IMG/VR virus record: IMGVR_UViG_3300005519_000007
Coordinates: 1 to 35,932 of that record
DNA: 35,932 bases
Reading direction: 5' to 3' (one strand)
From: a virus
The notes below the pieces were generated by a model that was given only the letters and a program-made list of their open reading frames with translations, made no database searches and had not been told where the DNA came from. The position numbers were made by a program, and so were the translations under genes. Each line of letters begins with the position of its first letter. Positions within the stretch are counted from its first letter, which is position 1. Below, one piece after another: positions 1 through 35,932 of this stretch.

Positions 1-1178
1 CCGTGCTGTTCCTCAGCCCGCTCGATGAACGCGTCGTTCACCTCTCGCCGCACCAGGTCCGGAACCGCGCCCTGGATGATCTCGGCTGCGTGCTCGGGCG
101 CCACGTTGACGTCGCGGCCGTGCAGCAGGTCGGACAGCGCGTTGTCTTGCAGCGTCACGTCCAGGTTGGCGTGCATCGGGTCGATCGGGATCCCGGCACC
201 GCCGCGGGCCACCATCTCCTGGCGCCGGCTGGCGAGCGCCGATTCGATCAGTGACGGGGGCGGCTTGGCCGCCTCAGTCGCGACGGTTTCTGGCCGTTCG
301 GAGAGGTGCCCGTGCAGGCCGAAGGCGGCGCCCAGGATGAGGTCGGCCGCCAGGGCTTCGCTGTCCAGCGGCTGGTACTGCGCTGCCATGTCCTTGTAGC
401 CCGCGTCGTTCAGGATGGAGCTCGATGCGTAGCGATCAGCCACGCCGAATCCGGCGTTGATCGTGGCAGCGACGCCCAGCTTCGCGCCGGTGTTCGTGGC
501 GGCCGTAGCGGCCGCGCGGGCGGTACCGTACAGCGTCGACGCCAGCGCTTCGTTTCCGGCGATCTCGGCTCGCATACCCAGTCCCGCCAAGGAAGTGGCC
601 GCGCCGCCTCCGATCTTCAGCGGCAGGAACGCGCCAGCGAATGACGTCGCGCCGGTCAAGCCGGCCATCTTCAGCGCGGTCGTCTGGTCGACGCCCTGGG
701 CCTGGGTGTCGCGCAACGTGTTGTAGCCTTCGGTGGCGGCCAGCGTGCCAGCACCCGCGATCGGGCCGCCCAGCAACGTGCCGGCCCCAAACACGGTCAG
801 CCCGTGGACCGTCGATCCCAGCAGTCGGGAGCCGCCGCCCTGCGTCGTCGGGTCAAGCCGCGACCACTCGTGCAGTTGCGTCAGCTGCTCGTCGAACAGC
901 GGCTTCTGCGGCGCCTCGGAGCGCAGCTGCGCCAAGCCCTCGCCAGTGGGGTCGGCGAACGGGTTCTCCGTCAGCCCGAGCGCCGCATTGGCTTGCGACG
1001 ACGAGGTCAGGGTGTCGGCCGCCGTTCGGGCGACGTCACCGACCGCGCCGACCGCAGACGTCCCCACGGCGGAGCCCAGGCCGGCGAACGTCCCGGGCGC
1101 TTCAGGCACGGCTGGGCTCAGCGCCGCCAGCGAGTTGATCCGGTAGTCCTTGTCGGGAGTGGTGAGCGTAAATCCCAC
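1..1178 (-). CDS. Large internal virion (ejection) protein, 3' end outside window
   Basis: The frame is open from a GTG at 1178 to the left edge, giving 392 codons without a stop. The GTG follows the previous gene's TGA by one base and has AAGGA five bases upstream; no Met codon occurs for the first ~170 residues, which supports the GTG. The N-terminal ~240 residues are rich in Gly, Ala and Thr with several hydrophobic helical stretches. More charged helical sequence follows. Position as the last gene of a podovirus tail block, after two other internal-protein candidates, matches the large ejected core protein (T7 gp16 analogue), which often carries a transglycosylase. No such domain is visible in the part present. 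Membrane-active N-terminal helices would suit a role in forming the DNA ejection channel, but that is inference from position and composition. Confidence 0.6.
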   Translation of the reverse strand, partial: MGFTLTTPDKDYRINSLAALSPAVPEAPGTFAGLGSAVGTSAVGAVGDVARTAADTLTSSSQANAALGLTENPFADPTGEGLAQLRSEAPQKPLFDEQLTQLHEWSRLDPTTQGGGSRLLGSTVHGLTVFGAGTLLGGPIAGAGTLAATEGYNTLRDTQAQGVDQTTALKMAGLTGATSFAGAFLPLKIGGGAATSLAGLGMRAEIAGNEALASTLYGTARAAATAATNTGAKLGVAATINAGFGVADRYASSSILNDAGYKDMAAQYQPLDSEALAADLILGAAFGLHGHLSERPETVATEAAKPPPSLIESALASRRQEMVARGGAGIPIDPMHANLDVTLQDNALSDLLHGRDVNVAPEHAAEIIQGAVPDLVRREVNDAFIERAEEQH

Positions 1179-1179
1179 G

Positions 1180-3573
1180 TCAATCCTTCGGCGTTCCGTA
1201 GAACTTGGAGAAGTCGACCAGGACGGGCTTACCGTCCTTGCCGGCCAGGACCTGGTTGCCGAACATCAGCCCGTACTTGCCCTCGTCCACGTTGAACAGC
1301 TTGTACTGGCTGGGTGCGTGAGCGGTGATGCCGGCGTGGCGGATCGCGTCTTCCGTGCGCGTCGGCAACTCGTCCTTGAACTGGTCGGGCGGCATCCCCC
1401 ACGGAACGAACAGGCGGCTGCCGTTCTGCGCGTCCACCGCGCCGCCAGTGACTGCCTTGACGGCGCTGGCCACGGCGCGCGGATCCACCTGGGACGGATC
1501 CATGCCGCGGTGGAACGTGTCGGCAGCGTAGTAGTTCTTGACCGCCTGGTAGACATCGCTGGCTGCGCTGTTGGCCAGGGTCGAGTCCGGGCTGGTGAAC
1601 GCGCCTGGGCCCACCGAGTTCCAGAACGCTTGGCTGAACAGCTTGTCGTCGAGCTTCAGCGCGCGGCCGTTGCTCGTCTTCTCGTCCAGGTCCTTGCCCT
1701 GCAGGATGTGCGCACCCTCGAGGATGTAGCGGCCCACAGTGTCGGAATCCTGCGCGCCGGCGTCGGTCTGCACTTGGCCCGTGTGCATCGAGATGTTGGC
1801 CGCAGTCGCCAGCGTCGTGTTCTTCGGCGCCAGCTGGTGGACCGCGTCCTGGAACCACGCGTCCTGACCGTTCAGCCCAGTGCGGATCGCCTTCAGGTAC
1901 GCCATCTGCGCGGCCGGGTTGCTGGCCGTCAGCATGCTGCTGATCTGCTCCGTCTCGGCGTTCGAGAAGATGTGCGCGTCGGCCTGGTAGTCGCCGCGGC
2001 CGGCGATCGCCACCGGCAGCCGGTCACGCACAGACTGCATGAAGTTGTTCGGCGAGCTCGTGTCCAGCGGCTTGACATTGCCCACGCCGTTGTTCTGCGC
2101 CCACTGCATGTAGTCGTCGTCGCGCATCTTGACCAGGCGCTGGAACGCCTCGGTGGCCTGGTGGAACACCGGCGCGGCCGCTGCTTCTCCCTGGCCGCCT
2201 TGCGGCTCCAGCTTGGCCAGCGTCTGCTGGGCCTGGGCCAGCGGCATCGTTGACATCTGGCCAATGAAGCCGCCCACCTGCTTGACGTAGTTCAGCTGTT
2301 CGAACCGGCGCTGGCCCTCGTCAGAGCCGTACAGGCGCTGCAAGTTGCCCAGGCCGAAGCGCGGACCGTCGAGCCCATCGAACGACTTGCCGGCCAGCAG
2401 CGACACCTGGGCGTCGCGCAAGTCCCGGTCCATCGCGCCGCGATCCTGCGCCAGGCTGCCGCCAAGCGCGGCTTCGGCCTTGCGCACCGCAGCCACGCGC
2501 TCCTGCCAGGACAGCTCGCCCCAGCCGCGGATGTTGGGCGCGGCTGCGGCAATTTGCGAGTCGTCCATCGGATCGACTTGCGGAGCAGGCGCGCCGGCGG
2601 GCGTCGACACCGACGCGGCCAGGGACTTGTCGAGCTCCTGCTGCAGGATCTTGCGTTGCTCAGGCGACGTGCTCGGCCGCGCGAGCTCGTTGCGGAGCGC
2701 GGCGATGTCGTTCTGCGTGCGCTGGGCCTGGGCGGCCGGGCTGTTGTCGGCCGAGACGCCATCGGGCATCGGCGCTTCGCCGGGCGCGAGCGGCTGCCCC
2801 TGCGTCGGCGCGACGTCGGTGGGCGTGGCCACGCCGGGCACCTGGGCCTTGAGCGTGCCGCGCATCGTGGTGCGGCCGCCACCGGCGCCCACGGTGGACA
2901 GGAACAGCTGCGGGTTGGTCGACGCGAGCACGTCGACCTGAGTCTGCGCCAGGCCGTGCTTGACGGTCTGCTGCATCTTCAGCTTCTGCTCGGGCCCGAT
3001 CGACTCGAGCGAGCCGATGGCCGCCACGCGGTTGCCCACCAGCGTGTCGTAGTTGTCGTTGCTCGGGTCGGCAGCCAGCGAGTTCTGGTCGTTGGCCATC
3101 CCCTCCTGCGTCTCGTACAGGGTCTTGGTGGCGTACACCTGTGCCTGCTGCGCGGCCGCGGTGTGCAGCAAAGACTCGCGGCTCGTGGCCATGTGCGACT
3201 CGAGCACCTTGGCCGCCACTCGATTCGGAGCCTGCGACATCAGCTCTTGCGTGCGATCGTCGATCGCTTGCGGATAGCTGTCGGCCAGCGTCTTGAACTT
3301 GGTGTTGAATTCCGGGTCGCTCGGGTCGAGCGCGTTCACCTGCTGCGTGAACTGCTGCTGCAGGTCGGTGCGCGCCTTGGATGCGTTGTTGTACGCCCAC
3401 ATGCGGCCCTGGTCATTCTCGACCCGTTGCACTTGGTGGCCGGCTTCCTCCAGGCTCGACCCCAGCTGGCTCAGGCTGTTGCCGATGTCCGCGCCGAAGT
3501 CTTGCGGCGACGCCTGGGCGGCAACTTGACCTTGCGGAAGAATGTGGTCGTCGTAGGTCGGGATTTGGGGCAC
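1180..3573 (-). CDS. Internal virion protein, 797 aa (T7 gp15-like position)
   Basis: This long, mostly helical, Gln- and Ala-rich soluble protein begins MPQIPTYDD. It has predicted coiled-coil-like sequence in residues ~30-190 with many QQ and AQ runs. It contains a Pro/Ala/Gly-rich linker around residues 240-350 that separates the N-terminal helical part from a larger C-terminal part. No enzymatic motif is recognisable. It lies between a small membrane-prone internal protein and the large terminal ejection protein, the T7 gp14-gp15-gp16 order, so it is probably a middle-sized internal core/ejection protein released into the host envelope with the DNA. Spacing to the upstream gene is three bases and to the downstream GTG one base, so translation is probably coupled. 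Function is inferred from order and composition. Confidence 0.65.
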   Translation of the reverse strand: MPQIPTYDDHILPQGQVAAQASPQDFGADIGNSLSQLGSSLEEAGHQVQRVENDQGRMWAYNNASKARTDLQQQFTQQVNALDPSDPEFNTKFKTLADSYPQAIDDRTQELMSQAPNRVAAKVLESHMATSRESLLHTAAAQQAQVYATKTLYETQEGMANDQNSLAADPSNDNYDTLVGNRVAAIGSLESIGPEQKLKMQQTVKHGLAQTQVDVLASTNPQLFLSTVGAGGGRTTMRGTLKAQVPGVATPTDVAPTQGQPLAPGEAPMPDGVSADNSPAAQAQRTQNDIAALRNELARPSTSPEQRKILQQELDKSLAASVSTPAGAPAPQVDPMDDSQIAAAAPNIRGWGELSWQERVAAVRKAEAALGGSLAQDRGAMDRDLRDAQVSLLAGKSFDGLDGPRFGLGNLQRLYGSDEGQRRFEQLNYVKQVGGFIGQMSTMPLAQAQQTLAKLEPQGGQGEAAAAPVFHQATEAFQRLVKMRDDDYMQWAQNNGVGNVKPLDTSSPNNFMQSVRDRLPVAIAGRGDYQADAHIFSNAETEQISSMLTASNPAAQMAYLKAIRTGLNGQDAWFQDAVHQLAPKNTTLATAANISMHTGQVQTDAGAQDSDTVGRYILEGAHILQGKDLDEKTSNGRALKLDDKLFSQAFWNSVGPGAFTSPDSTLANSAASDVYQAVKNYYAADTFHRGMDPSQVDPRAVASAVKAVTGGAVDAQNGSRLFVPWGMPPDQFKDELPTRTEDAIRHAGITAHAPSQYKLFNVDEGKYGLMFGNQVLAGKDGKPVLVDFSKFYGTPKD

Positions 3574-3576
3574 TGG

Positions 3577-4041
3577 TCAGCCTCCGAAAGATTGGCCGCC
3601 CATGCCGCCGCCGTACATGCGGCCGAGGCCGCCGACGACCGCGCCGGCCGCAGCCAGGTAGCCCGAGGTCGTCGCCTCTTGCGAGTTGGCGTTCTCCAGC
3701 AGCGACTGGTCCTTGTAGCCCGCCGCGCGCAGCGAGGCGTTGTACTTGATCGTCAGGTTGTCCAGCATCGCCGAGCGGGCGCTGTCGGCCAGGACGTCGG
3801 TCGGCGAGCCGCTGCCAACGTCGACGCCACTCGCGCCGTACGCGGCCACGCCCTGCCCGATCCGGCGCTCGGCGTCGCGCGACTGCGCCTGAGCCGCCGC
3901 CTCGCCCTGCTCGCTGGCGACCATCGCGTTCTGCGCCGCGATCTTGCTGTTGTAGTCGGCGGCGGACGCCTTCGCATTGGCGCTTCGGATGGCACCGGCC
4001 GCGGCCATGGCGATGCCGGCGATTGCTAGTGGGACTGCCAT
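3577..4041 (-). CDS. Small internal virion protein (T7 gp14-like), 154 aa
   Basis: The start chosen is the ATG at 4041, because the protein then begins MAVPLAIAGIAMAAAG, a hydrophobic helix. A longer reading to 4137 only adds Arg-rich sequence antisense to nothing conserved. The remainder is Ala-rich and helical with long Q/A/E stretches, and ends in a Gly/Met-rich tail (residues ~130-154). N-terminal hydrophobic helices plus Ala/Gln-rich amphipathic helices are typical of gp14-like internal proteins that insert in the outer membrane during ejection. The gene overlaps the upstream GNAT-like gene by 16 bases and precedes the 797-aa internal protein by three bases. Assignment rests on gene order and composition; no enzymatic motif is present. 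Confidence 0.6.
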   Translation of the reverse strand: MAVPLAIAGIAMAAAGAIRSANAKASAADYNSKIAAQNAMVASEQGEAAAQAQSRDAERRIGQGVAAYGASGVDVGSGSPTDVLADSARSAMLDNLTIKYNASLRAAGYKDQSLLENANSQEATTSGYLAAAGAVVGGLGRMYGGGMGGQSFGG

Positions 4042-4463
4042 GACGTGATCCTCGCGTAGAGAGCGCTGTCCTCGCCCGTGGGGAGGTGCGCGCGCATGCA
4101 CGGCGCTTCGAGCTGGAAGCCCAGCATCTTCAGCCACCGGTGGCCCTGCTCGAAATCCGTGCGGACGTCAGCCTCGATGCGTCGATACGGTGCCACCTTG
4201 AGCAGGTTGAGCGCGGCGCGGTGCAGGCCGATGAAGTGCTGCCCGCAGTCCTGGTCGATGTAGGCCCACATCGTTGCGCGGTTGGGCCACAGTTCGACCA
4301 AACCACCAACAGCGAGCACGCGGCCCGCGGCCACGTAGGTGAACGACAGCTCCGACTCGAGCGCGCGAGCATGCGCCGGCGTCATGTACTCGCTGACGCT
4401 GGCCTGGGCAGGCTGCACCTGAATCAGCGCCAAGTGCTCCGCGCGGAAAGGCGTGAGGCTCAT
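4026..4463 (-). CDS. GNAT-fold-like phage protein in the ejection cassette, 145 aa
   Basis: The ATG at 4463 overlaps the stop of the tail nozzle gene (ATGA). The 145 residues have the layout of a small GNAT acyltransferase: an N-terminal helix with an acceptor-side loop, a central strand carrying AAGRVLAVGGLVEL (~residues 49-62), and C-terminal LKVAPYRRIEADVRTDFEQGHRWLKMLGF (~residues 88-117). The last resembles the helix-strand pair in which GNAT enzymes carry a late aromatic/Gly-Phe motif. The usual Q/RxxGxG/A acetyl-CoA loop is not evident, so catalysis is doubtful. Podoviruses with this tail arrangement often carry a comparable small protein between nozzle and internal proteins (T7 gp13 region), where it assists virion assembly. 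I see the fold signature but cannot assign a substrate. Confidence 0.5.
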   Translation of the reverse strand: MSLTPFRAEHLALIQVQPAQASVSEYMTPAHARALESELSFTYVAAGRVLAVGGLVELWPNRATMWAYIDQDCGQHFIGLHRAALNLLKVAPYRRIEADVRTDFEQGHRWLKMLGFQLEAPCMRAHLPTGEDSALYARITSWQSH

Positions 4464-6760
4464 AGGTTGTCCTGCGTCTCCAGCTGAGCCATCAGCATGG
4501 TGATGTTGCACGGCAGCGGATCGGTGTGCGTCCACGAGAGCTGGCCTTCGGGCGTCCACGAGCCCTCCCATGACCACCGCTTGTCGCCGCTGAACAGTGC
4601 GGGCGCCAGCCCCATCGGGTCGGCACTCGTGCGGAACGGCTCGTCGTAGGCGCCCACGCCGTTGTAGTCCGACACCGCGTTGAAGCCCAGCGTCTGGAAG
4701 AACCGGAACACGGCCCGGAACACGCGCTTCATCTTGCCTTGCGCCGGCCCGTCCGCGCCGCCCGCTTCGATGCGCATCGTCTGAGCGCTGGCGATGTACT
4801 TCAGCCCGACCTGCACCGTCTTGGCCGTGCGGCTGAGCGTGATCGATCCGGTGTTGCTGACGACGCAATCCGGATGCGTGGCGCCATCGGCGAGCACGCC
4901 GACCGTCTCTCCGACCAGCCAGGTCAGGCCCGTGACCGTCGAAGTTGCGATGCCGTAGTTCCCGGCCGCGCTGCAATCAAGGTATGTCGCGGCGCCAACC
5001 GAATCGCCGTCTTCCCACAGCTTGTCCATGACTTCGACAGAGCGCAGCGTGGCGCCGTTGATCTGCCGGGACACGGCGACCCACACCTCGTCGCGCTGGA
5101 TGTTTGGCGCCGGGATGCAGCACACGCTCTCGATGAACACTCGATTGCCACCGAGTTTGTGCTGCGCCCACCCGCACACGTCCTGGTCCTTGTCGTACGT
5201 GACGCTGACCAGGTTTCCGTCGTTGCGCACCACCCACACCGTCTGTTGCGGCGCGAGCTGCATGTCCATCTGCTTGATTCCACCAGTGGTCAGGTGCTCG
5301 CCCAGCTGCGAGATGTCGGGCGCCTGGAACGTGCCGCCGATGTACTGGTACATCATCTCGCGCACCTTGCGGCCGGTGCGCTGCAGGAACAGCAGCGCCT
5401 TGCCAGCGCGCACCGGCGCCACCTGGGCACAGCCGTACGCCGAGACTTGCCGTGCGCTGATGTTCGAAGGCGTCGTCGCCTGCTGAAGCGTGCCTGGGGA
5501 GACGACCCATTCTGAGCTCGCAGTGCCGACCACCAGGCCCCACTCGTCGGACATGAGCCACGCCACGGACGAAGCGGCCCGTGCGTTCAGCGTGAACGAG
5601 ATCGCGTTCGAATCGACCACGGTGCCGTCGAACAGCGTGGGCGCGAAGTTCTCGTAGTCGCCCGTGTTCGAACCGTCCACACGGCTGGGGTAGTTCGTGG
5701 AGCCGCCCCAGGTGAGTCGATCCTGGTGGAACGTGACCGCGGCCGGATACCCGTCCGTCGAGTTCCACACGCCCAGGCGCCAGAAAGTCGTGCTGTTGAC
5801 CACGGGCGAGGTCGGCGCCGACAACGTGATCGGCACGCTGCCGGTGCCGTAGCCAGTGCCGGTGGCCGTCATCGTGATGCTGGTGACGACGCCCAGCGTC
5901 AGCGTGGCGTAGCCAGCGGCGCCAGAGCCGGTGCCACCGAACGTGACGGTCGGAGGCGACGTGCCGTAGCCGCTGCCGCCGTTGTCGACCGAGGCGGTGA
6001 GGATGTTGCCGGACGACGCCGTGCCGTGGCCGGTGGCCGTGGCCAGCACCTGGGTGCCAGTCGGCGTGGCCCAGGTCAGCGTGATGTGCGTGGCATCGAC
6101 GAATGTGGCGATCGTCCCCCACTGCCACACACCGCCGCCGCACTTGATCCGCAGCGTGCGACCGACGTCGCTGGCACGGAAACCAGCTCCACCGTTGATG
6201 CCAGTCGTGCTGCTGGCCGTGACCGTGACAGTGCCCGTCGAGCCGCTCGGCGTCAGGGTCGTGGTCGTCGAGTTGATCGGCAGGTACGGACCGTCAAGGA
6301 ACGTGATGTTGCTGATCGCCCAGTTGGTCGCGCCGAACCGCTGCAGCTTGGCCGGCGGGTAGTTCGGGTGCGCGATGTACAGCGTGTCGGCCGACTGCGC
6401 AAACGTCAGGGCCGAGAGGTCACTCGAGGCGTACGGCGAGACGATCTCGTAGGGGACACCTCCGCTGAGCAGCTGCCCGTCGTTGGCGTAGAACCGAACG
6501 TAGTTCTGACCGAACTCCAGCACGTACGCCTGGGTGATGCTGAACTCGAACTTGACCAGGCGGACCGAGAAGTTCGAGTTCTTCACCGCGGCGACAAAGC
6601 GCGTGCCCGGCCGCTTGGTCAGGCCGCCTTGGACGGTCGGCATGAAATTCAGGCACTGCGCGAGCGCGGTGCGGTAGCGGGCGATGTCGAAGCGCCCGTA
6701 CACAAGGGGCGACCATTCGCCCCCGTTGAAACTGTTCTGGACCCAGGTTGCGCGCGCCAT
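4460..6760 (-). CDS. Tail nozzle-like protein, 766 aa, with inserted Gly-rich beta repeats
   Basis: The N-terminus reads WVQNSFNGGEWSPLVYGRFDIARY and continues with a conserved 'NFMPTVQGGLTKRPGTRFV' segment. This is the hallmark of the large nozzle / tail tubular B-type proteins of podoviruses that follow the portal-proximal adaptor. The body is beta-rich with many Thr, Ser, Gly and Trp residues. Residues ~258-317 contain two tandem Gly-Tyr-Gly/Pro-Thr-rich units (GGSGYGTSPPTVTF type) that look like an inserted repeat domain rather than part of the core fold. The predicted role is the distal tube of the short tail, on which fibres dock. The gene starts three bases after the adaptor gene stop and ends in an ATGA overlap with the GNAT-like gene, so it is part of one late operon. 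Confidence 0.75.
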   Translation of the reverse strand: MARATWVQNSFNGGEWSPLVYGRFDIARYRTALAQCLNFMPTVQGGLTKRPGTRFVAAVKNSNFSVRLVKFEFSITQAYVLEFGQNYVRFYANDGQLLSGGVPYEIVSPYASSDLSALTFAQSADTLYIAHPNYPPAKLQRFGATNWAISNITFLDGPYLPINSTTTTLTPSGSTGTVTVTASSTTGINGGAGFRASDVGRTLRIKCGGGVWQWGTIATFVDATHITLTWATPTGTQVLATATGHGTASSGNILTASVDNGGSGYGTSPPTVTFGGTGSGAAGYATLTLGVVTSITMTATGTGYGTGSVPITLSAPTSPVVNSTTFWRLGVWNSTDGYPAAVTFHQDRLTWGGSTNYPSRVDGSNTGDYENFAPTLFDGTVVDSNAISFTLNARAASSVAWLMSDEWGLVVGTASSEWVVSPGTLQQATTPSNISARQVSAYGCAQVAPVRAGKALLFLQRTGRKVREMMYQYIGGTFQAPDISQLGEHLTTGGIKQMDMQLAPQQTVWVVRNDGNLVSVTYDKDQDVCGWAQHKLGGNRVFIESVCCIPAPNIQRDEVWVAVSRQINGATLRSVEVMDKLWEDGDSVGAATYLDCSAAGNYGIATSTVTGLTWLVGETVGVLADGATHPDCVVSNTGSITLSRTAKTVQVGLKYIASAQTMRIEAGGADGPAQGKMKRVFRAVFRFFQTLGFNAVSDYNGVGAYDEPFRTSADPMGLAPALFSGDKRWSWEGSWTPEGQLSWTHTDPLPCNITMLMAQLETQDNL

Positions 6761-6763
6761 GGC

Positions 6764-7399
6764 TCACAACCTCGCAAGCCACCAGTCGTCGTCCGGCGGA
6801 TCGGCCGGGATCGACTCGAACGCATCGGCGACGCGCGCCTCGGACATGGCGTCCTTGTAGTCGTCCTGGAGAGCCTTCTTCTTGGCTGGCGAGTTGGTCA
6901 GCACTTCGCAGATGTCGATGGCCAGCGACAGCGACAGCACGCTGTAGAAGCTGGCGTCGAACTGCGTCACATCGGTGATGTCGGCGATGTAGCGCAGGTT
7001 CAGGCTGACCGGGACCGGCGTCGTGGTCGTGACCAGCACAGGCATGAACGGGTAGGCGCTCACGCCGAACGGCGACGTGGCCGAATTGGTCAGGATCTTG
7101 CGGCCCTCGATCGCCCAATCGAGGTAAGCGTCGTTGGGGTAGATCACGCGCAGGCAGTCAGCCGGCAGCGAGAACTGGTACTGGTAGTCCGAAACCGGCG
7201 TGGTCGAATCCGGCGCCAGCACCACGCGCTTGATGGCGAACTTCCAGAAGTGGCGACGGATCTCGTCGCGCCGGTTCGAGTCGTAGGCGACGGAACACGC
7301 ACGAGCCTCGCGGCTGTTGTCCGCGAGGCTCATGATCGTGGCTGCGCCGACGCGCTGGAGCGCGCTGTTGCAGATGTCGACGACCGACTGACCGGCCAT
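6764..7399 (-). CDS. Head-tail adaptor / tail tubular A-like protein, 211 aa
   Basis: The sequence starts MAGQSVVDICNSALQRVGAATIMSLADNSREARACSVAYDSNRRDEIRRHFWKFA. That pattern (ICNxALxxxG, 'LxDxSxxAxxC', then 'RDxxLRxxxWxFA') is characteristic of the tail tubular A / gp11-type adaptor ring that binds beneath the portal in podoviruses. A later stretch, YQYQFSLPADCLRVIY (~residues 93-108), is also typical of the family. Length is close to that of T7 gp11 (about 200 aa). It is followed after three bases by the nozzle gene, which is the standard order. The predicted role is to connect the portal dodecamer with the nozzle. Recognition is by motif pattern, and I consider it reliable. Confidence 0.78.
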   Translation of the reverse strand: MAGQSVVDICNSALQRVGAATIMSLADNSREARACSVAYDSNRRDEIRRHFWKFAIKRVVLAPDSTTPVSDYQYQFSLPADCLRVIYPNDAYLDWAIEGRKILTNSATSPFGVSAYPFMPVLVTTTTPVPVSLNLRYIADITDVTQFDASFYSVLSLSLAIDICEVLTNSPAKKKALQDDYKDAMSEARVADAFESIPADPPDDDWWLARL

Positions 7400-7400
7400 G

Positions 7401-7754
7401 TCAGCCCACGCCGGCCAGAGCTGCGTTGACGCTGGACCCGGCGCCGCCGGTGATCGCGCAGCGCACGTTGCACGCAGGCATCTCGATCGGCGTGACGACG
7501 AACGGCAGCGTGGTGTTCTTCACGATCGCGTTGCCGGCCAGGGCGCCGACATCGCACCACGTGTTGTCGAGCAACTGCACTTGCAGGCTGATCGTGGCGC
7601 CGCCCGCAGTGCCGTCTGCACTGAACAGATAGCGGCCGCCACGGATCGGCGTTGACGGGCCGGTGGCGGTGAGCGCCGTGCCTTGCGTGCCGGGCACACC
7701 ACCCCACACGGCGCCGGTGTTCAGGTCATAGACCTGTGCATCTGAGCGCGACAT
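7401..7754 (-). CDS. Small structural protein of unknown role, 117 aa
   Basis: This is a beta-rich, Gly/Ala/Thr-rich 117-residue protein lacking charged helices, signal peptide or membrane segment. A segment around residues 38-70, GGRYLFSADGTAGGATISLQVQLLDNTW, resembles the small beta-sandwich proteins that phages place between capsid and tail genes, and two Cys residues occur near the C-terminus (NVRCAI and DNTWCDV). The gene ends one base before the adaptor gene and starts three bases after the preceding small gene, so it is translated within the virion operon. A decoration, head-completion or fibre-accessory role is possible. I do not recognise the family. Confidence 0.6.
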   Translation of the reverse strand: MSRSDAQVYDLNTGAVWGGVPGTQGTALTATGPSTPIRGGRYLFSADGTAGGATISLQVQLLDNTWCDVGALAGNAIVKNTTLPFVVTPIEMPACNVRCAITGGAGSSVNAALAGVG

Positions 7755-7757
7755 GAC

Positions 7758-7949
7758 TTACACCGGCGGCCAGGTGCCGGTCGCGATCGCCAGGTAGAGC
7801 TTCTCCATGGCGATCAGGGCCGTTTCCTTGTCGGTGATGTTCGACGCGTTGAACTGGACTTCCGCGTCCTTGCTCTGCGTCGACGTCGCGATGCTGGGCG
7901 GCTGGTCCACCACGCCCTGGGTGTTGTTCACCCCGATGAAGTACGCCAT
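7758..7949 (-). CDS. Hypothetical small protein in the capsid-tail interval, 63 aa
   Basis: The ATG at 7949 is preceded by AGGAGA (rc of tctcct at 7957-7962), a strong ribosome-binding site. The 63 residues begin MAYFIGVNN and contain a central amphipathic helix with the pattern DKETALIAMEKLYLAIATG. There is no membrane segment, Cys cluster or enzymatic motif. Small proteins of this size between the cement and adaptor genes are common in BPP-1-like phages. I do not recognise a function. It is co-directional and tightly packed with the genes on each side, which supports its reality. Confidence 0.6.
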   Translation of the reverse strand: MAYFIGVNNTQGVVDQPPSIATSTQSKDAEVQFNASNITDKETALIAMEKLYLAIATGTWPPV

Positions 7950-7996
7950 GTGCGTCTCCTGTTAAGGAGCGGGGGCCGAAGCCCCCGCGTGGCCGA

Positions 7997-8434
7997 TCAG
8001 GTCGGAGTGGAGAAGTACAGGTCCACGACCAGGGTGCCGGACGCCGGAAGGTTGGCGACCAGGACCTGGAGCAGGATCTGCTCTTCGGCCGTCAACGCGG
8101 TCTGCGTGATCGTCGCCGTCTTGCCGAACATCGTCGGCGTGTCCGTCGACGTGAAGACGGCCGCGGCCTTGTACTTGGCCACCGAAGCTGCCGTACCGAC
8201 CGACACCGTCGACGTGCCCAGCGACGTGTCGCTGGTGATGACGCCATAGGCGAAGGTCAGGCCGGCCGGCACGTAGGCCAGGTAGATTTCGTTGCCGGCG
8301 CCGAAGACCTGGGACGCCAGCGTGATCGTGGCGCGGTAGCGGCGCAGCCGCGCGCCGTAGCCAGACACCGCGGACGCCTTGACGACCGGGGTGCTGCCGA
8401 TGCCCGACAGTTCGTTGGAGAGAGTGGTTGCCAT
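7997..8434 (-). CDS. Probable capsid cement/decoration protein, 145 aa
   Basis: This 145-residue, nearly all-beta protein is rich in Ala, Thr, Ser and Val and has very few charged residues (MATTLSNELSG at the start, LYFSTPT at the end). It sits 12 bases downstream of the major capsid gene. In phage BPP-1, as I recall, the gene directly downstream of the major capsid protein (Bbp17) is Bbp16, a cement protein of about 140 residues with a jelly-roll fold. The size, strand-rich composition and position fit that role of locking capsomers from outside. Sequence similarity itself cannot be checked here. The start has GGAGG about eight bases upstream, consistent with high expression. Confidence 0.6.
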   Translation of the reverse strand: MATTLSNELSGIGSTPVVKASAVSGYGARLRRYRATITLASQVFGAGNEIYLAYVPAGLTFAYGVITSDTSLGTSTVSVGTAASVAKYKAAAVFTSTDTPTMFGKTATITQTALTAEEQILLQVLVANLPASGTLVVDLYFSTPT

Positions 8435-8446
8435 GCGGGCCTCCGA

Positions 8447-9349
8447 TTAGGCGCAGTTGATCTGGACGACGCGCTTTTCTTCGATGCGCGCGCCGCCGAA
8501 GGTGCCGGTCACGTAGACCTGCCACGAGTTGCGCTTGTCGGGGCGCTTGTCGACCGAAGCCGTGACGTCGTTCCACATGCCGAGCGCGACGCCCGACTTG
8601 GCCCACACCGGCACGTAGTACAGGCCGCCGGTGTTGATCGAACCCGCGTAGCTCGCGCCGCCCGGGATGCGTTCCGTGTGGACGAAGTTGAAGCCCATGA
8701 ACGAGCGGATGCGGCCTTCGACCAGGACCGGACGGTCCGTGTAGTCGAGGTTGATCGCCTGGACTTCGTTGAGCAGGTTGTCGTGCTGCGTCGCGGTGAT
8801 GCCGCAGAACAGCTGCTCGGTGTCGAGGTCGATTTCCGCGGCCATCAGCAGCTTCTTGGCGGCGCGCAGCTTGGCGACGTTCAGGCCGGTGTTGCCGGTC
8901 GAACCCACCGTGGCCGCCACGATCTGGCCCGAGGGGAACGTCACCGCGGTGGTGCCGTTCTCGCCGGTCTGGTTCGTGCCGAAGATGCCGTTGATGATCT
9001 CGTCGTCCATCGCGCGGCCCATGGCGTAGACGCCGGCCGTGGTGTACGGGCCCGCCGGGTCGATCAGCATGCGCAGGCGGTCCTGGCTGTCGATCATGTC
9101 GGCCCAGTCGTAGTCGACCGGGTAGATCCAGCGCTTGTCTTGTGGCGTGGAGATCAGCGGGGTGTCCGAGTGCCGGCCCTGGTTCTTGACCGGGGAGACG
9201 GAACCGAACTGCTCCACCATCGAAGCGGCCTTGCCGTGGAAGGCGTTCTCGGTGACACAGCCACGAAGGCGCGAGCCCTGCTGTTGCAGCAGCATCGCGA
9301 TGTTGGTGCTGTACTGCTGTACGAATGCGGCATTGACGAAATTGGACAT
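8447..9349 (-). CDS. Major capsid protein, 300 aa
   Basis: This 300-residue protein begins MSNFVNAAFVQQYSTNIAMLLQQQGSRLRG. It contains the sequence pattern found in the capsid proteins of the BPP-1/BcepC6B group: an N-terminal helical arm, a SPVKNQGRHSDTP loop (~residues 52-64), RWIYPVDYDWADMIDSQDRLRML, and a C-terminal TGTFGGARIEEKRVVQI strand. BPP-1 capsid protein adopts a variant-topology HK97 fold of similar length. It lies between scaffold-associated small genes and the cement-like gene, as expected. The start has GGAGG six bases upstream. That ribosome-binding site lies at the foot of a predicted stem-loop (9354-9427). The product would be the most abundant virion protein. Confidence 0.8.
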   Translation of the reverse strand: MSNFVNAAFVQQYSTNIAMLLQQQGSRLRGCVTENAFHGKAASMVEQFGSVSPVKNQGRHSDTPLISTPQDKRWIYPVDYDWADMIDSQDRLRMLIDPAGPYTTAGVYAMGRAMDDEIINGIFGTNQTGENGTTAVTFPSGQIVAATVGSTGNTGLNVAKLRAAKKLLMAAEIDLDTEQLFCGITATQHDNLLNEVQAINLDYTDRPVLVEGRIRSFMGFNFVHTERIPGGASYAGSINTGGLYYVPVWAKSGVALGMWNDVTASVDKRPDKRNSWQVYVTGTFGGARIEEKRVVQINCA

Positions 9350-9353
9350 GAGT

Positions 9354-9427
9354 CCTCCGGATGAGGGGTCAAAACGAAAGTCGTGGGCTAAGGCGCCACA
9401 TCTCCCGGCTTGTCCTCATCCGAGGGG
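9354..9427 (-). promoter_or_regulatory. Stem-loop in the 5' leader of the major capsid gene
   Basis: On the minus strand, CGGATGAGG pairs with CCTCATCCG across ~50 bases (arms at 9358-9366 and 9416-9424), extendable by one C-G pair and a G-T wobble. The 3' arm runs into the capsid ribosome-binding site (GGAGG) six bases before the ATG. The 109-base gap between the 67-aa gene and the capsid gene is unusually long in an operon otherwise packed with 1-12 base gaps. The structure could stabilise a processed capsid mRNA or control its translation. It has not been folded computationally. Confidence 0.45.
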
Positions 9428-9458
9428 CCAACGTCGTCGCCCACTTGGGCCGCAGGGG

Positions 9459-9662
9459 TCACGCGAAGATCGCGGGGTCCTTGTCTGCGTTCGCGGACTT
9501 GCGCTTCTTGTCCGACTGGGTCGGACTCGGTGCGCTCACGATGCGATCATAGAACCATGTTTGGATTTCCGCAACACGATTCAGGTCCTGAGAGCGCGAT
9601 TCCACCTTGACCTGCGCGATCGCGAGCTCCAGGCAGCGAAGGCGAATCTCTTCGTCGGTCAC
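9459..9662 (-). CDS. Small helical protein between scaffold and capsid genes, 67 aa
   Basis: Translation probably begins at GTG 9662, which overlaps the stop of the upstream 91-aa gene (GTGA). The protein reads VTDEEIRLRCLELAIAQVKVES and carries an amphipathic helix followed by a Lys-rich C-terminal tail (SDKKRKSANADKDPAIFA). The longer reading frame upstream to 9875 is antisense-type filler over the 91-aa gene and is not used. Phages often have a small protein with the 'E[EI]xRLxCLxLA' opening in this area, sometimes fused to head-assembly genes, but I do not recognise a defined function. It may be a minor head or DNA-binding protein given the basic tail. Confidence 0.55.
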   Translation of the reverse strand: MTDEEIRLRCLELAIAQVKVESRSQDLNRVAEIQTWFYDRIVSAPSPTQSDKKRKSANADKDPAIFA

Positions 9663-9934
9663 GTTTCCACCTTGGCCTCGGCAGCCACCGTGGTGTCGCT
9701 CGGCGCGCTCATGTCGACCGCCGGCGGGTTGGCCGGGTCGATCGGCGAGGTGGCCGTCAGATCGGCGATGTCGCGGACATAGAACGTGACGAAGCCCGTC
9801 GACGCGTCCAACTTGTCCTCGACGTAGTAGTTGGCCAGGTTGGCCAGGTTGTTGGTCCGGCGCGCCCAGTCCCACAGGTAGTTCTGCGTGATGTTGCCGA
9901 AGGTGTCGCCGCGAGCGGATTCTTGGATGGCCAT
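9659..9934 (-). CDS. Small structural-operon protein, 91 aa
   Basis: The ATG at 9934 (MAIQESARGDTFGNITQNYLWDW) lies two bases past the scaffold stop. A much longer frame reaching 10861 reads out-of-frame through the scaffold gene as Arg/Gly/Ala-rich nonsense and was rejected. The 91 residues contain a helix (LWDWARRTNNLANLANYYV), a strand-like segment (GFVTFYVRDIADL) and a Pro/Ala/Thr-rich acidic tail. No known motif is seen. It overlaps the downstream 67-aa gene by four bases, so the pair is probably translationally coupled. It may belong to head assembly, judging only from position. Confidence 0.55.
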   Translation of the reverse strand: MAIQESARGDTFGNITQNYLWDWARRTNNLANLANYYVEDKLDASTGFVTFYVRDIADLTATSPIDPANPPAVDMSAPSDTTVAAEAKVET

Positions 9935-9936
9935 AG

Positions 9937-10830
9937 TCAGCTTTCCGAGGGGTAGGCGAACGCGTGCAGCCGCGCCATCTCGGCGACGGCTTCGGCGTCC
10001 TTGTTGACGTACTTGGCGACGAACGTCTTGTCCGTGCGCAGGGATGCGATCTTGGCCTTGGCCTCGGCCGGCGTGAGCGCCGTTCCGAAGCGCGTGTCGC
10101 CCTTGCCCGAGACGAAGCCGTCTTCGGCCATGCGCGAGCCGATCTTCTGCAGCAGCTCCATCGTGCCCTTGTGCCCGAGTGCGCTGGCCAGCTTGTCGAT
10201 CGTGGCCCCGTCCATGCCGAGCCCGCGGGCGCCGGCCTGGGCGTGCGCCAGGTTCTGTGCGAACGCCTGGCCCCAGTTGGCGCGCAGCGCCTGGTCGTCG
10301 GCGGCGAATTGCTGCTGACGCTGGGCGTCGCCCGCCGTGTTCAGACCGGCCACGTGCTCGTTCCACTTGGCCGCCAGCGTCTCGCCCTGCTTCTGCGTCA
10401 GGCCCAGCTCGTGGAACCAGCCAGCCGCCTGCTTGGAGAACTCCGGGTCGCTGCCCTGGATCGCGTCGAGCTTGTAGCCCGCAGGATCGGCCGGACGACC
10501 CAGGCGGTTGAAGAACGCCGCTTGTTCCTCGGGCGTCGCGTCCGGCTTGGGGATCACCACGGCATTGCCGGCCTTGTCGGCGCCCAGCAGCTTTTCGAGG
10601 TTGCGGTAGCCCTCGAGCACCTGCTTCGGTTCGGTCCAGCCCTTGTTGGCCACGTAGCCCACGGTGATCTCGTCGGCGCCGGTCAGCCAGGCGGGGGCCG
10701 CGGGGGCCGCTGGCGCAGCAGCCGGAGCCGCGGCGGGAGCAGAAGCAGCCGGCGCGGCTGCCGGGGCGGCGGCAGGGGCCGCAGCAGGAGCGGCTGCCGG
10801 GGCGGCAGCCAGCGCTTCGGAAGTGCTCAT
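9937..10830 (-). CDS. Capsid scaffolding protein-like, 297 aa
   Basis: The protein is 297 residues, helical and acidic, with an N-terminal low-complexity tract of Ala-Ala-Ala-Pro repeats (residues ~8-46). It then has a WLTGADEITVGYVANKGWTEPKQVLEGYRNLEKLLG segment, typical of phage scaffold-like proteins encoded directly upstream of capsid genes. The rest alternates long helices (QQAAGWFHELGLTQKQGETLAAKWNEHV and similar). No protease motif is seen. Scaffold proteins form the transient inner core of the procapsid. Position between the Bbp19-like gene and the capsid gene agrees. The ATG at 10830 overlaps the upstream stop by four bases. Confidence 0.7.
   Translation of the reverse strand: MSTSEALAAAPAAAPAAAPAAAPAAAPAASAPAAAPAAAPAAPAAPAWLTGADEITVGYVANKGWTEPKQVLEGYRNLEKLLGADKAGNAVVIPKPDATPEEQAAFFNRLGRPADPAGYKLDAIQGSDPEFSKQAAGWFHELGLTQKQGETLAAKWNEHVAGLNTAGDAQRQQQFAADDQALRANWGQAFAQNLAHAQAGARGLGMDGATIDKLASALGHKGTMELLQKIGSRMAEDGFVSGKGDTRFGTALTPAEAKAKIASLRTDKTFVAKYVNKDAEAVAEMARLHAFAYPSES
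10680..10812 (-). repeat. Ala-Pro codon repeat tract at the scaffold N-terminus
   Basis: The DNA consists of imperfect tandem 12-base units encoding Ala-Ala-Ala-Pro, with GCN codons varied (gcggctgccggg, gcagcaggagcg and similar). The variation of synonymous codons suggests that the peptide rather than the DNA repeat is maintained, probably as a flexible extended linker. Such tracts are prone to length change by slippage. Confidence 0.75.
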
Positions 10831-11099
10831 TCGTCAGTCCTCGTCTTGGTAGCTGGGGCATGCATCGCCCACAGCTGTTCGTCGGTCAGGTTCAAGTGCC
10901 GCGCGATGCGCAGCCACACTTCGCGCCTGCCCTCCAGCACGGCGTGCAGCCGCGGATCGGCGTGGAACGTCGTGTCGTTGGCCCGGCAGAACCGGGCCAA
11001 GTCTTCCAGAACCTCGTCAGCCATCGGGCCGGTGAACGTCTTGACGTACGCCGTACGCCGGCGGCTGATGAAGTCGCGCGCAATCTGCAGGACGCTCAT
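10827..11099 (-). CDS. Bbp19-family phage protein, 90 aa
   Basis: The sequence MSVLQIARDFISRRRTAYVKTFTGPMADEVLEDLARFCRANDTTFHADPRLHAVLEGRREVWLRIARHLNL has the conserved core 'R..Y...F......VL.DLARFCRA..(S/T)TFHADPR..A.LEGRREVWLRI' that defines the small Bbp19 family. The family is named after Bordetella phage BPP-1 and is found between portal and capsid genes in many podoviruses and siphoviruses. Its biochemical function is unknown to me; a role in head assembly is assumed from conserved position. The protein is almost entirely helical and basic. It overlaps the genes on both sides by four bases. Its presence is one of the clearest links to BPP-1-like phages. Confidence 0.8.
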   Translation of the reverse strand: MSVLQIARDFISRRRTAYVKTFTGPMADEVLEDLARFCRANDTTFHADPRLHAVLEGRREVWLRIARHLNLTDEQLWAMHAPATKTRTDE

Positions 11100-11350
11100 G
11101 CTGCCATCTGCTTTTCAGCAGCGTTTTCCACCACAGGCGGAATGGGCTCCAACCACGATTGGGCGAAATCCGCAGCAATTCCGACCGCGCCGTACTCCGT
11201 CACCAGCGTGCAGTCGACGGCAGTGCACCGCCAGATGCGCCCCAGCTTTGAATGCTCGCCGCGAAGCGATGCAACGCGGACATGCTTGCCCACATTCAGG
11301 CCGTCGGTGCCGCCGATGACGCGGCAGAGAACACCGGCTTGTACTCTCAT
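11096..11350 (-). CDS. Small SH3-like phage protein, 84 aa
   Basis: The ATG at 11350 overlaps the portal stop (ATGA). The first ~60 residues alternate strands with the pattern GLNVGKHVRVASLRGEHSKLGRIWRCTAVD, resembling the small SH3/KOW-like beta-barrels seen near portal genes of related phages. No Cys cluster is complete, although two Cys flank the central strand. The C-terminus is a short acidic tail. It ends in a four-base overlap with the Bbp19-like gene. Role unknown; a head-completion or nucleic-acid contact role is possible but unsupported. Confidence 0.55.
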   Translation of the reverse strand: MRVQAGVLCRVIGGTDGLNVGKHVRVASLRGEHSKLGRIWRCTAVDCTLVTEYGAVGIAADFAQSWLEPIPPVVENAAEKQMAA

Positions 11351-13032
11351 GCGGCTGCCGGCTGTCCGGCGTTCGGGTTGGTGCCTTGCGGGCTGGTCGC
11401 CTTGGCCATGGCCGCCATGCCGGGCAGCGCCTGCGTGACCTGGGCGGCTTGCTTGTCCTGCTCGCGCCCTTGGCGCTTCATGGCAACCGTGGCCGGATCG
11501 GCGATGAAGCGGAACGGCACGCCGTTGATGTCGGCCAGCTCAGGGATCAACGTGTCCCAGTCGAACCAGTCCATCGGGGACGGGTCCTGCGTCTGGCTCA
11601 CGATCTCGGACGCCCACTGCACGGAGCGCATCGTGCCGGCGGCTTCCTCGGCGCGCATCATGCGGTTCAGCGGTGCGTCGTACTCCACCTTGTACTGGCC
11701 GCCGGCCTCGAGCACGGACCGCGGCGGCGGCGGGACGAGGCCCTGGTACAGCAGCAGGTCCACCTCGCGCTCGATCATCGGGCCCAGTCCTTCGGACTGG
11801 TGCCGGCCCATCGTCGGCGACAGCAGCGCACCCTTCTCGCGTGCGCGCTCCAGGACTTCGGTGGCCGTCATCTGCGGCGTGTCGATCAGGATCTGGAACA
11901 GCGTGACCAGGAACGCGTCGTTGATGGCCATGCGCTCGTCGTCCATCAGGTCCTTGCCGACCGCCACGTTGCCCACCGGCAGCGTGTGGACGAGCGGACG
12001 ACCGTCCGCGTTGACGGCACCGTAGTTCGTCGCGCCAGGCTTCAGGCTCAGGCCGTCCATGATGCCGTCGTCGTGCGCCAGCAGCACCGGGTCCACCGTG
12101 CGGTGGCCCTGCTTCAGGACGATCTTCTTCTGCTCGTTCAGGACGTTGATGCCGGCCAGCACGTTCATGGCCGGCCCACGGCCGTACGTCTCGCCCGGCG
12201 CCACTAGGTAGCGCGGCACGCTGTAGGGCATGCAGCGGTAGCCACCCTCGCCCAGCAGCGTCTTGGTGTCGCGCAGGATGTAGTGGCTCGAGAACCGCTT
12301 GGACTTCCATGACAGCGTCAGCGTCGGATCGAACTCGGCGTTCGGCTGCACCATGTGGATGACCGTCACCTCGTCCTCGGGGTTCACCTCAAGGCGGCTG
12401 CGCAGGTTCTCGGGCAGCTTGCCCGGCCACTTCTGGTTGATCTGGCGCAGCGTCATCTTGAAGCGGCGCGCCACCTTGTCGACCTGGCCCTGGTGGTTGG
12501 TGGCGAAGAACAACTCGCCCAGGAACACCTGCTTGTAGCGCAAGCCCTTGGCCCACGGCTGGGTCGGATCGCGAAACTCGTCGGTGAACAGGCACGAGGT
12601 GCCGAACGCGCCGACCGAGACGTAGCCGTCGTGGGTCTGCGACTGGAAGCCCGAATGCGGGCTGTAGCGGTAGCGGAACAGCGCGTCGTTCAGCTGGTCG
12701 TACCACAGGCGCGCCGCGCGGTCCTTCATCAGCGCGTCCTCGGTGGGACGCATGCGATGCCACTTGCCGTTGGCCGGCGTGATCATCGACTCCATGGCGG
12801 CCGCGAACTTCCACAGCGCCGAGTTGGCCGTGACGTCGAACTGCGCCTGGCTGCGCTTCTGGCCGGGGACCACGTTGCCGCGGCTGTAGAAGCTCGTGGA
12901 GTAGTACGGCAGCACCTTCAGCGCCACCTCTTCCCAGTGCTTCTCCCAAATGCCGCGCTTGCCCTCCATGATCTCGAAATCACGAAGGATGTCGCTGACC
13001 ACCTCGGCGTCGCGGTCGCGCGGGTCGGCCAC
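11347..13032 (-). CDS. Portal (head-to-tail connector) protein, 561 aa
   Basis: This 561-residue protein shows the podovirus portal pattern. It has an N-terminal helical segment (RDAEVVSDILRDFEIMEGKRGIWEKHWEEVALKVLP), a DVTANSALWKFAAAMESMITPANGKWHRM segment (~residues 66-94), and the conserved APGETYGRGPAMNVLAGINVLNEQKK block (~residues 280-305). A QMTATEVLERAREKGALLSPTMGRHQSEGLGPMIERE helix-rich stretch follows (~residues 390-425). This matches the head-to-tail connecting protein family (T7 gp8 type), which forms the dodecameric portal at one vertex, the docking site for terminase and later for the tail. Ala/Gln-rich C-terminal residues may form the barrel or a disordered tail. It starts directly after the stop of the 102-aa gene. 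Confidence 0.88.
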   Translation of the reverse strand: MADPRDRDAEVVSDILRDFEIMEGKRGIWEKHWEEVALKVLPYYSTSFYSRGNVVPGQKRSQAQFDVTANSALWKFAAAMESMITPANGKWHRMRPTEDALMKDRAARLWYDQLNDALFRYRYSPHSGFQSQTHDGYVSVGAFGTSCLFTDEFRDPTQPWAKGLRYKQVFLGELFFATNHQGQVDKVARRFKMTLRQINQKWPGKLPENLRSRLEVNPEDEVTVIHMVQPNAEFDPTLTLSWKSKRFSSHYILRDTKTLLGEGGYRCMPYSVPRYLVAPGETYGRGPAMNVLAGINVLNEQKKIVLKQGHRTVDPVLLAHDDGIMDGLSLKPGATNYGAVNADGRPLVHTLPVGNVAVGKDLMDDERMAINDAFLVTLFQILIDTPQMTATEVLERAREKGALLSPTMGRHQSEGLGPMIEREVDLLLYQGLVPPPPRSVLEAGGQYKVEYDAPLNRMMRAEEAAGTMRSVQWASEIVSQTQDPSPMDWFDWDTLIPELADINGVPFRFIADPATVAMKRQGREQDKQAAQVTQALPGMAAMAKATSPQGTNPNAGQPAAA

Positions 13033-13341
13033 CTAGCCCCCCAGCAACGTCTTGGACGTCGTGCCCATGTTGCTCAGGCCGGCACCGCCGGTCAGCATCG
13101 TGGCGGTCAGTCCGCGCTGCAGCCCCATCTGTTGCTGCTGGGCGGCCACGTCGAGCGCGTCCTGGCTGTTGCTCACGGTCGGGGCGGGCGCGACCATCGC
13201 CGGCGTCAGCGTCTTCTTGGCGAACAGCGTCCCCTGCTCCGGGTGCGTCAGCGACCGCAGGCCCGGCCCCATGAGCGCGCCTTGCCACGTCAGCCCGGGG
13301 CTGGTGAACGTCTTGTTGAGCATGCCGACCATGGAACTCAT
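13033..13341 (-). CDS. Small hypothetical protein, first gene of the portal-capsid operon, 102 aa
   Basis: The frame runs from ATG 13341 to a TAG that immediately abuts the portal start. The protein is Leu/Met/Thr/Gly-rich with a central Val/Pro/Gln-rich region and a C-terminal Gly/Thr-rich stretch (GLTATMLTGGAGLSNMGTTSKTLLGG). No motif is recognised. The start codon lies only about three bases downstream of the predicted transcription start of a well-matched promoter (-35 TTGACG, 17-bp spacer, -10 GATAAT). The mRNA would then be leaderless or nearly so, with no Shine-Dalgarno sequence. Internal ATGs (residues 4 and 7) also lack one. It may be a small virion or assembly protein. Confidence 0.5.
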   Translation of the reverse strand: MSSMVGMLNKTFTSPGLTWQGALMGPGLRSLTHPEQGTLFAKKTLTPAMVAPAPTVSNSQDALDVAAQQQQMGLQRGLTATMLTGGAGLSNMGTTSKTLLGG

Positions 13342-13344
13342 AGT

Positions 13345-13379
13345 GGTGCGATTATCGCAACGCGCAAGGCAAACGTCAA
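13345..13379 (-). promoter_or_regulatory. Sigma70-like promoter with operator palindrome, drives portal-capsid genes
   Basis: On the minus strand TTGACG (13374-13379) and GATAAT (13351-13356) are separated by exactly 17 bases. The -10 hexamer sits inside a 17-bp near-palindrome (13345-13361), the copy here being GGTGCGATTATCGCAAC on the plus strand. The same palindrome recurs at 15621, 15986, 18457 and 25211. A repressor bound here would occlude the -10 element and silence the structural genes in the lysogen. The promoter lies between the terL stop and the 102-aa gene. Confidence 0.7.
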
Positions 13380-13383
13380 CGCA

Positions 13384-14943
13384 TCAGCCAAAGAAGTCGT
13401 AGTCGACGTCTTTGGCTCTCGAATTGCGCGTCATGTTCTGCCGTGAAGTCCCGGTGTCGTTGCGTGCGATCGTCTTGGCGAACGTCAGCGCCAGCGCCTC
13501 GGCCGAGTCAGGCGAGGCCAGGCCGCGCTTTTCCCGCATGTGCTCCTTGGACTCGAGGACGATCTTGTTGTCGGACGGGGTGTAGCTGTACTCGGGTCCG
13601 GTCAGGTCCGACAGCAGCTCCGCGTCGTTGGGCAGGCTGCCGATCGTCAGCCAATCGCGCATCAGGCCCCACATCTCGGCGCGCTTGTTGACGTAGGTGT
13701 TGGCGTCGTTGGGGCTGCCGCCGGCCTGCACCTCGATGACCTGGAACCGCCACGCCTTGAGGTTGTCCACCACGCCACCGCCCACGCCGTTGCCGTCCAC
13801 GAAGATCGCGTCGACCTTGTGCTTGTTGGCGAGCTCGGCGACAAGGGTGGCCAACTGCACCGTGTCGAACCCGCGCCGGCGCTGCCACGGGATGCACTTG
13901 GCGTCGCGCCCCTTGCGAAACGCGATCACCGACTGGTCCTTGCCGAAGCGCGCCACGTCCACCCCCATGACCAACGGCGCCCCGGGATCGGGGATCACGT
14001 CACGCTGCTGGGCATCCAGGACGGCCGAGGACCCGATGAACTGGTTGTCGGCCCGGTTGGGGAACTGGCCGTACACCTCGATCCGGGCCTCGTCCGAGTC
14101 GGCGCCGTGCTTCTTGATGATCGAGTCGTAGGCGTCCTTGACGATGCCCTCCACCAGGCGGCCGTCGATCTGCCGACGCAGCCACGAGTCCCGGTCGGCA
14201 TGGAAGCATTCGAAGAACGCCCCGTCGTTGCGCCGCGGGTTGCTGAACGCCAGCCAGTAGCGGTCCACGATGTCCTCGGTGAACACGCCCTGGGCCACGG
14301 TCCAGATCGGCTTGGGAATGCCCGACGCCTCGTCGAACAGGTACATCTCGCCGTAGCCATTGTGGGCACCGGCGAAGGCATCGGGGTTTTCTTCCGACCA
14401 GAGCTGGGCCTGGATGTACCAGTACTTCGGGTCGATCTTCATGTCCCGCTGCACGAGCTCGGCCAGCCACTTGGCCGGCACGATCGACGTGGCGTTGATG
14501 TCGAACCAGTGGGCGTTGATGCTGAGGGACACCCACTTCGAGATCTCGGGGAACGTCTTGGTCTTGAGCTGCGGTTCACCGTTGGCCGTGACCCACACGG
14601 AGCCCCCGAGCCTGGTGGAGGCCAACCAGTGCGCGATCCAGGAGAACAGCGCCGACTTGCCGATGCCGCGGCCCGATGCGACGGCCTCCCGGAACATGGG
14701 CGGCAGGACGTTGTGGATGATGCGGTGGTCCCGTGCCCGCTTGATGTAGGCCGCCAAGTCGCCCAGGACGTCGTCCTGCCACTTGCGGGGGCCCTTGATG
14801 TGCTCGAGCGGCGTGCCAGCCTCGCCCCAGGGGTAGACCATCCGGACGAAGTCCCGCGGATCGTCAGCGATGTCCGGGTTCCAGATGTCGGCCATCAGCT
14901 GCTGCTCGGATGCAGCGTCGTACTTGGTCGTGGAGCCTGCCAT
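13384..14943 (-). CDS. terL: Terminase large subunit (ATPase-nuclease), 519 aa
   Basis: The motor that packages DNA into procapsids. The ATPase Walker A-type loop is SGRGIGKSALF (~residues 90-100), and the Walker B strand with catalytic Glu is MYLFDEAS (~200-207). A SNPRRNDGAFFECF coupling segment follows (~234-247). The RNase H-like nuclease domain shows GVDVARFGKD (first Asp, ~327-336), AIFVDGNGVGGGVVD (~379-393) and a late ASPDSAEALALTFA (~476-489) supplying the third acidic residue. Both domains and all key residues are present, and 519 aa is normal for the family. The start ATG 14943 has GAGGA seven bases upstream. A 148-base gap separates it from terS, and the downstream operon has its own promoter. 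Confidence 0.92.
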   Translation of the reverse strand: MAGSTTKYDAASEQQLMADIWNPDIADDPRDFVRMVYPWGEAGTPLEHIKGPRKWQDDVLGDLAAYIKRARDHRIIHNVLPPMFREAVASGRGIGKSALFSWIAHWLASTRLGGSVWVTANGEPQLKTKTFPEISKWVSLSINAHWFDINATSIVPAKWLAELVQRDMKIDPKYWYIQAQLWSEENPDAFAGAHNGYGEMYLFDEASGIPKPIWTVAQGVFTEDIVDRYWLAFSNPRRNDGAFFECFHADRDSWLRRQIDGRLVEGIVKDAYDSIIKKHGADSDEARIEVYGQFPNRADNQFIGSSAVLDAQQRDVIPDPGAPLVMGVDVARFGKDQSVIAFRKGRDAKCIPWQRRRGFDTVQLATLVAELANKHKVDAIFVDGNGVGGGVVDNLKAWRFQVIEVQAGGSPNDANTYVNKRAEMWGLMRDWLTIGSLPNDAELLSDLTGPEYSYTPSDNKIVLESKEHMREKRGLASPDSAEALALTFAKTIARNDTGTSRQNMTRNSRAKDVDYDFFG

Positions 14944-15091
14944 TTACGGTCCTCGTAAAGAGGTGCGGATCACCTCAAAAATAAAATTCAGGCCGCCCGA
15001 TGGGACCCGGGGGCTCAGCGCCGGCGGGATTCTTGGGGGTACCCCCACCCGCACCCGGCCCTCCGGCCAAATAGGGGACCCGTCCTGGCTG
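14944..15091. other. terS-terL gap with 14-bp palindrome and G-tract cluster
   Basis: In an operon otherwise packed with tiny gaps, this 148-base gap carries a perfect palindrome TGGGGGTACCCCCA (15034-15047). On the minus strand four runs of three or more G lie within 20 bases (complement of C-runs at 15042-15061), fitting the G-quadruplex pattern G3N2G3N3G3N1G5. A smaller inverted repeat, AGGTGATCCGCACCT, precedes the terL ribosome-binding site. Terminase recognition (cos or pac) sites commonly lie in or beside terS, so this is a candidate packaging or processing site. No experimental or comparative support is available here. Confidence 0.35.
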
Positions 15092-15631
15092 TCAGCTGAA
15101 GATGTCCGGCTCGAGCGGGTCGACATCGCCTGGCTTTTCAACGGGCACGGATTCAATATCCGCGGGCCCGATCAGCTGCACCGAGGGAGATTCGACCAAT
15201 TGGGCGTCCGACACGTCCAACTGGTCGCTTACTGGACGACGGATGCGCGAGAGATAGGCCGATCGGGCATCGTTGATGCTGATCGTCTGCTGCACATTCA
15301 GATCGATCCGCTCGCCGAACTTCTTCGGGTTGGCCTTGGCGGCGTTCCACTGCCGCGCCTGAATGCGGTTGCGCGCTCGCGACGCATCCTGATCGGTGTC
15401 GGCGATCTCGATCATCTCGTCTGCCCAAATCTCGGCGCGAATTTCCATCGCGCGAGCGAAGCGATGAGCCGGTTCTCGCAGTCTGGACAGGTCGTCGTAC
15501 AGGCTCTTCACGCTGCCGTAGGCGCCCACGATCGCCTGCCTGATCGGCATGCCACTCAGAACACGCTCGATCACCAGGTCAATCCGCGCCTCATCGGTCG
15601 GACTACGGGTTTCCCCTAATGTTGCGTTCAT
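15092..15631 (-). CDS. terS: Terminase small subunit, 179 aa
   Basis: The protein begins with a helix-turn-helix-like DNA-binding region (residues ~15-50: IDLVIERVLSGMPIRQAIVGAYGSVKSLYDDLSR). It continues with the conserved helical oligomerisation core of Sf6-type small terminases (~58-115), containing 'AEIWADEMIEIAD' and 'ARNRIQARQWNAAKANPKKFGERIDL'. The C-terminal ~55 residues are acidic and Pro-rich, probably the tail that contacts TerL. TerS recognises phage DNA to start packaging. The assigned ATG at 15631 lies inside the operator palindrome at 15621-15637 that serves the divergent promoter. No later Met suits the family core, so this start was kept. No convincing minus-strand promoter was found. 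Confidence 0.8.
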   Translation of the reverse strand: MNATLGETRSPTDEARIDLVIERVLSGMPIRQAIVGAYGSVKSLYDDLSRLREPAHRFARAMEIRAEIWADEMIEIADTDQDASRARNRIQARQWNAAKANPKKFGERIDLNVQQTISINDARSAYLSRIRRPVSDQLDVSDAQLVESPSVQLIGPADIESVPVEKPGDVDPLEPDIFS

Positions 15632-15650
15632 CGTAACACGCTGCTATAGT
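15621..15650 (+). promoter_or_regulatory. Rightward promoter with overlapping operator, small-ORF cluster
   Basis: TTGCGT (15622-15627) and TATAGT (15645-15650) are separated by 17 bases. The -35 element lies within the 17-bp palindrome copy GTTGCGTTCATCGTAAC (15621-15637), and the spacer ends in GCTGC. The arrangement is the same as in the promoter at 25211, including the shared GCTGCTAT at the -10 border. It should drive the small ORFs from 15697 onward and be controlled by the same regulator. Confidence 0.7.
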
Positions 15651-15696
15651 CGCACCATGCCTTGATTGTGAGGCACTGAACGAAAGCGAGCAAATC

Positions 15697-15873
15697 ATGA
15701 ACAACCAACAGCAATTGATCGCCTGGATCAACACCCACGATTGCGGCGTGCAACCGTGCGCCATCGTGCGTGACGGCGAGGTCGTGATCCGTGTGGCGAT
15801 CGCCCACAGCGACGAGTGCGAAGAGCACGTCGTGAGCACCTACAGCGAAGCTCGCAACGCGCTGGGGTACTGA
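15697..15873 (+). CDS. Small phage protein, 58 aa
   Basis: First ORF after the rightward promoter, about 45 bases from its -10 element. The 58 residues (MNNQQQLIAWINTHDCG... to ...SEARNALGY) form a compact, acidic alpha/beta protein. It has three Cys and a strand-rich centre (CAIVRDGEVVIRVAIA), and probably no membrane segment. The ORF is real by promoter, spacing and continuity with the next ORF, which starts two bases after its stop. It is too small to assign. Early or lysogenic genes of this size often modulate host functions, but that is only context. Confidence 0.55.
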   Translation: MNNQQQLIAWINTHDCGVQPCAIVRDGEVVIRVAIAHSDECEEHVVSTYSEARNALGY

Positions 15874-15874
15874 G

Positions 15875-16012
15875 ATGAGAAGCGAATACGCCGCCAACCT
15901 GGCTCTGCAAAGCCAGCCTCAGCGGCAACAAATCAACAGGCAGCCTGTGCGTCAACAACCGCACAGGTCTTTTTTCGGCTTCATCGTTGCGATGATCGCA
16001 TCGGCGTTATAG
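15875..16012 (+). CDS. Small membrane-anchored ORF, 45 aa
   Basis: ATG 15875 follows the previous stop by one base. The protein is MRSEYAANLALQSQPQ..., a Gln/Arg-rich N-terminus of about 30 residues, followed by a C-terminal hydrophobic stretch (FFGFIVAMIASAL) that could be a short tail anchor. An operator-like palindrome (15986-16002) lies inside its last codons, so part of the hydrophobic segment may reflect DNA constraint. There is a weak purine-rich sequence upstream of the start. Function unknown, and it may be a fortuitous ORF, though it fills the gap exactly between its neighbours. Confidence 0.4.
   Translation: MRSEYAANLALQSQPQRQQINRQPVRQQPHRSFFGFIVAMIASAL
15986..16002. promoter_or_regulatory. 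Fifth operator-like palindrome copy
   Basis: GTTGCGATGATCGCATC differs from the 17-bp consensus GTTGCGATTATCGCAAC at the central base and one outer base. A -10-like TTATAG follows at 16007-16012 but the spacing from TTGCGA is about 15, shorter than at the other copies. It lies 20 bases upstream of the DUF7249-like gene, and could be an auxiliary operator or a second start for that gene. Confidence 0.45.
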
Positions 16013-16021
16013 GGGAACAAC

Positions 16022-16633
16022 ATGGCAACCACTGGATACAACGGCTGGACGAACTACGAAACGTGGGTCGTGAAGCTCTGGCTGGACAACGACGGCACGG
16101 ATCTCGAGGAAATGGCGCGCGAGTGCCTGCGAGATGCGATCGACAAGGACCAAGGCAAGGATGACGCGACGATCTGCCTGCGTGACCAGCTCGAGGCGTA
16201 CGTCGACGAGCTGCAGGAAATCGGCAACCTGCCGACCACTGGCATGTTCGCGGACCTGCTGGGCCACGCGCTGGGCATGGTCGATTGGCGCGAGATCGCC
16301 GACAACGTGATGGGTGACGTGCCCGTCTACGTCGCTGGCGTGAACATGCCGGGCTACATGCCCGACAACACGCCGGCGGCGTTCCTCGATGCTGACGACG
16401 CGCGCAACTACATCGCAAGCGAGATGCGGATGCGTGCCGAGTCGTTCGAGGACCGCACCGATCCCGAGTGCCTGTCCGATGCCTGCCTGGCCGGCGACTA
16501 CTCGATCCCCGATGGCAATGCGCAAAACCTGCGTGATGCCGCGGATCACCTGGACACGCTGTCGACCGAGGGAGGCGCCGCGGAATTCGGCATCACCCTG
16601 GCGGGCACGCACTACTTCATCCACGTGGAGTGA
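16022..16633 (+). CDS. DUF7249-like phage protein, 203 aa
   Basis: The opening GYNGWTNYETWVVKLWLDN is a motif I recognise from a widespread family of phage proteins with a 'YNGW(T/S)N(Y/R)ETW.V.LW' N-terminus, whose function is unknown. The protein is acidic, with about ten Cys/Met-rich positions and several helices (EMARECLRDAIDKDQG, LRDQLEAYVDELQEIG), and ends in a beta-like GITLAGTHYFIHVE. There is an AGGGGA ribosome-binding site eight bases before ATG 16022. It is cotranscribed with the small ORFs around it. Proteins of this family tend to sit in the accessory early region, which fits here. Confidence 0.65.
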   Translation: MATTGYNGWTNYETWVVKLWLDNDGTDLEEMARECLRDAIDKDQGKDDATICLRDQLEAYVDELQEIGNLPTTGMFADLLGHALGMVDWREIADNVMGDVPVYVAGVNMPGYMPDNTPAAFLDADDARNYIASEMRMRAESFEDRTDPECLSDACLAGDYSIPDGNAQNLRDAADHLDTLSTEGGAAEFGITLAGTHYFIHVE

Positions 16634-16638
16634 TCGCC

Positions 16639-16761
16639 GTGTCCATCTATTTCCTGTCCCGCCTTGACGCGCAGCTGTGCCTGCTGGCCCTGCTGCGTGC
16701 TCACCGAGTCGCCCACATGAAGACCGTGGACGGCATGTTCGAAGTCATCACAGAGGAGTGA
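16639..16761 (+). CDS. Small ORF, 40 aa, GTG start
   Basis: From GTG 16639, five bases after the DUF7249-like stop, the frame encodes VSIYFLSRLDAQLCLLALLRAHRVAHMK followed by DGMFEVITEE. The first 20 residues are hydrophobic enough for a peripheral helix. No motif is present. Support comes from close packing: it ends three bases before the next ATG. Its acidic end codons include GAGGAG, which supplies the ribosome-binding site for the following lipoprotein-like ORF. Confidence 0.4.
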   Translation: MSIYFLSRLDAQLCLLALLRAHRVAHMKTVDGMFEVITEE

Positions 16762-16764
16762 CCC

Positions 16765-16902
16765 ATGCGCACCATCCTGTTCATCATGCTGGCGGCGTTG
16801 ATCTGCGCGCTGCTGCAAGCCTGCGACGGCGACATCGCATCTCCTTTCGACAAGCCCGACGAGTCGACCCAGCCCGTCACGCAAGGGGAGACGTCCAAGT
16901 GA
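16765..16902 (+). CDS. Small lipoprotein-like ORF, 45 aa
   Basis: ATG 16765 with AGAGGAG upstream encodes MRTILFIMLAALICALLQAC. It then continues with a short acidic, Pro/Thr-rich tail (DGDIASPFDKPDESTQPVTQGETSK). The N-terminus has a single Arg, a hydrophobic core and an LQAC box ending in Cys20, which fits a lipoprotein signal although Gln at -2 is unusual. A mature peptide of ~26 residues resembles very small outer-membrane lipoproteins. It could be a lysogeny-expressed envelope peptide. It is not beside lysis genes, so a spanin role is unlikely. Confidence 0.5.
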   Translation: MRTILFIMLAALICALLQACDGDIASPFDKPDESTQPVTQGETSK

Positions 16903-16982
16903 AGCACACCTACACCATCCTGGCCATCGCGCGGCGCCATCCGGCTCTGTTCGCCTGGCTGCTGACTCGCAAGGGAGCCTGA
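16899..16982 (+). CDS. Very small ORF, 27 aa
   Basis: GTG 16899 overlaps the lipoprotein-like stop by four bases (GTGA) and encodes VKHTYTILAIARRHPALFAWLLTRKGA. It consists of a hydrophobic helix bracketed by basic residues, compatible with a membrane-interacting peptide. The stop is three bases before the next ATG, and its last codons carry AAGGGAG, a ribosome-binding site for the next gene. It may therefore simply be a translational coupler. Reality is supported only by packing. Confidence 0.35.
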   Translation: MKHTYTILAIARRHPALFAWLLTRKGA

Positions 16983-16985
16983 GCC

Positions 16986-17213
16986 ATGGCTGCACGCCGC
17001 TACTACGCTGTTCGGGCCTACGGGTTCCCGGGCCATCCGTTCCCGTCACGCTTCTACGATGCCGAGCCCACTTTGGCCCACGCGCGCCGGACGGCGTCGA
17101 ACCTTGTGCGAGATGGCTGGCGCTGTGCCGACATCCTGCGCGAGCTGCCGCGGCCGCCAGGCCACGAGATCGGCGCGCACTGGGAGCCGGTTGAAACCCT
17201 AGGCGTCGCATGA
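16986..17213 (+). CDS. Small phage protein, 75 aa
   Basis: ATG 16986 has AAGGGAG about eight bases upstream. The 75 residues (MAARRYYAVRAYGFPGHPFPSRFYDAEPTLAHARRTASNLVRDGWRCADILREL...) form a basic alpha/beta protein with a YAVRAYGF strand and a helix. It has no Zn-binding or membrane pattern. It is the last ORF of the small-gene cluster and is followed by two rho-independent-type terminators. I do not recognise the family. Confidence 0.55.
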   Translation: MAARRYYAVRAYGFPGHPFPSRFYDAEPTLAHARRTASNLVRDGWRCADILRELPRPPGHEIGAHWEPVETLGVA

Positions 17214-17264
17214 CACACCACCGACCAAAGCCCTTCATCCCCTAGACCCCAGCCCCAGCCACTG

Positions 17265-17288
17265 AGCCGCCCACGAGGCGGCTTCTTC
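17265..17288 (+). terminator. Rho-independent-type terminator after small-ORF cluster
   Basis: AGCCGCC (17265-17271) pairs with GGCGGCT (17277-17283) over a five-base loop and is followed by TCTTC. It lies 50 bases downstream of the 75-aa gene. The T-run is interrupted, so it may be only partly efficient; a second terminator follows 46 bases on. Confidence 0.55.
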
Positions 17289-17333
17289 ATAGGTAAACGG
17301 GTAAACGACCGTCAAAAGGGGTGGCAAATTTTC

Positions 17334-17371
17334 ATAGGTAGCACACCCCTTCTACCTATTTTTCTTGTTTT
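17334..17371 (+). terminator. Second plus-strand terminator
   Basis: ATAGGTAG (17334-17341) pairs perfectly with CTACCTAT (17352-17359) around a ten-base loop, and TTTTCTTGTTTT follows. An eight-base stem with a long U-rich tail is a good intrinsic terminator, though the stem is AT-rich. Together with the hairpin at 17265 it insulates the small-ORF cluster from the region facing the repressor. Confidence 0.6.
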
Positions 17372-17610
17372 AAATAAGAAAACATACATATGAGAACCTG
17401 AGCACTTGTAACCGCACAGCCCATGGCAATTATTTTCCACAGCGCACCACACACCACACCCACGTTTCCCCAGCGGACTGACTTCAAATCGTGGGGGGAA
17501 AGGGGTGGATGAACAAAAACCTAGGATCCATGCGGGTTAGCGGCCCGCTACCCCTTCCCACAAACGATCCAGGAAAGGGTGAAACGAACAGCCCTGTTGC
17601 ACCAAAGCAA

Positions 17611-17635
17611 CGAAAAAGGCGGCCGAAGCCGCCTT
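17611..17635 (-). terminator. Terminator of the repressor transcript
   Basis: Read on the minus strand, AAGGCGGC and GCCGCCTT (arms at 17628-17635 and 17616-17623) enclose a TTCG tetraloop and run straight into five T residues (complement of 17613-17617). A GC-rich stem, UUCG-type loop and U-run make a textbook terminator. It lies 76 bases beyond the repressor stop. Confidence 0.8.
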
Positions 17636-17659
17636 GGAAATCCCCAAAAATCCCCGCCA

Positions 17660-17699
17660 GTTACACCTCGAAATATCCTAGGTTTCGCTAAAGTGTAAC
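17660..17699. repeat. Nested inverted repeat beside the repressor stop
   Basis: GTTACAC (17660-17666) and GTGTAAC (17693-17699) are perfect complements. Between them, CGAAA (17669-17673) pairs with TTTCG (17683-17687). The nested arrangement lies 11 bases outside the repressor stop codon. It could be an RNA stem in the repressor 3' end or a protein-binding site; no T-run follows. Confidence 0.4.
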
Positions 17700-17710
17700 A
17701 ATTCCGGAAA

Positions 17711-18304
17711 TTACTGCCTCAGCCAAATCGCTGGCGAGGCATTTTCCAGACGTCCGTAGTCCTCGGATCCGTCCAGCTTGACCATCCGGTAGTAGCCTTC
17801 GTCGTAGCCGCGATGCACCCAGCAGACGTACTCGTGGTCTGACTTCTCTGGCCTGACGACGCACAGGCGCCCCGTGATGTCGCTGGCCACGCGGTGGTTG
17901 TCCCGGAAGTACACCAGCCACCCATCGAACTGGCCGCCGTTGGACAGCACGCGGATGGCGCGCACGTCGTCATCGTTGTCGGCCGGCGCAACCACCGTCT
18001 TGGGTCCAGGCGCATTGCCGCGGACCACTTCACCCTTCGCATCAGCGATCCCGATCACTTTCACCATCGAGCCCGTGGGCGATCCAGCTGCCTCGATGCC
18101 CGCATGCCTGGCCACTTCATTGAGTGGTTGGTTCAGCACGCGCGCCGTGGCTGCCAGCTCCTCTGCCCGCCAGCCACGCTGACCACTCAGCATGAGCGAG
18201 ACGGCCGAGCGATCAAGCTCGAGCGCCTTGGCTAGGCCAGCCTGGTTCATCTGGCGTTCCTCAAGGCGTGCGAGGAACCACTGCTTGTTCACGGTTGCAT
18301 TCAT
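17711..18304 (-). CDS. cI-like transcriptional repressor, 197 aa
   Basis: The N-terminal ~65 residues form an XRE-type helix-turn-helix (QMNQAGLAKALELDRSAVSLMLSGQRGW, ~residues 18-45) typical of phage repressors. After a linker, the C-terminal ~95 residues (DGWLVYFRDNHRVASDITGRLCVVRPEKSDHEYVCWVHRGYDEGYYRMVKLDG) resemble the beta-rich S24/LexA-like dimerisation domain. However, the catalytic Ser motif (G-S-M) and autoproteolytic Ala/Cys-Gly site are not visible, so induction by self-cleavage is doubtful. It is transcribed away from the Cro-like gene at 18482 across a ~180-bp control region and ends before a strong terminator. It is the expected controller of the 17-bp operator set. The leader has no obvious Shine-Dalgarno. 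Confidence 0.8.
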   Translation of the reverse strand: MNATVNKQWFLARLEERQMNQAGLAKALELDRSAVSLMLSGQRGWRAEELAATARVLNQPLNEVARHAGIEAAGSPTGSMVKVIGIADAKGEVVRGNAPGPKTVVAPADNDDDVRAIRVLSNGGQFDGWLVYFRDNHRVASDITGRLCVVRPEKSDHEYVCWVHRGYDEGYYRMVKLDGSEDYGRLENASPAIWLRQ

Positions 18305-18334
18305 GGATTGGCTTGCTTTCTATCAATGGCGCGG

Positions 18335-18387
18335 ATCATAACATTAGAGCTCCCTACTTGCTAATAAGCTCGCAACGAGCTAGGGAG
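18335..18387 (-). promoter_or_regulatory. Repressor promoter and adjoining inverted repeats
   Basis: On the minus strand TATGAT (18335-18340) is a good -10 about 31 bases before the repressor ATG; the hexamer 17 bases upstream, TAGCAA (18358-18363), is a weak -35. The area holds a 15-bp palindrome AGCTCGCAACGAGCT (18367-18381), sharing the GCAAC/GTTGC core of the operator family. It also has an outer inverted repeat CTCCCTA/TAGGGAG (18350-18356, 18381-18387). Weak -35 plus nearby operator-like repeats suggests positive or negative autoregulation. Confidence 0.5.
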
Positions 18388-18438
18388 ATCACAACACATC
18401 ATCTACCGATTCACCCGGCAATCAGCATGCCGGTGTCG

Positions 18439-18473
18439 TTGCTGGCTTGCCATCACGTTGCGATTGTCGTAAC
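18439..18473 (+). promoter_or_regulatory. Early rightward promoter with operator over its -10
   Basis: TTGCTG (18439-18444) and GATTGT (18462-18467) are 17 bases apart. The -10 lies within the 17-bp palindrome copy GTTGCGATTGTCGTAAC (18457-18473). The layout mirrors the promoter at 13345-13379, where the same palindrome also covers the -10. The Cro-like ATG (18482) would follow the transcription start by only about eight bases, without a Shine-Dalgarno, as in the 13341 gene. Confidence 0.65.
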
Positions 18474-18481
18474 ATCAAGCC

Positions 18482-18817
18482 ATGTCTTCGAAACCAGATT
18501 CAACACCTCACCTGGGCGGCCCTGGCCGCGCACGCGGGGCCGGCAAGTTCGGCAAGCCCACCTACGACCAGGCGGCGCGCATCGTGGCCAAGTTCGGTGG
18601 CGAGAACGCACTGGCTGAAGCCCTTGGCATCAGCCGCGTCACCGCCTACCGCTGGGGCTACGCCGCTCCGTATGGCACGGATGGCCTGGTCCCCACGCAG
18701 ATGGTCGACAAGGTGCAGCGCGCAGCCAGGCTGCAAGGTGTGGTGCTGACCGCAGACGACTGGCTGCCCACGCGCGCTCAGTACGACCAGCCCGAGCAAT
18801 CAGGCGAGGCCGAATGA
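18482..18817 (+). CDS. Cro/YdaS-like DNA-binding protein, 111 aa
   Basis: The first gene of the rightward early operon, divergent from the repressor. Residues ~29-60 (DQAARIVAKFGGENALAEALGISRVTAYRWG) form a helix-turn-helix of the Cro/YdaS kind, with the 'GG..ALA..LG(I/V)S..T.YRW' pattern. A basic, Gly-rich N-terminal arm precedes it (PGRARGAGKFGKP). A C-terminal 'MVDKVQRAARLQGVVLTADDWLP' segment is often seen in this family. It probably competes with the repressor for shared operators. The short leader predicted by the overlapping promoter suggests leaderless translation. It overlaps the RuvC-like gene by four bases. Confidence 0.7.
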   Translation: MSSKPDSTPHLGGPGRARGAGKFGKPTYDQAARIVAKFGGENALAEALGISRVTAYRWGYAAPYGTDGLVPTQMVDKVQRAARLQGVVLTADDWLPTRAQYDQPEQSGEAE

Positions 18818-19296
18818 CCGCCACAGCCTACTTAGGCGTCGATCCCGGGACGCATGGCGCAATCGCGCTGTACGCCCCTGACATCGATTTCGCCGCGGTC
18901 GAGGACATGGGCACGCCCAACACCAAGGGCGTGAGCGCCAAGTTCGTGGCCGACCTGATCCGGAACATCAAGACGTCTGCCGGTCCGGTCACGATCGAGG
19001 CGTGGGTGGAGAACGTGGGCTCACTGCCGAGGCAGGCCGGCTCGTTCAACTTCGGCCTGTACACCGGGATCGTGCATGGCGCGCTGGCCGCGCTGGGGAT
19101 TCCGTTCCGCCTCGTCGCGCCGATCCGCTGGAAGCAGACGTTGGGGCTGCGTGGCCACGACAAGAACATGAGCCGCGCGCTCGCGGCGCAGCTGTTCCCG
19201 CAGCTGGCCGATCAACTGGAACGCGTCAAGGACGACGGCAGGGCCGAGGCGCTGCTGATCGCCTGGTACGGCGCACACAAAGGAGATCCTGTATGA
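18814..19296 (+). CDS. RuvC-like Holliday-junction resolvase / RNase H-fold nuclease, 160 aa
   Basis: LGVDPGTHGAIAL (residues ~7-19) supplies the first catalytic Asp (D10) of the RuvC fold. IEAWVENVGS (61-70) supplies Glu66, and KDDGRAEALLIAWYG (139-153) carries the late acidic pair (D141, E145). All signature positions of the phage/poxvirus-type RuvC resolvases are present, and the length is typical. Such enzymes resolve branched replication or recombination intermediates before packaging. The gene overlaps its neighbours on both sides by four bases within the early operon, so its products accompany the replication set encoded further right. Confidence 0.82.
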   Translation: MTATAYLGVDPGTHGAIALYAPDIDFAAVEDMGTPNTKGVSAKFVADLIRNIKTSAGPVTIEAWVENVGSLPRQAGSFNFGLYTGIVHGALAALGIPFRLVAPIRWKQTLGLRGHDKNMSRALAAQLFPQLADQLERVKDDGRAEALLIAWYGAHKGDPV

Positions 19297-19559
19297 CCCG
19301 AACCCTCGATGACGTCACGCCGGCTGAATGGAGCGCATCGGCTCGCCGCGCGCTCGCCATCGACAACGTCAACCGCCCGGCCCACTACACCCAAGGCTCG
19401 GTCGAGTGCATCGACGCTATTCGCGCCGCGCTCACGCCTGAAGAGTTCGCCGGATTCTGCAAGGGCAACGCGATCAAGTACGTCTGGCGCGAACGCCACA
19501 AGGGCGGAGCCGAGTCGCTGGCCAAGGCCGGCTGGTACCTCGACAAGCTCAAAGCCTAA
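19293..19559 (+). CDS. DUF3310 family protein, 88 aa
   Basis: The start overlaps the RuvC-like stop (ATGA) with AGGAGA in front. The protein core VNRPAHYTQGSVECIDAIRAAL...EEFAGFCKGNAIKYVWRERHKGGAESLAKAGWYLDKL is the canonical DUF3310 signature ('NxPxHY..G..E.ID.I......F..GN.IKY..R...KGG...DL.KA.WYL'). Small phage proteins of this family are thought by annotation to be related to nucleotide kinase or dUTPase-like regulators, but I know of no established reaction. A 25-residue N-terminal extension precedes the core. It ends at the first copy of a 26-bp direct repeat that carries the next gene's ribosome-binding site. Confidence 0.78.
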   Translation: MTRTLDDVTPAEWSASARRALAIDNVNRPAHYTQGSVECIDAIRAALTPEEFAGFCKGNAIKYVWRERHKGGAESLAKAGWYLDKLKA

Positions 19560-19581
19560 CCCCCACCCCAGGAGACAACGA
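19556..19581 (+). repeat. 26-bp direct repeat, copy 1 (stop codon plus RBS linker)
   Basis: The 26 bases from CTAACCCCCACCCCAGG through GAGACAACGA recur without mismatch at 20923-20948. Each copy contains the TAA of the upstream frame and an AGGAGA ribosome-binding site. Copy 1 precedes the 62-aa ORF, and copy 2 precedes the DPPY methyltransferase gene. The pair brackets the variable-protein genes and the DGR remnant (1.37 kb). Confidence 0.9.
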
Positions 19582-19769
19582 TGGGCGACTTCTTCCGTGA
19601 GGCAACCACACCGCACGCGCGCAAGCGCTACGAGATCGACGACGAGTTCGTCGTCTACGTGACACCCAGGCCCCGGGAAGGGGCCATTGGCAGCTCGCGC
19701 GTCGGCGCAATGAGCGACAGGCAACCCGCCGACGCGGGCCCCCAGCGGGAGCTGTTCGCAGCTGCCTGA
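19581..19769 (+). CDS. Hypothetical protein, 62 aa
   Basis: ATG 19581 lies behind the AGGAGA of direct-repeat copy 1. The sequence MGDFFREATTPHARKRYEIDDEFVVYVTPRPREGAIGSSRVGAMSDRQPADAGPQRELFAAA has a short strand (DEFVVYVTP) in an otherwise charged chain. A Pro/Gly-rich end and an acidic/aromatic C-terminus (RELF) follow. No family is recognised. The following 47 bases to the first variable-protein gene contain only a GAAAGG ribosome-binding site. It may be a remnant or linker gene of the inserted block. Confidence 0.5.
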   Translation: MGDFFREATTPHARKRYEIDDEFVVYVTPRPREGAIGSSRVGAMSDRQPADAGPQRELFAAA

Positions 19770-19816
19770 CCCTGCTTCCCAGCAACAACGTCTTCCCAAC
19801 GCCTGAAAGGCAATCC

Positions 19817-20221
19817 ATGACCACCAAGACCGAAATCAAGCCCCTCGCGCTCGCGGCCGTTGCCGCACTGGCGCTTGGCGCGCCGCTCGAGGGCGGCACG
19901 TTCCAAGGCATCCTGACGCTGCCCAGCGGCGTGCATGTCGTCGTCGTGCTGCTGGCCGACAAGCCCGGCAAGGAGCTGAACTGGGCCGACGCGATGAAGT
20001 GGGCCGAGAGCGTCGACGGCGAGCTGCCGGCGCGCCCGGCCGCGGCCATGCTCTTCGCGAACGCGAAGGATCAGTTCGAGAAGGACTGGCACTGGACGTC
20101 CGAGGCCTACAGCGGCTCGTACGCCTGGGTGCAGCACTTCAGCAACGGCGACCAGGACGGGGGCAACGTCAACCGCAAGACCTGCGCTCGGGCCGTCCGC
20201 ATGATTCCTTTGGTCCTTTGA
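19817..20221 (+). CDS. DGR variable protein 1, DUF1566/C-type-lectin-like, 134 aa
   Basis: The 134-residue protein has a beta-rich start (TFQGILTLPSGVHVVVVLLAD, ~residues 37-57) and a helix (NWADAMKWAESVDGELPARPAAAML). It closes with WTSEAYSGSYAWVQHFSNG...CARAVR. The pattern 'ELP.R.....LFANAK..F....(Y/H)W(T/S)(S/N)EA...AW.Q.F..G.Q' with terminal RAVR is that of DUF1566/C-type-lectin-fold ligand-binding domains used as DGR targets. The N-terminal Ala/Leu run superficially resembles a signal peptide but aligns with a plain strand in its paralogue. Residues ~99-128 come from a 90-bp variable repeat. The role, host-surface or ligand display, is inferred from the family. No fibre fusion is present, so it may act in the lysogen or as an add-on subunit. 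Confidence 0.75.
   Translation: MTTKTEIKPLALAAVAALALGAPLEGGTFQGILTLPSGVHVVVVLLADKPGKELNWADAMKWAESVDGELPARPAAAMLFANAKDQFEKDWHWTSEAYSGSYAWVQHFSNGDQDGGNVNRKTCARAVRMIPLVL
20111..20200 (+). repeat. DGR variable repeat VR1
   Basis: This 90-bp segment aligns without gaps to 20591-20680. It differs at 22 bases in 15 of 30 codons, and none of the differences is at a third codon position. Every variable codon ends in C or G as an AAC or AAG template codon would. The last 18 bases, TGCGCTCGGGCCGTCCGC, lack adenine and are invariant, as expected of an initiation-of-mutagenic-homing (IMH) element. Upstream of the segment the paralogues differ at many third positions. Confidence 0.85.
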
Positions 20222-20245
20222 TCCTTTCGAAGGAGCCAACGCATC

Positions 20246-20695
20246 ATGACCACGATCACCCTTGAGGATCTCAAGTCCGACCAGGTGCGCCTGGCCGAGA
20301 AGATCGCCGCCTTCGAACGCGCGCGGCCGCGCGTCATCACCGTGGCCGCGGCATCGATCTCGCTGGCCGAAGGCGAGACCTACGCCGGCCTGATCCTGAA
20401 CGACGACGGAACGCCGGCGCACCACCTGGTGCTCCTGCCCGGCGAAACCGAGGCGAACTGGGCCGACGCCAAGACGTGGGCGGCCAAGGCCGGCGGCGAG
20501 CTGCCGACGCGGCGCGAGCAGTCGCTGCTGTTCGCCAATGCCAAGGCCGGCTTCCAGGCGCGCTACTACTGGTCGAACGAAGCGCACGAGAACGGCTCGG
20601 GCGCCTGGATGCAGACCTTCGACTACGGCAACCAGTGCTGGAACGACGTCGACTACGAGTGCTGCGCTCGGGCCGTCCGCAGAGTTTCCGCTTGA
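20246..20695 (+). CDS. DGR variable protein 2, DUF1566/C-type-lectin-like, 149 aa
   Basis: This paralogue of the preceding protein has an N-terminal helix (MTTITLEDLKSDQVRLAEKIAAFE). It is followed by ETYAGLILNDDGTPAHHLVLLPGE, NWADAKTWAAKAGGELPTRREQSLLFANAKAGF, and YYWSNEAHENGSGAWMQTFDYG...CCARAVR. The 'GELPTRREQ.LLFANA...YYWS.E' signature is the DUF1566/C-type-lectin type. Residues ~116-145 derive from VR2, where 15 codons differ from paralogue 1. The Cys and Trp in the variable loop are unusual for a folded loop but compatible with random A-directed substitution. Spacing after gene 1 is 24 bases with AAGGAG as ribosome-binding site. It likely shares ligand-binding architecture but distinct specificity. 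Confidence 0.8.
   Translation: MTTITLEDLKSDQVRLAEKIAAFERARPRVITVAAASISLAEGETYAGLILNDDGTPAHHLVLLPGETEANWADAKTWAAKAGGELPTRREQSLLFANAKAGFQARYYWSNEAHENGSGAWMQTFDYGNQCWNDVDYECCARAVRRVSA
20591..20680 (+). repeat. DGR variable repeat VR2
   Basis: Second copy of the 90-bp variable segment. It contains NNC codons such as GAC, TAC, AAC, TGC and TGC at positions that read AGC, AAC, GAC, GAC and ACC in VR1. The invariant codons are Gly, Ser, Ala, Trp, Gln, Phe and the closing Cys-Ala-Arg-Ala-Val-Arg. The 19-base block TGCGCTCGGGCCGTCCGCA is shared exactly with VR1, and I noticed no third copy (template repeat) in the window. Confidence 0.85.
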
Positions 20696-20723
20696 TCCTT
20701 CAATCCTTTTGAGGAACTGAGCC

Positions 20724-20776
20724 ATGGCCCTCCACCATGACTTGCCGATCTACCGCACTGGCACTCAGCTGCTGAC
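20724..20776 (+). pseudogene. avd: 5' fragment of an avd-like gene (DGR accessory protein)
   Basis: ATG 20724, with GAGGAA nine bases upstream, encodes MALHHDLPIYRTGTQLLT, the N-terminal signature of proteobacterial four-helix-bundle Avd-like proteins ('MALHxDLPIYK..Y.LL'). These bind DGR reverse transcriptase and the template RNA. After about 17 residues the frame leaves the family and degrades into Thr/Ala/Ser-rich sequence, ending at 20888. In an adjacent frame the sequence continues as a reverse transcriptase C-terminus. The four-helix body is therefore missing. The junction lies near 20765-20785. Identification is from memory of the motif and should be confirmed by search. Confidence 0.65.
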
Positions 20777-20926
20777 GGCCTGCACCAGGTCGTCAACAGC
20801 TACTTCGGCCTGTTGCGCCAGGCCAGCCACAGCCATGCCGATCGAGTCCGGCTCGCCAACGTCGCGCGCCGACGGGGCCACTGCGTGAACGGCCAACTCA
20901 CCAAGACGTTTCAAAAGGCCGTCTAA
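20777..20926 (+). pseudogene. 3' fragment of a DGR-type reverse transcriptase
   Basis: In the frame ending at TAA 20924-20926 the sequence reads GLHQVVNSYFGLLRQASHSHADRVRLANVARRRGHCVNGQLTKTFQKAV. The '(V/I)NSY(F/L)GLLRQA.(S/T)H..R' thumb-end motif and the closing 'LTKTF' are what I associate with the C-termini of bacterial DGR (and group II-like) reverse transcriptases. All catalytic domains, including the YxDD box, are absent. There is no start codon, and the fragment is fused out of frame to the avd-like start. Gene order DGR target - avd - (TR) - RT is conserved in known DGRs, so an internal deletion explains the fusion. Confidence 0.6.
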
Positions 20927-20948
20927 CCCCCACCCCAGGAGACAACGA
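20923..20948 (+). repeat. 26-bp direct repeat, copy 2
   Basis: Identical to 19556-19581. Here it starts one base before the TAA of the reverse-transcriptase remnant and supplies the AGGAGA ribosome-binding site for the methyltransferase gene at 20950. Recombination between the copies would remove the variable-protein block cleanly. Confidence 0.9.
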
Positions 20949-20949
20949 G

Positions 20950-21528
20950 ATGAGCGAGAAGCATACGGCGGAGAGGCAGAGCGAGATTTCGTTGCGCCTT
21001 GGATACGCTGACCCGCCATATGTTGGGTGCGCGCACCTTTACGCCGATCACCCGGACTTCGCCGGTGAAGTGGATCACTCGCAACTGATCGATCGCCTTG
21101 AATCGGAGTACGACGGTTGGGTTCTTCACGCCTCGGCAACGCCGACCAGTATCGCCACGATCGCACCACTGGTGGCAAAGATCCAGGGCGCCCGTTGGAT
21201 GTCGTGGGTGAAGGGGTTTGCGGCTTTCAAGCGCAATGTCTCCGTCGCCTACGCCTGGGAGCCCGTCATCGTGAAGCCAGCACGCAAGCCGGTCGTCTCC
21301 AAGCGTCTTGTGATGCGCGACTGGGTGCAGGAATCAATCACGCTCAAGCGTGGTCTGACGGGCGCTAAGCCTGAAGCCGTCTGCCATTGGGCTTTTGAGA
21401 TGTTGGGGGCGCGCCCAGAGGACGAGTTGGAAGACATCTTTCCTGGCTCGGGCGCAGTGACCTTTGCGTGGCGGACTTGGCAAGGAAAGTTCGCGCTTCC
21501 GACCACCAACCCGGAGCAATCCGCATGA
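20950..21528 (+). CDS. DPPY-motif DNA methyltransferase-like protein, 192 aa
   Basis: LRLGYADPPYVGC (residues ~16-27) carries the DPPY catalytic motif (motif IV) of N6-adenine or N4-cytosine methyltransferases. Near the C-terminus ELEDIFPGSGAVTFAW (~160-175) resembles the S-adenosylmethionine-binding motif I (F-x-G-x-G). Having motif IV before motif I is the beta-class order. At 192 residues the enzyme is small, with only ~135 residues between the motifs for target recognition. It precedes a C5-methyltransferase gene with an ATGA overlap and no restriction endonuclease is nearby. The pair therefore probably protects or marks phage DNA. The direct-repeat RBS in front is shared with the 62-aa gene. 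Confidence 0.65.
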   Translation: MSEKHTAERQSEISLRLGYADPPYVGCAHLYADHPDFAGEVDHSQLIDRLESEYDGWVLHASATPTSIATIAPLVAKIQGARWMSWVKGFAAFKRNVSVAYAWEPVIVKPARKPVVSKRLVMRDWVQESITLKRGLTGAKPEAVCHWAFEMLGARPEDELEDIFPGSGAVTFAWRTWQGKFALPTTNPEQSA

Positions 21529-22199
21529 CCAACCGCGTTCTTTCGATCTGCACCGGAATGGGCCTGCTGGATCGAGCATTCCTCGACTCCGGTTTCCCCA
21601 TCGTGCCAGGCTGCGAGATCGATGCTCAAAAGCGGGCGATGTATCACCAGCTCTGCGGGGGATCGCACCTAGTCCATGATCTTGCTGACCTTCCACATCA
21701 TGTTGATGGCCTCAGGTTCGCTGGCGTCATCGGTGGCCCATCGTGCCAGTCGCACAGCAAGCTGAAGTCGATCCGCGCGCCGAAGTTTCCAGACCTGACA
21801 CCGTTGGTTCGCCGACTGCTGGATGTTGTCGAGCCTGATTGGTACTGCTTCGAGAACGTCGTCCCGATCGACATTCCTGGAGCGTGGCACACGAAGTGCA
21901 ACGCCATGCACTACTACCAGCCGCACCAGAGTCGCGTCCGCTGGTTTACGCACTCAATCAACATCGACCCGCCAAAGCCGGTCTACAGCGGCAGCGTGGA
22001 CGACCTTATGGCCTACAGCGTGGTCGCTGGCCGCATCTACGGCCCCAAGCGCGGCGCACGGCTTCAAGGCTACCCGGCCGCCGCCGATCTTCCCTTTCCG
22101 TGCATCCAGCTCCAGCACGGCTTGGCCGATGCCGTCCCGTACCCGCTCGCCCTAGCCTGGGCCAACCAGATCAAGAAGCTCGAAAGGATCGCCGCATGA
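21525..22199 (+). CDS. C5-cytosine DNA methyltransferase, 224 aa
   Basis: Start ATG 21525 overlaps the previous stop (ATGA); an upstream in-frame ATG at 21468 lies within the DPPY gene and was rejected. Motif I is LSICTGMGLLDRAF (~residues 6-19). Motif IV with the catalytic Cys is GGPSCQSHS (70-78; Cys74, Ser where most families have Pro). Motif VI is ENV (110-112) and motif VIII QSRVR (135-139). Motif IX/X follows as RGARLQGYPAAADLPF and ALAWANQI. All catalytic motifs are present despite the small size of 224 residues. The target-recognition region between VIII and IX is only about 40 residues. Its product would convert a cytosine to 5-methylcytosine in a short target site. Confidence 0.85.
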   Translation: MTNRVLSICTGMGLLDRAFLDSGFPIVPGCEIDAQKRAMYHQLCGGSHLVHDLADLPHHVDGLRFAGVIGGPSCQSHSKLKSIRAPKFPDLTPLVRRLLDVVEPDWYCFENVVPIDIPGAWHTKCNAMHYYQPHQSRVRWFTHSINIDPPKPVYSGSVDDLMAYSVVAGRIYGPKRGARLQGYPAAADLPFPCIQLQHGLADAVPYPLALAWANQIKKLERIAA

Positions 22200-22468
22200 C
22201 CAAAGACAACGCCAGCGGGGCGGGGATGGAGACGACGACCGACAACATCGAACTTCCGCCCGGAGACATTGGCCCGACCGACTCAAAATTCGGGTACAGC
22301 GACTCCCTGGTGCGGAAGATCGTGCAGGCACACAACGCCAAAGTGGAGCGGATGGAACAGGCGTTGGACATCGCAAAGGATGCGCTTGACCACTACCAAC
22401 ACGGCGGGTCGAGCTATCGCGCAATCGCGGCCAACGCGCTTGCCAGGATCGCCGCCCTAAAGCCCTGA
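22196..22468 (+). CDS. Hypothetical phage protein, 90 aa
   Basis: ATG 22196 overlaps the methyltransferase stop (ATGA). The first ~40 residues are acidic and Gly/Thr-rich (MTKDNASGAGMETTTDNIELPPGDIGPTD). The rest is a long helix (SLVRKIVQAHNAKVERMEQALDIAKDALDHYQHGGSSYRAIAANALARIAAL) with coiled-coil spacing. Small helical proteins of this style are common in phage early regions. No catalytic motif is seen. It ends 10 bases before the next gene, so it is part of the operon. Confidence 0.6.
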   Translation: MTKDNASGAGMETTTDNIELPPGDIGPTDSKFGYSDSLVRKIVQAHNAKVERMEQALDIAKDALDHYQHGGSSYRAIAANALARIAALKP

Positions 22469-22478
22469 AGGACACACC

Positions 22479-23249
22479 ATGCCCGACAACAGCAAACTTC
22501 TGCCGATGGCCTGCACAAAGTGCGGCATGACCTGCGACATGCGCGAGTTCCACCCCTTCGCTGCGTGCCTGATGTTCAAGGCCTGCCGAGACAGCGACAC
22601 CGTGCGCGCGAACCTCGCAGCGGTGCAAGACTATGCCCGCCAGGCTCCTGCCCCCGTCGAAGTGTCGAGGCTGGCTGGCGACTTCGTGGAGCACTCGCAT
22701 CCCGAGTTCGGCCAAGGGTACTTCTGCACACCTGACGTGTTCGCGAAGATCGAGAGCGTGGCATCCACCCCGGTGTGTGAAGTGCCGGCCGGGCAGTTGG
22801 ATGGTCTGGAAGCGTACTTGCGCTATCTGCTGACTGCTGTCGAAGTGCAGGTGTGGAGCAATGACAAGTTCGTCAAGGAGCACACTGCCAATCTGCGGCG
22901 TTGGGCTGATGCCCTCGCCGCCTCCCCCTCTCCCGCAGCGAGCATGGAAGTGCAGGGGCTGACCACCGAAGAGGCTGTGGCGACGGTCATCGGCACGAAT
23001 CATCTTGATGGGCGTGTCCGATGGAACAAGCCAGGGTCTCTCGGGTTGCCGCTCGGAACGTCGCTCTACGGCCGACCCTCTCCCGCAGTGCGGTACCTCA
23101 CCGCCGACGAAGCGACGGAGATCGCGACGCAGCACTTTCCGCGATGGCGCGAAGACATTCAAGAGCGGTTTGTCGTTCTGCTGTGCGACGCGTTCGAACG
23201 CGCTCTCGCCGCGAAGAACGGCTGGCGGCTGGGAGAAGGCCGTGGCTGA
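22479..23249 (+). CDS. Hypothetical phage protein with N-terminal Cys cluster, 256 aa
   Basis: The N-terminus MPDNSKLLPMACTKCGMTCDMREFHPFAACLMF carries CxxCxxxC and a later Cys (AAC), suggesting a small zinc- or metal-binding head. A middle helix-rich part includes LRYLLTAVEVQVWSNDKFVKEHTANLRRWADAL. The C-terminal part contains VRYLTADEATEIATQHFPRWREDIQERFVVLLCDAFERAL. Ser-Pro/Ala linkers (SPSPAAS) separate these. Proteins with similar mosaic linkers are frequent in phage accessory operons and vary between relatives. No known domain is recognised. The gene overlaps the next by eight bases. Confidence 0.6.
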   Translation: MPDNSKLLPMACTKCGMTCDMREFHPFAACLMFKACRDSDTVRANLAAVQDYARQAPAPVEVSRLAGDFVEHSHPEFGQGYFCTPDVFAKIESVASTPVCEVPAGQLDGLEAYLRYLLTAVEVQVWSNDKFVKEHTANLRRWADALAASPSPAASMEVQGLTTEEAVATVIGTNHLDGRVRWNKPGSLGLPLGTSLYGRPSPAVRYLTADEATEIATQHFPRWREDIQERFVVLLCDAFERALAAKNGWRLGEGRG

Positions 23250-23661
23250 GCAACTTCCAATCGCCCCGCGCTGTGGCACCTGTGGCGGTCATGGCTGCCA
23301 GCGATGCATGCCGGCCATCATGATGGGCCGCCCGCTGCCCGCCGAGGGCCTGTGCTGGGTCAACCCGGCGCCGGACGCTTCCGTCCCGATGGTGCCGAAC
23401 AGCACGACGCACAAGCTGACCATCGGCCCCGCACTTCCCTTCGAAGCGATCATCGCCGAGCGGGACGAGCTGCGCAGGGAAGTCGAAGCCTTGCGGGCGG
23501 ATGCCGAGCGGTATCGGTGGCTGCGCGCTGAATGCGAAAAGCATGGGGGCCTGACCATCGCCAAGGAGGGCTCCTGGGGGCTCAATCCATGGTCTGGTGA
23601 TGACCCTGACCGCGCCATCGACACCGCCCGGGCTTCGACGGACGAGGGGGTGGGGAAGTGA
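23242..23661 (+). CDS. Hypothetical protein with Cys-rich head and coiled coil, 139 aa
   Basis: Likely start GTG 23242, overlapping the preceding stop; GAGAAGG six bases upstream is a ribosome-binding site. The first 30 residues hold CGTCGGHGCQRC, a CxxC...CxxC zinc-knuckle-like cluster reminiscent of DnaJ-type CxxCxGxG. Residues ~70-105 form a heptad-like coil (AERDELRREVEALRADAERYRWLRAECEKHG), a common motif in small phage proteins. The C-terminal part 'NPWSGDDPDRAIDTA' is similar to tails of such proteins. Function unknown. A 165-base gap with no credible gene precedes the helicase. Confidence 0.6.
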   Translation: MAEQLPIAPRCGTCGGHGCQRCMPAIMMGRPLPAEGLCWVNPAPDASVPMVPNSTTHKLTIGPALPFEAIIAERDELRREVEALRADAERYRWLRAECEKHGGLTIAKEGSWGLNPWSGDDPDRAIDTARASTDEGVGK

Positions 23662-23826
23662 GCAAACAACCGTCTACCTGACCCGTTCATTCGAATCCGG
23701 GTTGCGGCACTATCGGCCCCCGCGCCGTGTGAGTATTTCCACAGAACCCATTGCCGCGGCGCGACCGGACCCCGACACTTCGGACCCTGGCTCATCGACT
23801 GAGCCTGTGACTCAACAGAATCGACC

Positions 23827-25200
23827 GTGGAACTAGAAACTCCTTTTCCTTACCAGCAGGCTGGCGCGCAGTGGCTCGCCGAGCGAAAGCAAGCGCTGCT
23901 GGCCGACGAGATGGGCCTGGGCAAGTCGTGCCAAGCCGTCGTCGGATGCGACCTGGTCGGTGCTCGGGACATCCTGGTCATCTGCCCTGCAGCGGTGCGC
24001 ATCAACTGGGCTCGCGAGTTCGTCCGGTTCAGCCCGTTCGACCGCCCCATCGCGGTCATCGAGACGGGCAAGGACCCGCTGCCTGCGGCCGGCGTGGTCA
24101 TCGTCAGCTATGACGGCGCGACGCAGCGCGCCAAGGAGCTCAGTCAACGCGACTGGGACGTTCTCGTGCTCGATGAAGCCCACTACCTCAAGGAGCGCAG
24201 CGCCAAGCGCACGCGCGCCGTCTACGGCCACACGGTCCGCATCCCCGGCATCGCCGCGCGCTCGCGCCGCAGCTGGCGCCTGAGCGGCACGCCGGCGCCC
24301 AACAACGCCAGCGAGCTCTACACCCACATGCGCTCGGCCGGCGTGGCCGACGAGAACTACTGGGACTTCACCTACCGCTACTGCACCGGCATGGACGGGA
24401 CCTTCGGGTTCAAGATCACCGGCCACAAGAACATGGACGAGCTCAAGTCCAGGCTCGACCCCTTCATGCTCCGACGAACCAAGGACCAAGTCATGTCAGA
24501 TCTGCCCCCGATCTCCTACCAGGAAGTCACCGTGCAACGCTCCAAGGTGGAGCTCGACCCGTACTTCTACGAGCAGTGGCGCGCGATCGGCCAGGCCAAG
24601 TTCATCGAGAACCTGGAGGCCAGCGACAAGACCCTGCGCATGGCGCTCGATGCCATCAAGCACAGCCCCAAGCCGCGCGAGGAAGACAAGCTGACGATGA
24701 TCGAAGGCATGGCCCAGTCCATGGTGGCGTTGCGCCGCTACATCGGCATGGCCAAGCTGCCCCACATCTGCGAGATCCTGGCCGACGAGCTCACGACCAA
24801 GGCGCTGGACAAGATCGTGCTGTTCGCCGTCCACAAGGACGTCATCGAGACGGCGCGCGAGAAGCTGGCCAAGTTCGGCGCGGTCACGCTGTACGGCGGC
24901 ACGCCGGCCGACAAGCGCCAGCGCAACATCGACAAGTTCATGAAGGACCCGACCTGTCGCGTCTTCATCGGCAACATCCAGGCGGCCGGGACCGGCATCA
25001 CGCTGACCGCGGCCCACGAGGTGGCGTTCCTCGAGATGGACTGGGCGCCGGCCAACAACGCCCAGGCTGCCATGCGCTGCCATCGCATCGGGCAGACGAA
25101 GTCGGTGCGCGTGCGCACGTTCACGCTGGCGGGCTCCGTCGACGAGGACGTTGTGAAAACCCTGACGCGCAAGACGCGTGAGCTGACCAAGCTCTTTTGA
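23827..25200 (+). CDS. SNF2-family DEAD/DEAH-type DNA helicase, 457 aa
   Basis: GTG 23827 begins VELETPFPYQQAGAQWLAERKQALLADEMGLGKS. This contains the Q-motif-like start and Walker A (GLGKS, ~residues 30-34); starting elsewhere would lose them. Motif II is DEAH (116-119), motif III SGTP (153-156). The RecA2 domain is KIVLFAVHKDVIETAREKLAKFGAVTLYGG, with motif V 'AGTGITLTAA' and motif VI 'HRIGQT' (~419-424). All SF2/SNF2 motifs are present in a minimal 457-residue enzyme. Similar phage SNF2 proteins act in replication or recombination, remodelling protein-DNA complexes. It is followed by a new promoter (25211), so it ends the first early transcription unit. Confidence 0.88.
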   Translation: MELETPFPYQQAGAQWLAERKQALLADEMGLGKSCQAVVGCDLVGARDILVICPAAVRINWAREFVRFSPFDRPIAVIETGKDPLPAAGVVIVSYDGATQRAKELSQRDWDVLVLDEAHYLKERSAKRTRAVYGHTVRIPGIAARSRRSWRLSGTPAPNNASELYTHMRSAGVADENYWDFTYRYCTGMDGTFGFKITGHKNMDELKSRLDPFMLRRTKDQVMSDLPPISYQEVTVQRSKVELDPYFYEQWRAIGQAKFIENLEASDKTLRMALDAIKHSPKPREEDKLTMIEGMAQSMVALRRYIGMAKLPHICEILADELTTKALDKIVLFAVHKDVIETAREKLAKFGAVTLYGGTPADKRQRNIDKFMKDPTCRVFIGNIQAAGTGITLTAAHEVAFLEMDWAPANNAQAAMRCHRIGQTKSVRVRTFTLAGSVDEDVVKTLTRKTRELTKLF

Positions 25201-25210
25201 ACCCAAACTA

Positions 25211-25240
25211 GTTGCGATTATCGCAACGTGCTGCTATCAT
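25211..25240 (+). promoter_or_regulatory. Promoter of the replication operon with perfect operator palindrome
   Basis: TTGCGA (25212-25217), a 17-base spacer and TATCAT (25235-25240) form a good promoter. The -35 is inside the perfect copy GTTGCGATTATCGCAAC (25211-25227). The downstream GTGCTGCTATCAT resembles the promoter at 15621, which has CGCTGCTATAGT. It drives the 181-aa gene and the replication genes, and should be silent when the repressor is bound. Confidence 0.8.
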
Positions 25241-25269
25241 ACGAACATCAACAGAGGGAAAAGGGAATC

Positions 25270-25815
25270 ATGCAAATCACGTTCGAACTGAGCGCCTTAT
25301 CCGAGGCGGATGTGCGCGGCCTGCAAGGTCTGCTGTCGATCCGCCTGTCCGAACTGGGCTCGTCCAGCCCCCTGCCTTCGATCAGCGAGGCGCCCCAGCC
25401 GGCGGTGGGTGAAAACACCGGCAGCACGCAGTCCGATGCCACTCCTTCATCGGGTGATGCGGCCGTGACCGAGGGCGCGGTTCCCCGCACCGATGCCGCG
25501 CCCTCGGCTCCCGTTCCCGACGCCGCGCCGACCAAGCGCGGCCCGGGCCGCCCCAAGAAGGCCAACGTCGTCGCCCAGGACGAGCCCGGCCTGGCGCTCG
25601 AGTCGGGCGAGTTCATCCCGGCTGCCGAGATCAAGCCGGCCGCCGCCCCCACCGCCGACGACCTGCGTGCCGCGCTGCAGAAGCTGACCAGCGCCAAGGG
25701 CATCCCGGCCGGCATCGACCTGCTCAAGTCCTTCGACTGCCAGCGCATCAGCGAGATGGCAGCCAAGGACGCCGAGACGCAAGCCAAGTTCATCGCCGCG
25801 TGCGAGGTGGCGTGA
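25270..25815 (+). CDS. Hypothetical protein with AT-hook-like motif, 181 aa
   Basis: The start ATG 25270, 30 bases after the -10 with AGAGGGAAAAGGG in front, is preferred over an earlier ATG (25228) that lies inside the promoter. The protein has an N-terminal QITFELSALSEADVRGLQGLLSIRLSEL helix, a long low-complexity Ala/Pro/Thr/Ser linker, and a KRGPGRPKK element like an AT-hook (~residues 88-96). A C-terminal helical domain follows (PTADDLRAALQKLTSAKGIPAGIDLLKSFDCQRISEMAAKD). The last part resembles domains fused to single-strand-binding or recombination proteins in phages. It probably binds DNA, but the assignment is weak. It opens the replication operon. Confidence 0.55.
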   Translation: MQITFELSALSEADVRGLQGLLSIRLSELGSSSPLPSISEAPQPAVGENTGSTQSDATPSSGDAAVTEGAVPRTDAAPSAPVPDAAPTKRGPGRPKKANVVAQDEPGLALESGEFIPAAEIKPAAAPTADDLRAALQKLTSAKGIPAGIDLLKSFDCQRISEMAAKDAETQAKFIAACEVA

Positions 25816-25958
25816 TGGCGTCCCGGCAGATCATCCGGCTGTTCTTCAAGTTCGGCGCCACCGCGTTCGCCTACCTCGCTGGCGGCTTGTGGGCCGGCAT
25901 GGCCACGCTGTTCGCGCTGACCTACGTCGGCGCCGTGGTGGAGGAAAACTGTGTCTGA
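25815..25958 (+). CDS. Small membrane protein, 47 aa
   Basis: ATG 25815 overlaps the upstream stop by one base (TGATG). MASRQIIRLFFKFGATAFAYLAGGLWAGMATLFALTYVGAVVEENCV has a basic start and about 30 uninterrupted hydrophobic residues, predicting one or two membrane helices. The C-terminus overlaps the next gene's GTG start. Together with similar tiny membrane proteins at 27039 and 28261 it suggests a series of membrane-associated accessory peptides inserted between replication genes. Function unknown. Confidence 0.6.
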   Translation: MASRQIIRLFFKFGATAFAYLAGGLWAGMATLFALTYVGAVVEENCV

Positions 25959-27042
25959 CCACGCACAGCTGGGCCCCAGCTCCGCGGAACGCTGGATGAA
26001 CTGCCCGGGCAGCGTGTGGCTGTCCAAGGACATGCCGGGCCGCAGCTCGGAGCATGCGGAAGAAGGCACGCGCGCCCACAGCCTGGCCGAAGCCATCCTC
26101 ACGGGCGGCAAGGGCAGCGGACCCGTCGAGATGGTCGAGCACGTCATGGTCTACGTCGACCACGTCGAAGAACTCGCCGACCAGGCCGGCGCGATCAAGC
26201 ACATCGAGGTCCGCGTCAAGGTGACGGACCAGGTGTGGGGCACGGCCGACGCGATCGTCTGGAATCCCGACACGCGCACGCTGTACGTCCGCGACCTGAA
26301 GTACGGCGCCGGCGTGGCGGTCGAAGTCTGCGGCAACCTGCAGCTCAAGATCTACGCGCTGGCCGCCCTGCTCACCATGGGCTACCCGGCCAAGACGGTG
26401 GACGTGGGCATCGTGCAGCCCCGTTGCCCGCATGCGGACGGCCCGGTGCGGTCGATCTCGTTCGACGCCATCGACCTGATCGACTTCAACGCCGACCTGC
26501 TGTGGGCGATCGCCCGGGTCAACGAGGCCAAGGCCAAGCCGGCCGGCGCGCTCAACCCCACCGAGAAGGGCTGCCGCTGGTGCCTGGCGGCGCCGAAGTG
26601 CCCGGCCATCAAGGCGCGCGCCCAGGAGCTGGCCCGGATCACGTTCGCGCCTGGCCTGCCCTACGACCCGCTCGAGCTGGCCCGCTCTCTCGAGTTCCTG
26701 CCGATCATCGAAGGCTGGATCACCAACACCCGCGAGTTCGCCTACGGCGAGGCCGAGAAGGGTGTCGAGATCCCGGACCACAAGCTGGTCGAGAAGCGTG
26801 CGAGCCGGCGCTGGGCGCGCGAATTCGGCCCCAACGAGCTGGCGCAAGCCACCGGCCTGCCGGCCACCGACGTCGCCGAGATCAAGGTCAAGTCACCGGC
26901 CGCGGTCGAGAAGCTGCTACCGAAGGCCCAGCGCGAATTGCTGGACCAGCTGACCATCAAGGAAAGCAGTGGTCACACGCTCGTGCACGTGTCCGACAAG
27001 CGAGAGGCGATCCGCGTGGACGCCAAGGCGGCGTTCGCATGA
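25951..27042 (+). CDS. DUF2800 protein, Cas4/RecB-like PD-(D/E)XK nuclease, 363 aa
   Basis: GTG 25951 begins VSDHAQLGPSSAERWMNCPGSV, the DUF2800 opening. The nuclease core shows GTADAIVW (Asp100), LYVRDLKYGAGV (Asp115 and Lys117, the DxK pair) and GNLQLKIYALAALL (Gln/Tyr helix). Cys18 in MNCPG together with Cys208, Cys211 and Cys217 (GCRWCLAAPKC) make the four-Cys set typical of iron-sulphur-stabilised AddB/Cas4-type nucleases. The family is common in phages with PolA and primase-helicase and is taken to act as an exonuclease in replication-coupled recombination. It overlaps the small membrane gene by eight bases and the next one by four. Confidence 0.85.
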   Translation: MSDHAQLGPSSAERWMNCPGSVWLSKDMPGRSSEHAEEGTRAHSLAEAILTGGKGSGPVEMVEHVMVYVDHVEELADQAGAIKHIEVRVKVTDQVWGTADAIVWNPDTRTLYVRDLKYGAGVAVEVCGNLQLKIYALAALLTMGYPAKTVDVGIVQPRCPHADGPVRSISFDAIDLIDFNADLLWAIARVNEAKAKPAGALNPTEKGCRWCLAAPKCPAIKARAQELARITFAPGLPYDPLELARSLEFLPIIEGWITNTREFAYGEAEKGVEIPDHKLVEKRASRRWAREFGPNELAQATGLPATDVAEIKVKSPAAVEKLLPKAQRELLDQLTIKESSGHTLVHVSDKREAIRVDAKAAFA

Positions 27043-27164
27043 CCAAGATTCTTCTCGGCTGCGCGCTGCTGGGCTTCATCGGAGGCAGCGTCACCTACCT
27101 GATCTTCCTCGCCATCCGGGCCGCATGGCGCTCGTTCCTGCACCTCATCCACGGCGGCCTTTAA
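27039..27164 (+). CDS. Small membrane protein, 41 aa
   Basis: ATG 27039 overlaps the DUF2800 stop (ATGA). The sequence MTKILLGCALLGFIGGSVTYLIFLAIRAAWRSFLHLIHGGL has a basic start and ~24 hydrophobic residues, probably a single membrane helix with a short cytoplasmic tail. Cys8 sits too near the start for an ordinary lipobox. No family is recognised. Its closeness to the nuclease gene suggests translational coupling rather than independent regulation. Confidence 0.55.
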   Translation: MTKILLGCALLGFIGGSVTYLIFLAIRAAWRSFLHLIHGGL

Positions 27165-27179
27165 CCTCGAAAGACAACC

Positions 27180-27386
27180 ATGAAAGTCAGCATCTCCGAT
27201 CTCAAGGCGCACGTGTTCGCCTACGTCCAGCACATGGGCCACGCCGTCGAAGGTGTGGAGCACCGCGCGCTCGCCGGCTTCGCCCAGTTCGTCGAAGGCA
27301 AGCAGGCCGAGGTCGACGCGGCCGCGTTCCTCGAGAAGCTGGGCTACACCGTCACCCCGCCGCCGGTCGCCGCGCAGGCCGCCTGA
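27180..27386 (+). CDS. Hypothetical phage protein, 68 aa
   Basis: ATG 27180, with GAAAG ten bases upstream, encodes MKVSISDLKAHVFAYVQHMGHAVEGVEHRALAGFAQFVEGKQAEVDAAAFLEKLGYTVTPPPVAAQAA. It is a compact helical protein ending in a Pro/Ala tail. No metal- or nucleotide-binding pattern is seen. It lies between the nuclease and the DUF2815 gene and is cotranscribed with both, so it may be an accessory component of the same replication set. Confidence 0.55.
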   Translation: MKVSISDLKAHVFAYVQHMGHAVEGVEHRALAGFAQFVEGKQAEVDAAAFLEKLGYTVTPPPVAAQAA

Positions 27387-27413
27387 TCTCCCACCCGCAA
27401 CCTGAAAGCACCC

Positions 27414-27977
27414 ATGACCGACAACGTCCTGACCCCCGAGTTCCGCGCCGCCTTCATCAGCGTCTTCAAGGCCAGCCGCCCGCGTGGCGCGCCCGAGACG
27501 CAGGCGCCCAAGTACAGCATCCGCGCCTGCTTCCCGCCCAGCACCGACATGAGCGCGCTCAAGGCCCAGGCCGGCGCCGCGGCCAGCGAGAAGTGGGCCG
27601 ACAAGATCCCCAAGACGCTGCGCTCGCCGTTCCGCCTGAACGAAGAGCTCGAGTCCCCGGTGGCCGGCATCGGCGACGACTGGATCGTGATGACCTTCAG
27701 CGCCAACGCGGACCGCCGCCCCGGCCTGGTCGACGCCAACCTCAACGACATCATCGACGAGGCCGCGGTGTACTCGGGCGCCTGGTTCCGCGCCCAGGTT
27801 CGCGCGTTCGCCTACGAGCAGCAGGGCAACAAGGGCGTCACCTTCGGCCTGCAGAACATGCAGAAGCTGCGCGACGACGAGCCACTCGGTGGCGGCCGCC
27901 CGCCGGCCAACAAGGCGTTCTCCGCGGTCGAAGGCGCCGAGGGCTCGGCCAAGAGCGCATCGAGCATCTTCGGCTGA
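27414..27977 (+). CDS. DUF2815 protein, putative single-strand DNA-binding protein, 187 aa
   Basis: The opening MTDNVLTPEFRAAFISVFKASRPRGAPETQAPKYSIRACFPP is the signature of DUF2815, which phages carry next to DUF2800 and PolA. Members are annotated as ssDNA-binding proteins with an OB-like core. The middle (DKIPKTLRSPFRLNEELESPVAGIGDDWIVMTFSANADRRPG) and 'YSGAWFRAQVRAFAYEQQGNKGVTFGLQNMQKLRDDEPLGGG' follow the family pattern. The acidic, Gly/Ser-rich C-terminus (EGAEGSAKSASSIFG) resembles an SSB protein-interaction tail. The gene is followed by a good terminator at 28003. Confidence 0.8.
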   Translation: MTDNVLTPEFRAAFISVFKASRPRGAPETQAPKYSIRACFPPSTDMSALKAQAGAAASEKWADKIPKTLRSPFRLNEELESPVAGIGDDWIVMTFSANADRRPGLVDANLNDIIDEAAVYSGAWFRAQVRAFAYEQQGNKGVTFGLQNMQKLRDDEPLGGGRPPANKAFSAVEGAEGSAKSASSIFG

Positions 27978-28002
27978 CCGAAGCGTTGCGCTTTTAACAC
28001 CA

Positions 28003-28029
28003 GGGTGCTGCAATCGCAGCGCCCTTTTT
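28003..28029 (+). terminator. Intrinsic terminator after the DUF2815 gene
   Basis: GGGTGCTGC (28003-28011) pairs with GCAGCGCCC (28016-28024), one G-T wobble, around AATC, and TTTTT follows. It ends the promoter-25211 transcription unit or attenuates read-through into the polymerase genes, which would otherwise need another promoter that I could not locate. Confidence 0.8.
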
Positions 28030-28043
28030 CACAGGGCTGCACC

Positions 28044-28241
28044 ATGAACCTGACCAAAACCGAGCTCTGCATCATCTACACCGCGCTGCAGGTCCTGTCG
28101 GAAAAGCTCAAGTCCGAGGAAACCCACTTCCGCCGCGCTGGCGGCAGCGAAGAAGACGTCCGCGACGCCAAGTTGTACGTGGGCCACGCGGTCAATCTGA
28201 CGTGCAGGTTCGAACAAGTCCTGTTCGGCGAGGCCCACTAA
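28044..28241 (+). CDS. Hypothetical phage protein, 65 aa
   Basis: The start ATG 28044 (MNLTKTELCIIYTALQVL) is used rather than the frame's 28005 start, which falls in the terminator. There is a weak AGGG upstream. The protein is helical and charged (SEKLKSEETHFRRAGGSEEDVRDAKLYVGHAVNLTCRFEQVLFGEAH), with two Cys. Its location just after the terminator suggests that translation or read-through continues into the polymerase genes. Family not recognised. Confidence 0.55.
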   Translation: MNLTKTELCIIYTALQVLSEKLKSEETHFRRAGGSEEDVRDAKLYVGHAVNLTCRFEQVLFGEAH

Positions 28242-28260
28242 ATGGTGCACACTGCCATGC

Positions 28261-28374
28261 ATGAAAAAGCTGAAGGACGCGCTGACCACGGCGGGAACGC
28301 TGGCGTGGATCGGGCTGTGGATCGTAGCCGCGTTCTGGCTGGCGATCCGCGTGCTGCGCTGGCTGTTCACCTAG
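28261..28374 (+). CDS. Small membrane protein overlapping the polymerase start, 37 aa
   Basis: ATG 28261 encodes MKKLKDALTTAGTLAWIGLWIVAAFWLAIRVLRWLFT: a Lys-rich amphipathic start and one clear transmembrane helix with Trp at the interface. It ends at TAG 28374, inside the frame of the polymerase gene. Because the same bases read in the polymerase frame give Arg/Ala/Asp filler, this ORF is the more convincing coding sequence for 28261-28360. It is one of three tiny membrane ORFs between replication genes. Function unknown. Confidence 0.6.
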   Translation: MKKLKDALTTAGTLAWIGLWIVAAFWLAIRVLRWLFT

Positions 28375-30362
28375 ACTTCGAAACGGCCAGCGCCTGCGAC
28401 CTGCGCGACGCCGGCCTGGACAACTACGCCAAGGATCCGTCGACGCACGTCCATTGCTTGGCCTATGGCTGGGGCGACGATCCGTGCGATCTGTGGACGC
28501 CCTACCATCACGACATTGACCCCGCGTTAGCGATGCACATCGCCAACGGCGGACTCGTCTACGCACATAACGCGGCGTTCGAGTTGGCCGTCTGGAACAA
28601 CGTGTGCGTGCCGCGCTACGGCTGGCCGCGGCTGCTGCCCGAGCAGGTCCGCTGCACGATGGCCATGGCCTACGCCATGGGCTTACCGGGCGCGCTCGAG
28701 GATGCCGCGCCGGCGCTGGGCATCGAGCAACGCAAGGACATGGTCGGCAAGCGGGTGATGATGCAGCTGGCAAAGCCGCGCGAGGACGGCAGCTTCTGGA
28801 CGCCGGCCACTGCACCCGACAAGTTCGAGACGCTGTACGCCTACTGCCGCCAGGACGTCGAGGTGGAACGCGCGCTGCATCACAGGCTGATGGAGCTCTC
28901 GGACGACGAGCAGAAGCTGTGGCAGCTGGACTACCGGATCAACCAGCGCGGCGTGCGCGTCGACCTGGCCGCGATCGGCAAGGCGATGATCCTCGTGGAC
29001 AAGGAGCGCGAGCGCCTGAACCGCCAGATGCTCATCACCACGGGCGGCGTGGTCGGCTCCTGCACCGAGGTGCAGCTGCTGGTCAAGTGGATCCGCAACC
29101 AGGGCGTGACGATCGACGGCCTGGCCAAGGCGGACGTGCTGGACGCCCTGACCGGCGAGCTTCCCGTGGGAGTTCGCCGCGCGCTCGAACTGCGCAAGGA
29201 AGCAGCCAAGTCCAGCACCGCCAAGCTGCTGGCCATGGCCAAGCGCGCCGGCCCGGACGGCCGTGTGCGCGGCATCCACCAGTACCATGGCGCTGCCACG
29301 GGTCGCTGGGCTGGCCGCGGCATCCAGACGCAGAACCTGCCGCGGCCGCGCAAGGGGACCAAGCCCCACCACATCGACGACATGATCGGCCACTTCCACG
29401 ACGGCGCCTACATCGACCTGATGTACGGTCCCACGATGGACGCGCTGTCCGACTGCATCCGCGGCATGCTGGTCCCCGACCCGGGCCGCGACCTGATCGC
29501 CATGGACTTCAGCGCCATCGAGGCGCGCGTGCTGGCGTGGCTGGCGGGCCAGGAGTCGATCCTCGAGATCTTCCGCACGCACGGGAAGATCTACGAGCAC
29601 CAGGCCGCCGGCATCTACCACGTCAACCTGGCGGACGTGGATGACGCCATGCGCCAGATCGGCAAGGTGGCCGTGCTGGCCCTGGGCTACGGCGGTGGGG
29701 TCGGCGCCTTCCAGTCCATGGCCAAGGTCTACGGGGTCAAGGTGCCCGATGCCGAAGCCGACGACATCAAGAAGGCGTGGCGCGACGTCAACCCGGCCAT
29801 CGTCAATTACTGGTACCGCCTCGAGGACGCCGCCATCCGCGCGCTGACCGAGGGCGGCGTGCAGTTCGCCGGCCACCGCGACAGGCCCATCGCCTTCAAG
29901 AAGTCCGGCTCGTTCCTCTGGTGCAGGCTGCCCAGCGGCCGCGTGCTGTGCTACCCGTACCCGGAGATCCAGGAAATCCAGACGCCGTGGGGCGAGGCCA
30001 AGGAGGCGCTCACCTACATGACGGTCGTGGACGACAACACCCGGCGCAAGGGCAAGATGCTGCCTGACCCGGCAGCCAAGGGCAGCTGGCAGCGGATCTC
30101 CACGTACGGCGGGTCGCTGGCCGAGAACGTGACCCAGGCCGTGGCCCGGGACCTGCTGGCCGCCGCCCTCGTCCGACTGGAGGACGCCGGCTTCAACACC
30201 GTCATGCATATTCACGACGAGTGTGTTGTGGAAATCTCAACGTCATCTGACAATCGCACCATCGACGCCGTCAAGGCGCTGATGGAAACGCTGCCCGCCT
30301 GGGCAGCTGGTCTTCCGGTCGCCGCCGAGGGATGGCGTGGCCGCCGGTATCGCAAGGGGTAA
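28305..30362 (+). CDS. Family A DNA polymerase with 3'-5' exonuclease, ~685 aa
   Basis: Exonuclease motifs: LDFET (exo I, D24/E26), AHNAAFE (exo II) and YCRQDVEVE (exo III) near the N-terminus. Polymerase motifs: MDFSAIEARV (motif A, catalytic D401), RQIGKVAVLALGYGGG (motif B, R450, K454) and IHDECVVE (motif C, catalytic D638). No 5'-nuclease domain is present, as in phage T7-type PolA. The start is uncertain. The frame is open from ATG 28242, but its first ~35 residues overlap the membrane ORF and look non-conserved. GTG 28305, with GGGAA eight bases upstream, lies closer to the conserved HLDFE. The enzyme would replicate the phage genome together with the primase-helicase three genes on. 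Confidence 0.88.
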   Translation: MDRAVDRSRVLAGDPRAALAVHLDFETASACDLRDAGLDNYAKDPSTHVHCLAYGWGDDPCDLWTPYHHDIDPALAMHIANGGLVYAHNAAFELAVWNNVCVPRYGWPRLLPEQVRCTMAMAYAMGLPGALEDAAPALGIEQRKDMVGKRVMMQLAKPREDGSFWTPATAPDKFETLYAYCRQDVEVERALHHRLMELSDDEQKLWQLDYRINQRGVRVDLAAIGKAMILVDKERERLNRQMLITTGGVVGSCTEVQLLVKWIRNQGVTIDGLAKADVLDALTGELPVGVRRALELRKEAAKSSTAKLLAMAKRAGPDGRVRGIHQYHGAATGRWAGRGIQTQNLPRPRKGTKPHHIDDMIGHFHDGAYIDLMYGPTMDALSDCIRGMLVPDPGRDLIAMDFSAIEARVLAWLAGQESILEIFRTHGKIYEHQAAGIYHVNLADVDDAMRQIGKVAVLALGYGGGVGAFQSMAKVYGVKVPDAEADDIKKAWRDVNPAIVNYWYRLEDAAIRALTEGGVQFAGHRDRPIAFKKSGSFLWCRLPSGRVLCYPYPEIQEIQTPWGEAKEALTYMTVVDDNTRRKGKMLPDPAAKGSWQRISTYGGSLAENVTQAVARDLLAAALVRLEDAGFNTVMHIHDECVVEISTSSDNRTIDAVKALMETLPAWAAGLPVAAEGWRGRRYRKG

Positions 30363-30365
30363 GAC

Positions 30366-30566
30366 ATGGACCTGAGCACCCTCACGCTCGACGAGCTCGA
30401 GCGCCACTTCACCGCCAACGGCGACGACGAGAAGGCCAAGCTGATCCGCCGCTGCCTGGACGCCGTGGCCGATGCCAAGACGGAATGCAAGAGCGTGGCC
30501 TACGACGAGGGCTACGACATCGGCTACGAGGCCGGCTACACCGAAGGACTGAACTGCCGTGGCTGA
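30366..30566 (+). CDS. Small acidic phage protein, 66 aa
   Basis: ATG 30366 follows the polymerase stop by three bases, and AAGGGG lies about ten bases upstream of the ATG. MDLSTLTLDELERHFTANGDDEKAKLIRRCLDAVADAKTECKSVAYDEGYDIGYEAGYTEGLNCRG is a helical, acidic protein. Its Gly/Tyr repeat-like end (DEGYDIGYEAGYTEGL) is reminiscent of small phage proteins with repeated GYxxGY turns. Two Cys occur. No known domain. It overlaps the Zn-finger ORF by eight bases, suggesting linked translation. Confidence 0.6.
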   Translation: MDLSTLTLDELERHFTANGDDEKAKLIRRCLDAVADAKTECKSVAYDEGYDIGYEAGYTEGLNCRG

Positions 30567-30747
30567 CATCATCGACGACGCGAACGACCAGGCCGAGATG
30601 ATCCTGGCGATCTCCCTGCGCGAGCGCAAGCCCGTGCTCCCGAGGATCGGCTGCTGCCACAACTGCGAGCACCCGCTGCCCATGGACCGCCTGTTCTGCG
30701 ACGCGGACTGCGCCCAGGACTGGGAGAAGCGGGAGGCGCGTCGGTGA
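30559..30747 (+). CDS. Small zinc-finger protein (DksA/TraR-like or Zn-ribbon), 62 aa
   Basis: The ORF MADIIDDANDQAEMILAISLRERKPVLPRIGCCHNCEHPLPMDRLFCDADCAQDWEKREARR combines an N-terminal acidic helix with a C-terminal four-Cys knuckle (CHNC...FCDADC). The C-x2-C-x12-C-x3-C spacing and 'RLFCDADC.QDWE' are similar to the TraR/DksA C-terminal zinc finger and to small phage Zn-ribbons. TraR-like proteins bind RNA polymerase, but the DksA coiled-coil tip (DxxDxA) is not convincingly there. A DNA-binding or structural zinc role is equally possible. It overlaps the next start by four bases. Confidence 0.6.
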   Translation: MADIIDDANDQAEMILAISLRERKPVLPRIGCCHNCEHPLPMDRLFCDADCAQDWEKREARR

Positions 30748-32921
30748 GTCGCCTCGAACAGGCCCTGGCGCTCGCGCGCCGCGGCTTCTACGTCTTCCCC
30801 GTCGAACCCGGGAAGAAGACGCCGGCGATCAAGGACTGGCCAGCCAAGGCCACCCGGGACACCGACGCGATCAACACCTGGTGGCAACGCCAGGACTTCA
30901 ACATCGGCGTGGCCACGGGCAAGTTCGGCGATGACGCCGCGCTGCTGGTCGTCGACGTCGACACCAAGAACGGCAAGGACGGCAATGCTTCCCTTCTGGC
31001 TCTGGAACTGGGAGGCCAAGAGCTTCCGCTCACCCTCGAGCAAGCGACCCCGAGCGGCGGACGCCATCTCATCTACGCCCACCATGTCGGAGTGCGGCAA
31101 GGCGTCGACGTCCTCGGCTCCGGCCTGGACATTCGCAGCGCAGGCGGCTACATCCTCGGACCCGGCAGCACTATCGACGATCGTGCCTACGCCGAAGCAC
31201 CTGGCATCGCGGCCCCAGTTCCTGCGCCTGAGTGGCTGGTGGCCAGGCTGGGCCGTGTTCGCAGTCGTGGCAGTCGTGATTCTGTCGCCGTTGCTGGCGT
31301 TGATCTGGATCGCGCTGCAGCTCGCGCCACCGACTGGCTCCGCAACCACGCGCCCGTTGCCCGCGACGGCGACGGTGGCGACATCGCCACCTTCAAGGTC
31401 GCCGCGCACCTGAAGGACCTGGGCTGCACGGAAGCCCAGGCGTTCGAGCTCATGGCCACCGACTGGAACGAGCGGTGCGAGCCGCCGTGGGACCACGAGG
31501 ACCTGCGCGACAAGGTCGCTCACGCCTACCGCTACGGCAAGGACGCGCCCGGCATCGCGGCGCCCGAGGCCGTGTTCGATGCGGTCGCGCCTGCGCCCGA
31601 CGCGGAAGCGCCTGACCTGGGCACGCACCCGTTCGATAAGCTGAACCAGGAGTTCGCCTTCATCAAGCGCGGCGCCTTCGTGTTGCAGGAGACGACCGAC
31701 GTCGACGGCCGGTTCTGCACCGAGCACCTGAACATGGCCGAGTTCCACGGCTGGCACGCCAACCGCCCGTTCCAGACTGGCCAGGGTAAGCCGCGGCCCA
31801 TCAGCGAATGGTGGATCGAGTGGACCCAGCGTCGGCAGTACGAGGCCGTGGTGTTCATGCCGCAGCAGGAGTGCGGCCCGCGCTGGTACAACCTGTGGCG
31901 CGGCTTCAGCGTCGAGCCGGCCGACAAGGCCGACCACCCAGCGCTGACCCAGTTCCTCGAGCACGGGCTAAAGAACGTGTGCAACGGGAACACCGAGCAC
32001 TTCACCTGGCTGATGGGGTTCTTTGCCCACATGGTCCAGCGCCCGTGGGAAAAGCCGCTCGTGGCCCTGGTGTTCAAGGGCCGCAAGGGCACGGGCAAGA
32101 ACGCCCTGGTCGAGCGCGTGGGCTCGCTGTTCGGCAACCACTTCATGGTCGCTGACGACGAGCGCTACCTGCTGTCGAACTTCAACAGCCACCTCGAGGC
32201 CAACCTGTTCTTCGTGCTGGACGAGGCAGCGTGGGCGGGCGACAAGCGGGCCGAAGGCAAGCTCAAGGGCCTGACCACCGGCGCCCACCACAACATCGAG
32301 CGCAAGGGCAAGGAAGCGTACAAGGTCCGCAACCTGACCCGGATCGCCATCATCGGCAACGAGGAATGGCTGGTGCCGGCCAGCCACGACGAGCGCCGCT
32401 TCGCGGTGTTCAACGTTGGTGACGGCCGCATGCAGGACCGCTCGTTCTTCGAATCGATGCGCAAGAACATGGAGGCCGGTGGGTACGCCCACCTGCTGCG
32501 CTACCTGCTGGACTTCGACCTGGCCCAGGTGGACGTCAACGCCGCGCCCGTCACCCAGGGGCTGATCGACCAAAAGCACGAGAGCCTGGAGCCGATGGAA
32601 CAGTGGTGGCTGGACAACCTGTACGCCGAAACCATCTCCGGTTCGGACTGGGGCAACGAGTGGCCCACGCAGGTTCCGACCAACCGGCTGCGCGACGCGC
32701 TGGGCCGATGGGCCAAGGCTCGGCAGATCAAGAGCCGTCTCCCGAACGAGAAGCAGTTCGGCTGGCGCCTGAAGAAGATCGCCCCGAGCATCCACCGCGA
32801 CAAGGGCAACAAGTTGCGGCCTGACGACAAGACCTACGCCTATTTCATCCCGAGCCTGGAGCAGCTGCGCCAGGACTGGAACACCTTCATCGGCGCAACC
32901 GTGGACTGGAACGACACATGA
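30744..32921 (+). CDS. Bifunctional primase-helicase (Prim-Pol plus SF3/D5-like), 725 aa
   Basis: The GTG start overlaps the Zn-finger stop (GTGA). N-terminal Prim-Pol domain (~1-165): VEPGKKTPAIKDW, the metal-binding DVD (71-73), SGGRHLIY (104-111) and GGYILGPGS. A primase C-terminal region follows (~195-270). The helicase domain shows Walker A GRKGTGK (446-452), Walker B FFVLDEA (489-495), sensor-type IAIIGNEEW and an arginine-rich SHDERRFAVFNVGDGRMQDRSFF, the DUF5906/D5-like signature. A C-terminal winged-helix-like part ends the protein. It would prime and unwind DNA for the PolA. Completeness of both active sites suggests function. It overlaps the next gene by four bases. Confidence 0.87.
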   Translation: MSRLEQALALARRGFYVFPVEPGKKTPAIKDWPAKATRDTDAINTWWQRQDFNIGVATGKFGDDAALLVVDVDTKNGKDGNASLLALELGGQELPLTLEQATPSGGRHLIYAHHVGVRQGVDVLGSGLDIRSAGGYILGPGSTIDDRAYAEAPGIAAPVPAPEWLVARLGRVRSRGSRDSVAVAGVDLDRAAARATDWLRNHAPVARDGDGGDIATFKVAAHLKDLGCTEAQAFELMATDWNERCEPPWDHEDLRDKVAHAYRYGKDAPGIAAPEAVFDAVAPAPDAEAPDLGTHPFDKLNQEFAFIKRGAFVLQETTDVDGRFCTEHLNMAEFHGWHANRPFQTGQGKPRPISEWWIEWTQRRQYEAVVFMPQQECGPRWYNLWRGFSVEPADKADHPALTQFLEHGLKNVCNGNTEHFTWLMGFFAHMVQRPWEKPLVALVFKGRKGTGKNALVERVGSLFGNHFMVADDERYLLSNFNSHLEANLFFVLDEAAWAGDKRAEGKLKGLTTGAHHNIERKGKEAYKVRNLTRIAIIGNEEWLVPASHDERRFAVFNVGDGRMQDRSFFESMRKNMEAGGYAHLLRYLLDFDLAQVDVNAAPVTQGLIDQKHESLEPMEQWWLDNLYAETISGSDWGNEWPTQVPTNRLRDALGRWAKARQIKSRLPNEKQFGWRLKKIAPSIHRDKGNKLRPDDKTYAYFIPSLEQLRQDWNTFIGATVDWNDT

Positions 32922-33124
32922 ACGACAAGATCACCCACCTGACGGCTGCCGAGGTGGCCGAGCGACTGCGCGTCTCGATCGGGACGCTGGCCAACATCCG
33001 ATGCAAGGGCGGCGGCCCGCGCTTCATCCACTTCGGCCGGCGCGTGCTCTACCCGCTGGTCGAAGTGGAGCGGTTCGAACGCGAGCTGCTGCAGTCGTCG
33101 ACGTCGTCAGCGAAGAACCTCTGA
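32918..33124 (+). CDS. AlpA/excisionase-like helix-turn-helix protein, 68 aa
   Basis: ATG 32918 overlaps the primase-helicase stop (ATGA). The sequence MNDKITHLTAAEVAERLRVSIGTLANIRCKGGGPRFIHFGRRVLYPLVEVERFERELLQ carries the 'LT..E.A..L.VS..TL...R..G.GP.F...G.R..Y....V..(F/W)' pattern of the MerR-type AlpA/HTH_17 excisionases and DNA-binding regulators. Sitting as the last gene before the attachment end, it is a good candidate for the phage excisionase. Its integrase partner is not in the window. It converges with the lipoprotein gene and overlaps its 3' end by 18 bases. Confidence 0.7.
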   Translation: MNDKITHLTAAEVAERLRVSIGTLANIRCKGGGPRFIHFGRRVLYPLVEVERFERELLQSSTSSAKNL

Positions 33125-33448
33125 ACAGCGGGACGTCTTCCACATCCCGATGGTGTCGCGCGTGACCCGCAGCGACACGATCTTGCCGCCCTTGTCGGCC
33201 TCGATCTGCAGCACGCAGGTCGGGGTCGACAGGGGCTCGCCGCTTGCGCGGGCGTCCGATCGCCATTCGTAGAGGGTGTTGCCGTCCGTCAACTGGGTGG
33301 ACCGCGCCGGCATCCCCCGCTCGCGGAAGAAGTCGTCGGCCTGGGTGCCGACGTAGCGGTCATTGGCTGCCACCACGGCCTTGGCGCGGGTGGTGCATCC
33401 GGCCAGGATGGCGCAGATGCAGACGATGGAGCCGACCAGGTTTCGCAT
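33107..33448 (-). CDS. Lipoprotein at the prophage right end, 113 aa
   Basis: MRNLVGSIVCICAILAGCTTRAKAVVAAN has a lipobox (LAGC) ending in Cys18, giving a mature lipoprotein of ~95 residues. The body DRYVGTQADDFFRERGMPARSTQLTDGNTLYEWRSDARASGEPLSTPTCVLQIEADKGGKIVSLRVTRDTIGMWKTSRCSEVLR is a small beta-rich fold resembling SmpA/OmlA-like lipoproteins. It has a 'G.PARS..L.DG..LYEW' strand pair and two further Cys that could be disulphide-linked. It is transcribed toward the phage early operon and away from the tRNAs. It could be a lysogenic-conversion gene or a host gene beside the attachment site. Confidence 0.65.
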   Translation of the reverse strand: MRNLVGSIVCICAILAGCTTRAKAVVAANDRYVGTQADDFFRERGMPARSTQLTDGNTLYEWRSDARASGEPLSTPTCVLQIEADKGGKIVSLRVTRDTIGMWKTSRCSEVLR

Positions 33449-33543
33449 TTGTCTTGCGTCCAGTGTGCGACCAAGACCTTATGCGCTGGTCGGATTCTCT
33501 ACATCGTCGCCCTTGTAAGTTGTTGATTTACAAGGCATTTCGG

Positions 33544-33619
33544 TGGTGGGCCCTGAGTGACTCGAACACTCGACCTACGGATTAAGAGTCCGCTGCTCTA
33601 CCAACTGAGCTGAGAGCCC
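33544..33619 (-). tRNA. tRNA-Lys (CUU anticodon)
   Basis: Read on the minus strand the 76 bases start GGGCTCTCAGCTCAGTTGG and end GGGCCCACCA. The 7-bp acceptor stem (one G-T), D-stem GCTC/GAGC and anticodon stem GCGGA/TCCGT all pair. The T-arm with GTTCGA and the encoded CCA are present, and the anticodon loop CTCTTAA gives anticodon CTT. Its 3' end faces the prophage, making it the likely integration target. Confidence 0.95.
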
Positions 33620-33766
33620 GAAATTCTCGGTTGCCGTCGTCGCGTTGTCGCGATCACAACAGCCTTAAATTCTACTTCGACTTCCGCTCGACCTGCAAGC
33701 AGAAAATTCGTCATCTTCCGGAAGATCCGCCCTCGACCGCTGCGTCCTGCGTTGCATCGGCGGAGG

Positions 33767-33842
33767 TGGTGGGTTGTACAGGACTTGAACCTGTGACCAA
33801 CGGATTAAAAGTCCGCTGCTCTACCGACTGAGCTAACAACCC
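33767..33842 (-). tRNA. tRNA-Lys (UUU anticodon)
   Basis: The minus strand reads GGGTTGTTAGCTCAGTCGG at the start and ACAACCCACCA at the end. All four stems pair, CCA is encoded, and the anticodon loop CTTTTAA gives anticodon TTT. It shares the anticodon-stem sequence GCGGA/TCCG with the neighbouring tRNA-Lys, consistent with a tandem pair. It is separated from it by 147 bases with no other feature seen. Confidence 0.95.
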
Positions 33843-33942
33843 GTTTCCGGTAGAGCCAAAAATTCTAGCATGCGCGCTGCAGTTCCTGCAATGGGTGCGC
33901 TGATGCCTCGAGCCGGCGCGACACATCCGGCCTGCTCGCGCC

Positions 33943-34773
33943 TCACTTGAGCAGTTGCGCGATCACCTCGCCGGCGGCCGCCATGCCGAAGCTGGCCGTG
34001 ACGACGACGGTCGATCCGTAGCCGTGGCAGTTCAGCGAGTTGTCGCGGCGGGCCGTGGACGGCACGTCGTCGCCGACCTCGCAGACGGCGTCCTCCGGCG
34101 CGGGCTCGGCCACGCTCTCGCGCGAGAAGACGCAGCGCACGCCGATCTTCCCGGCGCGTGGCGCCCCATGCCGAGAGCGCAGGCGCTGGCGCAGGCTGGC
34201 CAGCAACGGGTCGTGCGTGCTGACGTGCAGGTCGTCGATCTCGATCCTTTCGGCGCGCTGCTTGCCGCCGGCCGCGCCGCAGGTGACGAAGGCGACGCGT
34301 TCGCGGCGCGCCCAGGCGGCGACGGCGAGCTTGGCCTTGGTCTGGTCGCAGGCGTCGATGACGGCGTCGACCTCGATGGGCAGCAGGCCGGGCCAGTTGT
34401 CGGGGTCGACGAACTCCTCGATGCAGTGGACGACACAGCCGGGGTGGATGTCGGCGATGCGGCGCGCGAGCGCCTCGGCCTTGGACAGGCCCAGCGTCGC
34501 GCCGACTGCCTGGATCTGGCGGTTGACGTTGGATTCGGAGACGTGATCGAGGTCGATCAGCACCAGCTGGGCGACGCCGCTGCGCGCCAGCGCCTCCACG
34601 GCCCAGGAGCCGACGCCGCCGAGCCCCACGACGGCCACGCGGGCCGCGCGCACCCGCGCATACCCGCGCGAGCCGTAGAGGCGCTTGAGGCCGCCGAAGC
34701 GGCGCTCGAGGTCGGCGTCGTCCGCCGCGATGACGGGCGAGGTCACCGCGGGAACGTCGCCCACGGCGGTCAC
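33943..34773 (-). CDS. tcdA: tRNA threonylcarbamoyladenosine dehydratase (TcdA), 276 aa
   Basis: This ThiF/E1-like enzyme dehydrates t6A37 of ANN-decoding tRNAs to the cyclic ct6A form in the cytosol. The sequence shows RRFGGLKRLYG, the nucleotide-binding VAVVGLGGVGSWAVEALARSGV (~residues 47-68), DLDHVSESNVNRQ with the adenylation-site pattern, and AVIDACDQTKAKLAVAAWAR. The C-terminal CHGYGSTVVVTASFGMAAAGEVIAQLL is also family-typical. The GTG start 34773 overlaps the cpoB stop (GTGA). Next to two tRNA-Lys genes, whose AAA/AAG codons are read by ct6A-containing tRNA, the location is functionally pleasing. It belongs to the host, not the phage. Confidence 0.88.
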   Translation of the reverse strand: MTAVGDVPAVTSPVIAADDADLERRFGGLKRLYGSRGYARVRAARVAVVGLGGVGSWAVEALARSGVAQLVLIDLDHVSESNVNRQIQAVGATLGLSKAEALARRIADIHPGCVVHCIEEFVDPDNWPGLLPIEVDAVIDACDQTKAKLAVAAWARRERVAFVTCGAAGGKQRAERIEIDDLHVSTHDPLLASLRQRLRSRHGAPRAGKIGVRCVFSRESVAEPAPEDAVCEVGDDVPSTARRDNSLNCHGYGSTVVVTASFGMAAAGEVIAQLLK

Positions 34774-35582
34774 TTCAGCGACTTCAGCCGATCGCGGCCG
34801 GCCGCCGCCGCTTCCGACTTCGGGTACGTCTTGATCAGCTCGCCGAGCGTGACGCGGGCGGCCTTGATGTCCTTCAGCTCGATCTGGCAGTTGGCGATGG
34901 CCAGTTCGGCCTCGGGCGCACGCGGATGATCCGGCGCGGCCGCGATGAAGGTCTTGAAGGTGGCGATGGCGCCCTTGAAGTCGCGGTTGCCGTACTGCGC
35001 GTTGCCCAGCCAGTAGCGCGCCAGGTCGGCGTAGCCGCTGCCCGGCCAGCGGCGCAGGAAGCTGTTGAGGGCGACTTGCGCCTTGTCGAAGTCGCCGGTG
35101 CGCAGCGTGGCGGTGGCCGCGTCGTAGGCCTGCACTTCCTCGGGGTCGGCCGAGAAGGTCTTGCCGTCGAGGTTGACCTGCTGCGGCTCAACGCGCTTCA
35201 GGCGCTCGTCGACGCCTTGCGTGATGTTCTTCTGCTGGCGCTGGACGTCGGACAGGTCCTTGGCCAGCTGCTCGTTCTGGCCGCGCAGCTGGGCCATCTG
35301 CTGGCGCAGCTGCTCGTTCTGGTTGGACAGGTCCAGGAGCGCGTTCTGCAGCTGCTGCAGCTGTTGCGCGTATTGCGAGCCCTGCGACTTGTTGGCGTCC
35401 TCCAGCTGGGAGATGCGCGTGCGCAGGTCGATGATCGCGCGACGCGCCTCGTCGTCGTCGAACAGGCCGGCGTGCGCGTTGCCGCCGACGACGAGCAGGG
35501 CAGCCAGCGCGCAGGCACGGCGCACGGCCGTGACTGCGCGCCAGCGGCGCGACGCTTCCGGGAACGTCACGGCCGCGGACAT
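34770..35582 (-). CDS. cpoB: CpoB (YbgF), Tol-Pal-associated periplasmic cell division coordinator
   Basis: The ATG at 35582 overlaps the pal stop (ATGA), so the longer frame from 35621 is rejected. Residues ~1-40 are a signal peptide (RRACALAALLVVGGNAHA). LFDDDEARRAIIDLRTRISQLED and a Gln-rich coiled coil follow (~residues 48-125), which trimerises CpoB. C-terminal TPR repeats contain YDAATATLRTGDFDKAQVALNSFLRRWPGSGYADLARYWLGNAQY and LGELIKTYPKSEAAAAGRDRLKSLK. In Escherichia coli the protein couples peptidoglycan synthesis by PBP1B to Tol-Pal constriction. The tol-pal-cpoB order identifies the host side of the window. Confidence 0.9.
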   Translation of the reverse strand: MSAAVTFPEASRRWRAVTAVRRACALAALLVVGGNAHAGLFDDDEARRAIIDLRTRISQLEDANKSQGSQYAQQLQQLQNALLDLSNQNEQLRQQMAQLRGQNEQLAKDLSDVQRQQKNITQGVDERLKRVEPQQVNLDGKTFSADPEEVQAYDAATATLRTGDFDKAQVALNSFLRRWPGSGYADLARYWLGNAQYGNRDFKGAIATFKTFIAAAPDHPRAPEAELAIANCQIELKDIKAARVTLGELIKTYPKSEAAAAGRDRLKSLK

Positions 35583-35932
35583 CACTTGCTGCGCAGTTCG
35601 ACGCGGCGATTCTTCGCCCACGCCGATTCGTCATGGCCGTCGACCGCCGGACGCTCCTTGCCGTAGCTCACCGCTTCCAGCTGCGAGTCGCCCACGCCCA
35701 GCACCTTCATCTGCTGGACGACGGCCTCGGCGCGCTTCTGGCCGAGGGCCAGGTTGTATTCGCTGCCGCCGCGTTCGTCGGTGTGGCCTTCGGCCACTTC
35801 CTTGGCGCCCGAGTTGGCCTTGAGCAGCTTGGCGTGGGCCTCGACGATCGGGCGGAATTCGTCCTTGACGACGTAGCTGTCGAAGTCGAAGTAGATGACG
35901 CGATCGAGCGTGATGGGCACGACCGGCTGGCT
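35582..35932 (-). CDS. pal: Pal, peptidoglycan-associated lipoprotein (5' end outside window)
   Basis: The 117 codons in view hold the OmpA-like domain: VIYFDFDSYVVKDEF, AEGHTDERGGSEYNLALGQKRAEAV with the diaminopimelate-binding Asp/Arg region, and AVSYGKERPAV...AKNRRVEL. The lipoprotein signal lies beyond the right edge. The frame continues open through the last base. Pal anchors the outer membrane to peptidoglycan and works with TolB and CpoB in envelope constriction at division. The pal-cpoB overlap shows coupled translation. Confidence 0.92.
   Translation of the reverse strand, partial: SQPVVPITLDRVIYFDFDSYVVKDEFRPIVEAHAKLLKANSGAKEVAEGHTDERGGSEYNLALGQKRAEAVVQQMKVLGVGDSQLEAVSYGKERPAVDGHDESAWAKNRRVELRSK

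Follow-up and report, generated by a model that had tools for sequence, protein, structure and literature searches.

We find that the window, i.e. the whole stretch of 35,932 nucleotides analyzed here (IMG/VR record IMGVR_UViG_3300005519_000007, positions 1 to 35,932), very probably carries the relic of a two-target DGR of a tailed phage, in which the core has been deleted and the targets kept, and that such loss is recurrent in relatives. Among the features of a complete DGR, the window has adenine-confined variable regions (VRs), an adenine-poor, IMH-like end and a C-type-lectin-like target fold; a template repeat (TR), a DGR-type RT (YxDD, GxxxSQ) and a complete Avd are absent.

The two target genes, VP1 (19817..20221, plus strand; 134 aa) and VP2 (20246..20695, plus strand; 149 aa), each contain one VR in frame: VR1 (20111..20200, plus strand) lies inside VP1 and VR2 (20591..20680, plus strand) corresponds to residues 116–145 of VP2. 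The first-pass annotation had described these segments as aligning without gaps over 90 bases, with 22 differences spread over 15 codons and none at third codon positions, and our recount gives the same figures and exact coordinates. The last 18 bases of both VRs (20183..20200 and 20663..20680, both plus strand) are the same sequence (TGCGCTCGGGCCGTCCGC), which contains no adenine, resembles an IMH and is also found at the end of the TR in the related locus L004. Third positions do vary freely upstream, as had been proposed. Specifically, over 60 aligned codons located 5' of the VR (codon-aware alignment), the paralogues show 21, 21, and 24 differences at codon positions 1, 2, and 3, i.e. 24 of 60 third positions differ. 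Synonymous codon use follows the same line, with 12 of 29 identical amino acids encoded by different codons upstream, compared with 0 of 15 inside the VR.

The annotation had also predicted that a matching template would be found in related genomes. A pattern scan of IMG/VR returns a third match in contig 3300005563_000035 (the related record L010/L004), located outside any target gene and directly 5' of an RT frame (...GGCTCGAACGCCTGGATGCAGAACTTCAACAACGGCAACCAGGACTGGAACAACGTCAACAACAAGAACTGCGCTCGGGCCGTCCGC). This TR matches each window VR at 60 of 61 non-adenine positions, and the single non-adenine change in each VR calls for a slightly different ancestral template. Using the L004 TR as reference, 21 VR1/VR2 differences are testable (those outside the first VR codon), and 19 of them sit on its 26 adenines (hypergeometric p=1.6e-11). 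The claim that all differences are consistent with template adenines thus holds for these 19 and fails for VR positions 45 and 48, which are G and T in the L004 and L005 templates. Both are adenine in the L006 template, so, on the evidence of these three relatives, it is the template itself that drifts at these exceptions. The same base preference is seen across 71 related cassettes, where TR and VR differ at 45% of adenines (1957/4325) and at 0.8% of other bases (75/9115). On sequence grounds, the substitution signature and the 19 of 21 testable differences on a relative's template adenines identify VR1 and VR2 as genuine DGR variable regions.

VP1 and VP2 are paralogues and hypervariable lectin loops are common, and one could therefore ask whether the pattern arose with no DGR involved, through ordinary divergence, gene conversion or positive selection acting on such a loop. 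We regard this origin as hardly conceivable: the 15 identical residues show 0 synonymous differences beside saturated nonsynonymous changes, the next relative has a TR plus an RT, and the adenine specificity is seen across 71 cassettes. With the template found in relatives, a non-DGR origin of the VR pattern is already refuted.

The proposed DUF1566/C-type-lectin-like nature of the targets is borne out by structure prediction. VP1, a small C-type-lectin-like protein (Lcl_C, formerly DUF1566), has a sub-threshold match to Pfam Lcl_C (E=8e-4), a match to the C-terminus of phrog_4245 and a score of 160 bits with the family HMM. The VP2 model (AlphaFold2, pLDDT 95.4) has an N-terminal helix (residues 6–26) and a C-type lectin fold, and its top PDB match in Foldseek is 8q4e_A, the Legionella Lcl C-terminal domain (E=2e-5), with numerous C-type lectins ranking below it, in agreement with the weak Pfam match. 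In this model, VR2 spans strands 119–124, 130–134, and 139–141 plus their loops. The target genes adjoin a RuvC-like resolvase and replication genes, outside the structural block. Podovirus-like structural genes occupy window positions 1–18304 on the minus strand, and the major head protein is ~40–47% identical to those of Pelagibacter HTVC-type and Manatee Spring phages. A 26-nt intergenic leader (..CCCCCACCCCAGGAGACAACGA) has identical copies at window 19561–19581 and 20928–20948, each before a gene.

Searches with the target protein retrieve more than 80 viral and 7 bacterial loci, typically arranged as target, target, Avd, TR, and RT. Most of the bacterial hosts that are named belong to the Burkholderiales, and prophages of Curvibacter lanceolatus and Undibacterium rivi (L093/L094) are examples with an intact cassette. 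RTs of intact relatives carry the motifs LPIGNLSSQ and YVDD, and their Avd is of the bAvd type (PF22296, E=1.6e-8, slightly under the curated cut-off). The closest cassette, IMGVR_UViG_3300005563_000035 (L004/L010/L011), has avd, TR, and RT intact and is 95% identical in DNA to window 19794–20777, i.e. over VP1, VP2 and the start of avd. The rest of the L004 phage backbone is unrelated to the window (blastn), and the RT stub of the window is closest to a third phage, L005. Together, the near-identical cassette in an unrelated backbone and the different affinity of the stub indicate that cassettes appear to move and recombine between phages. One intact-looking cassette, L067:11332-12406, has an extra gene of ~280 codons between TR and RT and the largest VP–RT gap.

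Directly 3' of VR2 and VP2, the start of avd is joined to the end of the RT gene. The avd remnant (20724..20777, plus strand; MALHHDLPIYRTGTQLLT) comprises the first 18 codons (Avd HMM positions 1–24), matches the intact L004 cassette at 95% DNA identity as far as 20777 and then runs out of frame. The RT remnant (20771..20926, plus strand; NSYFGLLRQ..., NSYFGLLRQASHSH...) comprises the last ~50 codons without an in-frame ATG, covers RT HMM positions 307–358 of 361 (70 bits) and shares 90% DNA identity with the intact L005 RT over 100 nt. The junction is a 7-nt microhomology, GCTGACG (20771..20777, plus strand), with 6 of its 7 bases also present at the L005 RT end. In blastn alignments with L005, window 20777 pairs with 10527 and window 20771 with 12033, and 1512 nt are missing in the window. 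This comparison shows a deletion of ~1.5 kb that took away the remainder of avd, the TR, and the catalytic RT. The avd remnant loses its frame and the RT remnant contains no ATG, so the core is dead. Differences between the RT remnant and L005 over the first 39 codons number 4, 5, and 12 by codon position, a pattern that still looks like that of coding sequence; this, along with the intact sister cassette of L004, indicates that the core was probably lost recently. The leader copy at 20928–20948 precedes the gene right after the RT scar, and a similar stretch is found 3' of the L004 cassette.

Searches of both window strands for a TR give a best non-VR match at 37 of 60 informative positions, which is noise, and the window has no RT match to the RVT_1 profile. 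Over 33,448 bp the window is 100% identical to a second IMG/VR record, 3300002741_000034 (L003), which has different ends, and the two together span about 44.4 kb; the rest of this union also has no TR or RVT_1 match. The window record is linear and may lack an end, and the two records may come from one sample, in which case they are weak replicates of the deletion. With no TR and only stubs of avd and the RT left, the window preserves in its VR signature a record of past mutagenesis.

Could the avd–RT junction have arisen during assembly or amplification, or belong to a minor variant of a phage whose dominant form keeps its core? VR and TR are nearly repeats of each other, the assembly of DGR loci can go wrong, and the exact junction is known from one clonal phage only. 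However, the 7 bases of the join do not suffice for a k-mer overlap, the fusion is not part of the VR/TR repeat and is present in two records with different ends, and other core losses are found in independent records, all of which make an artefact very improbable.

Under the reading that we prefer, a relic with a deleted core, we infer from the known DGR pathway that mutagenic retrohoming took place in the window phage in the past. The DGR RT would have made cDNA from TR RNA, with errors at the template adenines, and this cDNA would have been inserted into VR1 and VR2. A deletion of ~1.5 kb between short repeats in the avd 5' end and the RT gene 3' end then removed the TR, every catalytic motif of the RT, and the bulk of avd, with both target genes staying intact. 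The VR1 and VR2 targets would now be frozen in cis, unless another element acts in trans. Such action, in which RT, Avd, and TR RNA come from the intact cassette of a co-infecting phage or resident prophage and the deleted phage is a satellite user of another's mutator, is in our view unlikely. It would fit the match of each window VR to the 18-nt end and to 60 of 61 non-adenine L004 TR positions, the absence of accumulated third-position drift between VR1 and VR2, and the fact that intact cassettes are common in related phages. Yet a recent deletion explains clean VRs equally well, the VRs of the window and of L003 are identical over the entire overlap, and an intact helper is not seen in the record.

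The deletion of a DGR core with retention of its targets is not confined to the window. Approximately one in eight target-anchored cassettes with enough flank has a broken core (~9–10 of 71–72), and two further searches with the RT C-terminus added more broken loci, so that target and RT C-terminus searches together give about 160 intact and 20 broken cassettes. These counts exclude loci cut by contig ends (L037, L040, L064, L070–L072, L087, L088, and others), and contig ends are therefore rejected as the cause of the missing RTs. L042 may never have had a cassette, and L022 and L048 are weak cases with possibly chimaeric ends. In a VP tree, the broken cassettes are scattered: 14 broken rows represent 14 changes, at least 8 of which are forced by well-supported branches, the exact number being uncertain as the tree rests on a short alignment of the non-variable part of VP2. 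As judged from this target phylogeny, core loss is shown to recur independently in related phages.

The broken loci take several forms. For example, the avd start is fused to the RT from codon ~145 in L059, avd is cut at residue 46 in L083, and L063 keeps its TR with an RT cut at residue 64. In L255 (2671-5114), transposase-like (ISL3-like by eye) and methyltransferase-like genes split the RT at about codon 320, and an HNH gene lies immediately 5' of this RT. Many breakpoints fall at RT codons ~258–312, a range to be read with the blindness of the C-terminal search to breaks further downstream, and we do not claim clustering at a strictly site-specific break at the RT NSYFG codons. Over the full length of most broken records, RVT_1 finds no match. 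Four loci keep one, which is the long stub itself in G013 and G024 and a separate RT in G018 and G012. The RT of G018 (the record of L130) is a second, separate one at 37271-37714, within a frame of 568 codons, and it possibly represents another RT class or a helper; in this record an HNH gene has taken the place of the DGR core. Longer DUF1566-like targets with a VR-like C-terminus lie beside broken RT cores at L115:3182-4039, L150:3492-4142, and L181:3753-4325.

HNH-type genes are strongly associated with core loss. Of about 20 broken cassettes, 11 have such a gene in the core interval (L007, L028, L043, L075, L115, L127, L130, L150, L213, L237, and L255), against none of the 162 distinct intact RT loci (Fisher p about 1e-12, with the roughly 20 broken cases counted by hand). 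The gene sits either between the final target and what is left of the RT or at the expected core position. The HNH profiles were built from broken loci and could miss other endonucleases; elsewhere in the locus, HNH genes are found in 9 of the 162 intact RT loci. Three groups can be distinguished, i.e. HNH_3, NUMOD4 plus HNH_3, and a third (L007, L075, and L150) that has no Pfam hit and is AP2/HNH phage endonuclease-like by eye. The association is thus shown at the level of sequences, and suggests HNH genes as a putative cause of the loss, or as later occupants of the gap.

The way the HNH genes join the RT remnant follows a pattern of the intact cassettes. In L028, L127, L150, and L237, the RT stub begins with an in-frame ATG that shares bases with the HNH stop codon (ATGA); in L130 the two codons overlap as TGATG. 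A stop–start overlap is found at the RT stop codon in 138 of 202 intact RTs, and the RT 3' end is therefore most likely retained because translation of the next gene is coupled to it. We considered the stub as an independent functional protein and rejected it, coupling being simpler given these 138 RTs. In the window, the gene after the RT stub has its own ribosome-site-like AGGAG and no stop–start overlap.

A stronger proposal, possible though doubtful, is that HNH (homing-type) genes drive core removal by cutting intact RT genes and copying themselves in. An HNH allele replacing avd–TR–RT would then spread, and selfish endonucleases would switch off hypermutation with the targets left in place. 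Translational coupling of the following gene to the RT stop codon would account for the retained RT 3' end, and the plain deletion of the window would represent either the endpoint of this process or a separate path alongside it.

DGRs, multiple VRs, and truncated RTs are already known. The accessible part of the DiGReF paper reports six clearly truncated RTs, and its authors speculate that targets may be fixed once well adapted, so that loss is selected (PMC3521204). In the window family, loss may be selected in this way or may simply be tolerated. DiGReF starts from RTs, as described there, and cassettes without an RT are invisible to it; neither recurrent excision nor HNH replacement is found in that part of the paper (PMC3521204). 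In the open-access literature searched for DGRs with homing/HNH endonucleases or a lost RT, as far as its accessible text extends, recurrent core excision and HNH replacement are likewise undescribed, and recurrent core excision with the targets kept therefore appears to be undescribed.

As DGR surveys begin with the RT, RT-less cassettes escape them. A target-anchored search uncovers loci where the core is lost and yet the targets and the adenine-directed signature persist. Intact and frozen cassettes in sister phages offer a matched comparison, one that bears on the old question of why a mutator is kept and what follows once the best binder has been found, and the repeated presence of HNH genes at the site of loss suggests a concrete, testable agent.

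DGRs of the Bordetella phage BPP-1 type share with the window an adenine-directed VR, an adenine-free end, and a C-type-lectin-like target. The BPP-1 type has a single large tail-tip target, Mtd, whereas the window has two small targets (134 and 149 aa) beside replication genes and no mutator. A closer counterpart is Burkholderia phage Magia (MT701587; L016), in which a potential DGR has already been annotated (PMC7883833). Magia is described as a myophage and its cassette is complete, whereas the window is podovirus-like and retains no TR, no catalytic RT, and only the start of avd. Like the window family, Magia has a lectin-fold target, a second target, an Avd-like four-helix protein and an RT in the same order; its VP2 is 52% identical to that of the window, and its VR–TR differences are confined to adenines.
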